Notes under the pieces: generated by a model
What the model saw: the letters and a program-made list of their open reading frames with translations, nothing else
Databases searched by the model: none
Told to the model about the DNA's origin: nothing
Made by a program: the position numbers and the translations under genes
Assembly (NCBI RefSeq): GCF_009184545.1
Contig: NZ_QJOW01000001.1
Coordinates: forward strand, 434,001-498,000
Origin: Halosegnis rubeus
GTDB lineage: Archaea > Halobacteriota > Halobacteria > Halobacteriales > Haloarculaceae
Length of the DNA stretch: 64,000 bases
Reading direction: 5' to 3'
In this document: positions 1 through 64,000 of the stretch, one piece after another
Position numbering within the stretch: the first letter of the stretch is position 1
How the letters are laid out: every line of letters begins with the position of its first letter

Positions 1-1
1 A

Positions 2-343
2 CTGATGGCCGGCTTCGCGGCGGAGTTCTTCGTCTTCGTCGGGAGCTTCGATGCCCACTTCGCCTACTCCACCCTGCTTACTGCGCTCGCGATGTTCGGT
101 ATCGTCATTGTGGCCGGCTACCTGCTGTGGTCGATGCAGCGGACGTTGTTCGGTCCGTTCCGCTCCGAGACCGACTACGAAGTCACGACCGCATCGCTTC
201 ACGATGTGGTTCCGCTCCTCGTGCTCATCGTGTTCATCATCGCCCTCGGGACGTTCCCGTACGACCTCGCGTTCGAGCGCGTGCTCGACGCAACTGAACC
301 GATTCTCGAAACCACTGCCGCGAACTTCGGAGGTGGGCTCTGA
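2..343 (+). CDS. nuoM: NADH dehydrogenase-like complex subunit M, C-terminal end (partial)
   Basis: This is the last ~113 residues of a gene that starts before the window; the frame is open from the first bases. It shows a membrane segment around YSTLLTALAMFGIVIVAGYL, a short loop with QRTLFGPF, and a second segment VVPLLVLIVFIIALGTFPY, matching the last helices of the NuoM/MrpD-like proton-pumping subunit of respiratory complex I. The QRTLFGP stretch is typical of NuoM tails. Its TGA overlaps the ATG of nuoN (TGATG), so the two are translationally coupled at the end of a nuo operon. The assignment rests on the tail motif and on the nuoN that follows. Confidence 0.85.
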   Translation: MMAGFAAEFFVFVGSFDAHFAYSTLLTALAMFGIVIVAGYLLWSMQRTLFGPFRSETDYEVTTASLHDVVPLLVLIVFIIALGTFPYDLAFERVLDATEPILETTAANFGGGL

Positions 344-1830
344 TGGTCGAGCCAGCATGGGCGGCGACCGCGCCCGTCCTCGTCCTCGCGTCGACGGCGC
401 TCGCTTTGTTCCTCGTGGACAGTATCGACCCCGAGTCGAACCGCCCGCGACTGCTTTCGGGCGTGGCCTTCGTCGGTGCGCTCGCCGCGATGGGCGTCTC
501 GCTCGTCTATCTCCTCACCGGCGTCGGCACGGAACCGATTTCGCTGTACGGTGACCAACTCGTCGTCGACCAGATGTCGCTGTTCTTCCAGGTTATCGTC
601 ACCAGCGTGACGGCCGTCGTCGTGCTCGGCAGCCACGATTACCTCAACAGCCATCGGTATCAGGCGGAGTACTACACGCTCATCATGCTCGCCGTGACCG
701 GGATGACAGTGATGGCTGCTGCGGGCTCGCTCGCCGTCGCGTTCGTCGCACTCGAACTCGCGTCGCTCCCGTCGTACGCGCTCGTCGCGTTCATGAAACA
801 GAACAAGGGAAGCGTCGAGGCGGGACTCAAGTACTTCCTCATCGGCGCGCTCTCGTCTGCCGTGTTCGCGTTCGGCATCTCGCTGGTGTACGCGGCCACC
901 GGGACGCTGCTGCTTGACGGCATCGCGGAACAGCTCGTCGAGGGAACCGAGCTACCGGGCGTACTCGGTGTCGGGCTGTTGATGATTATCGGCGGATTCG
1001 CGTACAAGACCGCGAGCGTCCCCTTCCACTTCTGGGCCCCCGAGGCGTACGAGGGTGCACCCGCACCGGTGTCGGCGTTCATCTCGTCGGCGTCGAAGGC
1101 GGCCGGCTTCGCGCTCGCCTTCCGCGTGCTCGTCGTGGCCTTTCCGATTGCCAGTTCCGGCGTGCAGAACGCGCTCGACTGGACGGTTGTCGTGACGGTG
1201 CTCGCTGTCGCCACGATGACGCTCGGTAACTTCGCCGCTGCGACACAGGAGAACGTCAAGCGGATGTTGGCGTACTCTTCCATCGGCCACGCCGGTTACG
1301 TGCTCATCGCGCTCGCGGCGCTTACCGGAACGGGCGAACAGAGTCTCATCCTCGGTGCAGGGATGATTCACCTGCTCGTTTACGGCTTCATGAACACCGG
1401 TGCGTTCCTGTTCGTCGCGCTCGCGGAGTACTGGGACGTGGGCCGTACCTTCCAGGATTACCGCGGGCTGGCGAAGCAGGCACCGCTCGTCAGCGTCGCC
1501 ATGACCGTGTTCATGTTCTCGTTGGCCGGGCTTCCGGTCGGGGCAGGCTTCCTCTCGAAGTACTACCTCTTTGCCGGCGCTGTCAACGGTGGACTGTGGT
1601 GGCTCGCGCTCGTCGGTGCCGTCAACAGCGCACTGTCGCTGTTCTACTACAGCCGCGTCGTGAAGGCGCTGTGGATCGACGAGCCGGACGAGCCGCACGT
1701 CATCGAGTCGTATCCGTCGGCGCTGTACGGTGCTGTCATCGTCGCCGCGGTCGTGACCGTGGGACTGCTCCCCGGGCTCGTCCTGTTTGACAACGTGGCA
1801 TTTGATGCGGCCGCAGTGCTGTTCGGCTAG
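343..1830 (+). CDS. nuoN: NADH dehydrogenase-like complex subunit N
   Basis: A 495-residue polytopic membrane protein of the proton-translocating antiporter-like family (Proton_antipo_M), with about 14 predicted hydrophobic helices. Diagnostic stretches include SLPSYALVAF, EAGLKYFLIGALSSAVFAFG with the conserved Lys of TM7, VPFHFWAPEAYEGAP, and AYSSIGHAGYVLI. Full length for NuoN (480-500 aa). It forms one of the proton channels of the haloarchaeal Nuo complex, which lacks the bacterial NADH-input module, so the electron donor cannot be read from this gene. It starts at the ATG overlapping the nuoM stop and appears to be the last gene of the operon; the next gene follows after 42 bp. Confidence 0.95.
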   Translation: MVEPAWAATAPVLVLASTALALFLVDSIDPESNRPRLLSGVAFVGALAAMGVSLVYLLTGVGTEPISLYGDQLVVDQMSLFFQVIVTSVTAVVVLGSHDYLNSHRYQAEYYTLIMLAVTGMTVMAAAGSLAVAFVALELASLPSYALVAFMKQNKGSVEAGLKYFLIGALSSAVFAFGISLVYAATGTLLLDGIAEQLVEGTELPGVLGVGLLMIIGGFAYKTASVPFHFWAPEAYEGAPAPVSAFISSASKAAGFALAFRVLVVAFPIASSGVQNALDWTVVVTVLAVATMTLGNFAAATQENVKRMLAYSSIGHAGYVLIALAALTGTGEQSLILGAGMIHLLVYGFMNTGAFLFVALAEYWDVGRTFQDYRGLAKQAPLVSVAMTVFMFSLAGLPVGAGFLSKYYLFAGAVNGGLWWLALVGAVNSALSLFYYSRVVKALWIDEPDEPHVIESYPSALYGAVIVAAVVTVGLLPGLVLFDNVAFDAAAVLFG

Positions 1831-1872
1831 TCCGAACAGTGGATTTTACCCACTCGCTCTCCACCTCGTAGT

Positions 1873-3351
1873 ATGGCATCCCGACTCGTCTTGGGCTGCG
1901 GGTCGGTCGGTAGACAGCTCGCCGTCGCCGAGAGTAGCCGCACACACGTTGTGACCGAGGACGAACACCGGGTCGAGACCCTCCGGTCGGACGGTATCGC
2001 TGCGACGCTCGGTGACCCGGCGGACCCGGCGACCGTTGCGACGGTTTCCTTCGACCCGGATACGGTCGTCGTCGGGAGCGACGACCCAGCAAAAAACTGC
2101 GCGATTGCCGACTTCGCTGTGGACGCGTTTCCCGACGCCCGACTGTTCGCATTCACCGGCAACGAGCCGACGGACGCACAACGCGAGCGACTCCACCAGC
2201 TCGCCGACGACGTACACGACCCCGCGGATGCACTGTCGTCGTTCATGCTTGACCGGGTCGGTGACGACGGACTTCAGACCCGGCGACTCATGCGCGTGTT
2301 ACGCACCGCAGAGCCGCCGCTTGCGGTGTTTGCACACGACAACCCCGACCCGGACGCCATCGCGAGTGCGCTCGCGCTCGTTCGCATCGCAGAGCGTGCC
2401 GGCATCGAAGCACAGGCGTGTTACTTCGGCGACATCAGTCACCAGGAGAACCGCGCGCTCGTGAACCTCCTCGATTTGGAGCTTCAGACGTTCTCCACCA
2501 ACCAGGAACTCCCCGAGTTCGGCTCGATTGCGCTCGTCGACCACTCGCGTCCGGGCATCAACGACCAGCTCCCTCCGGAGACCGATATCGACATCGTCGT
2601 CGACCACCACCCACCGCGGGCTCCGGTCGAGGCGTCGTTCGTCGACCTTCGGTCGAACATTGGCTCCACCTCCACTCTGTTCGCCGATTACCTCCGCAAA
2701 CTCGGCATCGACCCGACGCCGGAACTCGCGACGGCGCTCCTGTTCGGCATTCAGGTCGACACCGACGACTTCTCTCGTGAGGTTGCGGGCGAAGACTTCG
2801 ACGCGGCCGCGTATCTCGTCTCCTTCGTCGATGCCGCAAAGCTCGAACGCATCGAATCGCCGAGCGTGAGCGCCGAGACGGTGGAGATTCTCGCCAGCGC
2901 TATCGTGAACCGAGACATCCGCGACGGCGTGTTAGCCTCGTACGTCGGTGTGATCTCCGACCGCGATGCCCTGGCACAGGCGGCGGACCAACTCCTCATG
3001 ATGGACGGCGTATCGACCACCCTCATCTTCGGCACCATCGACGACACCGTCTTCGCTTCCGCTCGCGCTCGCGGCTCCGAGCTCGACTTGGGCGAGGCGC
3101 TGCGTGAGGCGTTCGACCAGATTGGCTCCGCGGGCGGACACGCCGACATGGCCGGCGCACAGATACCGGTCGGCGGACTCGGTGCGGAAGACGAGGCCGA
3201 CACGGCGATTCGAGACGTGATTTCAGAACGGTTCTTCGAGACGGTCGGCGTCGGTACGGATGCGTCCCCAGCGGCCGTCTACGCGAAGGACACGCACCTC
3301 GGGCTGGCGGAGGCGCTCCCCGAGCACGACGACCCCGACGACGCGGCGTGA
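1873..3351 (+). CDS. DHH-family phosphoesterase with N-terminal Rossmann (TrkA-N-like) domain
   Basis: 492 aa. Residues ~1-130 form a nucleotide-binding fold with a glycine motif near the N-terminus (GCGSVG), like TrkA/RCK-N domains. Residues ~145-480 form a DHH/DHHA1 phosphoesterase: HDNPDPDAIAS (motif I), LVDHSRPG, VVDHHPP (the DHH signature), GSTSTLFADYL, and a DHHA1 end with GSAGGHADMAGAQIP. The fold hydrolyses nano-RNA, pAp or cyclic dinucleotides in NrnA/GdpP relatives and ssDNA in RecJ; the substrate here is not determined. The Rossmann-DHH combination recurs in haloarchaea. The ATG start has an AT-rich box (gattttacc) about 25 bp upstream. All metal-binding motifs look intact. Confidence 0.85.
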   Translation: MASRLVLGCGSVGRQLAVAESSRTHVVTEDEHRVETLRSDGIAATLGDPADPATVATVSFDPDTVVVGSDDPAKNCAIADFAVDAFPDARLFAFTGNEPTDAQRERLHQLADDVHDPADALSSFMLDRVGDDGLQTRRLMRVLRTAEPPLAVFAHDNPDPDAIASALALVRIAERAGIEAQACYFGDISHQENRALVNLLDLELQTFSTNQELPEFGSIALVDHSRPGINDQLPPETDIDIVVDHHPPRAPVEASFVDLRSNIGSTSTLFADYLRKLGIDPTPELATALLFGIQVDTDDFSREVAGEDFDAAAYLVSFVDAAKLERIESPSVSAETVEILASAIVNRDIRDGVLASYVGVISDRDALAQAADQLLMMDGVSTTLIFGTIDDTVFASARARGSELDLGEALREAFDQIGSAGGHADMAGAQIPVGGLGAEDEADTAIRDVISERFFETVGVGTDASPAAVYAKDTHLGLAEALPEHDDPDDAA

Positions 3352-3390
3352 CAGCCACCCTTTTGACCGGTGCTGGCGACGTATGACACG

Positions 3391-4200
3391 ATGGAAGAGG
3401 GCGCGCTCGACGAGAAGCCGAGAGTCCGCGACTATATGACACGCGACGTTGCCACGGTGAGTCCCGACGACACCGTTTCGAACGTCGCAAAGCGCATCGC
3501 CGAGAGCGACGAAACACACTCCGGGTTTCCGGTGACGAACGGGAGACAGGTAGAGGGGTTCATCACGGCGCGTGACCTGCTGCTCGCCGACGAAGTCGCG
3601 CCGATATTCACCGTGATGACGGACGACCTCGTCGTCGCTCACCCGGAGATGAAGATTCACGACGCCGGACGCGTCATCCTCCGGTCCGGCATCCAGCGGC
3701 TACCGGTGGTCGACGACGCGGGGAATCTCGTCGGCATCATCTCGAACTCGGACGTCGTTCGGTCACAGATCGAGCGAGCGACGCCGAGCAAGGTCCGAAA
3801 GCTAATGACGACGTTGACTAACATCCACGGCGTCGAGACCACCGAGGAACCCCGGACGGTCCGTCTCGCCGAGCTGACACCAACCCAGAGCAAGGTGTAC
3901 ACCGACGAGCTACAGGGACGCAGCTACGAGCTGGAGAACGGTCTCGCTGAACCGCTCGTCGTCATCGACAACTACGGCCAACTGCTGCTCGCCGACGGTC
4001 ACCATCGGGTGAAGGCGGCCCACCGGCTCGGCATCGAGGAGATGGACGCGTACGTCATCGTCCTCGACGAGCGCGTCGAGTTGGGAATGGCAGAGACCGC
4101 ACGCAAGGAAGGACTAGAGTCGGTCGAGGACATCACCGAGGTCGACTACGGTCACCATCCACTGGTCGAGACCACCCACCGGCTCATGGACGAGAACTGA
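3391..4200 (+). CDS. CBS-domain protein with C-terminal ParB-like nuclease domain
   Basis: About 269 aa from the ATG at 3391; a GTG at 3370 in the same frame is less likely because the ATG has a TATA-like ttttga element ~28 bp upstream. Two CBS motifs span residues ~10-125 (VRDYMTRDVATVSPDDTVS, then VMTDDLVVAHPEMKIHDAG, IQRLPVVDDAGNLVGIIS) and should bind an adenosyl ligand. Residues ~150-260 resemble a ParB/sulfiredoxin fold with PLVVIDNYGQLLLADGHHRVKAA, including the DGHHR motif. CBS-ParB fusions are common in archaea. A sensor or regulatory role is likely; no specific process can be read from the sequence. The neighbours give no operon context: the previous gene ends 39 bp upstream. Confidence 0.8.
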   Translation: MEEGALDEKPRVRDYMTRDVATVSPDDTVSNVAKRIAESDETHSGFPVTNGRQVEGFITARDLLLADEVAPIFTVMTDDLVVAHPEMKIHDAGRVILRSGIQRLPVVDDAGNLVGIISNSDVVRSQIERATPSKVRKLMTTLTNIHGVETTEEPRTVRLAELTPTQSKVYTDELQGRSYELENGLAEPLVVIDNYGQLLLADGHHRVKAAHRLGIEEMDAYVIVLDERVELGMAETARKEGLESVEDITEVDYGHHPLVETTHRLMDEN

Positions 4201-4270
4201 GTTGCGTGTGAGTTATTCGGCTTCAGGCTGTACCACTCGGTATGTCTAACACGTCTACAGTAGGTGGCAG

Positions 4271-4900
4271 ATGAATTCGAACCAGATAGATTTCCTCACT
4301 GACCTCGCGTACGGTCTGCTTCTGTTCGCCGCTGTCGTACTCATCGCAACTGGGAGCAGAGCTGCGGGTATCGCGTTCGGACTCGGTGGCCTCGTCTCGT
4401 ACGTCGTTCACGTCGGCTGGAAGATGGCTCGATTTGACCCCGACTGGATGACAAAGGAGGTGACCGAAAACCTCGAAGAGAGCGTCGCAGAGGAGGTGTC
4501 CGAGAGTGTGACCGAGGAAGTGTCGAAGAACGTCGAAGAGAGCGTTGCGGAAGAGGTCTCGAAGAACGTCGAAGAGAGCGTTGCGGAAGAGGTCTCGAAG
4601 AACGTCGAAGAGAGCGTTGCGGAAGAGGTCTCGAAGAACGTCGAAGAAACCGTCAGCGAGAGCGTCGAGGAGACCGTTACGGAGGAGGTAACGGAAAACG
4701 TCGCCGAGGAAGTGTCGAAGAACGTCGAAGAAACCGTCACCGAGGAGGTGACCGAAAGCGTCGAGGAGTCGGTGACACAGAAGGTGACCGAGAACATGCA
4801 GGCGACGCTAACAACCGAACTGGACTCCATCATTACACAGCTAGAAGAGGTCAACGACCGCATCGAGGAACACGACGACGAGGACGACGAGGAAAAATAA
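4271..4900 (+). CDS. Membrane-anchored protein built of ~32 four-residue (tetrad) repeats
   Basis: 209 aa. Residues ~9-50 contain two hydrophobic segments (LAYGLLLFAAVVLIA and AAGIAFGLGGLVSYVVHVGW), which anchor it in the membrane. From about residue 60 to 190 nearly every fourth residue is Val (a few Leu, Met or Ile), separated by three mostly Glu, Ser, Thr, Lys or Asn residues, for example VSKN-VEES-VAEE. I count ~32 consecutive tetrads without a slip. The tail is acidic (EEHDDEDDEEK). Three perfect 36-bp DNA copies lie inside. The repeat suggests a long amphipathic helix or right-handed coiled rod on one side of the membrane. No family or function is recognised. A shorter haloarchaeal relative or a chemotaxis-like linker are alternatives. 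Confidence 0.8.
   Translation: MNSNQIDFLTDLAYGLLLFAAVVLIATGSRAAGIAFGLGGLVSYVVHVGWKMARFDPDWMTKEVTENLEESVAEEVSESVTEEVSKNVEESVAEEVSKNVEESVAEEVSKNVEESVAEEVSKNVEETVSESVEETVTEEVTENVAEEVSKNVEETVTEEVTESVEESVTQKVTENMQATLTTELDSIITQLEEVNDRIEEHDDEDDEEK
4523..4647 (+). repeat. 36-bp perfect tandem repeat, 3 full copies plus 17 bp
   Basis: Units at 4523-4558, 4559-4594 and 4595-4630 are identical and start tcgaagaacgtcgaagagag; a fourth matches for 17 bp to 4647. Each unit encodes 12 residues (three tetrads), so copy changes keep the reading frame. Nucleotide identity at third codon positions implies recent duplication rather than selection on the protein alone. Confidence 0.95.
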
Positions 4901-4961
4901 TCAGGGCAATTCCGGCAAAGATTGCTAAAGATTCTTTACTGCAGTTCGCGTAGCCGGTGGT

Positions 4962-6659
4962 ATGTTCGACGATGACGACCTCGCGGAGATTCGTGACGGC
5001 CGCGAGTCGTGGGAAGACGAGACGCTCGCCGAGTACCTGGAGTACGGCGAGCGCAACGATCGGTTCGCGACGGTGTCGAACCACGAAATCGACCGGCTGT
5101 ACACGCCGGAAGACGTCGCTGACATCGACTACGACGAGGACCTCGGGTTTCCAGGAGAGGAGCCGTACACGCGGGGGGCGTATCCGACGATGTACCGCGG
5201 CCGGACGTGGACGATGCGGCAGTTCGCCGGCTTCGGCACGGCCGAGGAGACCAACGAGCGGTTCCACTACCTCATCGACGAAGGCCAGACCGGCCTGTCG
5301 GTCGCCTTCGACATGCCGTCGCTGATGGGACTCGACTCCGACCATCCGATGGCGGACGGCGAGGTCGGGAAGGAAGGCGTCGCGGTCGACACGCTCGCCG
5401 ACATGGAGATTCTGTTCGACGGCATCGACATCGGCGAGGTCTCCACCTCGTTTACTATCAATCCGAGCGCCGCGGTCGTCTACGCGATGTACATCGCGCT
5501 CGCAGACCAGCAGGACGTCGCCCGCGACCAGGTTCGCGGCACCCTCCAGAATGACATGCTCAAGGAGTTCATGGCCCAGAAAGAGTGGGTAATTCCGCCC
5601 GAGCCCTCACTCGACGTGGTCACCGACACCGTCGAGTACGCGGTCACGGAGACGCCGAAGTTCCACCCCGTCTCGGTGTCGGGCTACCACATCCGGGAGG
5701 CCGGCTCGACAGCCACACAGGAGGCCGCGTTTACCTTGGCCGACGGCTTCGCCTACGTCGAGGACGCACTCGACCGCGGGCTGGACGTGGACGAGGTCGG
5801 CCCGCTGCTTTCGTTCTTCTTCAACTCGCACAACTCCATGTTCGAGGAGGTCGCGAAGTTCCGCGCGTCGCGTCGCATCTACGCGCGCGTCATGGACGAG
5901 TGGTACGACGCCGACGCGCCGGAGTCGAAGCGACTGAAGTTCCACACTCAGACCGCCGGGCAGTCGCTCACTGCCCAACAGCCGCTCAACAACATCGTCC
6001 GGACGACGGTACAGGCGATGGCGGCCGTCCTCGGCGGTACTCAATCGCTTCACACCAACAGCTACGACGAGGCGCTCGCGCTCCCGAGCGAGCGGGCCGT
6101 CCGCGTTGCGCTCCGGACCCAACAGATCCTCGCAGAGGAGTCCGGCGTCGGCGACACGGTCGACCCGCTGGGTGGGAGCTTCGCGGTCGAGTCGCTCACC
6201 GACGAGATGGAAGCCGATATTATGGAGTATCTCGAGGAGATCCGCGACCTCGGCGACGGTTCCGTCCGCGACGGCGTGCTCGAGGGTATCGACAACGGCT
6301 ACTTCCACCGCGAGATTCAGGAGGCCAGCTACGAGTATCAAAAGCGGGTCGATGCCGGCGAAGAGACCGTCGTCGGCGTCAACGACTACGTCACCGACGA
6401 CGACCCCGACATCGACATCCTCCACGTCGACGAGGGCGTCCAAGAGACGCAAATTGAGCGACTAGAGCGTGTCAAGCGCGAGCGCAACGACGATGCCGTC
6501 CGGCAGTGTCTCGATGACCTCGCCGAGGCTATCAACGGTGACGCGAACGTGATGCCGTACATCGTCGACGCGGTGAAGGTGTACGCGACGATGGGGGAGA
6601 TCATGGAGACGTTCGAACAGCAGTACGGCACGTACTCGGAGAAAATCGGGCTGGCCTAA
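4962..6659 (+). CDS. mcmA: Methylmalonyl-CoA mutase, catalytic (large) subunit without B12 domain
   Basis: 565 aa, the size of archaeal split mutases that have the TIM-barrel catalytic domain only. Signature regions are TMYRGRTWTMRQFAGFGTA (CoA and substrate contact), GLSVAFDMPSLMGLDSDHP, FHPVSVSGYHIREAGSTA, and GGTQSLHTNSYDEALALPSE. It converts (R)-methylmalonyl-CoA to succinyl-CoA with adenosylcobalamin. The cobalamin-binding subunit is not next to it but lies ~33 kb away at 39437, followed by the chaperone meaB. With pccB at 25258 these complete the end of the propionyl-CoA route. Start at the ATG after an AT-rich stretch (ttctttac). The stop overlaps the convergent downstream gene by 4 bp. 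Confidence 0.93.
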   Translation: MFDDDDLAEIRDGRESWEDETLAEYLEYGERNDRFATVSNHEIDRLYTPEDVADIDYDEDLGFPGEEPYTRGAYPTMYRGRTWTMRQFAGFGTAEETNERFHYLIDEGQTGLSVAFDMPSLMGLDSDHPMADGEVGKEGVAVDTLADMEILFDGIDIGEVSTSFTINPSAAVVYAMYIALADQQDVARDQVRGTLQNDMLKEFMAQKEWVIPPEPSLDVVTDTVEYAVTETPKFHPVSVSGYHIREAGSTATQEAAFTLADGFAYVEDALDRGLDVDEVGPLLSFFFNSHNSMFEEVAKFRASRRIYARVMDEWYDADAPESKRLKFHTQTAGQSLTAQQPLNNIVRTTVQAMAAVLGGTQSLHTNSYDEALALPSERAVRVALRTQQILAEESGVGDTVDPLGGSFAVESLTDEMEADIMEYLEEIRDLGDGSVRDGVLEGIDNGYFHREIQEASYEYQKRVDAGEETVVGVNDYVTDDDPDIDILHVDEGVQETQIERLERVKRERNDDAVRQCLDDLAEAINGDANVMPYIVDAVKVYATMGEIMETFEQQYGTYSEKIGLA

Positions 6660-6934
6660 GGCTGCTGGCCCGGCTCGGCGTCGTCGTATCGGTCGGAGAC
6701 GTAAATAATCGCGACCAGCAGGACCCCGAGAATGCTGGCGATGGTCGCTGCGCCGTAGAAGGCAGTGCCGAACGGCGTCGGGGGCAGGTCGATGACGCCG
6801 TACAGCTCTGGGTCGAGTCCCTGCGGACCGATTGCGCCGATGACGAACCCGACGACGGCCGTCAGCAGGACGATGGAGACGTAGATGATGAGGACGAGCC
6901 GCCGCCCGTTCGTCGGTGATTCGCGCGTGGACAC
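6656..6934 (-). CDS. Small two-helix membrane protein of the cytochrome oxidase cluster
   Basis: Read from the GTG at 6934 (VSTRESPTNGRR) it has 92 aa; an in-frame GTG at 6976 would add 14 residues that look like leader sequence. Two membrane segments, LVLIIYVSIVLLTAVVGFVIG and FGTAFYGAATIASILGVLLV, flank a short loop. From memory, unchecked, this type is filed as a domain of unknown function (DUF7520) found beside coxA in haloarchaea. It lies 3' of the coxA block and converges on mcmA with a 4-bp overlap. Its job is unknown; an oxidase accessory or assembly role is inferred from location only. Confidence 0.7.
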   Translation of the reverse strand: MSTRESPTNGRRLVLIIYVSIVLLTAVVGFVIGAIGPQGLDPELYGVIDLPPTPFGTAFYGAATIASILGVLLVAIIYVSDRYDDAEPGQQP

Positions 6935-6994
6935 ACGGTGTACTCGGGGGCTGGTGAAGATTAGCCTTTTGTCCACGACCCACCTACGGAGCGT

Positions 6995-7090
6995 ATGTCT
7001 GAGAAGGAAGCGTTATTCGGTGTGCTCGCAGGAGTCGCCGGGATGATGTTTATCACCGGAATCGTGCTCGTATTTACGAGCTTGAATTAA
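6995..7090 (+). CDS. 31-residue single-helix membrane peptide
   Basis: A short gene running MSEKEALFG, then a single hydrophobic helix (VLAGVAGMMFITGIVLVFT) and SLN before TAA. The ATG has a TATA-like ttagcctttt about 28 bp upstream, the usual leaderless layout. It lies divergently between the small membrane gene at 6656-6934 and coxA. One-helix peptides of this kind accompany ba3 and aa3 oxidases (CbaD-like, established for Thermus), so an oxidase subunit role is plausible but not shown. It could also be spurious. Confidence 0.55.
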   Translation: MSEKEALFGVLAGVAGMMFITGIVLVFTSLN

Positions 7091-7099
7091 AAACGAACG

Positions 7100-8875
7100 T
7101 CAGTCGTCGCTCGGCTCGCCGGAGCCGTCGGCGGCCAGCGTGGGCGTGTCCTCGTCGGTCGTGTCGAGCTGCTCGCCGAACCACTCGAACTCGCGGGAGT
7201 ACTGTCCCGTCTCCTTGAGGTTCCACGGGTCCTCGTCCTCGACGACCGGCCCTTCGAGGTACGACTGGGTGAGGTTCCACACCCAGATGAGCTGTCCGAG
7301 CATGATGATGAACGCACCAATCGTCGCGACCTGGTGGAGCGTCGTCACCTGTGCGAGCGGCGCGATGAGCCCGTTGAACTCGTAGGTTGCGTAGCGGCGC
7401 GGCATGCCGAGGTAGCCGAGCAGCAGCATGGCGAAGAACGTCACCGCGACGCCAATCTCGGAGATCCAGAAGTGCATCTTCGCGAGCCGCTTCTGGTACA
7501 TCTTCCCGGTGACGATGGGGAACCAATAGTAGATAGCCCCGAAGCCGGCGAAGGCAATCATCCCCATGACGATCCAGTGGAAGTGGCCCACGACGTAGTA
7601 GGTGTCGTGCAAGACGAGGTTGACCGGAATCGCGGCGAGGAAGACGCCGGTGATTCCGCCGATGACGAAGTTCGCGACGAACCCGATACAGAACAACATC
7701 GGCGCTGTGAGCCGGATGTTACCGTTCCACATCGTCGCGATCCAGTTGAACGTCTTCACCGCGGATGGTATCGCAATCGCGAGTGACACCGCCATGAAGC
7801 TCGCCCGGATACGCGGGTCGATACCGGAGGAGAACATGTGGTGGGCCCACACACCGAAAGAGAGCACACCGATGGCGAGCGTGGAGTAGATGACGAACTT
7901 GTAGCCGAACAGCTTCCGGCCCGAGAACTTCGGCAGAATCCACGACACCAGCCCCATCGGCGGCAACACGAGGATGTACACCTCGGGGTGACCGAAGAAC
8001 CAGAACAGGTGCTGCCAGAGAATCGGCGAGCCACCGTCGACCGCGAAGAAAGCGGTCTGGAAGTTCCGGTCGAGCAGAAGCATGATGAGTGCGCTGCCCA
8101 GCAGCGGGAACGCGAAGAGGATGAGCGCCGACTGGGTGAGGATGGTCCACGAGAAGATATCGAGGTTGGCCCAGTTCACGTCCGGCGAGCGCTCGGTGAA
8201 GATGGTGACGATGAAGTTAATCGCGCCCATCGTCGCCGAAATTCCCGAGAGGTGAAGCCCGAGTAACATCAGGTCGACGCCGGGGTTCGCCTGTTCTGCC
8301 GACAGCGGCGTGTACATCGTCCACGAGGTCTCGGCGGCTCCGACCGCCCCGCCCGTCAGTGGGTCGAGGAAGAAGCCAGCCCAGATGAGCAGCGCGGCCG
8401 GCGGCAACAGCCAGAACGCGATGCCGTTGATGCGCGGGAACGCCATGTCGTCCGCGCCAATCAACAGCGGGATGAAGTAGTTCGAGAACGCGGCGATGAT
8501 GGGTGTCCCGAAGAGGAACAGCATCGTGATGCCGTGGCTCGTGAGGAGTCCGTTGTACGTGCCCGTGCCGCCGAGCACGTTGAGTGCCGGCGTCGTCAAC
8601 TCGACGCGCATTAGCATGACGGCGAGGCCGCCCCACACGAACGCGATGGTGGCGTAGATGCCGTACAGAATCCCGATATCCTTGTGATCGACTGTCGTCA
8701 GCCAGCGAATCAGCCCGGACGGTTTGTGACTCGTGGCCGTACTGTCGCCGTAGCCAGCGTCGCCGCTGACAAGCGGTGTGTACGCGCGGAGGTTCTCCAT
8801 GCGGGAGACGAGGGTGGCGACCCCTACCAGGAAGACCCCCATGAGAACGGTTAACGCGAGTTGCTCTCCTGCCAT
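7100..8875 (-). CDS. coxA: Cytochrome c oxidase subunit I (heme-copper oxidase, A type)
   Basis: 591 aa. Catalytic subunit of the terminal oxidase that reduces O2 to water and pumps protons. Heme and CuB ligands are visible: His114 (SHGITM), the GHPEVY motif at 295-300 with the His-Tyr crosslink pair and the Glu of A-type enzymes, HH at 345-346 (WAHHMF), and His431/His433 (VVGHFHW). There are ~12 core helices plus one extra N-terminal helix (residues 5-23), followed by a ~30-residue linker. The C-terminal tail is acidic. A TATA-like cttatc on the minus strand lies ~26 bp before the ATG. The small genes 8937-9341 and 9381-9794 lie upstream on the same strand. Subunits II and III are 23-27 kb away. 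Confidence 0.97.
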   Translation of the reverse strand: MAGEQLALTVLMGVFLVGVATLVSRMENLRAYTPLVSGDAGYGDSTATSHKPSGLIRWLTTVDHKDIGILYGIYATIAFVWGGLAVMLMRVELTTPALNVLGGTGTYNGLLTSHGITMLFLFGTPIIAAFSNYFIPLLIGADDMAFPRINGIAFWLLPPAALLIWAGFFLDPLTGGAVGAAETSWTMYTPLSAEQANPGVDLMLLGLHLSGISATMGAINFIVTIFTERSPDVNWANLDIFSWTILTQSALILFAFPLLGSALIMLLLDRNFQTAFFAVDGGSPILWQHLFWFFGHPEVYILVLPPMGLVSWILPKFSGRKLFGYKFVIYSTLAIGVLSFGVWAHHMFSSGIDPRIRASFMAVSLAIAIPSAVKTFNWIATMWNGNIRLTAPMLFCIGFVANFVIGGITGVFLAAIPVNLVLHDTYYVVGHFHWIVMGMIAFAGFGAIYYWFPIVTGKMYQKRLAKMHFWISEIGVAVTFFAMLLLGYLGMPRRYATYEFNGLIAPLAQVTTLHQVATIGAFIIMLGQLIWVWNLTQSYLEGPVVEDEDPWNLKETGQYSREFEWFGEQLDTTDEDTPTLAADGSGEPSDD

Positions 8876-8936
8876 GCTATAGCTTGAGGACCGGGCGATA
8901 AGAAAGGTTGTGTTCCCAGGCGTCTACGCGGGCGGC

Positions 8937-9341
8937 TTACTCGTCATCTGCTGACTCGTCGTCGGCGTCGTCTGCCGCGATGGCGGCTGCATCTTCAGGT
9001 GGCTCGTCGGACGTGACCTCGCCGAACTCCTCCTCGTCGTAGTCCGGCGTGGTCGCCTCGCTCGGGTCCGCGGCGGCGGCCTGCGGCTCCGCAAACTCCT
9101 CCGGGTTCTCTTCCAGTTCGGCCTCGGCCTTCGAGATGGCACGCCCCGAGAAGTACGTTAACACGAACAGTGCGCCGAACGTGATGACGACAATGCTGAG
9201 CTGAATCGCCTGGTTGGCGAGGTCGGTTCCGAACGGGTTGTACAGTACGAAGACACCGATAAAGAAGGCCATCATCACCAACGGGATGGCGTTGACGATG
9301 AGATCGAGGAGCGTCTCGCGGTCGAACGTCCGTGATGACAT
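8937..9341 (-). CDS. Cytochrome oxidase-associated two-helix membrane protein with acidic tail
   Basis: 134 aa. Two membrane segments (residues ~14-34, LIVNAIPLVMMAFFIGVFVL; ~46-66, LSIVVITFGALFVLTYFSG) precede a ~65-residue tail of Asp, Glu, Ala and Pro. I recall the family being listed as DUF6684 and adjacent to coxA in haloarchaea, without a search. A ctctta box lies ~26 bp upstream of the ATG, so it can be transcribed on its own. It sits 61 bp upstream of coxA. Function unknown; an oxidase accessory role is an inference from conserved position. Confidence 0.75.
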   Translation of the reverse strand: MSSRTFDRETLLDLIVNAIPLVMMAFFIGVFVLYNPFGTDLANQAIQLSIVVITFGALFVLTYFSGRAISKAEAELEENPEEFAEPQAAAADPSEATTPDYDEEEFGEVTSDEPPEDAAAIAADDADDESADDE

Positions 9342-9380
9342 ACCTGTTGCTTGCTCCTGTGCGTCTAAGAGGTTACGGGT

Positions 9381-9794
9381 TCACGCCGCGGGACCGGCGT
9401 CAGTCACTGAGCCGCCTGCGATACTCGCCGCGAGCGCGACGATTCCCGCCCCGACGATGGAGAAGCCGCGCAGGACGATGGTGTCGGTCGAGGCGAGTGC
9501 GCTCTCGATAGCTCCGACGCTCGTGCCAGTCTGCGTGACGACGACAATCAAGCCGAGGGCGACGAACACGCCGGACAGCGCGGTCAGCGTTCGCCACGGG
9601 CGCTCCGTGTAGCCGGCTTCGGTGAGGATGCCAGCGATGCTCCCGGCAAAGAGCACGAGCCCGCCGATGGCCAGCGGATAGATTGCCATCACGACGCCGA
9701 CCTCCCCCACCGCGAGACCGAGCGCGACGAACAGCGGCCACGAACTCACTTTCGCGGCTGCCGACGTTTCTGTCTCGCGTTCCTCTCGTGCCAT
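9381..9794 (-). CDS. Four-helix membrane protein of the oxidase cluster
   Basis: 137 aa from the ATG at 9794 (MAREERETETS); a longer in-frame start at 9812 adds six unlikely residues. About four hydrophobic helices: WPLFVALGLAVGEVGVVMAI, GLVLFAGSIAGILTEAG, TLTALSGVFVALGLIVVVTQ and IVLRGFSIVGAGIVALAASI. It resembles a small haloarchaeal family that I recall as DUF7541, beside coxA. It is the most upstream gene of the minus-strand set leading into coxA and is separated by ~40 bp from the next. No catalytic motif is seen. Confidence 0.7.
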   Translation of the reverse strand: MAREERETETSAAAKVSSWPLFVALGLAVGEVGVVMAIYPLAIGGLVLFAGSIAGILTEAGYTERPWRTLTALSGVFVALGLIVVVTQTGTSVGAIESALASTDTIVLRGFSIVGAGIVALAASIAGGSVTDAGPAA

Positions 9795-9831
9795 ACCGTC
9801 TATGAGTGGCACTGGCTCAAATGTTCGTCGG

Positions 9832-12651
9832 TCAGTCCCAGAACGCGTTCGTCCGGGCGTACTCGCGCTCTCTCGCGAGGATGTCCCGGTAGAAGTCGTC
9901 TTCGTCGTCGCGGAGCTTGTTGATGACTCGCGCCGCGTTGCGTGGCCCGACGCCGCGCGCGGCCAGCGCGATGACCGCCTCCTTCCCGTGGCCCTGCACG
10001 AGCGAGCCGGCTTTGAACGCCCGCTCCGTCATCCGTTCTTCCTCCTCGTCTTTGTCGGCGCGCTTGACGGCGGCCACCACCTCGTCGGCCCACGGATTCA
10101 GCGCCGCGATGCGCGTCGAGCCACAGTTGGGACACGTCGGCGGGTCGTCGATGCGTTTCACCTGCCGCTTCGTCTCCCACTCCTGACAGTGGAGACAAAA
10201 CAGCAACATCCGGTCGCCCTGAATGCGCTCCTTGACCGTCTCGATAATCGACGCGTCGGCGTTCTCCGGCGAGAGTAGCTCCTGTCCGGAGGCGTGGCCG
10301 CCAAGGCCGATTGGCGTGCGCTCGCCGACTGTCTCGACGGCCACCTCCCGCCGGCGGACCGATTCGAGGACGGCACTCGCGCGGTCGGCGTCGAGTTCGA
10401 CGTGGAGCGTCTCCCGAAGCGCCTCGTCGTACACCGGCGTGTCTCGGAGGGCTTCGAGCAGGCGGTCGCGACCGAAGCCGCGGCCGCCCTTCCACCCCTT
10501 GAGCGCGCCGAACTTCGCAGCGACCTGTGCGAGCGTGTACTTCAGCGAATCGGAGTTCTTCAGCGACAGTTCGATGAGCGGTTCGACGTGGCCGGGGTCG
10601 GTGTCGAACAGCAGGTCGACCACGTCACCGAGGTAGACGCCCGAAGGAACCTCCAGCTGGATGCGGTAGGGGTCCGTCTCCAGTCCGACGGACGAGCCGG
10701 TCTGTTGGCCGATGAGCGCCGAGAGCAGGCGGCCGAGCGTCTCGTTCGCCTTGTGGCCGAGACAGGCGTTCAGAACGACCTCGCGCCCGTACGCCTCGAC
10801 CAGAAGCGTCTCGTCGGTCGCCATCGGTGGCTCGTGGCGTTCGATGGGGTCCAGCGCCTCGCACGCGGTGTGTTCGTCGGTCGGATACTCCTCGGCCATC
10901 CCCTGGGCGACGGTCTCCCGGGATTGGCCGGCTTCGAAGGCGGATTTCGTCTCGCCGCGCATCCGGCCGACCCGCTGGGCGACGTCGTAGGGAACGGGAA
11001 TCTCTTGGCCGGTCCACGACGGCACCTCGCCGCCGGGGTCCTCGACCGGCGTGACCTGCACCTTCTCGTCGTCCTCGTCCACGTTGGTGATACGCCACAT
11101 CTCTCCGCCCTGGATGAACACCTCACCCGGCGCGGCGAAGTTGACGACGAACCGCTCCGCGAGCGTCCCGACCGTCCGGCCCGAGGCCATGTCCACGACC
11201 CGGAAGTTCTGCTCGTCGGGAATCATCGAGAGGTTCTGGTAGAAGTACTCCCACGTCCCGCGAGACTTCTCCAGTCGGTCGTGGCCTTCCTCCAGCCACA
11301 GCACGTGGTTGTCGGCGAGTTCGCGCACGACCTCTTTGAAGCTCTCTTGTTCGAGGTCGCGGTAGGGGTACGCCCGACGGATGATTTCGAAACAACCCCG
11401 TGCGGAAATCTCGCCGAACCCCATCAACACCCCGGCAATCTGGTTTGCCACCGTGTCGAGACTCCCGTGGTGGATTGCGGCGTCCTCGACGACGCCCTCG
11501 TCTGCCATCTTCGCGATGGCCAGCGCCTCGAAGGTGTCGTCCGGCCGGGTCGTGATGACGGTCCCGCGTGACACTTCCCCGGAGGTGTGGCCCGCACGGC
11601 CGACCCGCTGGAGCAGTCGAGCCACCTCGCGGGGACTCTGATACTGGATGACGTGGTCGATACTCCCCACGTCGATACCCAACTCCATCGAGGAGGTACA
11701 CATCAGCGCGTCGATTTCCCCCGACTTGAGCCGGTCTTCCACGTCAATGCGCGCCTCCTTCGACAGCGAGCCGTGGTGGACCGCGATATCGGTCCCGTAC
11801 TCCTTCAGCCGCGAGCCGAGACCCTCGGCCGTCGTCCGCGTGTTCACGAACACGAGCGTCGAGTCGTTTTCGCCCACGATGTCATCGATAGTGCGCACCT
11901 GGCTCGCGACCGCGGCGTCGGTGACGAGTTCGGAGGCGAGCACCTCGTCATCGGGCGTCAGCTCCGGGTTCGTCACCTGCACGTCGAACTCGCTGCCGGC
12001 GTCAACTTCCACGACCGCACAGTCGCGGTCGCCGGTCAGGAATCGCCCGACTTCCTCTGGGTCGCCGACGGTCGCGGACAGGCCGATTCGCTGGAACGGG
12101 CCGGCGTACTCGCGCAGGTGCTCCAGCCCGACCGCCAGCTGCGCGCCCCGTTTCGAGGCAGCGAGCTCGTGCACCTCGTCGACCACGACGTGTTCTGTGT
12201 CTTCGAGTGCGGCACGGAGTTTCTTGCCCGTGAACATCGCCTGTAGCGTCTCGGGCGTCGTGACGAGCACGTCCGGCGGGTCGTCGGCCTGCTTGCTCCG
12301 CTGGTAATCCGTCGTGTCGCCGTGCCGGACGTCTACCTCGACACCAAGCGTCTCGCCCCACCAGTCGAGCCGCTCGCGCATGTCGCGGTTCAGCGCGCGC
12401 AGCGGCGTGATGTACAGGGCCTGTAACCCCTCTACGTCGTCTCGGTCTGCAATCGCAGAGAACACCGGCAACATCGCAGTCTCCGTCTTGCCGGTCCCGG
12501 TCGGGGCGACGACGAGCCCATTTCGCCCCTCGGCGAGCGGCGGAATCGCCTTGCGCTGTGGCTCTGTCGGCTGGTCGAAGCCGCGCTCGGAGAGCGCCTG
12601 CCGCACCGGCGCGGCGAGGTGAGTGAACGCGTCCAGCCCCTGCTGGCTCAT
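9832..12651 (-). CDS. lhr: Lhr-type ATP-dependent DNA/RNA helicase
   Basis: 939 aa, the size of Lhr-core helicases. Walker A APTGTGKTE near residue 50; DEVH motif (VVVDEVHELA); SAT motif (GLSATVGDP); motifs IV-VI with FVNTRTTAEGL, SSMELGIDVGSID and LLQRVGRAGH. The Lhr-specific C-terminal half follows, with a zinc-binding cluster (FCLHCQEW...PTCPNCGST) and a helix-hairpin-helix-like end (ALAARGVGPRNAARVINKL). Lhr acts in repair of blocked forks and in RNA:DNA unwinding in other archaea. It has its own TATA-like ccttattcgg 26 bp before the ATG, yet lies only 46 bp after rpe, so read-through from the rpa1 operon is possible. Archaeal Lhr and a metallophosphoesterase are often neighbours. Confidence 0.93.
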   Translation of the reverse strand: MSQQGLDAFTHLAAPVRQALSERGFDQPTEPQRKAIPPLAEGRNGLVVAPTGTGKTETAMLPVFSAIADRDDVEGLQALYITPLRALNRDMRERLDWWGETLGVEVDVRHGDTTDYQRSKQADDPPDVLVTTPETLQAMFTGKKLRAALEDTEHVVVDEVHELAASKRGAQLAVGLEHLREYAGPFQRIGLSATVGDPEEVGRFLTGDRDCAVVEVDAGSEFDVQVTNPELTPDDEVLASELVTDAAVASQVRTIDDIVGENDSTLVFVNTRTTAEGLGSRLKEYGTDIAVHHGSLSKEARIDVEDRLKSGEIDALMCTSSMELGIDVGSIDHVIQYQSPREVARLLQRVGRAGHTSGEVSRGTVITTRPDDTFEALAIAKMADEGVVEDAAIHHGSLDTVANQIAGVLMGFGEISARGCFEIIRRAYPYRDLEQESFKEVVRELADNHVLWLEEGHDRLEKSRGTWEYFYQNLSMIPDEQNFRVVDMASGRTVGTLAERFVVNFAAPGEVFIQGGEMWRITNVDEDDEKVQVTPVEDPGGEVPSWTGQEIPVPYDVAQRVGRMRGETKSAFEAGQSRETVAQGMAEEYPTDEHTACEALDPIERHEPPMATDETLLVEAYGREVVLNACLGHKANETLGRLLSALIGQQTGSSVGLETDPYRIQLEVPSGVYLGDVVDLLFDTDPGHVEPLIELSLKNSDSLKYTLAQVAAKFGALKGWKGGRGFGRDRLLEALRDTPVYDEALRETLHVELDADRASAVLESVRRREVAVETVGERTPIGLGGHASGQELLSPENADASIIETVKERIQGDRMLLFCLHCQEWETKRQVKRIDDPPTCPNCGSTRIAALNPWADEVVAAVKRADKDEEEERMTERAFKAGSLVQGHGKEAVIALAARGVGPRNAARVINKLRDDEDDFYRDILAREREYARTNAFWD

Positions 12652-12697
12652 TACACCACACTGGGGGTGACAGCCGAATAAGGCGCACGGTCGTTAC

Positions 12698-13438
12698 TCA
12701 GAGTCGGTCGTACCGTCCGAGTCGCGTCCCGTCGAGCAGGTACGCCTCTCCGTCGGCGAGCGCGTCGGGGAGGAAGGGCGCGAGAAAGGCGTCGTTCTCG
12801 TTCACCCACGTCCCGCCGACGCGGTCGTTGAACGCTGGAAAGACGACCAGCCGCGTCGAGTCGACTGCAAGCGACTGTTCCGTGAACGGGTCTGGATTCA
12901 CTCCGCCACGGAGCCACGCCCGCTCGGTCCGCGCCCCGCCGACCTCGTCTTCGAGTCGCACCTGCGGGTGTTCGTGGGCGACACACAGCGTCTCGGCCGA
13001 GAGCACCGACTCCGACGGCCACGTGTGTCCGTGCGCGAAGCCGATGTCGCCGATACGTGTACCCGTCCCGTCAGTGACGGTCACGTCCTCGCTGTCGGCT
13101 GCGACGGTCTCGACGTCGCCGTCGTGGTTCCCTTTCACCACCACGAGGGGACAGTAGCTGGTCACAGCGTCGAACAGCTCGCGAAGCTCTCGTTTCTCCT
13201 CGCCGCTGGGCGTGCCGAGCGCGTTCCCCGCGTCGCCGAGCGCTACGACGCGGTCAGGACGGGTATCGCGGACGATATCCAGCAGTCGCGCACGCCGGTC
13301 TTCCGCGGCAGACCGGAGCTCGACGCCGTCACGACGGAGTGCGACCTCCAGGCCGGCGTGGTAATCCGCGAACACGAGCAGGCGTTCGCCGGCGGTCGCT
13401 GCCGTCGCCGCCGGCACGTCCGGAATCGGCTCCACCAC
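12698..13438 (-). CDS. rpe: RPA-associated calcineurin-type phosphoesterase
   Basis: 246 aa with all metallophosphoesterase motifs: FADYHAG (D-x-H), VALGDAGNA (GD), VVKGNHDGD (GNHD), AHGHTW (GH) and AHEHPQ. Third gene of the rpa1-rpap1-rpe order known from Haloferax volcanii, where the operon encodes a single-strand DNA-binding complex and this phosphoesterase; its substrate is not established. Start GTG/ATG read as MVEPIPDV, 1 bp after the rpap1 stop, so it is cotranscribed. It is followed by lhr. Confidence is high for family and operon, lower for any nuclease activity. Confidence 0.9.
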   Translation of the reverse strand: MVEPIPDVPAATAATAGERLLVFADYHAGLEVALRRDGVELRSAAEDRRARLLDIVRDTRPDRVVALGDAGNALGTPSGEEKRELRELFDAVTSYCPLVVVKGNHDGDVETVAADSEDVTVTDGTGTRIGDIGFAHGHTWPSESVLSAETLCVAHEHPQVRLEDEVGGARTERAWLRGGVNPDPFTEQSLAVDSTRLVVFPAFNDRVGGTWVNENDAFLAPFLPDALADGEAYLLDGTRLGRYDRL

Positions 13439-13439
13439 G

Positions 13440-14993
13440 TCAGATCGGCTTGAGCTTCCCGTCTGCCGGCTCGTAACACTGCCCGCTCATCAGCGCGTCG
13501 TCGATGGCGTCCTCGATTTCGTCTTCGCTCGCACCGGTCCGGTCTGCGACCGTCGCGACCAGTTCGTCGTGGTCGGCTCCGTCGCCGTCGTCCAGCGACT
13601 CCATCGCCTCCAGGACGGTCTCGTCGACCGGACGGTCCGGCTCCGTCCCGGCGTCCTCAGGCTCCGATTCGGCTGTCTGCTCCTCCGTGACTGGCTCGTC
13701 GGTCTGCTCGGCGTCGGTGCCGTCCGACGCTCCGTCACTCGGCGGCTCCGGCTCCTGTTCGGGTTCGAGTTCGGGTTCGGGTTCGACCTCGTCGCCGGTC
13801 GAGAACTCCGTGCCGAACTCGGATTCGACCTGCTCGCGCTCCTCGTCGGTGAGCACGTCGTCTTCTTCGGGGTCGAAGTCGTCGAGTTCCTCTTCGATCT
13901 CCGATTCCACCTCGCCGGTCTCGAACTCACCCAGCGAGTCGTCGTCGGTCTCGAACTCACCCAGCGCCTCCTCGGTCGATTCCCCAACCGACTCGTCGAG
14001 TGTGTCGTCGGTCTCGACCCCCGATTGCTCCGCCGCCGTCGTCGTGTCGGTCGGCTCGGTCTCCTCCGTCGCTGGCTCGTCGGTCGCCGGCTCTGGGGTG
14101 TCCGACGCCGCCGCGCCGGATTCTGTCTCGACGGACTCCGCCTCGGTCGTTGACTCCTCGTCCAGCGGCTCGAACTCCGCGCTCGGACCGTCGTCTACGG
14201 TGGCTGCCGCCGGCTCGTCTTCCGTCTCGCTGTCGGCGTCCTCGCCCGCCGTTTCCACCGCGAGGTCGCGGTCCGCGAGCGCGCTCGCGTCGCCGGCTCC
14301 CTCGTCCGGCGCGACGTTGAGCGACCCGACCTCGTCGCGCTCGCCGGCAATCGTTTCGAGCGCCTCTACGGCGAGCGTCCGGAGCGCGTCGAGGTATTCG
14401 GGGGTCGTCCCGTAGTGGTCGAGCGCGAGCGCGATGCCCGACGCGAGCGACGGCTCCACGCCGTCGGCTTCCAGCGCGGTCGTCAGTTCCTCGCCTCCGA
14501 GCCCGGTCTCGATGGCGGCGGCCATCGTCTCAGTGCGCTCGATGGTGCGCTTTGCCGCCTCCACGACCCAGCGGTCGCGGGTGTCGCCGTCCACCTCGCT
14601 GATGGACTCCGGGCGAACGCTCGTGAAAACGCGGTCGCCGTCTTCCGGCTCGAAGGTGCGCGCCTTGCCGGTGACGGCGAGGAACGCGGGCGGCTCCGTC
14701 CGTTCGAGGAAGGCGAGCGCGTCCGGCTGATACTGGCCCGCGTAGGTGACGAACGCCCCCGTCGGGTCCACGATTCGCGCCCGGAGCATCTCGTCGTTCA
14801 CCCACTCTTCTTCCGTCAGGACGCCGACGAGGAACAGGCGATTGACGCGCGCACCGGACGGCGTGACGACGTAGTTCGGCGCGCGCTCCTCGTCGCTCTC
14901 GGAGTAAGAGAGGTCCGCGTCGTCGAACTCGGCGGCGAACAGCCGATTGGCGATTTCGCGCCGACCCGGTCCCCCGTCCTCAGATTCGCTCAT
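13440..14993 (-). CDS. rpap1: RPA-associated protein (COG3390 type)
   Basis: 517 aa. The N-terminal ~150 residues form an OB-fold-like domain (ETANRL-type start, VNRLFLVGVLTEEE, ARIVDPTGAFVTYAGQYQPDAL), as in the Rpap family that binds RPA. Residues ~250-455 are a very long acidic, Thr/Ser/Pro-rich low-complexity linker, and the last ~55 form a small winged-helix-like domain (DELVATVADRTGASEDEIED...LMSGQCYEPADGKLKPI). Long linkers are usual in Rpap1 and absent from Rpap3. Its ATG overlaps the rpa1 stop (ATGA). It should act with RPA1 in replication and repair. Confidence 0.9.
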   Translation of the reverse strand: MSESEDGGPGRREIANRLFAAEFDDADLSYSESDEERAPNYVVTPSGARVNRLFLVGVLTEEEWVNDEMLRARIVDPTGAFVTYAGQYQPDALAFLERTEPPAFLAVTGKARTFEPEDGDRVFTSVRPESISEVDGDTRDRWVVEAAKRTIERTETMAAAIETGLGGEELTTALEADGVEPSLASGIALALDHYGTTPEYLDALRTLAVEALETIAGERDEVGSLNVAPDEGAGDASALADRDLAVETAGEDADSETEDEPAAATVDDGPSAEFEPLDEESTTEAESVETESGAAASDTPEPATDEPATEETEPTDTTTAAEQSGVETDDTLDESVGESTEEALGEFETDDDSLGEFETGEVESEIEEELDDFDPEEDDVLTDEEREQVESEFGTEFSTGDEVEPEPELEPEQEPEPPSDGASDGTDAEQTDEPVTEEQTAESEPEDAGTEPDRPVDETVLEAMESLDDGDGADHDELVATVADRTGASEDEIEDAIDDALMSGQCYEPADGKLKPI

Positions 14994-16264
14994 GTGTCCA
15001 CCTCCGCGAGTGCGGCCTTCGCACGCTCGCTCGGGTCCTCGTCGCTCTCTTCGAAGCTCGTGGCGTTGAGGTTCGCGCCGTACTCATCGACCGAGAGTTG
15101 CCCGCGAACGCGGTACTCCCTGCCGACGATTTGCTCGCGAATCTCGTCGGCGACGACCTCCTTGTCCATGGCGTCGCGGGCGTGCTCCTTCGCGGTCTCG
15201 ATACCGCCACCGTACACCTCCTCCGTGAGGTCGTGGCCGAGAACCGCCGTCACCGTCCCGGTCCCGTCGTCGAGAATCGCCTTCACGCGCAGGTCGTCTT
15301 CCCCCTCGACGGCACCGTGGGAGCGACACTGTCCGTTCTGGACGACGCGGCCACACTCCGGACACCGCTCGATGAGTCCGGAGCCGTCACGCACTTCGAT
15401 GACGTTGCCGACGAGCGTCACGTCGTACGCGCCGCCCGACGAGACGGCATCGCCGATCGGCAGCTCCGGGGCCGACTCGCTCACCGCCACGTCCTCCTGG
15501 AGCGCGATGACGCTGGAGAACTCCGAGACGTTCACCGAGGGGACGCCGCGGAACTCCCGGATGGAGACGTTCTCGAGTCGGACGCTCGCGCCCGCCTCGA
15601 TCTCTGAATGTGGGTCCCAGTCGGTGAACGGGAGCTTGCCGGTCTCGTCGCCGAGGACGCCGCTCAGGATTTCGGTCTCGCCGTCGCGCCCGTCGATTGT
15701 CTTCCGTTCACACTCCAGCACGCGCACGACGACGTTGCGCCCGCGGTCGCCCGGTTCGAGCGCGTCGAGCGTGCGGTCGCCACCGACTCCGTACTCCACG
15801 TCGAGGGTGTCGTCCTCGAAGACGAGCGTGGTGGACTGACCCAGATTCAGCTCGGGACGGCCGTCCCACTCGCGGACGCCGGCGTTGCCGACGGTGACGG
15901 TGTCGCCGACGGAGAGTCCGAACTCCTCCCACGCGGTGTAGGAGATGCGGCCCGTCTCGTCGGCGAGTTCGCCCTCGTAGATGGTCTGGTCGTCCCCCTG
16001 ATACCGGATGGAACGTTTCCCGACCGTCAACACGCGGGCAGTGACGGTGACGTTGCCGTCGTCGGTGCCGATGTCGGCGATCTCCTTCGTCGTCGGCTCG
16101 TTGCCGGACGAGGCGGAGCCGTCGCCGTATTTCCGGCGAAGCGACCCCTTTGCTTCCTCCAGCGGGACGGAGTAGCTGGTGAGCTTCTCTAGGTCCTCTA
16201 AGACCTCCTGTTTGTCAACACCGAGGTCGGAGGCGAGCGCCTCGGCTTCGTCTTCGAGACTCAT
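14990..16264 (-). CDS. rpa1: Replication protein A (RPA1, single-strand DNA-binding)
   Basis: 424 aa. At least three OB folds are visible as repeated strands: VTVTARVLTVGKRSIRY...GRISYTAWEEFGL; NVVVRVLECERKTI...GKLPFTDWD; and YDVTLVGNVIEVRDGSG. A zinc finger lies near residue 300 (CPECGRVVQNGQCRSHG), followed by another OB-like segment (KAILDDGTGTVTAVLG). The length and the presence of rpe identify it as RPA1 rather than the shorter RPA3. First gene of the operon; rpap1 overlaps its stop by 4 bp. It coats ssDNA in replication, repair and recombination. Confidence 0.93.
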   Translation of the reverse strand: MSLEDEAEALASDLGVDKQEVLEDLEKLTSYSVPLEEAKGSLRRKYGDGSASSGNEPTTKEIADIGTDDGNVTVTARVLTVGKRSIRYQGDDQTIYEGELADETGRISYTAWEEFGLSVGDTVTVGNAGVREWDGRPELNLGQSTTLVFEDDTLDVEYGVGGDRTLDALEPGDRGRNVVVRVLECERKTIDGRDGETEILSGVLGDETGKLPFTDWDPHSEIEAGASVRLENVSIREFRGVPSVNVSEFSSVIALQEDVAVSESAPELPIGDAVSSGGAYDVTLVGNVIEVRDGSGLIERCPECGRVVQNGQCRSHGAVEGEDDLRVKAILDDGTGTVTAVLGHDLTEEVYGGGIETAKEHARDAMDKEVVADEIREQIVGREYRVRGQLSVDEYGANLNATSFEESDEDPSERAKAALAEVDT

Positions 16265-16330
16265 CGTCCGTGGCTTCTTGCCCCCACCTCAAGGATGTAT
16301 CGCCCGGTCGCAGGCGGGAGCTGCACACGC

Positions 16331-17131
16331 TCACAGGTCTGTCCGGACGAATCGATAGCGTGCGACCGACAGCGCGAGCACGGCAATCGCGAGCAGCACC
16401 GCGATGTCGAGCGGGGCGATGATGCCTTCGACCAACACCGCCGTCGGATCGAAGTAGCGGGCCGGCGAGAGAGCGCCGAGCTCCGAGACCGTCGTCACAG
16501 AGAGAGCGGCCTCGCCGAACCACGCGGCGAACGCGCCGGCGATGGCAGTCCGACCGGCCAGCCGTCCGCGCTTGACCGTGACGCCGACGAGCGTGCCGAG
16601 ACCGAGCCACGCGAGCAGGTAGACGACGGCGACGGCGTGGAGGGTGTACAGGCCGGCGAGCGACAGCGGCTGGCCGATGACGCCTGCGCCGAGATACAAC
16701 GCGAGCGGAACGATGGCGTTGACGAGTCCAATCGGGACGAGCAGCCCGGCGGCTACTCCGGCGAGCACGTCGGTCCGTGCGGTCGGCCCCGAGAGCAGCG
16801 TGGCGGCCCTCCCCGACTCGATGTCCCCGCCGACGGTCCCGGCTGCCGCGTACGCCACGTAGGCGGCCAGTCCGACCGTCCACCCGAAGGTGTAGAACTC
16901 GCTGGCGAGCAGGCCGGCGACCGAGTCCAGCGACTCGAAGCCGACGAGCGCCGTCAACAGGGGTGGCAGCGACTCCAGCAGTGCGGCGAGGTCCGTCCCA
17001 ACGAGTAAATCCGGCGCGAGCGCGACGAAGACGAGCCCGTACGCGGAGAGTGCTCCCGACAGCAGTAGCGAGGTCCGGAGCCGTCCCCGAGCCTCGTACC
17101 GGAACACCGTCGCGAAGTCACGTCGGCTCAT
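16331..17131 (-). CDS. ABC-2 type transporter permease (second of pair)
   Basis: 266 aa with six predicted helices and the ABC-2 layout: a cytoplasmic N-terminus (MSRRDFATVFRYEARGRLR), then helices including LLSGALSAYGLVFVALAP, WTVGLAAYVAYAAAGTVGGD and AGVAAGLLVPIGLVNAIVPL. The motif GGDIESGRAATLLSGPTAR is the intracellular coupling loop shared with the gene upstream (GDAQAGRLDMVLAAPLSR), so the two permeases are paralogues. It starts in a 4-bp ATGA overlap with that gene. The set with the ATPase at 17909 forms an exporter of unknown substrate. Confidence 0.85.
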   Translation of the reverse strand: MSRRDFATVFRYEARGRLRTSLLLSGALSAYGLVFVALAPDLLVGTDLAALLESLPPLLTALVGFESLDSVAGLLASEFYTFGWTVGLAAYVAYAAAGTVGGDIESGRAATLLSGPTARTDVLAGVAAGLLVPIGLVNAIVPLALYLGAGVIGQPLSLAGLYTLHAVAVVYLLAWLGLGTLVGVTVKRGRLAGRTAIAGAFAAWFGEAALSVTTVSELGALSPARYFDPTAVLVEGIIAPLDIAVLLAIAVLALSVARYRFVRTDL

Positions 17132-17916
17132 GCGATATCAGCCCGTTCGAAGCCCGCAGCGGCGACGGCCAGCAGTCCGACGGTCGCTGCGAGCAGCACT
17201 CCCGCCCCGAGGAGGTCGTACTCGCCCGTCGTCAGAATCGCCAGCGGGTCGTAGTAGCTCGCGGGCGTGAGCCGCGTCAGTCCCCCGAGTGCGGTCCCGC
17301 CGAGCAGGGTCGAGAGGACGAACGTCCCGACGACGGTTCCGACGGCGACGCCCTCCGCCTGGCTCCGCCGGTCGGCAAACACGGAGGCAGTCACCCCAAT
17401 CGCGCAACAGACGAGCAGATACGGCACCGACAGCAGGTGAACCGCGACGAGCCACGCTGGCTCGATACCCGCCCCGACCGCCGCGTTCACCCCGATGACG
17501 ACGCCTCCGACGATGGCGTTCACGACGAGTACGGGGACGAGATACGCGAGGAACTTTCCGGCGAGCAGGCCGCGCCGCGAGAGTGGTGCCGCGAGCACCA
17601 TGTCGAGTCGACCCGCCTGTGCGTCACCGGCGATACTCCCGGCGGCCGAGTACGCGAGATAGCTCCCGAGACCGACGAGCCAGACGTACTGGTATAGTTC
17701 GAGCGCGATGAAGCCGCCCGGACTGCCGATCGCTTCCAACCCGAACCCCTCGGCGACCGCCGGCGGAAGGTTCGCCACCACGGTCTCGATGTCGAAATCG
17801 TCGAGGATGCCCGGGGTGAGTGCGGTCACCAGCCCGCCAAACGCGGCGAGACACCCGCCGATTGTGACCGACGCGAGGAGATTCCCACGGCCTTCATACC
17901 GGGCGGTCTCACGCAT
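17128..17916 (-). CDS. ABC-2 type transporter permease (first of pair)
   Basis: About 262 aa from the ATG at 17916 (MRETARYEGRGNLL), which overlaps the end of the ATPase gene by 8 bp; the frame is open 12 codons further upstream but those lie inside the ATPase coding region. Six helices and a coupling loop GDAQAGRLDMVLAAPLSRRG. Paralogue of the following permease, with which it should form a heterodimer. Substrate cannot be told from sequence. Confidence 0.85.
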   Translation of the reverse strand: MRETARYEGRGNLLASVTIGGCLAAFGGLVTALTPGILDDFDIETVVANLPPAVAEGFGLEAIGSPGGFIALELYQYVWLVGLGSYLAYSAAGSIAGDAQAGRLDMVLAAPLSRRGLLAGKFLAYLVPVLVVNAIVGGVVIGVNAAVGAGIEPAWLVAVHLLSVPYLLVCCAIGVTASVFADRRSQAEGVAVGTVVGTFVLSTLLGGTALGGLTRLTPASYYDPLAILTTGEYDLLGAGVLLAATVGLLAVAAAGFERADIA

Positions 17917-18850
17917 CCGACGCTCCCCCGTTCTCGCTTTCTTCCCCTGCATCGAGGGTCGCGTCCGTGTCGTAAAACCGCATGAATACGTCCTCGAGCG
18001 GTGCCTCGCCGATGTTCACGTCGAGCGGGTCGTGGGCGAGAATGTGCTCCAGTAGGGGTTCGTACTGGCCGGTGTACGTGAACATGACCGTCGTCGCCTC
18101 CCCCGACGGGGCGATATCGAGGTCGTGAACGCCCTCGAAGGCGAAGGCGTCGGCCGCGAGGTCGTCTGCGAATCGGAGTTCGACCCGCTTGCCGTTGCGG
18201 TCGAGGAGCGTGGCCACGTCAGCCTGCTCGACGAGGCGGCCGTCGCGGATGATACCCACCCGGTCACACACCTTCCGCACCTCGCCGAGGACGTGCGACG
18301 AAAAGAGGAATGAGGTGCCCGACTCGCGTTCCGCCCGGATGAAATCCAGCAGTTTGGCCTGTTTCAGCGGGTCCAGCCCCGAGGTGGGTTCGTCCATAAT
18401 CACGAGGTCGGGGTCGTGCATGAACGCGATAACGATGGCGAGCATCTGTCTGTTCCCCCGCGAGTACTCCTCGACCGCGCGGTCGAGGGGTGGGTCGAAC
18501 ACGTCGAGCAGCTCGCCGCTGCGCTCGTCACCCCGGAGTGCGCCGTGGTACTCCAGTAACCGTCGCCCGGTCGCACGCTCGTCGAAGGCCGGTTCGCTCG
18601 GGAGGTAGCCGACGTTCCCACGCGACTCACGCAGGGCGGCCCGGTCGGTCACCTCGGCCCCGAGCACCGTCGCCGATCCAGCGGTGGGGGACTGAAAGCC
18701 GAGCAGTGTCCGGATGGTCGTCGTCTTTCCTGCCCCGTTCGGACCGAGGAAGCCGAACACCTCTCCCTCTTCGACGGCGAAGGAGACCCCTTCGATACCC
18801 CGCACGTCGCCGTAGAACTTCGTCAGCTCGTCCGTCTGGATGACCGGCAT
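17909..18850 (-). CDS. ABC transporter ATP-binding protein (ABC-2 exporter)
   Basis: 313 aa. Walker A GPNGAGKTT near residue 37, Q-loop region, signature motif degenerate as YSRGNRQ (canonical LSGGQ), Walker B LVIMDEPTSGLDP, and H-loop in FLFSSHVLGEV. A ~95-residue C-terminal domain follows, typical of the CcmA/NatA/DrrA-like class that energises ABC-2 permeases. First gene of a three-gene operon with the two permeases, overlapping by 8 bp. The YSRGNRQ signature is common in this haloarchaeal class and is not a sign of decay. Confidence 0.9.
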   Translation of the reverse strand: MPVIQTDELTKFYGDVRGIEGVSFAVEEGEVFGFLGPNGAGKTTTIRTLLGFQSPTAGSATVLGAEVTDRAALRESRGNVGYLPSEPAFDERATGRRLLEYHGALRGDERSGELLDVFDPPLDRAVEEYSRGNRQMLAIVIAFMHDPDLVIMDEPTSGLDPLKQAKLLDFIRAERESGTSFLFSSHVLGEVRKVCDRVGIIRDGRLVEQADVATLLDRNGKRVELRFADDLAADAFAFEGVHDLDIAPSGEATTVMFTYTGQYEPLLEHILAHDPLDVNIGEAPLEDVFMRFYDTDATLDAGEESENGGASDA

Positions 18851-18935
18851 ACTCTCCAGACCCGACGCCGCCCGGTCGCTTGAGCGTTGTCCCCGCGGGC
18901 GAAACCACTAATCGGCTCCCCCGGCCACCTCCGGT

Positions 18936-19571
18936 ATGCACGTCCACGTGAACGCGGCCGTCTCCGCTGACGGGAAGCTCTCCTCGCGCCAGCGCGAACA
19001 GATTGCCATCTCCGGGGACGAGGATTTCGCCCGCATGGAGACGATTCGCGCCGAAGCCGACGCCGTCGTGGTCGGGGTCGGCACCGTCCTCACGGACGAC
19101 CCGTCGCTCGAACGCCACGACGAATCCATCGGCAGCGAGCCACCTGCACGGGTGGTTGCCGACTCGCGGGGACGCACCCCGACGGACGCCGACATCCTCG
19201 CCGGTGACCGACCGACGTATCTCCTCGTGAGCGCGGCCGCTCCCGAACAGCGTCGGCGCGCGCTCGAACGGGCCGGTGCGACTGTCGTCGTCGCCGGCGA
19301 GGACCGGGTCGACCTCCCCGAGGCGTTCGACGAACTCACCACGCACGGTGTTTCACACCTGATGGTCGAGGGCGGTGGTGAACTCATCTTCTCGCTGTTC
19401 GCGGACGAACTGGTGGACGAACTCACGGTGTACGTCGGGTCGATGATTATCGGCGGGCGCGGTGCGCCCACTCTCGCCGACGGTGACGGATTCGTCGACG
19501 AGTTCCCGACGCTCAAGCTCCGTGACGTGTCGCGACTCGACGACGGGGTCGTGCTTGCCTACGACGCGTAG
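18936..19571 (+). CDS. arfC: 2,5-diamino-6-(ribosylamino)pyrimidinone 5'-phosphate reductase
   Basis: 211 aa, RibD C-terminal/DHFR-like fold. Motifs: HVHVNAAVSADGKLSS at the start, DAVVVGVGTVLTDDPSL, ARVVADSRGRTPTD, and SHLMVEGGGELIFSLF, the NADPH-binding VEGG loop of the family. It reduces the ribosyl side chain of the pyrimidine intermediate in archaeal riboflavin/F420 biosynthesis. Stand-alone (no deaminase domain), 200-230 aa as expected for archaeal ArfC. It diverges from the ABC exporter operon (85-bp gap). No other riboflavin gene is in the window. Confidence 0.88.
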   Translation: MHVHVNAAVSADGKLSSRQREQIAISGDEDFARMETIRAEADAVVVGVGTVLTDDPSLERHDESIGSEPPARVVADSRGRTPTDADILAGDRPTYLLVSAAAPEQRRRALERAGATVVVAGEDRVDLPEAFDELTTHGVSHLMVEGGGELIFSLFADELVDELTVYVGSMIIGGRGAPTLADGDGFVDEFPTLKLRDVSRLDDGVVLAYDA

Positions 19572-19572
19572 G

Positions 19573-19842
19573 TCACATCCCCATGTCGGCGGCGTCGTCG
19601 GGAACCGGGAGAGCGTGTGGCTCGACGCCGAGGAGTTCGCCCGCGTGGTCGAGCGCGATGTCGAACCCGTAGTAGCGTTCGAGCTCGTCGCCGTCGGGTG
19701 TCGGCCGCACCTTCAGCATGGCGTACCCCTCGATGTTCTGCGCGATGGCGGCCGTTCTCCCGTCGCGGTCGAAGCTGAGGACGCGCTCCTCGTCGGTCTC
19801 GTAGTACTCCGCGGTGATGTCGTCTGTCTCGGCGCTGCTCAT
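19573..19842 (-). CDS. Conserved haloarchaeal small protein of unknown function
   Basis: 89 aa, acidic (MSSAETDDITAEYYETDEER...), no membrane segment. Beta-rich pattern (RVLSFDRDGRTAAIAQNIEGYAMLKVRP) followed by an amphipathic helix (FDIALDHAGELLGVEP). I recall similar proteins in haloarchaea listed as DUF7111 but could not verify this. It converges on arfC with a 1-bp gap. No catalytic motif is seen. Confidence 0.65.
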   Translation of the reverse strand: MSSAETDDITAEYYETDEERVLSFDRDGRTAAIAQNIEGYAMLKVRPTPDGDELERYYGFDIALDHAGELLGVEPHALPVPDDAADMGM

Positions 19843-20104
19843 ACCCCTCCTTCGTGTCCCGACTACGGGAAGGTGACGGTTTTCACCGGCTGAACACCCT
19901 CCTGTACGTATTTATTATGTGCAGATATACCACGTTGTGCGAGTGCACCAGACTTCGGTGACTCTCGCGCCCGCCGAGTCAGGCGGTCACACCTTGGCAC
20001 GTGTTCGTCGTGGTTGACTACAGTCTGGGCGTCGGGGTGTTCCCACCGACGCCCCCTCGACACAGAATCACAGCAGTAACGACGTTCGCCTCGTTTCTGC
20101 CCGT

Positions 20105-20374
20105 ATGGAGTGGTTCGCCAGCGGTATGCGCCGTGACATCTGCATCCTGCTGTACGAGGACGAGCAGCGCGCCCAGTCGGTGAAGACGGCGCTCCAGCGC
20201 CGCTACGACCGGAGAATCCGCCCAAAACAGTTCGAAGGCTGCGTGAACGCGCTCGTGGACGCCGGCCATATCGAGCGCCGCGTCGACGGGATCGCCGACG
20301 TGCTCGCGCTCACCGAGACGGGCGAGCGCGGCGTCGAAAACCAGTACGAGTGGCTCGAAGAACGAGTCGCCTAA
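20105..20374 (+). CDS. Winged-helix DNA-binding protein (PadR/ArsR-like)
   Basis: 89 aa, the size of a lone winged helix. Helices MRRDICILLYEDEQRAQSVKTAL and IRPKQFEGCVNALVDAGHIE are followed by a wing (RRVDGIADVLALTETGERGVE) with the LTxxGxxG ending of PadR-like regulators. A helix QYEWLEER closes it. The 262 bp upstream hold no gene I can support. It converges on the acyl-CoA dehydrogenase gene with a 4-bp overlap. Target genes are unknown. Confidence 0.75.
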   Translation: MEWFASGMRRDICILLYEDEQRAQSVKTALQRRYDRRIRPKQFEGCVNALVDAGHIERRVDGIADVLALTETGERGVENQYEWLEERVA

Positions 20375-21513
20375 TCGAGGAGCTGTTGACCGATGGTGTT
20401 GCGAAGCACCTCGCTGGTCCCCTCGTAGATTTCGTTCAGCTTGGCGTCGCGGTACATCCGCTCGACGGGGAAGTCCTTCGTGTAGCCGTAGCCGCCGTGA
20501 ATCTGAATCCCCTCGTTGGCGACCTCGCGTGAGGCCTCACTCGCGTAGAGCTTCGCCTGTGCGGCCTCCTTGATGAACTCCTCGCCGCGCATCTTCTTGT
20601 CCGCGGCCGAGTGCATCAGCAGGCGAGCGGCACGGGTCTTGGTGTCCATATCGGCGAGCTTGTGCTGAATCGCCTGGAAGTCGCCGATTCGCTGGTCGAA
20701 CTGCTCGCGGTTGCTGGCGTACTCGCTGGCCTCGTCGAGGGCGGCCTGTGCGATACCGACCGACCGAGCCGCGATGGTGATACGGCCGCCGTTGAGCGTC
20801 TTGAGTGCCTGCACGAACCCTTCACCCTCCTCGCCGAGGCGTCGCTCCTCCGGAATCCACATGTCGTCGAAGCGGAGCTCGGCCGTCGGACAACCCTTGT
20901 CGCCGAGCTTGTCCTCGGTCCCCTCGACGATGAAGCCGTCGTCTTCTTCGGGCCGGACGATGAACGAGGAGATGCCCTTGTTGCCGCCGTCGGGGTCGGT
21001 CTTCGCGAACAGCGTGACGGTGTCGGCGACCGAGCCGTTGGAAATCCACACCTTGTCGCCGTTGATGGTGTAGCCGTCGCCGTCGGCCTCGGCGTGTGTC
21101 TCCATCGCCGGCACGTCGGAGCCTGCCCCGGCCTCCGAGAGCGCGAACGCGCCGATTTCCTCCCCCTCAGCGAGCGGGGTCAGATACTCCTGCTTCTGGG
21201 CGTCGGTCCCGAACTCGTACACCATGTTGCCGGCGAGCGAGATGTGGGCTGCGACGATGGTCCCCAGACCGCCGGAGCCGCGGGAAATTTCTTCGAGCGC
21301 AATCGGGTAGGCGTGATAATCGAGCCCGGCACCGCCGTACTCCTCGGGGAACGGCATTCCCATCAGTCCGAGCTTCGCGAGTTCGTCCACGAGGTCGGCG
21401 GGGAACTCGTCCGTCTTGTCGATATCGCTGGCTCGCGGGACGACCTCCTCGTCCACGAACTCCGTGACCATCTCCTTGATCTGTTTCTGCTCCGACGAGA
21501 GTTGGAAGTCCAT
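20371..21513 (-). CDS. acd: Acyl-CoA dehydrogenase
   Basis: 380 aa from the ATG at 21513 (MDFQLSSEQKQIKEMV); the frame stays open upstream to 21972 but that part overlaps the hydroxyacyl-CoA dehydrogenase gene and is not coding. FAD-binding and family signatures: GAFALSEAGAGSDVPAM, KVWISNGSVADT, and GYGYTKDFPVERMYRDAK near the C-terminus. The catalytic Glu lies in NEIYEGTSEVLRNTIGQQLL (YEGTSE, short-chain type). It oxidises acyl-CoA to enoyl-CoA in beta-oxidation. The 3-hydroxyacyl-CoA dehydrogenase gene lies 140 bp upstream on the same strand. Confidence 0.95.
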   Translation of the reverse strand: MDFQLSSEQKQIKEMVTEFVDEEVVPRASDIDKTDEFPADLVDELAKLGLMGMPFPEEYGGAGLDYHAYPIALEEISRGSGGLGTIVAAHISLAGNMVYEFGTDAQKQEYLTPLAEGEEIGAFALSEAGAGSDVPAMETHAEADGDGYTINGDKVWISNGSVADTVTLFAKTDPDGGNKGISSFIVRPEEDDGFIVEGTEDKLGDKGCPTAELRFDDMWIPEERRLGEEGEGFVQALKTLNGGRITIAARSVGIAQAALDEASEYASNREQFDQRIGDFQAIQHKLADMDTKTRAARLLMHSAADKKMRGEEFIKEAAQAKLYASEASREVANEGIQIHGGYGYTKDFPVERMYRDAKLNEIYEGTSEVLRNTIGQQLLD

Positions 21514-21653
21514 ACTCTCACTACGAGCCTGCGTACTTGGCCGTTTCGAGCACCGACCGGCACAAGGTACATACCACACCGACCCACAGCACGCACAGCG
21601 GCGGACGTTGGTAGGGGTACCGCTCGTCCGCCCGGACGGCATTTTATCGGGCG

Positions 21654-22517
21654 TTACCCCTCGTAGCTGTAGAACCCCTCGCCCGTCTTCTTCCCCAAGT
21701 CGCCGGCGTCGACCTTCCGGTGGAGCAGATACGCCGGCTTGTAGCGGTCGCCGAGCTCCTCGTGGAGCGTCTCCGTCGCGTCCAGACAGATGTCCAACCC
21801 GATGTGGTCGGCGAGCTCGAGCGGCCCCATCGGGACGTTCGTGCCGAGTTTCATCCCGCGGTCGATATCCTCCTTGGTGGCGACCCCCTCGTCGAAGGCA
21901 CGAATCCCCTCGTTGATCCACGGCATCAGGATGCGGTTCGAGACGAACCCCGGCTTGTCGTCGGACTCCCACGTCTCCTTGCCGAGCGCCTCGGCGAACT
22001 CGTGGGCGAGGTCCGTCACGGCGTCCGTCGTCTTCTCTCCGGTGACGACCTCCACGCCCTTCATCACCGGCACGGGATTCATGAAGTGGAGTCCGACGAC
22101 CTGCTGTGCGCGGTCGGTCGCGGCCGCGATGGTCGTAATCGAGAGCGTCGAGGTGTTCGTCGCCAGCACTACGTCGTCGTCCACCACGGCGTCGAGGTCG
22201 GCGAAGATGTCCTGTTTGATATCCATCTTCTCGACGGCCGCCTCGATGACGACGTCCGCCTCGGCCAGCCGGCCGAGGTCGGTCGTCCCCGTGAGCCGCG
22301 CCTGCGCGTCGGTCTTTTCCGTCTCGGTGATGGTGTCGTTGGCGACGAGCCGCGAGAGCGACTCGTCGACGGCGTCCAGCCCGCTCTCGACGTATTCGGG
22401 TTCGATGTCCCGCATCAGTACGTCGTAGCCGGCGGTGGCGGCCACCTGCGCGATGCCGTTACCCATCGTTCCCGCACCGACGACGCCCACTGTCTCGATT
22501 TCCTCGAAGCCTCGCAT
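21654..22517 (-). CDS. hbd: 3-hydroxyacyl-CoA (3-hydroxybutyryl-CoA) dehydrogenase
   Basis: 287 aa, the stand-alone Hbd size. NAD-binding Rossmann motif GVVGAGTMGNGIAQVAA at residue ~10; NTSTLSI with the catalytic Ser; GLHFMNPVPVMKGVEVV with the catalytic His; C-terminal helical domain with KPGFVSNRILMPWINEG and GPLELADHIGLD. It ends in KKTGEGFYSYEG, the family's terminal motif. Acts one step after the acyl-CoA dehydrogenase encoded downstream. No hydratase is adjacent; the MaoC at 27316 is a separate locus. Confidence 0.95.
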   Translation of the reverse strand: MRGFEEIETVGVVGAGTMGNGIAQVAATAGYDVLMRDIEPEYVESGLDAVDESLSRLVANDTITETEKTDAQARLTGTTDLGRLAEADVVIEAAVEKMDIKQDIFADLDAVVDDDVVLATNTSTLSITTIAAATDRAQQVVGLHFMNPVPVMKGVEVVTGEKTTDAVTDLAHEFAEALGKETWESDDKPGFVSNRILMPWINEGIRAFDEGVATKEDIDRGMKLGTNVPMGPLELADHIGLDICLDATETLHEELGDRYKPAYLLHRKVDAGDLGKKTGEGFYSYEG

Positions 22518-22556
22518 ACTCGCGGGTCGGCTCGCCGGTGGTAAAATATGCCGAAG

Positions 22557-23456
22557 CTACTGTCCGTCGTGGAATGTCGCCACGCGGTCGAACAGTGTCT
22601 CGCGGCGACGCTCCAGCGCGAGGAAGTGCGAACCGTTCGCGATCTCCGTGTACTCGGCCTCACCGGTCGTGAGGTCGTCGTAGAGCCGGAGCCCGTCTTC
22701 ACGCGTCGCCGTCTGGTCGAGTGACCCGCGCACGACGAGCGTCGAGACGGCGATGTCGGCGGCGTCGTAGATCGGTCCACCGGTCGCGGCCGCAGTGAGG
22801 TCGAGCAGCGTCCCGTTTGGAGCCTCGACCGTCGGCGGGTCGTCGCTCACGCCCTGCCCGTCGAACAGCGTCGTCCAGAAGCGGTCGAACGCGTCCGGGT
22901 CGCGGTGGTCGCTCGGCACTGGGAGGTGTGCGTCCCACCGGTCACGGGTCTCGGTGCGGGTCGCCTCGCGTTTCGGTGCCGGGTCACGTCCGGGGTCGAA
23001 GGCGCTGACTCGCGCCGGTTCGGGGTCGTAGACGGGTGCAAACTGGACGAGCGAGGTAATCTCCGTCTCACGCGTACACGCGATACCGGCCACCATCGTC
23101 CCCCACGAGTAGCCGACGAGGTGGAGGTGTTCGTGGTCGCGTGCCAGCGAGTCGAGGACGCGACGCAGGTCCTCGGCTACCCTGTCTGCCCGACTCGGCG
23201 GGTCGGCGTCCGGGTCGTCCATCGCCACGGGACGGTCGCTGTCGCCGTAGCCGACGGCGTCGACGGCGTAGGCTGCTCGCCCGCGGGACGCGGTGTCGGC
23301 GAGCCACGAGTAGCCAGGGGTGTCGAACGCCGGCCGCGCGCCGAACGTCGCGCCGTGAACGAAGACGACCGCCTCGTCCGTCGGTCGGTCGGGTTGGCGG
23401 ACGTGGACCGCGACGCGCGTTCCGTCTTCCGTCTCGACATCGCGCCGTCGTGACAT
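22557..23456 (-). CDS. Alpha/beta-hydrolase fold protein
   Basis: 299 aa. Core motifs are VVFVHGATFGARPAF (oxyanion HG), HLVGYSWGTMVAG (nucleophile elbow G-x-S-x-G), and NGSHFLALERRRE with the likely catalytic His. The acid residue is probably the Asp in LVVRGSLDQTATRED. An esterase, lipase or dehalogenase-like hydrolase; the substrate cannot be told. Read from MSRRRDVETEDGT. It lies 39 bp upstream of hbd on the same strand and diverges from the aldolase gene; a link with fatty-acid use is only positional. Confidence 0.85.
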   Translation of the reverse strand: MSRRRDVETEDGTRVAVHVRQPDRPTDEAVVFVHGATFGARPAFDTPGYSWLADTASRGRAAYAVDAVGYGDSDRPVAMDDPDADPPSRADRVAEDLRRVLDSLARDHEHLHLVGYSWGTMVAGIACTRETEITSLVQFAPVYDPEPARVSAFDPGRDPAPKREATRTETRDRWDAHLPVPSDHRDPDAFDRFWTTLFDGQGVSDDPPTVEAPNGTLLDLTAAATGGPIYDAADIAVSTLVVRGSLDQTATREDGLRLYDDLTTGEAEYTEIANGSHFLALERRRETLFDRVATFHDGQ

Positions 23457-23557
23457 ACCGACAGCTCTCGACGCTCCGAGTTAACTGTTGACACGCTGTT
23501 CGGCGGCTGAGCCGGCGCATCAATACCTTCTTTGGGCAGGTGTGCAGACGGACTCGT

Positions 23558-24352
23558 ATGCAACCATTCGACGACAGCCCGCTCGCTCGCGACGGGAAGG
23601 TGCTCATCCTCGCGTACGACCACGGTCTCGAACACGGCCCGGTCGACTTCGAGGGTCTCGACGGCAGCGAGGACCCCGCCCGGACGTTCGAGGCGGCCAC
23701 CCACTCGGCCGTCACCTCACTGGCCGTCCAGAAGGGACCGGCAGAGGCGTACTACCCATCCTACGAGGACGACGTCGACCTCCTGCTCAAGCTGAACGGC
23801 ACGTCGAACCTCTGGATGGGCGAGCCGGACTCGGCGGTCAACTGCACCGTCGACTACGCACAGGAGATCGGTGCTTCCTCCGTCGGCTTCACCGTCTACG
23901 GCGGCTCCAACAACGAGATCGAGATGGTCGAGGAGTTCCGCGACGCACAGGAGGCCGCTCGCCACCGCGACCTCCCCGTCGTGATGTGGTCGTATCCGCG
24001 GGGACAGGGTCTGAAGAACGATACTGCGCCCGATACCATCGCCTACGCCGCCCGCCAGGCGCACGAACTCGGGGCCGACGTGGCGAAGGTGAAGTACCCC
24101 GGCTCCCAGGAGGCGATGGAACACGCCGTCTCGATGGCCGGTAAGACGAAGGTCGTCATGTCCGGCGGCTCGAAGACGACCGACCGCGAGTTCCTCTCGT
24201 CGGTCAAGTCGGTCATCGACGCTGGCGGCGTCGGTCTCGCCGTCGGCCGGAACGTCTGGCAGCGCGAGGACCCCACCCACATCCTCGACGCGCTCGAAGC
24301 CGTCATCTTCGACGAGACGAGCGTCGACGAGGCGCTCGACCGCGCAGCCTGA
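23558..24352 (+). CDS. fba: Class I fructose-1,6-bisphosphate aldolase (archaeal DhnA type)
   Basis: 264 aa from the ATG at 23558 ([14 protein letters not shown]); upstream in-frame codons to 23540 look like leader. Signatures are [46 protein letters not shown], and the Schiff-base lysine in [11 protein letters not shown], followed by VVMSGGSKT and [10 protein letters not shown] phosphate-binding loops. It interconverts fructose-1,6-bisphosphate with triose phosphates. The stop overlaps the FBPase ATG (TGATG), so the pair works together in gluconeogenesis. A TATA-like box is present in the ~100-bp gap upstream. Confidence 0.93.
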
Positions 24353-25200
24353 TGAGCGACGACATCGCGGCCCTCCTCGATACCGTTGCGGCCACGGCCC
24401 CGGAGATTCGCGTCGGTCTCTCCGGCCGTCGCAGCTACGGCGACACCGAGAACCCCTCGGGCGAGCGGCAACTCGCCGCCGACGAGTACGCCGACGGCAT
24501 GCTGGAGACCCGCCTCCTTGCCCTCGATGCAGTCGGGAGCTACGCCAGCGAGGAACGCGAGTCCGTCATCACGAGCGACGCCGGCGGCGACTACCACGTC
24601 GCCTGTGATCCGCTCGACGGCTCCTCGAACCTCAAGTCGAACAACACGATGGGCACCATCGTCGGCGTCTACGACGAGCCGCTTCCGGCCGGCGGCCGGA
24701 GTCTCGTCGCGAGCGCGTTCGTCCTCTTCGGGCCGATTACGACGATGGTGACCGCCCACGAGGGGACCGTGACCGAGTACGTCATCGAAGACGGCGACCG
24801 GCGCGTCGTCACCGAGGACCTGACCGTTCCGGACGACCCCGTCGTGTACGGCTTCGGCGGGCGGGTTCCAGACTGGCCCGACGACTTCGCCGACTACGCC
24901 GCCGACATCGAACGAGAGCTCAAGCTCCGATACGGCGGCGCGATGATCGGCGACGTGAATCAGGTGCTCACCTACGGCGGCGTCTTCGCGTATCCGGCCC
25001 TCGACTCCGCGCCCGACGGCAAACTTCGGCTCCTGTTCGAGGGGAATCCGATTGCCCATATCGTCGAGACCGCGGGCGGTCGCTCCTCCGATGGAAGCAA
25101 ATCGCTGCTCGATGTGCCCGCCGAGGGAATCCACCAGCGCGTCCCCGTTCATCTCGGAAACACGGCGCTCGTCGAGCGGCTGGAGGCCGCGCTCGCGTAG
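24352..25200 (+). CDS. fbp: Fructose-1,6-bisphosphatase, class I
   Basis: 282 aa. Metal and substrate motifs are YASEERESV (Glu ligand), [23 protein letters not shown] (the D-P-L-D-G-S-S motif), [23 protein letters not shown], and [10 protein letters not shown] near the C-terminus. It dephosphorylates fructose-1,6-bisphosphate in gluconeogenesis. It overlaps the aldolase gene, a translationally coupled two-gene operon. Slightly shorter than bacterial enzymes (~330 aa), as in other haloarchaea. Confidence 0.93.
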
Positions 25201-25257
25201 ACGCCGACAATATTTGCGAACGGAAACGGATTAGTCGCCGGCCTCGCCACCCACGGT

Positions 25258-27000
25258 ATGGACGTACACATCGGCGAGTCGGCGACAGAGGAGGAGGCGT
25301 CGGCTATCGCCAGCGCACTCTCCGAGCACACGGACGACGACGAGATACGCGTCTTCGTCGGCGACAGCGACGAACCGCTGCTCGTGCGCGACGTGAACCT
25401 CACCGCGCCAATCGACGACGACCTCGGTCCGACCGACCGCGAGCGACGGCTCCGCGAGGAAATCGCCGACATCGAGGCGGGCGGTCCCCAGAAGTACAAG
25501 GACCGCCTGAGCGAACAGGACAAACTGTTCGTGCGCGACCGCCTCGACCTGTGGTTCGGCGAGGACGGCATCGCCTTCGAGGACGGGAAGTTCGCCGCCT
25601 TCGACGACTGGCACGAGAACGCGCCCGAAGCCGACGGGGACGCGAGCCGCACGCCCGGCGACGGACTTCTCACCGGTGCGGCGGACTTCGAGGGCCGCGA
25701 CGTGCACTGGATGGCCAACGACTTCACGGTGAAGGCGGGGTCGATGGCCGGCCGCGGCGTCGAGAAGTTCCTCCGGATGCAACAGCGCGCGCTCAAGACC
25801 GGCCAGCCGGTCCTGTATCTGATGGACTCCTCGGGCGGACGCATCGACCAACAGACCGGCTTCTTCGCGAACCGAGAGGGCATCGGGAAGTACTACTACA
25901 ACCACTCGATGCTGTCGGGTCGGGTCCCCCAGATTTGCGTGCTCTACGGTCCCTGTATCGCCGGCGCTGCCTATACCCCTGTCTTCGCCGACTTCACCAT
26001 CATGGTCGAGGGGATGTCCGCGATGGCGATCGCCTCCCCGCGCATGGTCCAGATGGTCACCGGCGAGGACATCGACATGCAGGAGCTCGGCGGTCCGCAG
26101 GTCCACGCCGAACACTCCGGCTCCGCCGACCTCGTCGCCAAAGACGAGGAACACGCCCGCGAACTCGTCGCGCAACTCATCACCTACCTGCCTGACAACA
26201 GCGACGAGTCGCCGCCGATGGCAGAATCGAAGCCGCCGCGCAAGCCGCCGAAGGGCATCGACTCCGTCGTCCCCGAGGCACCCAACGAGCCGTACGACAT
26301 GGAGCGTGTCATCGAGCGCGTCGTCGACCACGGCTCGTACTTCGAGCTGAAACCCGACTACGGTAAGGAGATTATCACGGCGTTCGGTCGGGTCGACGGT
26401 CGCCCGGTCGGTATCGTCGCGAACCAGCCGGACGAACGTGCCGGAGCCATCTTCCCCGACGCCGCTGACAAGGCAGCCGACTTCGTGTGGACCTGTGACG
26501 CATACGACATCCCCCTCCTGTATCTGTGTGACACGCCCGGCTTCATGGCCGGTTCCGGCGTCGAGAAGGATGGCATCCTAGAGAAGGGCAAGAAGATGAT
26601 TTACGCCACCTCCGAGGCCACGGTGCCGAAACAGTCCGTCATCGTGCGGAAGGCGTACGGTGCCGGCATCTACGCGATGTCTGGCCCGGCGTACGATCCC
26701 GAGTCGGTCATCGGTCTCCCCGCCGGCGAAATCGGCATCATGGGACCGGAGGCGGCCATCAACGCGGTCTACGCCAACCGGCTCGCCGACATCGACGACC
26801 CCCAGGAACGCGCCGAGCTGGAACAACAGCTCCGCGAGGAGTACCGCGAGGATATCGACATCCACCGGATGGCGAGCGAGGTCGTCATCGACGAAATTAT
26901 CCCCCCCTCCGAACTGCGCGGTGAACTCGCGGCCCGCTTCGAGTTCTATGAGGGCGTCGAGAAGGACCGCCCGTCGAAGAAACACGGTACCGTGTTCTGA
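25258..27000 (+). CDS. pccB: Propionyl/acyl-CoA carboxylase carboxyltransferase (beta) subunit
   Basis: 580 aa, longer than the usual ~515 by an N-terminal ~70-residue extension. Crotonase-fold domains show DFTVKAGSMAGRGVEKFLR, YLMDSSGGRIDQQ, YGPCIAGAAYTPVF, and later TPGFMAGSGVEKDGI, RKAYGAGIYAMSGPAYDP and GIMGPEAAINAVY. It transfers carboxylate from biotin to propionyl-CoA (or acetyl-CoA) to give methylmalonyl-CoA, feeding the mutase in this window. No biotin carboxylase or carrier gene is adjacent. The stop overlaps the SMR gene ATG (TGATG). The intact biotin ligase it needs must lie elsewhere: the copy at 32704 is broken. Confidence 0.93.
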   Translation: MDVHIGESATEEEASAIASALSEHTDDDEIRVFVGDSDEPLLVRDVNLTAPIDDDLGPTDRERRLREEIADIEAGGPQKYKDRLSEQDKLFVRDRLDLWFGEDGIAFEDGKFAAFDDWHENAPEADGDASRTPGDGLLTGAADFEGRDVHWMANDFTVKAGSMAGRGVEKFLRMQQRALKTGQPVLYLMDSSGGRIDQQTGFFANREGIGKYYYNHSMLSGRVPQICVLYGPCIAGAAYTPVFADFTIMVEGMSAMAIASPRMVQMVTGEDIDMQELGGPQVHAEHSGSADLVAKDEEHARELVAQLITYLPDNSDESPPMAESKPPRKPPKGIDSVVPEAPNEPYDMERVIERVVDHGSYFELKPDYGKEIITAFGRVDGRPVGIVANQPDERAGAIFPDAADKAADFVWTCDAYDIPLLYLCDTPGFMAGSGVEKDGILEKGKKMIYATSEATVPKQSVIVRKAYGAGIYAMSGPAYDPESVIGLPAGEIGIMGPEAAINAVYANRLADIDDPQERAELEQQLREEYREDIDIHRMASEVVIDEIIPPSELRGELAARFEFYEGVEKDRPSKKHGTVF

Positions 27001-27314
27001 TGTCGTGGCCGATGCTCGTCGCGGCCGGCCTGTTCGAGGTTGCATGGGCCATCGGTCTGGAGTACTCCGAAGGGCTTTCGAAGCCACTCCCGACAGCGGC
27101 GACGGTGCTGGCGCTCGCCGTGAGTATGGTCCTACTCGCGCGCGCCGTCGAGAATCTCCCCATCGGGACGGCCTACGCCGTCTGGACGGGTATCGGCGCG
27201 GTCGGGACCGCAACGCTCGGTATCGTGCTGTTCGACGAGCCGGCGACGCTCGCGCGGGGTGGGTTCATCGCCGTCATCGTCGTCGGCATCGTCGGACTCC
27301 ACAGCGTCTCGTGA
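27000..27314 (+). CDS. Small multidrug resistance family transporter (SugE/Gdx-like)
   Basis: 104 aa with four helices. The conserved membrane Glu lies at residue 13 in GLFEVAWAIGLEYSEGL; that context (E-x-x-W-A-x-G-L-x-Y) is the Gdx/SugE pattern, where characterised members export guanidinium, rather than the EmrE pattern. Later motifs are AYAVWTGIGAVGTATLGIVLF and GFIAVIVVGIVGL. It works as a dimer, with proton exchange. It overlaps the pccB stop (TGATG). Guanidinium export is a family inference; no guanidine riboswitch is seen upstream. Confidence 0.88.
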   Translation: MSWPMLVAAGLFEVAWAIGLEYSEGLSKPLPTAATVLALAVSMVLLARAVENLPIGTAYAVWTGIGAVGTATLGIVLFDEPATLARGGFIAVIVVGIVGLHSVS

Positions 27315-27315
27315 G

Positions 27316-27780
27316 CTACTGATTTTCCTCCTTGAGCGAGAGCGCGGTCCGATCGAACCCACAGACAAGCGTGTCTTCCGTCCCGTCTTCGACCTTGTAC
27401 GTCTCGACGTGCATCTCGACGATACCCCGCTCGCCGTCGCTGGTCTCGCGCTTGCTCGTGACGGTCGTCTCCGCGTAGATGGTGTCGCCGTGGAAGACCG
27501 GATTCGGGTGTTGGACCGAATCGTACGAGAGGTTCGCGACGATGGTCCCGTCGGTCGTCTCTGGAATCGACATCCCGACCGCGAGCGACATCGTGTAGAG
27601 CCCGTTGACGAGCCGCGCGCCGAAATCGGTGTCGGCGGCGAAGTCGGCGTCCAGATGGAGCGGCTGCTGGTTCATCGTCATGTCACAGAACGTCTGGTTG
27701 TCGCTCTCGGAGACGGTTCGCCGGCGCGGATGCTCGATTGTCTCGCCGACAGTAAACTCCTCGTAGTACAGACCTGCCAT
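27316..27780 (-). CDS. MaoC-like hotdog-fold dehydratase
   Basis: 154 aa, a single hotdog domain. Start GLYYEEFTVGETIEHP; hydratase-2-like motif around QPLHLDADFAADTDFGARLVNGLYT, with Asp and His in the positions of the (R)-specific enoyl-CoA hydratase active site; SVQHPNPVFHGDTIYAETTV closes the fold. It hydrates enoyl-CoA or a related mesaconyl-type CoA ester. It diverges from the CitE-like lyase gene (96-bp gap), a pairing that fits C4/C5 branched CoA-ester metabolism. The substrate is unproven; bona fide mesaconyl-CoA hydratases are longer. Confidence 0.85.
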   Translation of the reverse strand: MAGLYYEEFTVGETIEHPRRRTVSESDNQTFCDMTMNQQPLHLDADFAADTDFGARLVNGLYTMSLAVGMSIPETTDGTIVANLSYDSVQHPNPVFHGDTIYAETTVTSKRETSDGERGIVEMHVETYKVEDGTEDTLVCGFDRTALSLKEENQ

Positions 27781-27876
27781 ATGTCTGCTCGCGTCGGTGG
27801 CGGCAAATATGGTGGTGGTCTCTACCGGCCCTCACAGAGCAACGTACTTTAACAGCGAGCGGTCGGACCCGACGGT

Positions 27877-28731
27877 ATGGCAAGACGCTCGCTCCTCTTC
27901 TCGCCCGCCGACAAACCCGAGCTGTTGCGAAAAGCACCCGCGACCAACGCCGATACGGTGTGTTTCGACCTCGAAGACGCGGTTGCACCGTCGCGGAAGG
28001 CCGCAGGACGCGAGACCGTCGCCGCGGTGTTGTCCGACCCAGAGTTCGACCCCGACTGCGAGGTGTGTCTGCGCGTCAACCCTGACGCCGAGACTGCGGC
28101 CGCGGACCTTGACGCGCTTGACGCCCCCGCGCGCCTCGACGCCGTGATGGTGCCGAAGGTGGCGGCTCCGGCCGACGTGCTCGCCGTGACGGACCTGCTT
28201 TCGGAGCGTGGCTTCGACGTGCCCGTCATCGCCCTGTGTGAGTCGGCTGCCGGCGTTCTCCACGCTGAGGCCATCGCTGCGACCGACGGCGTCGTGGCGC
28301 TCGCGCTCGGGGCTGAAGATCTCGCGGCCGACATCGGGGCGACCCGAACGCCGGAGGGGACCGAGGTGTCACACGCCCGCCAGCAGGTCGTCCTCGCGGG
28401 CGCGGCCGCCGGCGTCGATGTCATCGACACTATCTACACCGGCATCGAGGACGGCGATGGGTTGGCCGACGAGACGCGGTTCGCGCTCGAACTCGGCTAC
28501 GACGGGAAGATGTGTATTCACCCCTCGCAGGTGGGCATCGTCAACGACGCGTTCACGCCCGACGGTGAACGCATCGCGTGGGCGCGTCGCATCCTCGAGG
28601 CTGCGACCGAGGCGACCGACGCCGGGGCTGGCGTGTTCCGCGTCGACGGCGAGATGGTCGACGCCCCCCTCATCGCACAAGCCGAGCGCGTCCGCGAGCG
28701 CGCACGCGCTTCCGGCGTCTGGGGCGCGTAA
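27877..28731 (+). CDS. HpcH/HpaI-type lyase (CitE-like; malyl- or methylmalyl-CoA lyase)
   Basis: 284 aa, TIM-barrel. Motifs: [34 protein letters not shown] with metal-ligand Glu, [42 protein letters not shown], and [17 protein letters not shown] at the C-terminus. This is the family of citrate lyase beta, malyl-CoA lyase and beta-methylmalyl-CoA lyase. No citrate lyase alpha or gamma subunit is nearby, which argues for a CoA-thioester lyase acting with the MaoC neighbour. Glutamate dehydrogenase follows 55 bp later on the same strand. Exact substrate not known. Confidence 0.87.
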
Positions 28732-28786
28732 TCATGTGTCGGCGTACCCCAGCACGCTTTTTGACGCAGCGGGCGACCCACAACTA

Positions 28787-30043
28787 ATGACCGGAGAGAC
28801 GAACCCCTTCGAGAGCCTGCAAGAGCAGCTAGGCGATGCGGCTGCGTACATCGACCTCGATGACGGACTGCTTCGGCGGCTGAAAAATCCCGAACGCATC
28901 CTGGAGACGAATCTGACGGTTCGCATGGACGACGGGCGACTGGAGACGTTCCGGGCGTACCGCTCGCAGTTCAACGGCGACCGTGGCCCGTACAAGGGCG
29001 GGATTCGCTATCATCCGGACGTGAACCGCGCCGAGGTGAAGGCGCTGTCCGGGTGGATGGTGTACAAGACCGCAACCGTCGATATCCCGTACGGCGGCGG
29101 AAAAGGCGGTATCGTCGTCGACCCTTCGGAGCTCTCGGCGACCGAACTCGAGCGGCTCACCCGCGCGTTCACGAAGGAACTGCGTCCCTTCGTCGGCGCG
29201 GACAAGGACATCCCGGCCCCGGACGTGAACACCGGCCAGCGGGAGATGAACTGGATCAAGAACACCTACGAGACCCTCGAAAACACGACAGAACCGGGCG
29301 TCGTGACGGGGAAATCCCTCGACTCGGGCGGCTCCGAAGGCCGCGTCGAGGCGACCGGTCGGTCGACGATGCTCACTGCCCGCGAGGCGTTCGACTACCT
29401 CGATCGCGACATCGGGGACGCGACGGTCGCGGTACAGGGGTACGGCAACGCCGGGGCGATTGCGGCCCGGATGCTCGCCGAGGAGACCGGTGCCACCGTC
29501 GTCGCCGTCTCCGACTCCTCGGGAGCGATTCACGACCCCGACGGCTTCGACCCTGCGGACGTGCGCGAGCACAAACGCGACACCGGCTCCGTCGTCGGCT
29601 ACGAGGGAACGGAGGAGCTGACGAACGAGGAGCTGCTCACGCTCGACGTGGACCTGCTCGTCCCCGCGGCACTCCAGAACGCAATCGACGCCGACCTCGC
29701 CGAATCGGTGCAGGCCGACATGATTGTCGAGGCCGCCAACGGTCCGCTGACGCCCGATGCCGACGACGTACTCACCGAGCGCGACGTGGCCGTCCTGCCG
29801 GACATTCTCGCGAACGCCGGCGGCGTCACGGTGTCGTACTTCGAGTGGGTGCAGAATCGCCAGCGATTCGGCTGGACCGAGGCGCGCGTCAACGACGAAC
29901 TCGAACGCGTCATCACGGACGCCTTCGACGGGCTGACCGAGGCCTACGAGACGTACGACGTGCCGAACTTCCGGACCGCAGCCTACATCGTCGCACTCAA
30001 GCGCGTTATCGCCGCACACGCCGAGTCGGGGACGTGGCCCTAG
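28787..30043 (+). CDS. gdhB: Glutamate dehydrogenase
   Basis: 418 aa from the ATG at 28787, with TATA-like cgctttttgacg ~28 bp upstream; the open frame further upstream crosses the lyase gene and is not coding. Motifs: [26 protein letters not shown] with the catalytic Lys, [14 protein letters not shown], and Rossmann motif [14 protein letters not shown]. It ends [15 protein letters not shown]. Hexameric type; the coenzyme (NAD or NADP) cannot be fixed by eye. Catalyses reversible oxidative deamination of glutamate. Confidence 0.95.
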
Positions 30044-30267
30044 AGCGAGACAGCGTACGCGAGTAGGAAGCCGAAGTAGACGAGCACGAGCAAGCCGAGC
30101 GCCTTGTACCGGAACAAGGTGAGGTCGTCCTCCTCCCGTTCGTACGCGCGCTCGAACGCGGCGCGTTCCCGCGTCGTCAGCCGTCCCTCGTGGCGGTGGC
30201 CGAGATGGAGGTCGCGGTACGATTCTTGAACGAACGTCCGGTCACAGTACGGGCAGTCGTGTGTCAT
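30040..30267 (-). CDS. Small C2H2 zinc-finger protein with C-terminal membrane helix
   Basis: 75 aa from the ATG at 30267. One zinc finger at the N-terminus (C5-x2-C8 ... H21-x2-H24) is followed by a charged helix ([20 protein letters not shown]) and one membrane segment at residues ~56-74 ([19 protein letters not shown]). Its ATG overlaps by 1 bp the stop of the large membrane protein upstream. This small type is common in haloarchaeal oxidase clusters. Function unknown; the finger would sit in the cytoplasm next to the membrane. Confidence 0.75.
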
Positions 30268-31685
30268 CAGAGGAATGGTGGGGCTTCGTACGGTCGCGAG
30301 ACGATCCACAAGGAGGTCATCGTGTAGAACATCATGACGAGCGTGAGGAGATACTGGCTCCGGACGGCCTGAATCCGGGAGGGGAACAGCTCGTAGCCGA
30401 CGCCGTGAGCGACCCACACCGCGAGCACGTGGCCGGCGATGACGAACGTCAGCGACGCCAGCCCGAACCAGCCCGGAATCGCGAACACGAACGCCTGCCC
30501 CGGCGAGAGCGGGTTCGCGAGCGCGTTCGCGAGGGCAGGCACCAGGTTCAGGAAGTAGCCCAGATAGTGGGCGACGTGGTAGCCGGCGGCGATAGCGAGC
30601 AGCGACGGGGCGAACCGCGCGGCGAGTTCGGCCGAATCGAGCGTCGTGTCCGCAATTCGGCGACCGTAGCGTACCGAGAGCAGGTAGACACCGAGGAAGG
30701 CAGCGAACCCGACGGCGAGCACGAGTGGATACAGGAAGACCGGCGGGACGCCGAGACCGACGACGGCGCGGGCGAAGTCCGCCCACGGTGCCGTCGCCAC
30801 CAGCCCGTCGTAGGTCGTCCCCCACAACAGCGCGACGACGAAGGCGATATCGCCGGTCGAGTCGACCCACGGCGTCTGGAGACCAGCGCCCGGCGAGCGG
30901 AGCTTCAGGCGACCGTCCTCGACGGTGAGCGGTGCGACCCGGCCGTAGGCGTCGAAGACGCGCGCGACGGGGTCGTACTCGGTGAAGTAGTCGTCGCCGA
31001 CGACCACGCCCCCGAGCACCGTCACAACGCCGTACAGCGTCACGGCCGTCGCGAGCAACTGGGCCGCGTCGGCGAGGGGACTCACCACCTCGACCCAGAT
31101 GAGGGTGAGTAAGCCGACCGTCGCGACCCACCCCCCGTCGACCGGGAGGTCGCGGTCGAGCGAGGGAAGCCATCCCACGATGGTTCGGAAGGGATTGAGC
31201 ACGGGCCACCCGTTCCCGACGAGATACGACGACATCGCCAGCCCGGCCCACCAGCCGCCCCACACGAGCAGGATGGCCGCGTTCCGGAGCGGGTCGGTCG
31301 GCACGTCGGCAAGCAGCGCGACCGGAAACTCGCTCCGTCCGGCCAGAAAGCCAGTCGCGAGCACGACGACGAGTCCGAGCAGGCCGACGGCTCGACCAAG
31401 CCCGACGAGCAGGTCGTGACGCGTCGTCCCGACGGTTCGCCGGTACTCGTGGACGTATCGGAGGAACTCGCGGTCGGTGGCGAGCGACGAGAGGACGAAG
31501 GAGACGCCGACGACGCCCCCGCCGGTGGCGAGGAACAGCCACGTTGGGACGGCGACGCCGCGGCCGGCGTTCGCGCCGAGACTCCCGCTGTGGGCGAGCA
31601 CTTGGCCCACGAACGCGACCGTCGCGGACAACGCGGCGAGCGAGCTACAGAACACGCGCCACCACCGGCGTCGGCTATCGGTCAT
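30267..31685 (-). CDS. Polytopic membrane protein of the oxidase region, unknown function
   Basis: 472 aa with about 11-12 hydrophobic helices. Distinctive stretches are ILLVWGGWWAGLAMSSYLVG, NPFRTIVGWLPSL, LLAIAAGYHVAHYLGYFLN and LTLVMMFYTMTSLWIVS. Several His residues lie in predicted membrane segments (AAGYHVAHYLGY), which might bind heme or metal, but I do not recognise a characterised family. It starts 90 bp from and divergent to coxC, and is coupled to the zinc-finger gene downstream. Confidence 0.75.
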   Translation of the reverse strand: MTDSRRRWWRVFCSSLAALSATVAFVGQVLAHSGSLGANAGRGVAVPTWLFLATGGGVVGVSFVLSSLATDREFLRYVHEYRRTVGTTRHDLLVGLGRAVGLLGLVVVLATGFLAGRSEFPVALLADVPTDPLRNAAILLVWGGWWAGLAMSSYLVGNGWPVLNPFRTIVGWLPSLDRDLPVDGGWVATVGLLTLIWVEVVSPLADAAQLLATAVTLYGVVTVLGGVVVGDDYFTEYDPVARVFDAYGRVAPLTVEDGRLKLRSPGAGLQTPWVDSTGDIAFVVALLWGTTYDGLVATAPWADFARAVVGLGVPPVFLYPLVLAVGFAAFLGVYLLSVRYGRRIADTTLDSAELAARFAPSLLAIAAGYHVAHYLGYFLNLVPALANALANPLSPGQAFVFAIPGWFGLASLTFVIAGHVLAVWVAHGVGYELFPSRIQAVRSQYLLTLVMMFYTMTSLWIVSRPYEAPPFL

Positions 31686-31775
31686 CGCTCGACGTTACGC
31701 CGCCCGCCACGTATAGCCGTCGGAACCGAGCGGCTCATAGGAGGGCTTTTGTCGATAGGGTCGCAAGCCGCAGGT

Positions 31776-32633
31776 ATGAGCCACGCGGACGAATCAGACG
31801 ACCACGGCCACCATCTCCCCGCCGTTGAGGACTGGCCTCGCGGCTTCGGTGAGGCATCCTGGTGGCCCTTTGTGACGGCAGTTGGTGCAGCAATCATCTA
31901 CGCGGGCGCGGCGATGTATATCCTCTCACAGGGGAGTGACCCGCTCGTCTCGCTGGAACTCAGCCTCGGCGTCTTCGCGTTCGGTGTCGTCGGCTTCGTC
32001 GTCGGTCTCTACGGCTGGACCTACCACGCGTTTATCGCCGCCTACTGGGACGAAAGCTCCGGCAGTGCCGGACTCCGGCTCGGTATGTTGGCGTTCCTCG
32101 GCTCCGAGATTGCGACCTTCGGTGCCGGCTTCGTCTACTACTTCTTCATCCGATCTGACGTGTGGTCCGAGGAGACGCTCCCGGAACTCGTCACCAGCGG
32201 TGACATCTTCGGGAGCCTCGTCATCGCCAACACGGTCCTGTTGATTCTCTCCTCGATTACGCTCCACTACGCGCACGTCGCGCTCCGCAACAGTAATCGC
32301 CGCCGCTTCCTCGGCCTGCTCGGCTTGACGCTCGCACTCGGCGTCGTCTTCCTCGGCGGCCAGGTGTACGAGTACTACGAGTTCATCGTCCACGAGGGAC
32401 TCTCCCTCGGTGGCGGCGTGTTCAACTCCGCGTTCTACGGGCTGACCGGATTACACGGGCTTCACGTGAGCCTCGGTGCGGTCCTGCTCGGTATCGTCTT
32501 CGTGCGGTCGCTGTTCGGTCAGTACACCGCGGAGAACCACACCTCCGTCACAACCGTCTCGATGTACTGGCACTTCGTCGACGTGGTGTGGGTGTTCCTC
32601 GTGCTCGTGCTCTACGTCGGCGCGATTGTCTGA
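31776..32633 (+). CDS. coxC: Cytochrome c oxidase subunit III
   Basis: 285 aa from the ATG at 31776 (MSHADESDDHGHHLP); the longer open frame upstream is antisense to the preceding gene. Seven helices: ASWWPFVTAVGAAIIYAG, LGVFAFGVVGFVVGLYGW, MLAFLGSEIATFGAGFVYYF with the conserved membrane Glu, VANTVLLILSSI, GLTLALGVVFLGGQVYEYYE, HGLHVSLGAVLLG and MYWHFVDVVWVFLVLVLY. The last holds the family signature WHFVDVVW. Supports the active-site subunit encoded at 7100. A TATA-like gggcttttgtcg lies ~30 bp upstream. Confidence 0.95.
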   Translation: MSHADESDDHGHHLPAVEDWPRGFGEASWWPFVTAVGAAIIYAGAAMYILSQGSDPLVSLELSLGVFAFGVVGFVVGLYGWTYHAFIAAYWDESSGSAGLRLGMLAFLGSEIATFGAGFVYYFFIRSDVWSEETLPELVTSGDIFGSLVIANTVLLILSSITLHYAHVALRNSNRRRFLGLLGLTLALGVVFLGGQVYEYYEFIVHEGLSLGGGVFNSAFYGLTGLHGLHVSLGAVLLGIVFVRSLFGQYTAENHTSVTTVSMYWHFVDVVWVFLVLVLYVGAIV

Positions 32634-32703
32634 ACGGCCACATCTCGTCTCCTTGTCGTAGTCACTCGCTACCGCTTTCTGCCCCGCGCGTCGTCACTCC
32701 GAT

Positions 32704-33286
32704 ATGGACGCATCCGAACTCGAATCACGGCTCGGGGTTCCCGTGACGACGTTCGACTCGACACCCGACACGAGCGGCTATCTCCGCCGACAGATTCCGA
32801 ACGCTTCCCACGGCAGCTTCGCCGTCACGAACGAACTCACGGCCGCACGCGGTTGCACGGGGAACGCGTGGGCTGTCCCGCCCGGCGGAGTCTGGTCCTC
32901 GACGCTGTTGTACCCCGACCTCGACCCCGTGCAAGTCGGTCGGCTCACGGTCGCCGGCGGCGTGGCAGCCTGCGAGATGGCTCGCTCTCTCGGCGTCGAC
33001 GCGCGGCGAGCCGGTCGAACGCCAGCGGGTCGCGGCCCGACTCCACGAGCGCCTGCTCAAGTCCGCCGACAGCGTCGAGACGGACGACGGGTTCGCCGAC
33101 GTGCTCGACAGGTGGCGTGAGCACGCGATTACGCTCGGTGAGCGTGTACGGGTCGAGACGGGCGACGAGACGGTTCGCGGTACGGCGACCGAAGTGACCG
33201 AGACGGGCGCGCTGCTGGTCGAGACAGAGACCGGGCGGCGAGAAGTGACGGACGGGGAGTGTGAGTCGCTTCGGCGCGACGACTGA
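32704..33286 (+). pseudogene. Disrupted biotin-protein ligase (BirA/BPL) gene
   Basis: Frame 1 (32704-~33004) encodes the start of a BPL catalytic domain without HTH: TTFDSTPDTSGYLRRQIP, HGSFAVTNELTAARG, AWAVPPGGVWSSTLLYP, TVAGGVAACEMARSLGVDA. It then runs into non-homologous sequence. A second frame (from ~33005) continues as GEPVERQRVAARLHERL and ends with WREHAITLGERVRVETG...GALLVETETG, the C-terminal BPL domain. Between them the KWPNDV-containing core (~100 residues) is missing, and the junction shifts the frame. The ATP/biotin motif GRGRxG has also decayed to ARGCTG. The remnant cannot biotinylate; an intact ligase is expected elsewhere because pccB is present. Confidence 0.85.
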
Positions 33287-34111
33287 TTATTGGTTCGCGA
33301 GGAACTCCTCGGGGTTCTCGGTGAAGCGCTCGTAGTCTTCCTGTGAGACGACGAGCACCTCACCGAGCATGGCGGAGTGGCCGACGCCACAGTACTCCGC
33401 ACAGTAGAGCTGGTAGGAGTTGCCGATTGCCTCGTCGTTCAGCTCCGTCGTGATGGTGTTGTACTTGCCCGGCATGGCGTCCTGCTTCAGCCCGAGCTTC
33501 GGAATGTGGACGGCGTGGAGCCAGTCGACGGAGCTGACGTGGAGATACACCTGGGTGTTGGCCGGGAGGACGAGCGGTTGACCGCTGCTGCTGCTTGTCG
33601 AGACCATCGTGGAGACGTTGCCGTTCTCCATCGTCTCGGTGTAGTTGAACGTCCAGTAGTACTTCTGGGCGGTCACCTCGATTTCGACGATTTCCTCCTG
33701 TCGTTCCGGTGGTGGCCCGACGGCACCGGGGTAGTCGTGGGTGACGGCCGGCTCGACGGCGTTCGGGTTCTGTGCGGCGGTGACACCACCGACGAGCGGG
33801 CTTCCGAGGGCGGCGTAGGCGGCGACGCCGACGAACAGCAGGACGATGGCGGTCGCGATGGTCCACGTGATTTCGAGGCGACGGTTCTCCTGTGTCGGTT
33901 TCGGGTCGTCGTTGTTGCGGTAGCGGACGACCGTGTAGATGAGAGTCGCCTCGACGACTACCGCGATAATCGCGGAGACGTAGAGGAGTTCGGAGTCAAG
34001 TGAACTGATGATACCGATGTTCTCGGACGGCTGTGCCGCAGCCGGGCCCACGGCGACGGCGAGTAGCGCGAGCACCGTTGCGACGGCCCCCGCAACGCGC
34101 GTACGTTTCAT
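33287..34111 (-). CDS. coxB: Cytochrome c oxidase subunit II
   Basis: 274 aa from the ATG at 34111 (MKRTRVAGAVATVLALL); the frame extends upstream but carries no coding character. A signal peptide (~1-26) ends at AAAQPSE. Two membrane helices follow (residues ~42-62 and ~84-102), then a periplasmic cupredoxin domain. CuA ligands: His199 (VDWLHAVHIP), Cys237-x-Glu239-x-Cys241 (YCAEYCGVGH), His245 and Met248. It passes electrons from a reduced carrier, probably halocyanin, to subunit I. A TATA-like gttaatgt is ~27 bp before the start. Divergent from the CtaA-CtaB fusion gene. Confidence 0.95.
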   Translation of the reverse strand: MKRTRVAGAVATVLALLAVAVGPAAAQPSENIGIISSLDSELLYVSAIIAVVVEATLIYTVVRYRNNDDPKPTQENRRLEITWTIATAIVLLFVGVAAYAALGSPLVGGVTAAQNPNAVEPAVTHDYPGAVGPPPERQEEIVEIEVTAQKYYWTFNYTETMENGNVSTMVSTSSSSGQPLVLPANTQVYLHVSSVDWLHAVHIPKLGLKQDAMPGKYNTITTELNDEAIGNSYQLYCAEYCGVGHSAMLGEVLVVSQEDYERFTENPEEFLANQ

Positions 34112-34135
34112 AGCCGCAGTTAGGAGTGGCCCCAC

Positions 34136-34184
34136 ATTAACCCCGCGATGCGTGCTATCCGCAAGAAGCGCGGGGCATAAGTAG
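34136..34184. promoter_or_regulatory. Divergent coxB / ctaAB promoter region with inverted repeat
   Basis: Two back-to-back promoters share 94 bp. Minus-strand box gttaatgt (34134-34141) lies 27 bp before coxB, and plus-strand box gcataagtag (34175-34184) ~27 bp before 34206. Between them CCCCGCG (34141-34147) and CGCGGGG (34169-34175) form a perfect 7-bp inverted repeat, 21 bp apart, positioned as an operator or hairpin that could control both genes. Confidence 0.5.
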
Positions 34185-34205
34185 AGCCGAGACTTTGCTC
34201 TGGTA

Positions 34206-35579
34206 ATGAAGCGGCCGCAGTTCACGACGCTGCTCGCGACGACCGTCGTCGGGGTGTATCTCCTCGTCGTCGCCGGCGCGACGGCCACCGTCGCCGACGC
34301 CACGGCCGCCTGTACGTCGTGGCCCCTATGTGCCCCCTCGTCGGTGAGTGCCGTCGTCGCGCTCGGCCACCGCACCGCCGCGCTCGTCGTCGGGCTCCTC
34401 CTCGTCAGCTCCGTCGCCATCGGGTGGTCGGACAGCTCTCGCCGCGTCAAGGGCGCGCTGCTGGCCGCGCTCGCGCTCTACCCGGTGCAGGTCGGGATGG
34501 GCGCAGTCGTCGTCTTCGCCGGTGCGAGCGGCCTCACGCCCGGTCTCCACCTCGGCATCGCCGTCGCCATCTTCACCGCGCTCACCGCCGCGCTCGCGTG
34601 GCAACTCGAAGCTGACACCGGACGCGACGACGTGCCCGAGGAACCGTTCGAGGAGTCCGTCGTCGACGCCGAACCGTCCGAGTCGACGGTTCGCTTCGAC
34701 TCCTCGTTCGACCGCGCCCGCGCGACGCTCTTCGCGTACTTCCGACTGATGAAGCCGCGGCTGATGTGGCTGCTCGCGCTCGTGGCCGCCGCCGGGATGT
34801 CGCTCGCCGGCGGCCCCGGTGGACTCACCGTCCGCACCATCGTCCTCACGCTCGGCGGTGGCGTCCTCGCCATCGGCGCGTCGGGGACCTTCAACCACGT
34901 CCTCGAGCGCGACATCGACCGTCGGATGAAACGCACCAGCGACCGCCCGCTGGCGACCGAACTCGTCCCCGTGCACAACGCGCTCGCGTTCGGATTCGCG
35001 CTCGCGGCCGCCTCGCTCGTCGCCTTCCTGCAGGTGAACGTCTTCGCCGCCACGCTCGGCTTCGTCGCCATCGTGTTCTACTCGGTCATCTACACGCTCG
35101 TGTTGAAGCCGAACACCGTCCAGAACACGGTTATCGGCGGTGTCGCGGGTGCGCTGCCGGCGCTCATCGGCTGGGTCGGCGTCACCGGCGAACTCGGGCT
35201 GCCGGGCGTCGTGCTCGCCGTGACCATCTTCCTGTGGACGCCGGCGCACTTCTACAACCTCGCGCTGGCGTACAAGGACGATTACGCCCGCGGCGGCTTC
35301 CCGATGATGCCCGTGGTCAGCGGGGAGACGAAGACGCGCAAACACATCGTCTGGTATCTCGCGGCCACGCTCGCCAGCGCCGGCGTGCTCACCGCGGTCA
35401 GCGATCTCGGCGTCTTCTACGCCGTGACCACGGTCGGGTTCGGGGCGCTCTTTCTGGGGATGGTCGTCCGACTCCACCGCGAGCGCACCGAGGGCGCGGC
35501 GTTCCGCGCGTTCCACGCCTCGAACGCATATCTCGGCGCGCTGCTCGTGGCTATCGTCGTAGATTCACTCGTCGTATGA
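34206..35579 (+). CDS. ctaB: Fusion of CtaA-like (heme A synthase half) and protoheme IX farnesyltransferase
   Basis: 457 aa. Residues 1-~140 are four helices with HRTAALVVGLLLVSS and HLGIAVAIFTALTAALAW, each with a His in the position of the heme ligands of CtaA/COX15 half-domains. After an acidic linker (~residues 140-170), residues ~175-457 are a complete CtaB: FRLMKPRLMWLLAL, ASGTFNHVLERDIDRRMKRT (N-x-x-x-D-x-x-x-D motif), RTSDRPLA, and YKDDYARGGFPMMPVVSG. CtaB makes heme O and CtaA oxidises it to heme A; only one four-helix half of CtaA is present. Overlaps the next gene (ATGA). The fusion is known from haloarchaea. Confidence 0.92.
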   Translation: MKRPQFTTLLATTVVGVYLLVVAGATATVADATAACTSWPLCAPSSVSAVVALGHRTAALVVGLLLVSSVAIGWSDSSRRVKGALLAALALYPVQVGMGAVVVFAGASGLTPGLHLGIAVAIFTALTAALAWQLEADTGRDDVPEEPFEESVVDAEPSESTVRFDSSFDRARATLFAYFRLMKPRLMWLLALVAAAGMSLAGGPGGLTVRTIVLTLGGGVLAIGASGTFNHVLERDIDRRMKRTSDRPLATELVPVHNALAFGFALAAASLVAFLQVNVFAATLGFVAIVFYSVIYTLVLKPNTVQNTVIGGVAGALPALIGWVGVTGELGLPGVVLAVTIFLWTPAHFYNLALAYKDDYARGGFPMMPVVSGETKTRKHIVWYLAATLASAGVLTAVSDLGVFYAVTTVGFGALFLGMVVRLHRERTEGAAFRAFHASNAYLGALLVAIVVDSLVV

Positions 35580-36268
35580 GCACGCTCGCCGCGGTTCGTG
35601 ACCGCCGCCCGCCCACCCGGACGCTCGTCTACTGGGCCGCCATCCTGAACGCACAGTTGCTCGTCGTCATCCTCTACTCGCTGCTCGTGAGCGGGCCGCC
35701 GGCGTCGCTGCGTGGCATCTTCATCCTCGTGATGCCGTGGGTGTGGCTCGACGTATCCTGGTGGGCGTATCGCAACACCTCGCTCCCGCGCGTGACCGGC
35801 CGCAAGCGGCTCGTCGCCGGTGCGCTCGCCGTCGGCTACTTCCTCGTGCTCGCGTTCGCCGGCGGCGTCCTCCTGCCGGGTATCGGCGAGCGCGCCACCG
35901 GGCTCCGGCTCGTCACCTACCAGATTCCGCCCGGCTTCGCGCCCGCACTGCTGTACAGCGGTGAGCGACTCGTCGTGAATCTCATCCCGTACAAGACGGT
36001 CGGCTATCTCGCGCTCGCGTGGCTCGTTTACGGAACGGTTGCCGACGTGTCCGGCTCCGTCGGCGCGGGCCTGCTCGGCCTCTTTTCCTGTGTCTCGTGT
36101 GTGCTTCCCGTCATCGCGGGCGTACTCACGACTGTCACAGGGAGTGCCGGCTTCGCCGCCACTATCGGCCAGCAGTCGTATTTCCTCTCCACGAGCGTGT
36201 TCCTCGCGACTGTGCTCCTGCTCCGATGGCGACCGACGATGGCGGACCTCTCGCGACTTCGCCCGTGA
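35576..36268 (+). CDS. Seven-helix membrane protein of the oxidase assembly cluster
   Basis: 230 aa from the ATG overlapping the ctaB stop. About seven hydrophobic helices: TLVYWAAILNAQLLVVILYS, LRGIFILVMPWVWLDVSWWAY, LVAGALAVGYFLVLAFAGG, and a late segment LLGLFSCVSCVLPVIAGVL. The CVSCVLP motif puts two Cys in a membrane helix, which could bind copper or heme or form a disulfide. I recall the type as DUF7546 but this is unchecked. Translational coupling to ctaB suggests a part in oxidase biogenesis. Confidence 0.75.
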   Translation: MSTLAAVRDRRPPTRTLVYWAAILNAQLLVVILYSLLVSGPPASLRGIFILVMPWVWLDVSWWAYRNTSLPRVTGRKRLVAGALAVGYFLVLAFAGGVLLPGIGERATGLRLVTYQIPPGFAPALLYSGERLVVNLIPYKTVGYLALAWLVYGTVADVSGSVGAGLLGLFSCVSCVLPVIAGVLTTVTGSAGFAATIGQQSYFLSTSVFLATVLLLRWRPTMADLSRLRP

Positions 36269-36305
36269 CCGTCAGGTGCTTGCCCCCGGCGCTCATCTCT
36301 CGCGT

Positions 36306-36536
36306 ATGACACACGTCGAAATCACCTACTGCGTGCCGTGTGGCTATCTCGACCGCGCACTCGATACCGAACGCGCGGTGCTCCAGAGCTTCGGGCAATC
36401 ACTTGACCGCGTGACCCTCGTCACCGGCGACCACGGTGTCTTCCGCGTGACGGTCGACGGCGAACAAATCTGGGACCTGACCGAGGACGAGTACGACGTG
36501 GACGATATCGTCCGCCGGGTGCGCGCCGAACTGTAG
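36306..36536 (+). CDS. Rdx/SelW-family thioredoxin-fold protein
   Basis: 76 aa from the ATG at 36306; an apparent longer frame overlaps the previous gene. The start THVEITYCVPCGYLDRA contains the C9-x2-C12 redox motif of the SelT/SelW/SelH (Rdx) family, followed by the beta-strand pattern VTLVTGDHGVFRVTVDGEQIWD. Rdx proteins are small cytoplasmic redox proteins with unclear partners. It lies in the oxidase assembly region, where Cys redox control for copper insertion would make sense, but that is inference. Confidence 0.85.
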   Translation: MTHVEITYCVPCGYLDRALDTERAVLQSFGQSLDRVTLVTGDHGVFRVTVDGEQIWDLTEDEYDVDDIVRRVRAEL

Positions 36537-36584
36537 CGGGCGACGGAACACAACCGCTTAGACGGGCGCGCCACGAACCGAGGT

Positions 36585-37500
<916 letters not shown>

Positions 37501-37508
<8 letters not shown>

Positions 37509-38280
37509 AGCCGGTCGCATCCGGTCGGAGACCGTCGCCGCGGGGAAGGCGTTCCTCCGCCGGCGCACCGCCGTCTTCTTCACGTTCTTCTTTCCGGCCA
37601 TCATCATCCTCATCTTCGGGGCTTTGGTCAACACGGCCGGCGGGACGGGCGGGCTGTTCACCGAGCCGCCGGGCTACTACGTCCCCGGCTACCTCGCCGT
37701 CGTCGTGTTGTTCACGCCGCTCTCCCGGGTAGGTAGCGAGGTCGCCCGCCACCGCGAAGACAACCGCTTCGAGAAGCTGGCGACGACGCCGCTCCGTCGG
37801 TGGGAGTGGCTGGCGGCACAGACGCTCGTCAACGTCGGCATCATCGGCGTCGCGGCCGCGGGAATCCTCCTGCTCGTGGTGGCCGTCACCGGCGCGTCCA
37901 TCGTCTTCTCGCCGCTGCTCGTCCCGTTCGTCGTGCTCGGCGTCGCGTTGTTCTGTGGCCTGGGCGCGATTCTCGGGAGTCTGTCGGACTCCTCGGACGG
38001 CGTCATCGCGGCCTCGAACGGAATCGCGCTCCCACTTCTGTTCTTGTCGGAGACGTTCGTTCCCCAGTCGCTCCTGCCGGAGTGGCTCCCGCTGTGGGTG
38101 TCGCCGCTGACCTACTTCTCGCGTGGCGTGCGTGCCGTCGCCTACGAACCGCCGGACACGCTCGCCACCTCGCAGGTGCCGGGGGGGCTGGGCGTCGCGG
38201 AGTCGAATCTGCTCGTGCTCGCCGCGTTGACGCTCGCCTTCTTCGTCGTCGGGGCTGTGACGCTCCCGCGGACCGACTGA
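37501..38280 (+). CDS. ABC-2 type transporter permease
   Basis: 259 aa from the ATG at 37501 (MSRAGRIRSETVAAGKAFLRRR). Six helices with the ABC-2 pattern: an amphipathic start, VFFTFFFPAIIILIFGAL, the coupling loop EVARHREDNRFEKLATTPL, and the late motif PLLFLSETFVPQSLLPEWL..VSPLTYFSRGVRA, which is the Pfam ABC2_membrane C-terminal signature (P-L-T-Y). Partner of the ATPase with which it overlaps. Substrate unknown. Confidence 0.92.
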
Positions 38281-38315
38281 GAAACCGTTTTCCGAACCCG
38301 ACGGCGAGTGGTGGT

Positions 38316-38720
38316 ATGCAACTCTCCACGCTCCCCGACCGACCGTTCGAACTCGCGGAACTGCAAGAGCTCAACGAGAGCGGCCGCTTCCGGGCCGTCT
38401 TCCCGGCCGGCGTCTTCGACTTCGAGGGGACCGACGCGAAGCTCGTTCCGGCGGTCGTCCTCGTCACGCCGGGGGACGGTGAGGACGAGGAAGCCGGTGG
38501 TGAAGGCGATGGTGAGGGCGGCCGGGTCGTCGCCGTCGGGTACGACTTCGAGGAGCGGTGGCAGCGCGTTTCGAGCGAACAGGCAGGCGACCGCGTACAG
38601 GAGCAGGTTGAGCGGGCGGCGGCCGAGCTCAGGGAGTGGGCGGCAGCGACGGACCAGCGGTGGGCGATGTCGGACGGCGCGACCGCGCTGGCCGAGCACA
38701 TGGGCGCACTGGAGGAGTAG
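38316..38720 (+). CDS. Conserved haloarchaeal protein of unknown function
   Basis: 134 aa from the ATG at 38316 (MQLSTLPDRPFELAE). Soluble; a predicted alpha/beta N-terminus (RFRAVFPAGVFDFEGTDAKLVPAVVLVTP), a Gly/Glu/Asp loop, VVAVGYDFEERWQRV and a long C-terminal amphipathic helix (DRVQEQVERAAAELREW). No family is recognised. It converges on the DUF420 gene with a 1-bp gap. Confidence 0.7.
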   Translation: MQLSTLPDRPFELAELQELNESGRFRAVFPAGVFDFEGTDAKLVPAVVLVTPGDGEDEEAGGEGDGEGGRVVAVGYDFEERWQRVSSEQAGDRVQEQVERAAAELREWAAATDQRWAMSDGATALAEHMGALEE

Positions 38721-38721
38721 C

Positions 38722-39306
38722 TCAGGCCGGGACGAAATCGAAGGTGTAGACGTGGTTCAACAGTAGGTACGCTAACACGCCGAGCGTGAGCGAGACGCTC
38801 CAGACGGCGACGGTGATACGGCCGACGCGAGCGTGGGCGGTCTGGCGAATCTCGTCGACGCTGTGGCTCAGTCCGATAGTGATGTTGTATAAGACGAGCG
38901 GCACCGACAGCGCCGACAGCACGATGTGGATGCCCAACATCGCGAGGTACAGATAATACGGGAGGTCGGGACCGACGAAGTCCTTGCGTCCCCCGCCGCC
39001 GGTCTTGAGCAGGTACATCACGAGGAAAATCATGATGAGGACGAAAGAGACGATCATCAGCCGGCGGTGCGTCTCGACGTTTCCCTGCCGGATGTGGTAC
39101 CAGCCGGCGACCAGACAACAGACCGCGACGGTGTTGACGAGCGCGATGGCGTGTGAGAGCAGATTCACCGTCCCCAGCCCGATCTCCGGGTAGATTGGCA
39201 GGCCGACGTAGAGGGTCCCGATGACGAGCACGTAGCCGACGACGCTGAGCACGGCGACGACGGCCCGAGGGCGGCGTTTCACGACCGAACTGTCCGCGAG
39301 ACTCAT
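38722..39306 (-). CDS. DUF420 (CtaM/YozB-like) membrane protein, oxidase assembly
   Basis: 194 aa from the ATG at 39306 (MSLADSSVVKRRPRA). Five to six helices with His residues at fixed membrane positions: LLSHAIALVNTVAVCCLVAGWYHIRQG, ETHRRLMIVSFVLIMIFLVMYL, YLAMLGIHIVLSALSVPLVL. This pattern is DUF420; in Gram-positive bacteria a member (CtaM) is needed for maturation of heme A oxidases. Location at the end of the oxidase assembly block agrees. It diverges from the B12 subunit gene; see the inverted repeat between them. Confidence 0.85.
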   Translation of the reverse strand: MSLADSSVVKRRPRAVVAVLSVVGYVLVIGTLYVGLPIYPEIGLGTVNLLSHAIALVNTVAVCCLVAGWYHIRQGNVETHRRLMIVSFVLIMIFLVMYLLKTGGGGRKDFVGPDLPYYLYLAMLGIHIVLSALSVPLVLYNITIGLSHSVDEIRQTAHARVGRITVAVWSVSLTLGVLAYLLLNHVYTFDFVPA

Positions 39307-39338
39307 AACCGTATTTGGTGGCCGGCGTAAGTAGCCGT

Positions 39339-39359
39339 TCCGCTTTCCGAACAAGCGGA
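39339..39359. repeat. Perfect 7-bp inverted repeat in divergent intergenic region
   Basis: TCCGCTT (39339-39345) and AAGCGGA (39353-39359) flank a 7-bp spacer, between the DUF420 gene and the B12-subunit gene. It could be an operator or form a small hairpin; no strong TATA box is aligned with it. Confidence 0.4.
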
Positions 39360-39436
39360 GTTGTACTCGCACAATCCTGCTGAAGGCTGTCAGCCGCTCC
39401 GTAACTGTGAAAGCGTCTGGGTGTGCAAGTGTTGCC

Positions 39437-39856
39437 ATGAGTACACAGGACTCCGAGGACCGGACCATCCGCTGTCTGGTCGCGAAGGTCGGTCTCGACG
39501 GCCACGACCGCGGCGCACACGTCATCGCCCGGGCGTTCCGCGACGCCGGCTTCGAGGTCATCTACTCCGGACTCCACAAGTCACCCGACGAAATCGTGCA
39601 GGCCGCCGTCCAGGAGGACGTGGACGCGCTCGGTATCTCAATCCTCTCCGGTGCCCACAACACTCTCGTTCCGAAAATCGTGGAGGGGTTGGAGTCGTAC
39701 GACGCCTTCGAGGACACGCTCGTGCTCGTTGGCGGTATCATCCCCGACGAGGACCGCGACGAGTTGTACGAGATGGGCGTCGACGGCATCTTCGGTCCGG
39801 GGTCGTCGATGGCAGAGACCATCGAGTTCGTCCGCGAGAACGCGCCCGAGCGATGA
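39437..39856 (+). CDS. mcmB: Methylmalonyl-CoA mutase, B12-binding (small) subunit
   Basis: 139 aa from the ATG at 39437. Cobalamin-binding fold with the D-x-H-x-x-G motif (GLDGHDRGAHVIARAF) whose His replaces the lower axial base, then EVIYSGLHKSPDEIV, LGISILSGAH (S-x-L loop) and LVGGIIPDED...GVDGIFGPGS (GG motif). Partner of the catalytic subunit at 4962, ~33 kb away. The next gene, meaB, starts inside its last codons (ATGA at 39853). It may also serve a related acyl-CoA mutase such as isobutyryl- or ethylmalonyl-CoA mutase. Confidence 0.92.
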   Translation: MSTQDSEDRTIRCLVAKVGLDGHDRGAHVIARAFRDAGFEVIYSGLHKSPDEIVQAAVQEDVDALGISILSGAHNTLVPKIVEGLESYDAFEDTLVLVGGIIPDEDRDELYEMGVDGIFGPGSSMAETIEFVRENAPER

Positions 39857-40887
39857 GCGATCTCATCGAGGAACTGCTCGCCGGAAAACACCGCGCGCTG
39901 GCCCGCGTCATCTCGAAAATCGAAGACCGCGGGTCCGGCTACCGCGAGTTGGTCAGTCAACTCCACGAGCACACCGGGAACGCGACGGTCGTCGGCATCA
40001 CCGGTTCCCCCGGCGCTGGCAAGTCGACGCTCGTCGACAAGATGGCAGAGACGTATCGCGAGCGGGGCGAGACCGTCGGCGTCATCGCCATTGACCCCTC
40101 TTCGCCCTTTTCGGGTGGCGCGGTGTTGGGCGACCGCATCCGGATGGCCTCGAACGTCGGAGACATGGACGTGTTCTTCCGTTCGATGTCGGCGCGGGGA
40201 ACGCTCGGCGGGCTCTCGACGGCGACGACGGACGCGGTGAAGGCACTCGACGCGTTCGGGAAGGACCGAATCATCATCGAGACGGTCGGCGCGGGCCAAA
40301 ACGAGGTCGACATCGTCGGCACCGCCGACACCGTCGCCGTGCTCGTTCCTCCCTCCTCGGGTGACGACGTACAGATGCTGAAGGCCGGTATCCTCGAAAT
40401 CGGCGACGTGTTCATCGTCAACAAGGCCGACCTCGACGGGGCCGACCGCACAGTACAGGAGCTAAAAGAGATGGTTCACATGCGGGACGCCTCGCCGCTT
40501 GCCGGCACTGCCGGCCACCACGGCGTCGAGACCGACGCAGTTGGTGAGCAGGATGAAGACGACAACGGGGACGACGAGACGTGGACCCCGCCAATCGTCG
40601 AGACGGTCGCCAAGACCGGCGAGGGCGTCGAACCGTTTCTCGACACGCTCGTCGACCACCGCGCGTGGCTCGAGGCTTCGGGCGAACTCAACGCTCAGCG
40701 GCGCGACCGCTACGAGGAGGAGATTCGCCGCCTGCTCCGTGAGGGTGCGGGCGAACTGATTCGCGAGGAAATCGAGCGGCAGGGTGGGCTCGAACGCTAC
40801 GTGGACGCCATCGTCGCGAAGGAGACCGACCCGTACGCCGTGACGGAGGAACTGCTCGCTCCGCTGCGCGAGTCGGTCCGCGAGTAG
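39853..40887 (+). CDS. meaB: MeaB/ArgK-type GTPase, methylmalonyl-CoA mutase chaperone
   Basis: 344 aa. Walker A GSPGAGKSTLVDKM, GVIAIDPSSPFSGGAVLGDRIRM, the switch region with FIIETVGAGQNEVDI-like sequence (IIIETVGAGQNE), and NKAD in the base-recognition loop (FIVNKADLDGAD). It gates cofactor loading and repair of adenosylcobalamin-dependent mutases. An acidic insert (~residues 220-245, HHGVETDAVGEQDEDDNGDD) is longer than in bacterial MeaB. Coupled by a 4-bp overlap to mcmB. Read from MSDLIEELLAG. Confidence 0.95.
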   Translation: MSDLIEELLAGKHRALARVISKIEDRGSGYRELVSQLHEHTGNATVVGITGSPGAGKSTLVDKMAETYRERGETVGVIAIDPSSPFSGGAVLGDRIRMASNVGDMDVFFRSMSARGTLGGLSTATTDAVKALDAFGKDRIIIETVGAGQNEVDIVGTADTVAVLVPPSSGDDVQMLKAGILEIGDVFIVNKADLDGADRTVQELKEMVHMRDASPLAGTAGHHGVETDAVGEQDEDDNGDDETWTPPIVETVAKTGEGVEPFLDTLVDHRAWLEASGELNAQRRDRYEEEIRRLLREGAGELIREEIERQGGLERYVDAIVAKETDPYAVTEELLAPLRESVRE

Positions 40888-40888
40888 C

Positions 40889-41296
40889 TCACGCCAGTCG
40901 CTGGTGTTCGACTTTCAGACACTTATCGTGAATGAACCGACGCCCGGAGTCGGTGACGCGCTCGCCGGCCTCACCGTCGCGAATCCCGAGCTGGAGCCAC
41001 ACGGTGTCCACGTCCTCACGGTCGAGCGTCTCGTCGACGATACTCGACACCTCGGCGCTCGGCCGGAACACGTCCACGAGGTCGACTGTCTCCTCCACGT
41101 CGGAAAGCGAGTCGTACGCCGGTTCGCCGAGCACCTCGTCGGTCGTCGGGTTGACCGGGACGATACGGTAGCCGTGCTCTTGGAGATACTTCGGGACGCC
41201 GTGGGCGGCCTTCCCAGGCGTGGCCGAACAGCCGACGACCGCGATGGTCTCTGCCTCAAGCGCTGCCGTCAACTCCGCGTCGTCTGTCGTCACCAT
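40889..41296 (-). CDS. CoA-binding domain protein (YccU-like)
   Basis: 135 aa from the ATG at 41296 (MVTTDDAELTAAL). CoA_binding_2 pattern: TIAVVGCSATPGKAAHGVPKYLQEHGYRIVPVNP, GEPAYDSLSDVEE-like strand, VDLVDVFRPSAEVSSIVDE, VDTVWLQLGIRDGEAGE, and FIHDKCLKVEH with the conserved Cys-x-x-x-E/H ending. A small Rossmann-fold protein that binds CoA in structures of relatives; function unclear. It converges on meaB with a 1-bp gap. Confidence 0.85.
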   Translation of the reverse strand: MVTTDDAELTAALEAETIAVVGCSATPGKAAHGVPKYLQEHGYRIVPVNPTTDEVLGEPAYDSLSDVEETVDLVDVFRPSAEVSSIVDETLDREDVDTVWLQLGIRDGEAGERVTDSGRRFIHDKCLKVEHQRLA

Positions 41297-41337
41297 ACTC
41301 ACCCGTAGCGTCCGGCGCGCAAAAGCCTCGGGGGCGG

Positions 41338-42189
41338 CTACGCGAACCGGCCGACGATGAACGCGCCGGCGGCGAGCAGTTGACCGTACTTCAGCCACGC
41401 CTGACTCCGCGTCGGTTCGGAAAAGCCCCAGTAGCCGGCGACCAGCATGAGCACGTCGGGGACGGCGACGGCGACGAGATACGCGACGCCGAAGTCGGCG
41501 AGCAGATACGGGAGTGGGCTGCCGGCGACGCCGACGAGCAGCGCGGCCATCGCGACCTGGAGCGCACGCCGCTTCCCGACCGCGATGGGAAGCGTGTTCA
41601 GCCCCTCCTCGCGGTCGCCGGCGATATCCTCCACGTCCTTGATGACCTCCCGCGAGAACGTCGCCAGCGCGGCGAGCACGGCGAGGACGGCTACAGGTCG
41701 GAGCGCGCCCCCGACGGCCGCACCGCCGAACAGGAACGTCGACCCGCCGAGACAGCCGACGACCGCGTTACCGACTCCCGGCAGTCCCTTGAACAGCTTC
41801 GTGTACGCGACGAGCGCGGTGAGATTTACGACGGCAATCGCGACGGCAAGTGGCGGGAGCACGAGCGCCAGTCCGACCGCGACCGCGAACTGCACCGCGG
41901 CGAACGCGAGTGTCTCATGCGGCGTCACCGCACCGCGGGGAATCGGTCGCTTCGGCCGATTGATGGCGTCGATTTCACGGTCGAAGTAGTCGTTGATGGC
42001 GTTGCCGGCTCCGACGGCGAGCATTGTCGCGAGCACGGCTGCGGCCGCACGGACCAGTGCGCCCGTGTCGACGAGCAGCCCCGGCGTCGGTGCGGTTCCG
42101 GCGACGACCGCACCGATAGCCGTGAGCAGTCCCGACGTGAGCGCGTTTCCGGGGCGTGTAAGCTCAACGAATCCGCGAAGCCGCTGCAT
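41338..42189 (-). CDS. Digeranylgeranylglyceryl phosphate synthase (UbiA family)
   Basis: 283 aa, eight to nine helices. First Asp-rich motif NAINDYFDREIDAINRPKRP and second DVEDIAGDREEGLNTLP identify a UbiA prenyltransferase. The N-terminus RGFVELTRPGNALTSGLLTAIG and overall length match archaeal (S)-2,3-di-O-geranylgeranylglyceryl phosphate synthase, the second prenylation step in ether lipid synthesis at the membrane. Other archaeal UbiA roles (menaquinone, heme) have different N-termini. It is followed by tRNA-Arg on the other strand. Confidence 0.88.
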   Translation of the reverse strand: MQRLRGFVELTRPGNALTSGLLTAIGAVVAGTAPTPGLLVDTGALVRAAAAVLATMLAVGAGNAINDYFDREIDAINRPKRPIPRGAVTPHETLAFAAVQFAVAVGLALVLPPLAVAIAVVNLTALVAYTKLFKGLPGVGNAVVGCLGGSTFLFGGAAVGGALRPVAVLAVLAALATFSREVIKDVEDIAGDREEGLNTLPIAVGKRRALQVAMAALLVGVAGSPLPYLLADFGVAYLVAVAVPDVLMLVAGYWGFSEPTRSQAWLKYGQLLAAGAFIVGRFA

Positions 42190-42250
42190 GGTTGGTTGTC
42201 ACGAGACGCGAGTATGAACGCGTCGGTCCGGAACGTTTCCGATGGAAGGG

Positions 42251-42262
42251 CTTTTGAATACC
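42251..42262 (+). promoter_or_regulatory. Probable tRNA-Arg promoter (TATA-like box)
   Basis: The AT-rich cttttgaata is centred ~27 bp before the first tRNA base, as expected for an archaeal BRE/TATA pair. Confidence 0.5.
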
Positions 42263-42282
42263 ACCCTGCTACGCAGTAGTGA

Positions 42283-42357
42283 GGGCCCTTAGCTCAGCCC
42301 GGACAGAGTGCGTGGCTTCGGACCACGTTGCCGGGGGTTCAAATCCCTCAGGGCTCG
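42283..42357 (+). tRNA. tRNA-Arg (anticodon TCG)
   Basis: A full cloverleaf can be drawn. Acceptor GGGCCCT (42283-42289) pairs with AGGGCTC (42350-42356), one G-U; D-stem GCTC/GAGT; anticodon stem CGTGG/CCACG with loop CTTCGGA, giving anticodon TCG (reads CGA and, with wobble, CGG). T-stem GGGGG/CCCTC with loop TTCAAAT; discriminator G. CCA is not encoded and no intron is present. The accessory island begins right after its 3' end, a common integration position. Confidence 0.95.
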
Positions 42358-42363
42358 TCTTGC

Positions 42364-42444
42364 TGCATAACGAACCAAATCCACTGGACAGCGACAGGTA
42401 ATATATAAATCCACCCGTGCCCTTCAACTGGAGTTCGTTATGCA
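42364..42444. repeat. 12-bp perfect inverted repeat flanking a strong TATA box
   Basis: TGCATAACGAAC (42364-42375) and GTTCGTTATGCA (42433-42444) are exact inverted copies 57 bp apart, starting 6 bp after the tRNA. Between them taatatataaat (42399-42410) is a strong archaeal TATA element for the plus strand, with the expected start site at the right arm. A 19-codon reading frame (42440-42499, starting MHHQAPLRRP) begins in the right arm. Candidates are a small non-autonomous element, paired operators, or the promoter of a short RNA. Confidence 0.6.
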
Positions 42445-42499
42445 TCATCAGGCACCCCTTCGCCGTCCCCTGATTCCACGCAGCAAAACACCGCCTTGA
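42440..42499 (+). CDS. Possible 19-residue micro-ORF
   Basis: ATG at 42440, TGA at 42497-42499. It encodes a basic, proline-rich peptide (MHHQAPLRRPLIPRSKTPP). Support comes only from the well-placed TATA box ~35 bp upstream. It could equally be a non-coding transcript or the broken start of a lost gene. Confidence 0.2.
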   Translation: MHHQAPLRRPLIPRSKTPP

Positions 42500-42508
42500 T
42501 GCGTATAG

Positions 42509-42658
42509 TCAATCACAAGTCGATATCAAGAAGAGTTTCCCAGCCTGACGATGTCGCCATCCCCCTTTGATCGTCACGAGCGCCCCTAAGCCAGCCAACA
42601 CAGCGACCGTTCCGGCACCGATGTGTAGCCAGAGTGTCCAACCTTCCAATGTTGGCAT
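42509..42658 (-). pseudogene. Truncated small membrane protein gene (DUF2306-like N-terminus)
   Basis: Reads 49 residues from ATG 42658: a start MPTLEGWTLWLHIGAGTVAV, helix continuing LAGLGALVTIKGG, then WRHRQAGKLFLIST and a stop. The KGG-x-R-H-R-x-A-G motif after the first helix is what I know from the beginning of haloarchaeal DUF2306-like multi-helix proteins of ~150-200 aa, so the rest is missing. A minus-strand box gtttatttagg (42677-42688) lies ~24 bp before the ATG, so the promoter survives. Family assignment is from memory. The alternative is a genuine one-helix peptide. Confidence 0.5.
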
Positions 42659-42852
42659 ACACACATACCCGAACACGTCCTAAATAAACGTCCTGCACAT
42701 CCGAGAAACGCTACTGCCGGAGCGCTCTCCTTGGACGCCTGTGACCGAGGAGCGCTCTGTATTCAGCACACTTCTAAAGACATCTCTCCGATTGATGATT
42801 CCAACAGAGTCGAAACCCCAGAATAGTGGGACTTACCCCGCTGAATCAAGGA

Positions 42853-42886
42853 GAAAGCCTCGCGCTTTACCGCGGGGAGGATGTCA
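42853..42886 (+). mobile_element. Solo right end of an IS1341-type TnpB element (guide-RNA hairpin scar)
   Basis: Hairpin CCTCGCG (42858-42864), loop ctttac, CGCGGGG (42871-42877), followed by gaggatgtcaa. The same layout, a GC hairpin followed by GGAGGATGTCA, is seen next to tnpB remnants at 51750 and 52249. No tnpB coding sequence lies upstream here. In TnpB systems this end forms the 3' scaffold of the guide RNA. Confidence 0.6.
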
Positions 42887-43172
42887 ATCTGCACTCGTTC
42901 GAACAGTGGTTTCGTCCCTGCCTGGTGGCCGCGTGAGGGTCCACACCTCACTAGCGCGCAGTAGCTGGGCAGGATAAGGCGTGATTTTGTGCTGAAGACC
43001 GGTCAGAAGCTTGATTTGATGATCCTCTTGTGAACACAGCCGACGGTGCACCGCGGGTCAGCATGAGTAATCTGCGAAGAGTGCTGATCACAGGTGTATA
43101 GCCCCAGATAATCTGTCTGCCCCAAGGTAATCTAACTGTATGCCTACGTAGGCGAGCGAACATGTCGTTGCA
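42887..43172. other. Intergenic stretch, nothing recognised
   Basis: Between the solo right end and the importer ATPase gene. Short open frames exist on both strands but show neither haloarchaeal codon bias nor a recognisable motif. It probably contains decayed sequence. Confidence 0.5.
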
Positions 43173-44705
43173 TCAACCCTCGCCTTCGCGCTGGGCGATT
43201 GTAGACTGGGTATTCTCGTACTGAGGTTCTCGACGTAGACATCGGTTCGTTCGGAGTCCGTCACGTGACTCCGGGTGTTCTTCATCACATCGTGATCCGA
43301 ACGCCTTCCGAAGGCGTTCGGCTGCGCCCGCGTCGTCACCCATTCGCGCTAAATCGAATGCCTCCTCAACGACCGTCGCGACACCCTGAGGGAGCTGAAT
43401 ATCACCAAAGACCCCCTCACGCGTCTCAGAGAGCGCAGCAGAATCTACTGGCAAATCCAGCAGCGACCGAATACGATTGGTTGCCCCTGTTTCAGCCCGT
43501 GCCCGTGTTCGAAATACGACCCGCAACTCATCAATAGCACGCCAGGTTTCTTCCGGTAAGTCATAGCTATCTGGCCGGATTTTAGCCGGACAGCGAGTTG
43601 CAAATGGGCAGCCAGTGGGTGGGTCACGTGGGTTTGGCGGCGTCCCCCGCAGTGTAATCCGTGGGCCATCCCATGGCGAACCACTGCCGGGAATCGCTGA
43701 CAATAATGATAGCGTGTACGGATGGGCAGGATCATTGAATACCTGCCCCGTCGGCCCCGTCTCAACGATCATTCCTAAATACATGACAGCAACCCGATCA
43801 GCAATATGCCGAACGACACTGAGATCATGCGCGATAAACAGATATGTAAGTCCGAGCTCCGCCTGAATATCTTCCAACAAATTGATTATACGGGCTTGAA
43901 CGCTCACGTCGAGAGCCGATACCGGCTCATCTAGAACGAGAAAGCGTGGCTCAAGAGCGAGAGAGCGGGCAATCCCAACGCGTTGTCGCTGTCCTCCCGA
44001 AAACTGGTGTGGATATCGGTAAAAATGAGCCTCTTGCAGACCGACTCGATCGAGTAGAGACCGAACACGCTGTTCACGCATTGCAGCCTGCGACTTCTCA
44101 ACTCTCACTTCTACGGTATCCCCATCAGCCTCGAGTGTCACATCTTCGGAAGTAAGGGGGAATCGGTCACGGACTGACGCTGTTAGTGTCGCTCCTGCTG
44201 TATCGACATGAATATCTGGCGTTCGATCCGTCGCCGGCTCCACGTCACCGGTGACTGAGCCGTTTGGAGTCGCTGCTGTTACTGTTGGCCAGTCGTGAGC
44301 TTCTAGTGGTTCGGCAATAATCTCGCCGACGGTAAGCCGTTGGTTCAGACTCTCCTCTGGGTCTTGAAACACCATTCCAGCTTCACGTTGCCAGCGACGC
44401 TTTTGAACGCCGGACAATTCGGTCACATCTCGGCCATCGGTCTGTACAGTCCCACCTGTTGCTTCATTGAGTCCTAATATCGTACGCCCGAGCGTTGTTT
44501 TACCAGACCCAGATTCTCCAACGAGAGCGAGAGTCTCTCCTTCATAAATGTCGAGATTAACTCCATCAACCGCACGAACCGGCGGTGATTGGTTGAGTAA
44601 ACTATTGTCCTCATAATACATCCGCAGGTCACGGACAGAGAGAAACATATCATTGTTTGATTGCTCAGGACCTCTGATCCTACTGCTTGGATTCGATATT
44701 GTCAT
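43173..44705 (-). CDS. Peptide/nickel-type ABC transporter ATPase (OppF-like) with internal insert
   Basis: 510 aa, far longer than OppF (~330). Walker A VGESGSGKTTLGRTIL; Q-loop MVFQDPEESLNQ; signature FSGGQRQRVGIARSLAL; Walker B FLVLDEPVSALD; H-loop FIAHDLSVV; oligopeptide-transporter C-terminal region HPYTLSLLSAIPGSG...TGCPFATRCP. An insert of ~70 residues between Q-loop and signature (NGSVTGDVEPATDRTPDI...VEVRVEKSQ) and a long tail account for the extra length; similar inserts occur in other haloarchaeal OppF proteins. Last gene of a five-gene minus-strand set; starts inside the OppD-like gene stop (4-bp overlap). Confidence 0.92.
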   Translation of the reverse strand: MTISNPSSRIRGPEQSNNDMFLSVRDLRMYYEDNSLLNQSPPVRAVDGVNLDIYEGETLALVGESGSGKTTLGRTILGLNEATGGTVQTDGRDVTELSGVQKRRWQREAGMVFQDPEESLNQRLTVGEIIAEPLEAHDWPTVTAATPNGSVTGDVEPATDRTPDIHVDTAGATLTASVRDRFPLTSEDVTLEADGDTVEVRVEKSQAAMREQRVRSLLDRVGLQEAHFYRYPHQFSGGQRQRVGIARSLALEPRFLVLDEPVSALDVSVQARIINLLEDIQAELGLTYLFIAHDLSVVRHIADRVAVMYLGMIVETGPTGQVFNDPAHPYTLSLLSAIPGSGSPWDGPRITLRGTPPNPRDPPTGCPFATRCPAKIRPDSYDLPEETWRAIDELRVVFRTRARAETGATNRIRSLLDLPVDSAALSETREGVFGDIQLPQGVATVVEEAFDLARMGDDAGAAERLRKAFGSRCDEEHPESRDGLRTNRCLRREPQYENTQSTIAQREGEG

Positions 44706-45688
44706 AGCTGCTCACTCTCAATCGTGTATCGATCATCGTACAACAGACATGCAGCGGTGTGGTGAACATCCTCTGTGCCCACCGATACGTGGTCAGGAGG
44801 GTCAGCTAAACAATCCGGCCCCGCTTCGGGACAGCGTGGGGCAAACCGGCAATCTTCAGCCGACCCAGTCGGGGTTGGTACCTCTCCGTCTATTGTCGGA
44901 AGTCGCTCGTTAGGAGGCGTCCTGCCGGGAATAGAATTGAGTAGCGCCTGCGTGTACGGATGGGCTGGATCGTCAAACAGTTCCTTCGTTGGTGCTCGCT
45001 CAACTACCTCACCAGCGTAAACGACATTCACACGGTCTGTTGTCTCCTCGATAACACCCATATCGTGCGTAATGAGGAGAATCGCGAGGTCTTCCTCCCG
45101 GCGAAGACGGTTGAGTAAATCAAGTATCTGCGCCTGTATTGTGACATCGAGCCCAGTCGTTGGTTCATCACAAACCAAAAGATCCGGATCGCACGCAAGC
45201 GCGGCTGCGATCACCGCGCGCTGTTGCATGCCTCCAGATAACTGATGTGGATACTCATCAACACGACTGCTGGGGTCTGGTATGCCGACTGCCTCAAGCA
45301 GCTCAACAGCCCGACTGCGTGCCTCTTTTCCACGAAGGCCCTGATGAATCCGTAGCGCCTCACGAATCTGGTTCCCTATCGTATAGGTTGGGTTCAATGC
45401 ACTTCCGGGATCTTGGAACACAATTGCAAGGTCACCACGGTGGGATTCCCAATGACCATCTGTTAGCTCATCACCACGGAACTGAATCGATCCACTCTCA
45501 ACTTCACCAGGTTCGTCGACCAATCCGAGTACCGAACGGGCAGTAACTGACTTTCCTGACCCTGATTCGCCGACGAGGCCAACGGCTTCTCCGGCATCAA
45601 CATCAAAGCTCACACCATCTACAGCGTGAATTTGCTCACGCTCCGTATGGAATACCGTTCGGAGATTTCGAACCTCGAGCAGACTCAC
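44702..45688 (-). CDS. Peptide/nickel-type ABC transporter ATPase (OppD-like)
   Basis: 328 aa. Walker A VGESGSGKSVTARSVLG; Q-loop IVFQDPGSALNP; signature LSGGMQQRAVIAAALA; Walker B LLVCDEPTTGLD; H-loop LLITHDMGV; C-terminal HPYTQALLNSIPGR with the Cys-rich oligo_HPY region DCRFAPRCPEAGPDC. Normal OppD/DppD length. It overlaps its neighbours on both sides by 4 bp, so all belong to one operon. Works with the OppF-like ATPase as a heterodimer under the two permeases. Confidence 0.95.
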   Translation of the reverse strand: MSLLEVRNLRTVFHTEREQIHAVDGVSFDVDAGEAVGLVGESGSGKSVTARSVLGLVDEPGEVESGSIQFRGDELTDGHWESHRGDLAIVFQDPGSALNPTYTIGNQIREALRIHQGLRGKEARSRAVELLEAVGIPDPSSRVDEYPHQLSGGMQQRAVIAAALACDPDLLVCDEPTTGLDVTIQAQILDLLNRLRREEDLAILLITHDMGVIEETTDRVNVVYAGEVVERAPTKELFDDPAHPYTQALLNSIPGRTPPNERLPTIDGEVPTPTGSAEDCRFAPRCPEAGPDCLADPPDHVSVGTEDVHHTAACLLYDDRYTIESEQL

Positions 45689-47136
45689 GCGCCACCACCC
45701 CGACCAGCTGTGTTACTTGCAGCATCAGACTGTGGGTCAATCGCGTCGCGAATCCCATCGCCTAACGCATTGAAGCCTGTGACTACCAGCGTGATTAGCA
45801 ACCCTGGTATAAGGGAGATATGCCAAGAGCCAGTCCTGACGTAATCTTGCCCGAGGTTGATTGCACGGCCCCACTCTGGCGTTGGCGGTGCAACTCCAAG
45901 CCCAAGATATGAAAGGCCAGCAATGGAAATAATCGCCCCTCCGAGTGTCATTGAACCATAAATTAGCATATACCCGGTAATGTACGGGAACATGTGCCGA
46001 CGCATAATGACGAGTGGACGTTGTCCGAAGGACCTAGCTGCGTCAATCCACTGTCGCTCCGAGACTTGAAGAGCAGGCCCACGCAATGACCGCCACATAT
46101 AGGTCCAGCCAGTGAACGCGAAAATGAGCGCGAGAAGAAACCCACCACTGTAGATATTGCCGAGCCATGTCCCACTAAGGACGCTGGTAAGCATAATTAG
46201 CAGCAGCAACTGTGGCATTGCCATAACTCCATCTGATATCAGAACCGTTGATAAATCAACGCGCCCCTTATAATACGCAGCAGTGAGGGCAAGCGACGAA
46301 GCGAGTAATGCACTCAGTCCGACTGACAGTAACCCGATGACGAGAGAGATGCGTGAGCCGACAACGATGAATGTGAACAAGTCACGACCAGTTGGGAGTG
46401 TCCCAAATGGGTGGAATCGACCGAAATTATCATACTCCATCGGCAGGACACGGTCGGCGTTATCACCAGTCGACTGTGAGCCACGGTTAGCTTGGCCGAC
46501 GAGCACCGTCTCTACGCTATCAGTCTCTGTGTCGAAGTACTGTATCTCGTTAGAGTAGGAGTTTCGCATGTTTTGCTCGTAGGTAGTTGGACCAAGTGCA
46601 GGGGCAAAGACCGCCATCGTGACGAACATGAACACGACAAAGAGTCCGAAGATGCCCCATCGGTGAGTCCGAAACCGGTCGATTACATCGTCACGGGGAG
46701 TCCAATTTGCAGCACGGTACACACGGCGGTAAAGCTGATAGCCCGCAGCGACCCACGCCGCAATCGCAAACGCGTACACGTACACGAGCGTAGCGCGAAG
46801 TCCCCATGCTAGTCCTGGTCGTAAATTGAGGAAGGTTCCAACCCACTCTGACCCGTCCCAGTATCCTTGGTTGGGGATGGTCTCTCTTGATAAGAGCGTT
46901 GGAACTGCTCGGATAGCGGCCTCGAACTCCGTGAGCGCTGCGACAGCACCACCCGCTCCAACCGGGAGTGCAACGACGAAATCACCGAGGATACTCATCA
47001 AGAATGCCAGCACGGCGCTGGCTTCCAGAGCAAACAGAGCCACACCGATTGCAGCCCAGATGAAAACTGTTGATTCAGTTGTTGCGACGGTCTTTATTAC
47101 CGATTTATAACTCCTATCGGGAGTGGTGTTCGACAT
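45685..47136 (-). CDS. Peptide/nickel-type ABC transporter permease (OppC-like) with long N-terminal extension
   Basis: About 483 aa from the ATG at 47136 (MSNTTPDRSYKSVIKT); frame upstream to 47169 overlaps the OppB-like gene end. A ~165-residue extension with three extra helices (FIWAAIGVALFALEASAVLA, FVVALPVGAGGAVAAL, GLRATLVYVYAFAIAAWVAAG) precedes the usual OppC_N segment (HRWGIFGLFVVFMFVTMAVFAPAL) and the BPD permease core with the EAA loop around WIDAARSFGQRPLVIMRRHMFP. The extension is typical of haloarchaeal dipeptide permeases. It forms the membrane channel with the OppB-like protein. Confidence 0.92.
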   Translation of the reverse strand: MSNTTPDRSYKSVIKTVATTESTVFIWAAIGVALFALEASAVLAFLMSILGDFVVALPVGAGGAVAALTEFEAAIRAVPTLLSRETIPNQGYWDGSEWVGTFLNLRPGLAWGLRATLVYVYAFAIAAWVAAGYQLYRRVYRAANWTPRDDVIDRFRTHRWGIFGLFVVFMFVTMAVFAPALGPTTYEQNMRNSYSNEIQYFDTETDSVETVLVGQANRGSQSTGDNADRVLPMEYDNFGRFHPFGTLPTGRDLFTFIVVGSRISLVIGLLSVGLSALLASSLALTAAYYKGRVDLSTVLISDGVMAMPQLLLLIMLTSVLSGTWLGNIYSGGFLLALIFAFTGWTYMWRSLRGPALQVSERQWIDAARSFGQRPLVIMRRHMFPYITGYMLIYGSMTLGGAIISIAGLSYLGLGVAPPTPEWGRAINLGQDYVRTGSWHISLIPGLLITLVVTGFNALGDGIRDAIDPQSDAASNTAGRGGGA

Positions 47137-47137
47137 T

Positions 47138-48157
47138 TCAGTTCCCCTCCAACCCCACCCGGGGGTCAATGATCGTGTACAGGATGTCTTGTATGAGATT
47201 GATGCTGACTATCATGAGGATGAATATGTACATGAGTGTCCCAACGAGCGGAAGGTCTCCCTGTATAGCAGCCTGATAGAACAGCCAACCGATTCCGTTG
47301 ATTGAGAACACAGTCTCAACGAGAACGCTTCCACCGATGAGCAGAAACGCCTCGCTTGTAATAATCGGGACAAGTGGCACTAGCGCGTTTCTGAGGATAT
47401 GTTTCCAAACGATTAGCCGATCTGAGACCCCCTGTGCTCTCGCGAAATCAATGTAGTCTTCGTTTCGAACTTCCAGTACTGCGGTTCGCCCGATGCGCAT
47501 CTCATTGCCCATTGACGCAGATCCAAGTACAATTGCGGCCGGAAGCACCTTCTTTGTCGCAGCAAGGAACCCATCAACTGTACCAATTTGTGACATATCT
47601 GGACTTCCCGTCAGACTATCCAATGGGATGATGAAATTTTGATAATCAATACCAATGATAGCGGCCGATGAGCCAAGCACTGCTAATAACATAATTGCGA
47701 GCCAGAAATTTGGCATTGCTCGCCAGACAATTCCCCCGAGTGAAGCGGCGTAATCTGCACCTGTATTTGAGTTCATGCCGGCGTAGAAGCCCAGTGGGAC
47801 ACCGATGCAGATTGCAATCAGTACTGACCAGAACCCAAGCCACAGTGTTCGTGGGAGGAAATCAAGGATGAGTGCATTCACATTCGATCCCTGATACAGC
47901 AGCCATGTTTGGCCTAAATCGAACGTGAGGAGATTCCCCATCCACTCAACGTAATGTTGTAGTGGTGGTTGGTCAAGCCCGAGCTGTTGTTGTGCAGCAG
48001 TGTACTCGGCTGAATTACGTACCTGCCCTTCACTGAGCAATCGGGCAGCTGGGTCAATCGGGCCCATGAATATGATAAACCACGTCATCGTGGTTCCAAG
48101 CCAGATGACTGGTAGGCTCATCAGCAGCCGCTTGCCAAGGTACGTCAGCCGGCTCAC
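47138..48157 (-). CDS. Peptide/nickel-type ABC transporter permease (OppB-like)
   Basis: 339 aa with six core helices. OppB features: N-terminal helix LGKRLLMSLPVIWLGTTMTWFII, the loop with QQQLGLDQPPLQHYVEWMGNLL, and the EAA-like loop YIDFARAQGVSDRLIVWKHILRNALVP, then SINGIGWLFYQAAIQGD. Normal length. It begins 89 bp after the binding-protein gene and ends 1 bp before the OppC-like gene. Confidence 0.95.
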   Translation of the reverse strand: MSRLTYLGKRLLMSLPVIWLGTTMTWFIIFMGPIDPAARLLSEGQVRNSAEYTAAQQQLGLDQPPLQHYVEWMGNLLTFDLGQTWLLYQGSNVNALILDFLPRTLWLGFWSVLIAICIGVPLGFYAGMNSNTGADYAASLGGIVWRAMPNFWLAIMLLAVLGSSAAIIGIDYQNFIIPLDSLTGSPDMSQIGTVDGFLAATKKVLPAAIVLGSASMGNEMRIGRTAVLEVRNEDYIDFARAQGVSDRLIVWKHILRNALVPLVPIITSEAFLLIGGSVLVETVFSINGIGWLFYQAAIQGDLPLVGTLMYIFILMIVSINLIQDILYTIIDPRVGLEGN

Positions 48158-48246
48158 GGCTGCGAACTCCAGACGGAAAGTGCCCGTGCGTTATTTTTCA
48201 TGAATGATGTTAAAACGAATTGAATCTCTTCTGGTCGATGGCCGAG

Positions 48247-50148
48247 CTACCGACTGAGCATTACGTCAGTGAACGTCTGGTTTTCCATCACATCATACAT
48301 CGTGATGTCGACGTTTTGATGCCAGAATCGCTGAGATGTCGTGTGAGCGAATGGCAACTCCTGTACCGATGCCCAGTTGATCTCCTCGATTGTCTGGAAT
48401 GCCTCATTCCGAGAAGCTTGGTCGCCGCCAACGTAGTTGGACTCCCACGTGTCGAGAGCCTGCTGGCGCAGCGACTCCTCGTGGTAGCTTCCCTCTGCAC
48501 CCCAGCGCGTGAACTGACCGCCTGGACTTTCTCCGTACAGGAATCGAAGGAAGTTCTGTGGGCCGGGATACTCCATCCCGTCGCCGAGCCCGAACACCTC
48601 CATATCGCCAGAAATCGCGCGACTGATGATGGTGCCAAACTCCGCCTGCTCAATACTCATATCGATATAGGCAGACCGGAGCTTCGATTGGAGCACGGTG
48701 AAAACCGATTCGTAGGCGCTGTTGCCAGCAATTGTGGTGCCGGTAATCGAGTAGCGGTTCGAGTCGCTGTAGCCAGCAGCCTCCATTACCTCTTGTGCGG
48801 ATTGGAGGTCCGTTGTTCCGTATCCGTAGGGATAGCCGTCTTCTCCGTACTCGGTGTTTGATTGATACCCACTTTCTGCGTGCTGGTCGTACGTTTCAGC
48901 CGAACTCACGCCATCCTCAAACGTCGGATAGGGTGCAGGCGGCGTAATGTGATAGCCTGCTTTTGCATTCCCTTTGTAGATATCGCGGGCAATTTCATCC
49001 TGATTCATCGCGTAGGCGAATGCCTTCCGGACCGCTATCGGGACCTCCAGTGTGTTAAACACGAGATATTCTGTCGAGAGCGATGGAATCTCGCCGTAGT
49101 TAACCGTCATCCCATCGTCAAACGTGTAGGTCCCGACAGAACGATTCCCGTCCGTTTCTGATATCGAGACGCCATCGGGATTGAACGAGGCCGTTGGCAT
49201 CCCTTCAAGAACATCGGCGTTCTGTTGTCTGAACCGGCTTAGTCGTGTGTTCCCCGATCCAACGACTGTGTACGTGATTCCGTCCAGTTCCGGCTGGCTC
49301 CCATAGTACTCATCGAACGCGGTGAGTTGTATCTCACTCCCCTTCGTCCACGAGTCGACCTGGAACGGACCAAGCCCTGCGTACGCCGGCCCATCTCCTT
49401 GGGTGGAGAAGAATTCGTTGTACGCATACTCTCCATCGTATCCTTCGATATCTCCGACGGAGCCTTCTGGAAGAATTGAGAATGCACCACCAGCAATTTG
49501 GAACAGCGTGTACTGGAACGGTGCTGCAAGCGTCATCTCAAACGTGTAGTCGTCGACCGCCTCTACCTCAAGCGAGCCCGGAACGTAGTCGGCGAGTGTC
49601 TCCTCGTCAGTTGGCTCGGAGCGTGATGGATCTTTCTCGTGAGCGATCGTCATCGTCGTTCCGATTATATCGTCGCGGTTTCGGGAGTTTTCAGAGCCTG
49701 CCAGTCGTCGATATGAGTAGACGATATCGTCTGCAGTGAATTCCGATCCGTCGTGGAAGGTGACGCCCTCACGCAGTTGGAACGTGTACGTGAGCCCATC
49801 ATCAGACATTGAGTAATCTGTCGCGAGCGCGGGTTTCGGCGGATACGTGCCGTTCTCAAACTCCATCAGCGACCGGCCGTACTGGTCGTACCCAGCTCCG
49901 GACCCCTTCGCGTTGATCGGGTCCAGTGTCTGAATCGAACCAGTTGCCATCATCTGGAGCGTGCCACCAGTTGTTGGCGTTCCCCCTGAATCCGTCGTGT
50001 CATTATTTGAATCCTGGTTTGTTGATGATTCATCGGTCGCCGTGGCGTTGTCCTCGCTCGGGCCACTCTGACAACCAGTTAGTGCAGTTGCCGCACCAAC
50101 TCCTGCAGCAGTCAGGAATCCCCGCCGGGTCGTATCGTTTGGCATCAT
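48247..50148 (-). CDS. Extracellular solute-binding lipoprotein, family 5 (peptide/nickel type)
   Basis: About 633 aa from the paired ATGs at 50148/50145. The Tat signal is clear (NDTTRRGFLTAAGVGAAT) and a lipobox LTGC follows, so it is exported folded and lipid-anchored, as usual in haloarchaea. A Ser/Thr/Asp-rich linker precedes the SBP_bac_5 domain: TLDPINAKGSGAGYDQYGRSLME, ATDYSMSDDGLTYTFQLREGVTFHDGSEFTADDIVYS, and YEMTLAAPFQ-like FEMTLAAPFQYTLFQ. It binds the imported substrate, most likely peptides, though some members bind nickel, heme or sugars. First gene of the operon; 90-bp gap to the permease. A GTG at 50202 lies in the promoter palindrome and is not the likely start. Confidence 0.92.
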   Translation of the reverse strand: MMPNDTTRRGFLTAAGVGAATALTGCQSGPSEDNATATDESSTNQDSNNDTTDSGGTPTTGGTLQMMATGSIQTLDPINAKGSGAGYDQYGRSLMEFENGTYPPKPALATDYSMSDDGLTYTFQLREGVTFHDGSEFTADDIVYSYRRLAGSENSRNRDDIIGTTMTIAHEKDPSRSEPTDEETLADYVPGSLEVEAVDDYTFEMTLAAPFQYTLFQIAGGAFSILPEGSVGDIEGYDGEYAYNEFFSTQGDGPAYAGLGPFQVDSWTKGSEIQLTAFDEYYGSQPELDGITYTVVGSGNTRLSRFRQQNADVLEGMPTASFNPDGVSISETDGNRSVGTYTFDDGMTVNYGEIPSLSTEYLVFNTLEVPIAVRKAFAYAMNQDEIARDIYKGNAKAGYHITPPAPYPTFEDGVSSAETYDQHAESGYQSNTEYGEDGYPYGYGTTDLQSAQEVMEAAGYSDSNRYSITGTTIAGNSAYESVFTVLQSKLRSAYIDMSIEQAEFGTIISRAISGDMEVFGLGDGMEYPGPQNFLRFLYGESPGGQFTRWGAEGSYHEESLRQQALDTWESNYVGGDQASRNEAFQTIEEINWASVQELPFAHTTSQRFWHQNVDITMYDVMENQTFTDVMLSR

Positions 50149-50199
50149 CGGGACAACTTCGCGCTTGCCGTAATTACGTTGGTAATAGCGATGTATGCC

Positions 50200-50240
50200 C
50201 ACAAGAATTCTTGTGTATGCCTACAATCATATATATACGC
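50200..50240 (-). promoter_or_regulatory. Importer operon promoter with 16-bp perfect palindrome over the start site
   Basis: Minus-strand TATA box gtatatatatg (50228-50238). About 26 bp downstream, where transcription should begin, lies CACAAGAATTCTTGTG (50200-50215), a perfect palindrome flanked by copies of gcatac on its two sides. A repressor bound there would block initiation. This leaves a ~55-nt leader before the ATG, unusual for haloarchaea. Confidence 0.65.
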
Positions 50241-50295
50241 CTAATTATTTGGTAAAATATCAGAAGCTATTCAACCACGGATTTGAAACTCGGCG

Positions 50296-50775
50296 ATGAT
50301 GCCAGATTCAGAGACGCAAAAGAACGAGTGGCGGGCAACACTGGAACAGGCCGATAAGATGGGGACTCGGCTTAGTGATGATGGCTGGCAAGTTGTCACG
50401 GTACGGGCTGCACATGTCACACCAATTCCCCCTACAGATGACCCAGAAGGTCGACCGGGACTTGCCTACATCGCTCAGGGAGAAGTTGCTGAGCCATTCC
50501 AGCGAGTTATTAACGGTGGTACGTTCGACAATTACGAAGTATTTAATCGGGCTGTTGGGTCGGATATCTTTTCACTAACACGCGTCTCCGACACAGAGAA
50601 TGAAGTAGCCGTACTTCTCGTTGGAACACTCAACCGGTCATCACTCGAAACACTGCCAGAGACTGCTATCCAGCGTGGAGAACTTTATTCACACGTCGAC
50701 TTGTTGGACGGGACTCGGCTCGGAAGCTTTCATCACAGTACCCCCTCGCTCTTCTTCCCGGGTGAATCGGAGTGA
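50296..50775 (+). CDS. Conserved protein of unknown function, partner of the phosphodiesterase gene
   Basis: 159 aa from two adjacent ATGs (MMPDSETQKNEWRATLEQAD). Soluble. Features are WRATLEQADKMGTRLSDDGWQVVTVRAAHVTPIPP, GRPGLAYIAQGEVAEPFQRVI, and a strand-rich second half ending HHSTPSLFFPGESE. I do not recognise the family beyond a memory of uncharacterised haloarchaeal homologues. It diverges from the importer operon across a 147-bp region holding the palindrome and plus-strand AT-rich boxes (gtaaaatatc). Its stop overlaps the phosphodiesterase GTG (GTGA), so the two are co-made. Confidence 0.75.
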   Translation: MMPDSETQKNEWRATLEQADKMGTRLSDDGWQVVTVRAAHVTPIPPTDDPEGRPGLAYIAQGEVAEPFQRVINGGTFDNYEVFNRAVGSDIFSLTRVSDTENEVAVLLVGTLNRSSLETLPETAIQRGELYSHVDLLDGTRLGSFHHSTPSLFFPGESE

Positions 50776-51722
50776 ATAGTGATGAGGCAGCCGGATCGGT
50801 TCTCGCTCGACTCAATAATCCGGCTGGTGAGCACACACGCTTTGCAGTCATCGCTGATCCGCACGTATCAACCCGCTCAGAGGGGACATCGAAGTTGTTT
50901 GAACAGACCGAGGAGCATTTTGAAGCAGCTATCGAGGATATCAACAAGCGAGAGGTCGATGCCGTCCTATCACCGGGTGACCTGACCAAAGACGGTGAAC
51001 CGTGGAACTACGACGCTGTCGACAAGGCAGTTTCAAGACTCGATGCACCGTTTCTCGCAGTTCCAGGTAATCACGATGTGCCGAAGTCTCGTGATGAGCA
51101 CAATACGGCCGATATTTCGTGGTTTGCAAAGCAGTATGGACCGGGAACGTTGCCATTCCACACGACTATCGGCGGCATGGACGTAGTTGGCGTTAACAGC
51201 GCTGGAACTCGCAATCGATTGTTCGAGAGCCATGACGGTCGTGTAACAGACGAAGACCGAGCGTGGCTACGAGAGACGCTCACTGATGCTGGCCCCTCAA
51301 TTGTACTTGTCCACCACAATTTCCCACCGGTCTCTGACCAGATTTCTGCCCACCGGGAAGCGGAACCTGAGATGCATCTCCCGCCCGTGATGCGTGATCC
51401 CAAACCGTTTGCAGATGCGCTTGCTGAGGGAGGTGCCGACCTCGTTTTTACCGGCCACTATCATTTACCCGCCACTGGACGCTACGCAGGCGTTCGCGAA
51501 ATCGCTGCGCCAACTACGTGTTCGTTCCCACAGGCGTACCTCCTGTGTGAAACTACACCCAATGGTACTGTCGTTCGGTTCATCCCCATTGGAGATGAAC
51601 AATCCCTTGGCGAAGCGCATGCTCAACGCACAAATGAATCGACTACATCACGTGGACTGACAGCCATTGCGGCGGCTCGTGTCGCCTCGCTCCCGCTTGT
51701 AGATGAGCACAATAATAAATAG
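50772..51722 (+). CDS. Icc-like metallophosphodiesterase
   Basis: 316 aa from GTG 50772, overlapping the previous stop. Complete class III phosphodiesterase motifs: FAVIADPHVST (D-x-H), VLSPGDLTKDG (GD), LAVPGNHDVPKS (GNHD), IVLVHHNFPPV (H) and LVFTGHYHLPA (G-H-x-H). Relatives cleave cyclic nucleotides, glycerophosphodiesters or phospholipid headgroups. The divergent neighbour is a peptide-type importer, so intake and breakdown of a phosphodiester compound is one possible link, unproven. A ~40-residue C-terminal tail (SLGEAHAQRTNEST) looks unstructured. Confidence 0.88.
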   Translation: MNSDEAAGSVLARLNNPAGEHTRFAVIADPHVSTRSEGTSKLFEQTEEHFEAAIEDINKREVDAVLSPGDLTKDGEPWNYDAVDKAVSRLDAPFLAVPGNHDVPKSRDEHNTADISWFAKQYGPGTLPFHTTIGGMDVVGVNSAGTRNRLFESHDGRVTDEDRAWLRETLTDAGPSIVLVHHNFPPVSDQISAHREAEPEMHLPPVMRDPKPFADALAEGGADLVFTGHYHLPATGRYAGVREIAAPTTCSFPQAYLLCETTPNGTVVRFIPIGDEQSLGEAHAQRTNESTTSRGLTAIAAARVASLPLVDEHNNK

Positions 51723-51749
51723 GCACTAACGCTGAGGAGAATCAAGGAT

Positions 51750-51784
51750 TGACATCCTCCTCCGCCTGAAGGCGGAGGAATCCC
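51750..51784 (-). mobile_element. Right end (guide-RNA hairpin) of a decayed TnpB element
   Basis: On the minus strand: CCTCCGCC, loop ttca, GGCGGAGG, an 8-bp perfect stem (51759-51778), followed by aggatgtcaa. It lies 17 bp downstream of the tnpB remnant stop at 51801, the normal order tnpB then right end. Confidence 0.75.
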
Positions 51785-51800
51785 GACCGCATTTGAGATA

Positions 51801-52071
51801 TTAGGGTTTGCAGTCTACCACTTGTTCCCTCGGTAAGAATCCGTGAGACAAGTCATATAGGTAGACTTCGGGCTGTGCCAGCCAGCCGATACTCCTATCC
51901 CCACCCAAATCGGGTGCAGACTCGGAGTTACTTTGATTGATGTCGAGGCGGATGTTCTCCGCCCCGTTCACGTCAGCATTGAACGCATCATCATGTTCTT
52001 CACACACGTACAAACCACGTTTGACACGCTGACTGTCGTCTTCCCTACCGCAGACGCAACACGTCTTGCCT
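51801..52071 (-). pseudogene. tnpB (IS1341-type, OrfB) C-terminal remnant
   Basis: Open ~89 codons to the stop. It begins after two stops with GKTCCVCGREDDSQRVKRGLYVCEEHD, the TnpB zinc finger (C-x2-C ... C-x2-H), then AFNADVNGAENIR (RuvC-III region with catalytic Asp), and ends GWLAQPEVYLYDLSHGF..REQVVDCKP, the standard tail of haloarchaeal OrfB. The N-terminal ~330 residues are gone. Its right end follows at 51750. Confidence 0.85.
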
Positions 52072-52138
52072 CATCAAAATACATTATATCAATCTATCCT
52101 GTGTTCTGTGAGTCACACGCTTTCCGAGATACTCCCAG

Positions 52139-52219
52139 GGGCTTCTCCCTCAATCAACAACATACTTCTTCGACCGCGAGAGCGGGACGTTTCACACGAG
52201 AGAACAGGTCGTGTCGTAG
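52139..52219 (+). pseudogene. Second tnpB C-terminal remnant, plus strand
   Basis: A 26-codon stretch reads GLLPQSTTYFFDRESG then TFHTREQVVS and a stop. It aligns with the tail of haloarchaeal OrfB (GWLAQPSTFLFD..REQV), including the remnant on the opposite strand ~70 bp away. The right-end hairpin at 52249 follows on the same strand, confirming the identity. Nothing further upstream is recognisable. Confidence 0.65.
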
Positions 52220-52248
52220 ACCAGCAAATATCCCACCTGCGGGACGGG

Positions 52249-52281
52249 AAGCCCCGCCGTTCACGACGGGGAGGATGTCAC
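52249..52281 (+). mobile_element. Right end (guide-RNA hairpin) of the second decayed TnpB element
   Basis: CCCCGCCG (52252-52259), loop tttca, CGACGGGG (52265-52272), one mismatch, followed by aggatgtca. Same structure as the ends at 42853 and 51750. The preceding 26-codon tnpB tail belongs to it. Confidence 0.7.
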
Positions 52282-52301
52282 GGTGCCGTACCGAACTAGA
52301 G

Positions 52302-52354
52302 GCTCTGCTGAAATCGTTAAGAACTGATAGAATCGGCGGGCGAGATACAGAGCC
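52302..52354. repeat. Short inverted-repeat element resembling an insertion-sequence end
   Basis: GGCTCTG (52302-52308) and CAGAGCC (52348-52354) face each other across 39 bp; the left end continues ctgaaatc. A related ggccctgttgaaatc occurs at 56212. This may be the scar or deletion derivative of a DDE-type insertion sequence. Low confidence. Confidence 0.3.
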
Positions 52355-52445
52355 ACGTCCACTCTAATCGTTGCCACCCGATAACTATATATTAAAAAAC
52401 ACTAATACATATCTGGTTTTTTATACTTGGTCCGTCCCAAATATA

Positions 52446-52796
52446 ATGATGCAAAAAGCCGTACTCCTCAGGTGTCCAATCTGCGACTCAGTCCGGACAC
52501 TCGAAGGTGAAAGAAACAGATACGCAAAAAATGACCTGTATAAAACTGCCAAGAATCATCTAGCCTCGCATAATCTCGACGAAACTAAATCTGCAATCCG
52601 AAAATGCGAGATAGTTTCTGACGCCGTTGAGATTGTCATTTATTCAGAGGACCACGACCCGCTTCCGAACAAAGAATGGAAACAACGAAACGCTACTTGG
52701 CTCCCAGAAAATGTTCTGGATCGAGTGGATACGTCTAACCCTTCGCCTGAATCATCAGCTGACACGACGCCGATTCAACTCCACAACGAGGATTGA
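52446..52796 (+). CDS. Small zinc-ribbon-like protein of unknown function
   Basis: 116 aa from the ATG at 52446, supported by ttttttatac centred 25 bp upstream (leaderless pattern). N-terminus MQKAVLLRCPICDSVRTLEG with C-x2-C, then KNHLASHNLDETKSAIRKCE, which supplies His and Cys residues that could complete a zinc site. C-terminal part ends in a Ser/Asp-rich tail. No family recognised; DNA or RNA binding is possible. Base composition matches the island. Confidence 0.65.
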   Translation: MMQKAVLLRCPICDSVRTLEGERNRYAKNDLYKTAKNHLASHNLDETKSAIRKCEIVSDAVEIVIYSEDHDPLPNKEWKQRNATWLPENVLDRVDTSNPSPESSADTTPIQLHNED

Positions 52797-52903
52797 CTAG
52801 TCACACCCAAGAGGATTCAGAGAATGAGTATTCGTATCACACTCTATGAAAGTCGTTCAGCCTGAGTAAACATGGAGACTAGTGTTCACTTCCAAACATT
52901 CGG

Positions 52904-55327
52904 GTGTCCATCCACAATACTAAATCTCTCTCGACAGGTGATCTAGTGAACGACAGAGAGCTTAGTGATCCCAAGTACTACCTCAACAGAGAACTCTCCG
53001 AGCTCGCATTCCAGGAACGAGTTCTTGAAGAGGGAATGGATGGACGCAATTTACCGCTTGAACGTCTTCGATTTCTAGCGTTCTTCACAAAAAACACTGA
53101 CGAGTTCTTTATGAAACGCGTTGGTGGGCTTAAACAGCAGATTGATGCCGGGATATCTGAGACGACACCGGATGGCCGGACACCGAAACAACAGTGGGTT
53201 GAAGTGCTCGATACTGCCCGTCCACTTTTTCGCCAACAGTCTGAATATTGGCAGTCAGTACTCAAACCGACGCTTGCAGAGGAAGGGATCGAGATTTGTA
53301 CTCCTGACGAGCTAACCGTAGGGGCGCAAGAACAGTTGCGTACGTACTTTGAGGAGTCCATTCTCCCGACTCTGACACCACTCGCATTTGATCCAGCTCA
53401 CCCATTCCCGTTCATCTCGAACCTCTCTCTTTCGCTTGCTGTTCTCTCGTCGAATGGAGGTAACGAGACAACATTCACCCGAATCAAGATACCTCCGAAC
53501 CAGCCTCGATTGATAGATGTCCCCACTGAGGCCGATCGATATCTTCTCATCGAAGACCTCATCGAATGTAATCTAGATCTACTACTCCCCGATCTTGACA
53601 TTCGCGATGTCTCAAAATTCAAAGTGACTCGGAACGCCGAGGTACGACGCAACGAAGAGGTCGCTGAGGACCTCACTGAGATGGTTGAGGACGTTCTTGA
53701 ACAGCGACGCTTCGCAACGGTGGTTCGACTTGAAGTTGACGCCGATATGCCTGCTGAGTCGCTGTCGATTCTTAAAACCCAACTTGGATTAGCCGACCGA
53801 GAAATATTCCATCGGACTGGTCCGATTGATTTTGAGGACTTTTTTAAACTCATTGAGATTGATCGCCCTGATCTCAAACCCTCCTCTTGGACGCCCAAAC
53901 CACACCCACGATTAGGCTCGTTGGCAAGTGACAGCTCAGATAATATGACGGAGATATTTGATAAGGTTAAAAAGGAGGATATCCTCGCGCATCACCCGTA
54001 TCATTCCTTTGAGGGAACAGTTCAACGGTTCCTACACGCGGCGGCGAACGATCCTGACGTACTCGCTGTGAAGGCAGCAATATATAGAACTGCGAGTGAT
54101 TCAAAAGTTATTGAAAGCCTCATCAATGCCGCAGAAAACGGCAAACAGGTAGCCGTGATGGTCGAGCTGAAGGCTCGATTCGACGAAAAAAACAATCTCG
54201 AGTGGGTCCGACAACTTGAACAAGAGGGAATCCACGTAGCCTACGGGACTGTCGGTTTGAAGACTCACACGAAGACGGCGCTCGTTGTTCGGCAAGAAGA
54301 CGATGGCGTTCAACTCTACTCACACATCGGTACCGGAAACTATCACTCAGGGACGGCGAAGGGGTATTCCGATTTGGGATTATTGACTGCAGATCGGGAT
54401 ATTGGGTTTGATCTCACGAAGGTGTTCAATTTCTTCACCGGGCCGACGCTCGATAACCGATTCCGAAAGCTCCTGATTGCACCTGTGACGATGCGCGAGC
54501 GGTTCACTGAGATGATCAGACGGGAAATTGATCACGCCCATGCTGATCGGAAGGCACGGATTGTAGTCAAGATAAATGGGCTTGAAGATCTTGAGATGGT
54601 CAAGGAGCTCTATCGTGCCTCGATAGCTGGTGTCGAGATCGACCTTATTGTTAGGGACATCTGCCGGCTTCGCCCCGGTATCGATGGGCTGAGCGAGAAC
54701 ATCACTGTACACTCGATTGTAGGTCGATTCCTTGAACACGCTCGAATATTTCACTTCGAGAACGGGGGAACCCCCGAGTGGTATATTGGTTCTGCCGACT
54801 GGATGACGCGAAATCTCGACTATCGAGTAGAGGCTGTTACTCCAGTCGAGAATACAGAACTGCGCAGACAACTCAGGTTCATCTTGGAGGCATCACTGAA
54901 AGATAACCGCCGCCGGTGGATAATGCAAAGCGACGGAAGCTACGAACGAGTCTTCCCCGATGACGGACCGGTGCGAGACATCCAAGAGATCTTAATGAAA
55001 GCGACTGAAGCAGCTCTCGACCGCGGCCACGGGCCAGGAATGGTCGTCGATACAGATCTCATTGATTCAACTCTCCTCATTGAGGATGTCGCAGAGGACA
55101 AAACGAACACCGTATCTGAGGAGTCAGACGAAGTCACTGCCGACGATGATAGAGAACAGGCCCATCCGAATGGTGGGGACGAGTCTGTCTTCGACACCCA
55201 CTCAGACCACTGGTATCAACCTGATAGCGAGACGTACGACTGGGCCGTTCGAACGACAGCCGGTGAACGACGATACTACAAGACACGTGATGGAGCGCGA
55301 GGTCGTCTTCAGGCCGAATATGAGTGA
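52904..55327 (+). CDS. ppk1: Polyphosphate kinase 1
   Basis: 807 aa; PPK1 is normally 690-740 aa, and the extra ~80 residues form an acidic C-terminal tail (DEVTADDDREQAHPNGGDES...GRLQAEYE). Domains are in order: N (YLNRELSELAFQERVLEEG), head (AFFTKNTDEFFMKRVGGLK), C1 with GLKTHTKTALVVR and YSHIGTGNYHSGTAKGYSDLG holding the phosphorylated His474, and C2 with HSIVGRFLEHARIFHFENGG holding His612. It makes polyphosphate from ATP, reversibly. GTG start at 52904 is tentative; a later GTG near 52946 is possible. Converges on a PPP phosphatase gene 21 bp away. PPK1 is patchy in haloarchaea, in line with island origin. Confidence 0.95.
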   Translation: MSIHNTKSLSTGDLVNDRELSDPKYYLNRELSELAFQERVLEEGMDGRNLPLERLRFLAFFTKNTDEFFMKRVGGLKQQIDAGISETTPDGRTPKQQWVEVLDTARPLFRQQSEYWQSVLKPTLAEEGIEICTPDELTVGAQEQLRTYFEESILPTLTPLAFDPAHPFPFISNLSLSLAVLSSNGGNETTFTRIKIPPNQPRLIDVPTEADRYLLIEDLIECNLDLLLPDLDIRDVSKFKVTRNAEVRRNEEVAEDLTEMVEDVLEQRRFATVVRLEVDADMPAESLSILKTQLGLADREIFHRTGPIDFEDFFKLIEIDRPDLKPSSWTPKPHPRLGSLASDSSDNMTEIFDKVKKEDILAHHPYHSFEGTVQRFLHAAANDPDVLAVKAAIYRTASDSKVIESLINAAENGKQVAVMVELKARFDEKNNLEWVRQLEQEGIHVAYGTVGLKTHTKTALVVRQEDDGVQLYSHIGTGNYHSGTAKGYSDLGLLTADRDIGFDLTKVFNFFTGPTLDNRFRKLLIAPVTMRERFTEMIRREIDHAHADRKARIVVKINGLEDLEMVKELYRASIAGVEIDLIVRDICRLRPGIDGLSENITVHSIVGRFLEHARIFHFENGGTPEWYIGSADWMTRNLDYRVEAVTPVENTELRRQLRFILEASLKDNRRRWIMQSDGSYERVFPDDGPVRDIQEILMKATEAALDRGHGPGMVVDTDLIDSTLLIEDVAEDKTNTVSEESDEVTADDDREQAHPNGGDESVFDTHSDHWYQPDSETYDWAVRTTAGERRYYKTRDGARGRLQAEYE

Positions 55328-55348
55328 TTCCGTGTCAGGTGTGTAAGT

Positions 55349-56032
55349 CTAGGCTGGGTCAACGACTTTGGAAGTAGCGCGTTCTTGATGCGTTTTCCCC
55401 TCTACAGTGATGAATTCATCATTCCGATAGTCGTACGCTGTGAGTGTTCCTCCGTAGACGCAACCGGTATCAAGGCAAACAGCATATTCTCGATTAACCG
55501 GGTGGTCATGAACGGTGTGGCCGAAAAAGACGCGGTACGGCCCGTCGTAGTCATCATACCAGAACGGTCCGTCATACCCGTTCCCGTGCGGGGCACGCAT
55601 CGTCAACAGCTCATCAACGGTGTGGTGTTTAAGCTGTCGCTGAGGATCGATACCGCCATGCACAACAAGTATGTCGTCGAACGAGATGGCAACAGGAAGT
55701 GAATTAAGATAGTCGAGGTCTCCGTTACGGAGCCAGTCTGGGTTCTTGTCGCCGCGCACGATCTTCTGTTCGTTATTTCCACGGACGCTGACGAGACGTG
55801 AATCCTCACGGACGAGATCAATGACACCAGGACTATCTGGCCCTTTTCTCACCAGATCACCGACTAAAAAGACAAAATCGTCATCATCTAAGTTGAGTTC
55901 CGCAAGAAGAACCTCAAGAGCGACACGACTTCCGTGGACATCTCCAATAATATAGACTCCTCGATCACTACTTATTTCGAACCGATCGTGCTGTGCTTCA
56001 ACGTCGGTATTGAACTGAGGTTTTGTGCTCAT
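55349..56032 (-). CDS. PPP-family metallophosphatase (PrpA/ApaH-like)
   Basis: 227 aa. Motifs: VYIIGDVHGSRVAL (GDxHG), FVFLVGDLVRKGPDS (GDxxxxGP), VSVRGNNEQKIV, LVVHGGIDP (HGG), VFFGHTVHDHP (GH) and CLDTGCVYGG (DTG). These are the serine/threonine phosphatase or dinucleoside-tetraphosphatase motifs. The canonical GNHE is GNNE here, replacing the His thought to act as proton donor; I have seen this variant in similar prokaryotic phosphatases but cannot verify its frequency. It is convergent with ppk1, so a link to polyphosphate or nucleotide turnover is possible. Confidence 0.85.
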   Translation of the reverse strand: MSTKPQFNTDVEAQHDRFEISSDRGVYIIGDVHGSRVALEVLLAELNLDDDDFVFLVGDLVRKGPDSPGVIDLVREDSRLVSVRGNNEQKIVRGDKNPDWLRNGDLDYLNSLPVAISFDDILVVHGGIDPQRQLKHHTVDELLTMRAPHGNGYDGPFWYDDYDGPYRVFFGHTVHDHPVNREYAVCLDTGCVYGGTLTAYDYRNDEFITVEGKTHQERATSKVVDPA

Positions 56033-56451
56033 TTAATCTGGTCTAGTGTCGAGTCAGTTGTTCTGAGAGTTGGTCTACAGGTTGATTTACCTCTGTTCTA
56101 CATGAATCAGTTGCTAATAGAGGGCAATACTGCTATGTAGTTCTCGGTGATTGACCGTGTTCTTCTGTGTGGATTCATCAAGTTGACAATCACTAAGTGA
56201 TAATTCACGCCGGCCCTGTTGAAATCCTATTCTTCAGATGCAAACTGGAGTGAAACAGCTGGTCGATGATGCCTGGTATTGACTACCGAGAATGTTACCA
56301 GCTCAGAGAAAAGTTGCGATCACCGTGTGAGATACACTGCGCGAATGTAGCAGCCTGCTCATCAGTAATTAAGACTATTTAATTCGGTCAGACAATTAGA
56401 CGCTGTGTCATTTTAGCGGTCCACCGCTTGATGATTACTGAATGCAGGGAC
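56033..56451. other. Intergenic stretch with possible insertion-sequence debris
   Basis: AT-rich, no supportable gene. ggccctgttgaaatc at 56212-56226 resembles the end at 52302. A short palindrome atcactaagtgat sits near 56190. Otherwise nothing recognised. Confidence 0.4.
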
Positions 56452-56565
56452 CTACGTGTCTACAAATTCAACATTTGTGATCTCGAACCGCGCTCCGCCG
56501 CCGGTCCCATCTGTAACACGAATGTGCCAACCGTGGGCATCAAGACCTTCGAACCACTCCGCGAT
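56452..56565 (-). pseudogene. Histidine kinase C-terminal remnant
   Basis: On the minus strand, codons ending at TAG 56452 read AEWFEGLDAHGWHIRVTDG, then TGGGARFEITNVEFVDT. The GW-x-I-x-V-T-D-G-x-x-G-G-A-R-F-E-I pattern is the last strand-turn-strand of the HATPase domain of haloarchaeal sensor kinases. About 37 residues remain; everything upstream is replaced by unrelated plus-strand coding sequence. Confidence 0.7.
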
Positions 56566-56736
56566 CTTGATGGTGACGACGACGATGCGCTCGTCTCGGC
56601 GGTCGCCGACTGGAGCACCGAGCAAATCCACGAGAACGACAAGGTCCCGGGGTCGCGGAGCGTGCGGCGACAGGCGGCGAAGCTGTGTCGCGCGAACGGG
56701 TACCAGATTCGCAACGACGACTGGCTCGGCGTGTGA
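56560..56736 (+). pseudogene. 3' fragment of a GC-rich gene of unknown function
   Basis: The plus frame ends GDDDDALVSAVADWSTEQIHE..VPGSRSVRRQAAKLCRANGYQIRNDDWLGV. It is GC-rich and acidic unlike its surroundings, so it looks like core haloarchaeal coding DNA. The open frame extends left to 56428, but that part is antisense to the histidine kinase tail, so only ~59 codons are likely original. The TGA stop belongs to the TnpB element right end. Family not recognised. Confidence 0.5.
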
Positions 56737-56790
56737 ACTACCCCTGCCTACTCGGCAACGCTTTGCGTTGCTTCCTTGAGGCAGGGGCTT
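56733..56790 (-). ncRNA. Right end and probable TnpB guide-RNA (omega/reRNA) 3' scaffold
   Basis: Outer stem CCCCTGCCT/AGGCAGGGG (56741-56749 with 56779-56787) encloses inner stem GCAACGC/GCGTTGC (56755-56761 with 5665-71 of the same block, i.e. 56765-56771), and overlaps the 3' end of tnpB. This is the position of the guide RNA scaffold in characterised TnpB systems; the guide would be the minus-strand sequence just beyond 56733. Transcription is not shown by sequence. Confidence 0.55.
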
Positions 56791-58031
56791 CCTGTTTCGA
56801 CGACGCGACTTGCAGAAACAGACTCTCGATGAGTTTGCTCCACAGCGGTCGCAGTCTCCGCAGGCGTTCTATCTTCGGAGTGAACCACTCCTAGCTTCTC
56901 CAAGCCGCGTTCCCAGACGTTCAACGCAGCGTTATAGTCACGGTCAGTAGTGTATCCGCAACTCGGGCAACTGTGTTCTCGGACCCAGAGCGGTTTGTCG
57001 GTTTTGACACCACACTCGTTACATGCTTTCGTGGTGTCTTTCGGGTCAACTTCCACGACGTGACAGCCACGCTTTCGTCCGTGGTGTTTCAGAATGGTGA
57101 TGAAGTCACGCCACCCGATTTCGTGCGTATTCCGACTATTCCGGCCGCTTTCCAGCATCCCCTTCACGTTCAGATTTTCCACGAATACGGCATCGTACTC
57201 AGTGGTGTAGAACGCCGCGACTTTGTGCTTGAAGTCTGATTTCTTGTTCCGCATTCGTTTGTGGACTTTGGCCACCATCTGTCGCTGTTCTTCCCAGTTA
57301 TTACTGCCGTGCTGTTTCCGCGATAAGTTCCGTTGCTCGTGTTCCAGCCGTTCCCGGTCGCTGGATAGGTTGAGGCGGCCGAGTTGTCTGCGGTCGGAAT
57401 CGTGGATGAAGTTCAAAATACCGAGGTCAAGCCCCACGGTATCTTTGGTGTCTAGCTCGGCTGGGTCGGGTTTGTCGGGTTCGGCTTGTTCGACGTTGAG
57501 ACAGGCGAACCATGCACCAGTACGGTCTTTTTTGATCGTGACGTGCTTCACGTCAGTCTCGTCTAGAAGGTCGCGGTGCAACCGGATAGGAACCTGTAGT
57601 GTTTCGCCGTTGACTTTCTTCAAAGTGAGGAGTCCACGCCCTGACGGGCCACTGTTGTCATCGAGTTCGAAACCCGTCTGGCGGTACGTGAAACTCCGGT
57701 ACTCGTGTGGTGCTTTCCAGTTCAACGAGCCAACGTCGTACCCGGCGTCTCGCCGTTTAGCGAGATTCGTGATGTTCGTTTCAATCTGCTCGACAGCTTG
57801 TTGCAGCACTGTCGAGTATACGTTGTTCAGGTCGGTCCACCAGTCTTTCAACTCAGGGAGTTCGTCTCGGACTTGTGTGACGCGCTGTTTGACCGTTCCA
57901 GCATCTTCGGGGATGCGGTTAAACCGGTGAAGCGCGTGGTTGTAGACCTGTCGCACGGTATCGCGTACCCAGTCTAGTCGCTCCCGCTGCTGACCGTCAG
58001 GGAACAGCCGGTATTTGAGTACGTAATCCAT
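56748..58031 (-). CDS. tnpB: TnpB RNA-guided nuclease (OrfB, IS1341 type), intact
   Basis: 427 aa. N-terminal domain MDYVLKYRLFPDGQQRERLDWV; RuvC-I Asp202 in TVGLDLGILNF; RuvC-II Glu285 in AVFVENLNVKGML; zinc finger C337-x2-C340 ... C355-x2-C358; RuvC-III Asp in TTDRDYNAALNVWERG. All catalytic residues are present, so nuclease activity is plausible. Usual size for the family. The start codon lies within the left-end hairpin and the stop within the right-end hairpin. TnpB proteins cut target DNA next to a short motif using the element's own right-end RNA, which keeps the element at its site. Confidence 0.93.
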   Translation of the reverse strand: MDYVLKYRLFPDGQQRERLDWVRDTVRQVYNHALHRFNRIPEDAGTVKQRVTQVRDELPELKDWWTDLNNVYSTVLQQAVEQIETNITNLAKRRDAGYDVGSLNWKAPHEYRSFTYRQTGFELDDNSGPSGRGLLTLKKVNGETLQVPIRLHRDLLDETDVKHVTIKKDRTGAWFACLNVEQAEPDKPDPAELDTKDTVGLDLGILNFIHDSDRRQLGRLNLSSDRERLEHEQRNLSRKQHGSNNWEEQRQMVAKVHKRMRNKKSDFKHKVAAFYTTEYDAVFVENLNVKGMLESGRNSRNTHEIGWRDFITILKHHGRKRGCHVVEVDPKDTTKACNECGVKTDKPLWVREHSCPSCGYTTDRDYNAALNVWERGLEKLGVVHSEDRTPAETATAVEQTHRESVSASRVVETGSPCLKEATQSVAE

Positions 58032-58092
58032 GCGTCGTACATGGATTATCCAGGCGCAGGAAGGTAAAGGTGTGCGCCCAGCTTCGCGGGGC

Positions 58093-58147
58093 GATTCATC
58101 TCCGCCCTACTCGCTCCCTTCGGTCGCTTCTTGAGGACGGAGGCTTC
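58093..58147 (-). mobile_element. Solo right end of another TnpB element, beside the intact one
   Basis: On the minus strand CTCCGTCCT (58142-58134) pairs with AGGGCGGAG (58108-58100), with gcgaccgaagggagcgag between and atgaatc after. Same layout as the intact element's right end (gaagcc, stem, inner sequence, gagtaggg, stem, terminal TGA-x). Its tnpB is absent; only ~34 bp separate it from the GNAT gene. Two elements were therefore inserted next to each other at the island edge. Confidence 0.6.
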
Positions 58148-58181
58148 TCGCCCAATCAGCTAAACAGGCTACGGTCCACTG

Positions 58182-58799
58182 CTATTTTCTCCTTGTGCGT
58201 TCGCACCTGTTCGCTTCGAACTCCGCCTGTGAAATCGTGTACCGGACCATGTCGTACACGCCGCCGTCGGGGTCCACCGTACTGCGACGCATCCGTCCCT
58301 CGCGGCGACCGCCGAACCGGTCGACGTACTTCGTGATGGCGCGTTCCGACGGCTCGTTCTCGGGGACGTGTTTGACGGCGACCATCGCCAAATCGAGTCG
58401 GTCGAAGGCGAGTTCGAGCAGGCGGGCCGCACGCTCACCGGAGTAGCCGTTTCCCCACGCTTGCTTGCGGAGCCACGCGCCGAGCGTGGCGAGCTCGCGG
58501 TCCCAGTCGACGCCGAGCCCGCCCATGCCGACGAACTCACCCGCCAGTTCGCCCTCGGTCGCGTACAGCGCGTACTGGCTCGCCTCGCCGTTCGCGAACT
58601 GCTCGCCCGACCGCTCGATGAACTCGGCGGACTCCTTTGGCGTCTCGTGGGGATCCCACGTCACGTAGCGCGTAATCTCGTCGATGTGTGGCGCGTCGGC
58701 GTTGACGTACTGATAGAAGTCGAGGGGGTCGAACGTCTCCGGGCGAAGCGCCTCGTAGCGAAGGCGGTCGGATTCGAGCATCTCGGGAAACAGCGACAT
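58182..58799 (-). CDS. GNAT-family N-acetyltransferase (RimJ/RimL-like)
   Basis: 205 aa from the ATG at 58799 (MSLFPEMLESDRLRYEALRP). GNAT pattern of the RimJ/RimL class: LESDRLRYEAL start, EFVGMGGLGVDWDRELATLGAWL (beta4 with the acidic motif), KQAWGNGYSGERAARLLELAF (acetyl-CoA loop Q/R-x-x-G-x-G/A replaced by W-G-N-G-Y-S-G-E), and a C-terminal VPENEPSERAITKYVDRFGGRREGRMR. Substrate not predictable. First GC-rich core gene to the right of the island; diverges from rfcL. Confidence 0.85.
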   Translation of the reverse strand: MSLFPEMLESDRLRYEALRPETFDPLDFYQYVNADAPHIDEITRYVTWDPHETPKESAEFIERSGEQFANGEASQYALYATEGELAGEFVGMGGLGVDWDRELATLGAWLRKQAWGNGYSGERAARLLELAFDRLDLAMVAVKHVPENEPSERAITKYVDRFGGRREGRMRRSTVDPDGGVYDMVRYTISQAEFEANRCERTRRK

Positions 58800-58938
58800 A
58801 CTCGTCGGGCGAACGGAGAGGGCTAAAACGGTTCCCCGCCCTGTCAGTGAGTGACAGACGAAGCGAAGTGACTGTCCGAAACGACTACCCACCGGCCCCC
58901 GCTACCGTGGACAAGAACAGACGCATGCAGGGACCAGT

Positions 58939-60393
58939 ATGACAGATTGGACGGAGAAGTATCGTCCGACGACGCTGTCGGAGGTGCGAGGAAACAACTC
59001 CGCGCGCGACGACCTGAAGGAGTGGGCGGAGACGTGGGACGACCACAGGGAGGCGGTTATCATCTACGGCTCACCCGGCGTCGGCAAGACGAGCGCGGCC
59101 CACGCACTCGCCAACGACATGGGGTGGCCGGTCATCGAACTCAACGCCTCGGACCAGCGCACCGGCGACATCATCGACCGTGTCGCGGGTGAAGCGGCGA
59201 AATCGAGCACGCTCACGCAGGCGAAAGAGGGAGAGCCGGGTCGACGGCTCGTCGTCATGGACGAGGCCGACAACATCCACGGCACCTACGACCGCGGCGG
59301 TGCCCGCGCCGTCACGAGTATCGTGAAGGAGGCGAGCCAGCCGATGGTGCTCATCGCGAACGAGTTTTACGACATGTCCCGGGGGCTCCGCAACGCCTGC
59401 CAAACCATCGAGTTCCGCGACGTGTCGGCCCGCTCCATCGTCCCGGTGCTCCGTGACCTCTGCCGGAAGGAGGAAATCGAGTTCGACGAGGACGCCCTCG
59501 AACGCATCGCCGAGCAGAACAGCGGCGACCTCCGCGGGGCAGTAAAGGACTTACAGGCAGTCGCGGACGGTCGCGACGCCATCAGCGTCGAGGACGTGAC
59601 CAGCGGCGAGCGCGACACGACGAAGGGCATCTTCGAGTTCCTCGATTCCGTCCTCAAGGAAGACGACCCCGAAGCGGCTCTCTATCTCACCTACGACGTG
59701 GACGAGACGCCCGACGACCTGCTGTTGTGGGCCGAGGACAAGGTTCCGAAGGTGTACGATGCCGGCGAACTCGCTCGCGCGTACGACTACCTTGCGCGCG
59801 CCGACCGCTGGCTCGGGCGGGTCCGTGCGACGCAGAACTACTCCTACTGGCGGTACGCGACGGACAACATCGCGGCCGGCGTCGCCGCGGCCCGCAACGA
59901 GACGCGCGGCGGCTGGACCCGCTACGGCGGTGCGCCCTACCGCTCGTCGAAGGACACGACCCGTGATGAGGTTGCGACCCAGATTGCGCGGGTGGCGGGC
60001 GTCTCCACCGCGACCGCCCGCCGCGATATCGTCCCGTTCCTCGCCGTGATGACGCACCACTGCAAGAACCGCGACCTCACGGTCCGGATGGCTGCCCGCT
60101 ACGAGTTCGGGACGAGCGAGGTCGCGTTCGTCACCGGCTCCGGCGAGTCGACGAACAAGGTGCAGTCGGTCGTCGACGACGCCGAGGAACTGCGGGCCGA
60201 GGCCGCCGAGGCTCACGGTGGCGACGTGTTCATGGAGCGCGTCGAGGACGCCGCCGCGGAAAGCGAGTCGGCACAGGCCGAAAGCGGGAGCGTCGAGACC
60301 GTCGACGAGGACGTACTCGCCGAGGAGGAGCCGGACGAGGAGCCGACGGAGCCGGACGACGACTCACAGTCCGGGCTGTCGGATTTCATGTGA
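58939..60393 (+). CDS. rfcL: Replication factor C large subunit
   Basis: 484 aa. N-terminus TDWTEKYRPTTLSEVRGNN; Walker A YGSPGVGKTSAA at residues 43-54; Walker B VVMDEADNIHG; sensor 1 LIANEFYDMSRGLRNACQTIEF; collar domain to ~400; acidic tail and a C-terminal PIP box QSGLSDFM that binds PCNA. Loads the sliding clamp together with RFC small subunits encoded elsewhere. The archaeal large subunit lacks the SRC Arg finger. No operon partner in the window. Confidence 0.96.
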   Translation: MTDWTEKYRPTTLSEVRGNNSARDDLKEWAETWDDHREAVIIYGSPGVGKTSAAHALANDMGWPVIELNASDQRTGDIIDRVAGEAAKSSTLTQAKEGEPGRRLVVMDEADNIHGTYDRGGARAVTSIVKEASQPMVLIANEFYDMSRGLRNACQTIEFRDVSARSIVPVLRDLCRKEEIEFDEDALERIAEQNSGDLRGAVKDLQAVADGRDAISVEDVTSGERDTTKGIFEFLDSVLKEDDPEAALYLTYDVDETPDDLLLWAEDKVPKVYDAGELARAYDYLARADRWLGRVRATQNYSYWRYATDNIAAGVAAARNETRGGWTRYGGAPYRSSKDTTRDEVATQIARVAGVSTATARRDIVPFLAVMTHHCKNRDLTVRMAARYEFGTSEVAFVTGSGESTNKVQSVVDDAEELRAEAAEAHGGDVFMERVEDAAAESESAQAESGSVETVDEDVLAEEEPDEEPTEPDDDSQSGLSDFM

Positions 60394-60394
60394 G

Positions 60395-61318
60395 CTACTC
60401 GCCGAGACCCGGAATCGCGACCCGTTGCTCGACGCGACCCATCAGCGCCGACGCCGAGAGCACGAGACCGAGATAGATGACACCAGCCACCACGAGCAGC
60501 TCGAAGTAGCGGAAGTTTCCCGAGGCGATATCCCGCGTCCGCTTGTACAGTTCGGGAACGGTGATGAACGCCGCCAGCGAGGAGTACTTGATGAGGTAGA
60601 CGAGCTCGTTGCTCCAGCCCGGAATCCCGTACCTGAGTCCCTGCGGCAGCACGATACGCCGGATGGTCTGGAGCTTCGATAACCCGACCGCACGACCGGC
60701 GGTGAGCTGACCCACCTCGACCGACTGAAGCGCAGACCGGATGTACTCTGCCTGATACGCGGAGCTGTTGATGATGAAGCCGATCATTGCGACCAGTGCC
60801 GCCTGTGCGGGGATGAACCCTTCACCGACGAACGGGAGTTCACGCAGCGTCGCCGACAGCGACAGCCCGTAGTAGAGGACGAACAACTGCGCGAGCAGCG
60901 GCGTCCCCCGGATGAGCTCCGTGTAGCCGAGCGCTGCCCACCGGGTCACGGGACCGCCGTAGACGCGGGTGACGGCGAGCGGAACCGCGATGACCAGTCC
61001 CGCGGCCATCGCAACAACCGTGAGGATGATGGTGAGCCACGTCCCGGTGACGGCGGCAGGAAGCGCATCGCCCGCCACTCGGAGGAACGAGAACAGGCCG
61101 CCGATGCGTGTCCCGTCCCACGTCGTCGCGAGCGTGCGGAACGTCTCGACGGGTAACAGCGGCGCGCGTGGGTCCATCCCGAGCAGGTCGGCTCCGACCC
61201 ACTGGTAGAGCCACCTGACGACGAGATATCCCCAGAAGACACCGAACGCGAGCCACCGGAACAGCCCGCCGCCGGTCACCTTGACGACGCGGCCCCGCAC
61301 CGTCGATGCCGCGCTCAT
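60395..61318 (-). CDS. Polar amino-acid ABC transporter permease (HisM/GlnP type)
   Basis: 307 aa. BPD permease core with the EAA motif GLSKLQTIRRIVLPQGLRYGIPGW near residue 225 and the usual helices (IILTVVAMAAGLVIAVPLAV, GTPLLAQLFVLYYGL). A ~90-residue N-terminal extension includes one extra helix (FGVFWGYLVVRWLYQWV). Starts in a 4-bp overlap with the ATPase gene. It pairs with the permease at 62058. Confidence 0.93.
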   Translation of the reverse strand: MSAASTVRGRVVKVTGGGLFRWLAFGVFWGYLVVRWLYQWVGADLLGMDPRAPLLPVETFRTLATTWDGTRIGGLFSFLRVAGDALPAAVTGTWLTIILTVVAMAAGLVIAVPLAVTRVYGGPVTRWAALGYTELIRGTPLLAQLFVLYYGLSLSATLRELPFVGEGFIPAQAALVAMIGFIINSSAYQAEYIRSALQSVEVGQLTAGRAVGLSKLQTIRRIVLPQGLRYGIPGWSNELVYLIKYSSLAAFITVPELYKRTRDIASGNFRYFELLVVAGVIYLGLVLSASALMGRVEQRVAIPGLGE

Positions 61319-62061
61319 CGGTCGATGCCACCGTGGAGTTCGGTGAGCCGGCGGAGGAACGTCCCCGTCCGCTCGTGTTCCGGTCGCTCGAACAGCTGTT
61401 CGGGTGGTCCCTGCTCGACGAGCCGACCGTCGTCCAGGAAAGTGAGCCGCGAGGCGGTCGAGCGGGCAAAGCCCATCTCGTGGGTGACGACGAGCATCGT
61501 CATTCCCTCCTCGGCGAGGTCACGCATCACTGAGACGACCTCGCCGACGAGCTCTGGGTCGAGCGCGCTCGTCGGCTCGTCGAACAGCATAATTTCGGGG
61601 TCCATCGCCAGCGCGCGAGCGATGCCGACCCGCTGTTTCTGCCCGCCCGATAGCTCTGCGGGGTATGACTCCGCCTGCTCCAGCAGGCCGACCCGTTCGA
61701 GGTGGTCGTGCGCGTCCGCGACGGCCTCCTCCTTGGAGAAGCCGCGCACCCGTCGCAAGCCGAGCGTGACGTTCTCCAGGGCCGTGAGATGAGCAAAGAG
61801 GTTGAAGTCCTGAAACACCATTCCGACCTGCTGGCGGAGTTCGTTCTCGTCGCGGGCGTAGATGGAGGTGCCGTCGAGTCGGATGTCGCCGCTGTCGATG
61901 TCGGTGAGGCGGTTCACGCACCGCAACAGCGTCGACTTTCCGGAGCCGGAGGGACCGATGATGACCTCGACGGCTCCACGGTCGACGCCGAAGGAGATGC
62001 CGTCGAGCACCTCCTCCTCGCCGTACGACTGGTGAACGTCGGCGAACTCGAGCAGCGTCAC
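61315..62061 (-). CDS. Polar amino-acid ABC transporter ATPase (GlnQ/HisP type)
   Basis: 248 aa. Walker A GPSGSGKSTLLRCVNRL, Q-loop MVFQDFNLFAHLTALENV, signature LSGGQKQRVGIARALAM, Walker B IMLFDEPTSALDPELV, H-loop VVTHEMGFARST. The F-Q-x-F-N-L-F-x-H motif is characteristic of the amino-acid family. Overlaps both permease genes by 4 bp. Confidence 0.95.
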   Translation of the reverse strand: MTLLEFADVHQSYGEEEVLDGISFGVDRGAVEVIIGPSGSGKSTLLRCVNRLTDIDSGDIRLDGTSIYARDENELRQQVGMVFQDFNLFAHLTALENVTLGLRRVRGFSKEEAVADAHDHLERVGLLEQAESYPAELSGGQKQRVGIARALAMDPEIMLFDEPTSALDPELVGEVVSVMRDLAEEGMTMLVVTHEMGFARSTASRLTFLDDGRLVEQGPPEQLFERPEHERTGTFLRRLTELHGGIDR

Positions 62062-62735
62062 CGGCCCTCACCTCCTGGAATCGCGAACCGTCGCCCGAGC
62101 GCGTCGAGCGAGAGGTTCGTCGTCATCGTGAGGACGAAGTACACGGCCGAGATGGCGAGGAAGATCTCCAAGACGGCGGTGTTCCCCTGTTCGGTGAGAT
62201 AGAGGTTCGTCCCGCGGGTGAGCAGCTCGCCCAGTCCGATGGCGTACGCCACGGAGGTGTCCTTCAGGACGATGGTGAACTCGTTTTGGAAGCCGGGAAT
62301 CGACCGCCGAAGCGCCTGCGGGACGGTGACCCGTCGGATGGCGTCGAGCTTCGACATCCCGACCGACCGAGCCGCCTCCATCTGGCCGTCGCCGACCGAC
62401 TGGAGCGCGCCGCGGAATATCTGTGACTGGTAGGCCGCGCTCCGAATCCCCAGTCCCAGCGCCGCTGCCCAGAACGCTGCTATCGTGAGCGGGAACAGGA
62501 AGTAAAACGCCACGAGGATGATGACGATGGGCGTCCCGCGAACGAGGACGCCGGCGCGTTCGACGAGCCCGCGGCTGTAGCCGGAGCCGTACGTCTCGAT
62601 GATGCCGGCCGGCAAGCCGAGCAGGAATCCGAGGACGACGCTCACGGCCGTCAGACAGACGGTGAACACCAGTCCCCACCCGAGGTACACCCAGTTCGCG
62701 GCGATGTACTCCCACGCGCCAGACTGCAGCAGCAT
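62058..62735 (-). CDS. Polar amino-acid ABC transporter permease (second)
   Basis: 225 aa with five helices and the EAA loop GMSKLDAIRRVTVPQALRRSIPGFQNEF. Motifs RGTPIVIILVAFYFLFP and AYQSQIFRGALQSVGDGQMEAARSVG are typical of HisMQ/GlnP permeases. ATG overlaps the stop of the truncated binding-protein gene (TAATG). Complete length, so the transporter core appears whole even though its binding protein is not. Confidence 0.93.
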   Translation of the reverse strand: MLLQSGAWEYIAANWVYLGWGLVFTVCLTAVSVVLGFLLGLPAGIIETYGSGYSRGLVERAGVLVRGTPIVIILVAFYFLFPLTIAAFWAAALGLGIRSAAYQSQIFRGALQSVGDGQMEAARSVGMSKLDAIRRVTVPQALRRSIPGFQNEFTIVLKDTSVAYAIGLGELLTRGTNLYLTEQGNTAVLEIFLAISAVYFVLTMTTNLSLDALGRRFAIPGGEGR

Positions 62736-63142
62736 TAGCTACCGAACCACTCTGCGGTCAGGTCCTCGTAGGTGCCGTCGTCGCGGACGGTCTGGAGTCC
62801 CTCGTTGACGGCCGTCGTGAGGTCGTCGTCGTCCGTCCGCATCCCGAAGCCGTACTGCTCGTTCGTCTCGTAGATGAACGCCACCTCGACGGGTCGCTGA
62901 TTGGCGAACGTGTCGCCTACCGGCTCGTCGATGACGATGGCGTCGATGTTGCCGTTCTCCAGGTCCTCGACCGCGAGCACGTAGTTGTCGTAGCTCGTGT
63001 AGTTCGACTCCTCGAGTTCGCCGTTGGCGATGAGCTCGTCCTGGATGGTCTCCTCACCGGTCGTCCCGGACTGTGCGCCCACCGGGCGGCCCGAGAGATC
63101 GCCGAGCTCCGACGCGGTGGACCGCTCGCCCTCGCTCGCGGA
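62735..63142 (-). pseudogene. Truncated amino-acid-binding protein (N-terminal half missing)
   Basis: The frame is in phase with and begins directly after the stop of the malic enzyme gene: SASEGERSTASELGDLSGRP, then VGAQSGTTGEETIQDELI, YDNYVLAVEDLENGNIDAIVIDEPVG, and an end YEDLTAEWFGS. This is the second lobe of a family 3 solute-binding protein (SBP_bac_3). Absent are the signal peptide, lipobox and first ~120-130 residues (including the ligand-contact R-x-D region). A GTG at 63082 could start a 115-residue product, but it would not be exported. A deletion joining two genes is the simplest explanation. Confidence 0.8.
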
Positions 63143-64000
63143 CTACTCTTCTTCCTGTGCGTCGACGACCGCCACGCCGGCGAGGTTGACGATGTCTTTG
63201 ACCTCGTCGCCGCGCTGGAGGACGTGGACCGGCTTGTCCATTCCGACGAGCATCGGACCGATGGCCTCCGCGCCGCCGAGCCGCTGGAGCAGCTTGTACG
63301 CGATGTTGCCGGCTTCCAGGTTCGGGAATACGAGCACGTTCGCCGGCTCGTCGAGGTCGGTGAACTCGTAGGTGTCTTCGAGCATCTCGCTGACGACGGC
63401 GGTATCTGCCTGCATCTCCCCGTCGACCGGGAAGTCGACGCTCGCGTCTGCACGGAGCGCGTCGGCGGCGTCGCGAATCCGTGCGGTCGCCTCGTTGCGG
63501 ACGGAACCGAAGTCGGAGTACGACAGCAGGGCCGCACGCGGCTCAACGTTGAACCGTCGAGCGAGTTCGGCAGTGCGTTTCGTCACTTCCTGAAGCACTG
63601 CGGTATCGGGGTCCTGATTGACCGTCGTGTCCGCACAGAACATGACGCGGTCTTTGAACGTGAGCATGTAGACGCCGGCGGCGTACTCCGCGCTGTCTGC
63701 CGTCCCGACGACCTGCAACGGCGCGCGAAGTGCCTCGGGGTAGTGGTGCATCAGCCCCGTCAACATCGCGTCGGCGTCGCCCATCTCCACCATCGTGCTA
63801 CCGAGGTAGTTGCCGTCTTTGATGAGTTCGCCGGCCTCTCGCCGAGTGATTCCCTTCCGCTGGCGAAGCTCGTGGAGGCGGTCGGCGTAGGGCGCGAGGT
63901 CGTGAGCGTCGGGGTCGACGATCTCCGGATCGAACTCCAGCCCGAGGTCGGCCGCAGTGCGACGGATCTCCTCGGCGTCGCCGATGAGCACCGGCTCGGC
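63143..64000 (-). CDS. maeB: NADP-dependent malic enzyme, phosphotransacetylase-like C-terminal part (partial)
   Basis: The 3' end of a gene that continues beyond the window (frame open to 64000, reading EPVLIGDAEEIRRTA). The PTA_PTB domain is seen: ITRREAGELIKDGNYLGSTMVEMGDADAMLTGLMHHYPEAL, FCADTTVNQDPDTAVLQE, VFPNLEAGNIAYKLLQRLGGAEAIGPMLVGMDKPVHVLQRG. In haloarchaea this domain with ASS-like motifs normally follows a malic domain, giving MaeB; a stand-alone phosphotransacetylase cannot be excluded because the front is missing. It ends VVDAQEEE and abuts the truncated binding-protein gene. Confidence 0.82.
   Translation of the reverse strand, partial: AEPVLIGDAEEIRRTAADLGLEFDPEIVDPDAHDLAPYADRLHELRQRKGITRREAGELIKDGNYLGSTMVEMGDADAMLTGLMHHYPEALRAPLQVVGTADSAEYAAGVYMLTFKDRVMFCADTTVNQDPDTAVLQEVTKRTAELARRFNVEPRAALLSYSDFGSVRNEATARIRDAADALRADASVDFPVDGEMQADTAVVSEMLEDTYEFTDLDEPANVLVFPNLEAGNIAYKLLQRLGGAEAIGPMLVGMDKPVHVLQRGDEVKDIVNLAGVAVVDAQEEE

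What the first reader, a model, noticed from the sequence alone, without database searches (positions are those of the whole stretch)
56733..58067. Intact TnpB element inserted exactly at a stop codon after TTTAC; excision restores GTG-TAA
On the minus strand the left end follows TTTAC. Joining 56732 to 58064 gives GGC-GTG-TAA, so the neighbouring gene would end in the same residue with TAA instead of the TGA supplied by the element. The insertion is thus silent for the host protein. It also fixes the element borders and proposes TTTAC (or TTAC) as target motif and TnpB target-adjacent motif.
Basis: partly seen in the sequence, partly recalled or inferred. Interest (0 to 1): 0.6.

Follow-up and report, generated by a model that had tools for sequence, protein, structure and literature searches.

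The report
TnpB transposon landed on stop codon

Summary
The window holds an intact minus-strand tnpB (427 aa, RuvC D202/E285/D365) in a TnpB-only IS200/IS605-type element. The right end (…GGGGTAGTTCAC|, base 56733) is correct and shared by about 90 copies. The left end is wrong. Relatives at 77-81% protein identity stay homologous for about 95 bp past the claimed border, through a left-end hairpin, to TTAG|C. The element is therefore 56733..58159 (1427 bp), preceded on its strand by TTAG. "TTTAC" (58068-58064) lies inside it and aligns with the TATA-like TTTAA upstream of tnpB in relatives. Three empty sites in a sister species best fit a TTAG|flank join. The guide beside the left hairpin covaries with the target (28 TTAG/AAGC, 7 TTAC/AAGG, none mixed), as the IS608 pairing rule predicts. 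Excision would give GGC-GTC-TAA (sister species: GGC-GTC-TGA), so "restores Val-stop" holds by a different join. Landing on stop codons recurs (11 of 25 right flanks with a coding call): TTAG antisense is C-TAA and the right end TCAC antisense is G-TGA, in the same frame. Motif availability accounts for the frequency. The neighbour ORF is only the last ~64 codons of a ~200-aa gene, so silence for the host protein is moot. New member of a known kind.

The parts
56733..58159 (-). whole IS200/IS605-type TnpB-only element, 1427 bp (5'-CTGATTGGG...GGGGTAGTTCAC-3' on minus strand)
   Evidence: homology limits against relatives, three empty sites, guide-target covariation
58160..58163 (-). target tetranucleotide TTAG (CL), host DNA; predicted TnpB target-adjacent motif
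   Evidence: TTAG before C in 26 of 31 surveyed copies, TTAC in 4, TTAT in 1 (with L005's pick corrected by hand); also L214-L216
58085..58159 (-). left end: guide AAGC (within GAGAAGCC) and imperfect subterminal hairpin
   Evidence: conserved in all close relatives; DNA fold (the fold itself is not significant, z -1.4)
58063..58068 (-).
   Evidence: alignment of left-end regions; promoter role inferred from position
56748..58031 (-). tnpB, 427 aa, RuvC D202/E285/D365, zinc finger C337/C340/C355/C358
56733..56800 (-). right end: guide GAAG, strong hairpin, cleavage site TCAC; predicted 3' scaffold of the omega RNA
   Evidence: fold z -4.9; arm sequences vary together across genomes (seen by eye in the matches)
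56713..56732 (-). predicted omega-RNA guide (ACGCCGAGCCAGTCGTCGTT), host DNA just past the right end
   Evidence: position after the right end; inference from ISDra2 TnpB (PMC8612924)
56734..56736 (+). TGA stop of the neighbour ORF, supplied by the element
   Evidence: reverse complement of the conserved right end TTCAC
56540..56732 (+). 3' remnant (about 64 codons) of a DUF5789-type haloarchaeal gene
   Evidence: only residues 39-102 of the ORF match, in 80 of 146 family genomes; full gene in G001

Best explanation
A TnpB-only IS200/IS605-type element. A Y1 TnpA acting in trans would have joined its single-stranded circle 3' of TTAG on the minus strand, choosing that site by base pairing between TTAG and the AAGC guide beside the left-end hairpin. 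TTAG lay across the stop codon of the convergent gene (C-TAA on the plus strand). Because the right end finishes in TCAC (G-TGA on the plus strand), the host's ...GT|C-TAA became ...GT|G-TGA: same last residue, new stop, same frame. TnpB with an omega RNA that reads through the right end into host DNA should cut TTAG-ACGCCGAGCC... when the site is emptied and so favour retention of the element. Shown here: borders, motif, guide-target covariation, stop swap, intact catalytic residues. Inferred: transposition in trans, TAM = TTAG, nuclease activity.
For: Homology to relatives runs from TTAG|C to TTCAC|. Empty sites in G001 for the window element (GGC-GTC-TGA-ACA versus joined GGC-GTC-TAA-ACA), L002 and L003 fit TTAG|flank without a gap. 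Fifth base C in 31 of 31 copies. Guide-target table 28 TTAG/AAGC, 7 TTAC/AAGG, 0 mixed, Fisher p 1.5e-7; one TTAT/AAGC copy lies outside it. This is the IS608 code (CL TTAC-GL AAAG, CR TCAA-GR GAAT; PMC5934647). An autonomous copy L004/L111 with TnpA in the same genome has the same ends and TTAG. Of 89 right flanks, 25 have a coding call and 11 of these are genes ended by the element's G-TGA; opposite-strand genes in the other two frames: 1. Haloprofundus plasmid gene LZK19_RS00605 is annotated as ending inside such an element. ISDra2 TnpB match E 4e-32 with D191/E278/D361 conserved.
Against: No strain-level empty site with an identical flank exists in the searched sets; G001 is about 88% identical and in it the four bases corresponding to TTAG are changed at each of the three sites (for example TTAC at the L003 site). 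In the L003 comparison the TTAG and TTAGC joins score almost equally. No RNA-seq and no activity data.
Confidence: 0.93

Rival explanations
1. One reading: the left end lies at 58063 after TTTAC, and TTTAC/TTAC is target and TAM.
For: TTTAC is present at 58068-58064, and TTAC is the target of IS608 and of a TTAC subgroup in haloarchaea.
Against: Seven close relatives align through this point to TTAG about 95 bp further out. No guide or hairpin follows it. TTTAC is not conserved there.
Confidence: 0.02
2. Same element, but the cut is TTAGC|TGATT (1426 bp, 56733-58158), with C part of the target.
For: C follows TTAG in every copy, so conservation alone cannot place the cut.
Against: The window and L002 empty sites in G001 need an extra gap if the C is kept in the target; L003 is a near-tie. 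The join would put GTG-CTA at the host gene's end, losing the stop. TTAC-type copies share the C while the tetranucleotide changes with the guide.
Confidence: 0.06
3. Two elements: a complete one inside 56733-58063 next to a solo hairpin remnant of another at 58064-58163.
For: The left hairpin looks like a right-end hairpin and resembles left ends of elements with very different TnpBs.
Against: All close relatives on unrelated flanks carry the same hairpin at the same distance from tnpB.
Confidence: 0.01

Closest known systems
Haloarchaeal IS605/IS1341-type elements (ISNph5-ISNph22 of Natronomonas pharaonis; PMC3119063); NC_007427 copy H4
   Same: TnpB (IS1341-type), no terminal inverted repeats, subterminal palindromes, no target duplication, 4-5 base targeting sequence; the H4 copy has TTAG|C and GGGGTAGTTCAC|
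   Different: only about 69% DNA identity to H4; the individual ISfinder entries could not be compared here
IS608 (Helicobacter pylori)
   Same: target tetranucleotide, guide-target pairing, left/right cleavage logic (PMC5934647)
   Different: TTAG/TCAC with guides AAGC/GAAG instead of TTAC/TCAA with AAAG/GAAT; no tnpA in this copy
ISDra2 TnpB (Deinococcus radiodurans)
   Same: TnpB homologue with the same catalytic triad
   Different: ISDra2 target and TAM is TTGAT (PMC8612924)

Membership tests
IS200/IS605 (TnpB-only, IS1341-like) | TnpB with RuvC triad and zinc finger | tested here: met
IS200/IS605 (TnpB-only, IS1341-like) | subterminal palindromes at both ends, no terminal inverted repeats | tested here: met
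   the left-end fold alone is not significant
IS200/IS605 (TnpB-only, IS1341-like) | insertion 3' of a short motif without target duplication | tested here: met
   three empty-site comparisons
IS200/IS605 (TnpB-only, IS1341-like) | guide sequence pairing with the cleavage sites | tested here: met
   covariation 28/0 versus 0/7
IS200/IS605 (TnpB-only, IS1341-like) | Y1 TnpA for mobility | tested here: inconclusive
   absent from this copy; two Y1 TnpA genes in the genome, one beside a tnpB copy with the same ends and TTAG; transposition in trans untested
TnpB omega-RNA-guided nuclease | TAM-dependent RNA-guided cleavage | not testable with these tools
   sequence homology only

The most novel reading that the evidence does not exclude
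The left and right cleavage motifs (TTAN and TCAN) are kept such that insertion over a convergent gene's N-TAA always supplies N-TGA in the same frame: a selected 'stop-for-stop' soft landing rather than a by-product of the pairing code. IS608 (TTAC/TCAA) would have the same property.
Probability: 0.12. Interest if true: 0.5.

Novelty: new member of a known kind. Interest (0 to 1): 0.33.

Why it matters
Correct borders give the right TAM (TTAG) and guide for any test of this TnpB; TTTAC would send the assay astray. The natural covariation of target and guide (TTAG/AAGC versus TTAC/AAGG) is evolutionary support for the IS608 pairing code in haloarchaea. The stop-for-stop swap explains why such elements so often look as if they end neighbouring genes, and it affects gene annotation: the stop belongs to the transposon.

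Tried and rejected
I first read the hairpin at 58085-58150 as a remnant of a second element; dropped when all close relatives carried it. A pentanucleotide target TTAGC was considered and ranked below TTAG|C after the empty sites. A special preference for stop codons: 11 of 89 copies (12%) are at stops, against 6 of 70 TTAG sites (8.6%) in the window that are C-TAA stops, so no preference beyond the motif is shown; stop-free length alone (23 versus 13 and 13 of 89) was too blunt. Rfam found no known RNA family. A concatenated flank search scored only two candidates per genome, so absence of other empty sites there means nothing. No duplication of the tRNA-Arg 3' end was found. Two paper searches failed on syntax; one for stop-codon insertion by IS605 returned nothing.

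Full report
What is there. The minus strand at 56748-58031 encodes a 427-aa TnpB with OrfB_IS605 and Cas12f1-like_TNB domains. It aligns to ISDra2 TnpB (8bf8, E 4e-32) with the catalytic D191/E278/D361 matched by D202/E285/D365. The genome is haloarchaeal: relatives come from Natronomonas, Halorientalis and Salinibaculum. It holds 17 places that match this TnpB.

Borders. Homology to relatives stops at 56733, and the end GGGTAGTTCAC|variable flank is shared across the family. The left end is not at 58063. In seven relatives on unrelated flanks (L038-L042, L046, L048) homology continues about 95 bp further, through a hairpin, to TTAG|C. In 31 copies with a recognisable left end the four bases before the element are TTAG in 26 (one, L005, corrected by hand), TTAC in 4 and TTAT in 1; the next base is always C. 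TTTAC at 58068-58064 aligns with TTTAAC/TTTAAG/TTTAAT about 35 bases before the tnpB start, most simply its TATA box (inference).

Where exactly is the cut? Three independent insertions have an empty counterpart in sister genome G001. Window: G001 reads GGC-GTC-TGA-ACA; joining 56732 to 58160 gives GGC-GTC-TAA-ACA. L002: 501 columns at 83% identity, ungapped at the join if TTAG|flank. L003: TTAC|AGGTCGC in G001 against TTAG|AGGTCGC joined; this one scores almost equally for TTAGC. Keeping the C in the target needs an extra gap in each case. So the element most likely starts with C and ends with TTCAC: 56733-58159, 1427 bp.

Mechanism. In IS608 the cleavage sites are recognised by tetranucleotide guides beside each hairpin: TTAC with AAAG, TCAA with GAAT (PMC5934647). 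The same pairing fits here: TTAG with AAGC, TCAC with GAAG. It covaries: 28 TTAG copies have AAGC and 7 TTAC copies have AAGG, none mixed. Copies are not independent, so the p value (1.5e-7) is only a guide. This copy lacks tnpA; the genome has two Y1 TnpA genes, one next to tnpB copy L004, whose ends are CTTAG|CTGAAAG...GGGGTAGTTCAC, so mobilisation in trans is plausible but inferred.

The stop codon. TTAG read on the other strand is C-TAA; the right end TCAC read on the other strand is G-TGA. Insertion over a convergent gene's C-TAA therefore replaces it by G-TGA in the same frame. Of 89 distinct right flanks, 25 have a clear coding call within 150 bp (crude GC3 test); 11 are genes ended by the element's TGA, and 1 is an opposite-strand gene in another frame. 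Examples in this genome: window, L003, L004, L007. An independent annotated case is Haloprofundus plasmid gene LZK19_RS00605. In the window, 6 of 70 TTAG sites are C-TAA stops, so motif availability is enough to explain the frequency.

The host gene. The neighbour ORF matches relatives only over its last 64 residues (80 of 146 family genomes). In G001 the gene is about 200 aa or longer with a DUF5789 domain and lies about 170 bp after tRNA-Arg. In this genome the same tRNA-Arg is at window 42283-42358 and a 52% GC stretch runs from about 42 to 57 kb. The gene thus lost its 5' part, most likely when that island arrived (inference). 'Silent for the host protein' has no meaning for an already truncated gene.

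Verdict. A real, intact and ordinary TnpB-only IS200/IS605 element with corrected borders and motif. The stop-codon landing is real and recurrent and follows from the motif.

Noticed in passing
42359-56540: Low-GC (about 0.52 versus 0.66) stretch of about 14 kb between tRNA-Arg (42283-42358) and the truncated DUF5789 gene, which are about 170 bp apart in sister genome G001; carries a dipeptide/oligopeptide ABC transporter operon (43173-50202), a metallophosphatase and a polyphosphate-kinase-like gene (52904-55327, named from its sequence, not searched). No tRNA 3' duplication of 15 nt or more found.
   Followed up: partly
L006, L026, L116, L117, L150, L152, L169: A subgroup of haloarchaeal TnpB elements targets TTAC and has guide AAGG instead of AAGC: natural switch of target and guide together.
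   Followed up: partly
L012, L016, L017 (loci L033, L035, L037): Left-end hairpins 82-87% like the window element's sit near TnpBs only about 24-32% identical, suggesting left ends are shared or exchanged between TnpB lineages.
   Followed up: no
L131: One copy has TTAT before the element with an AAGC guide, a mismatch to the pairing code.
   Followed up: no
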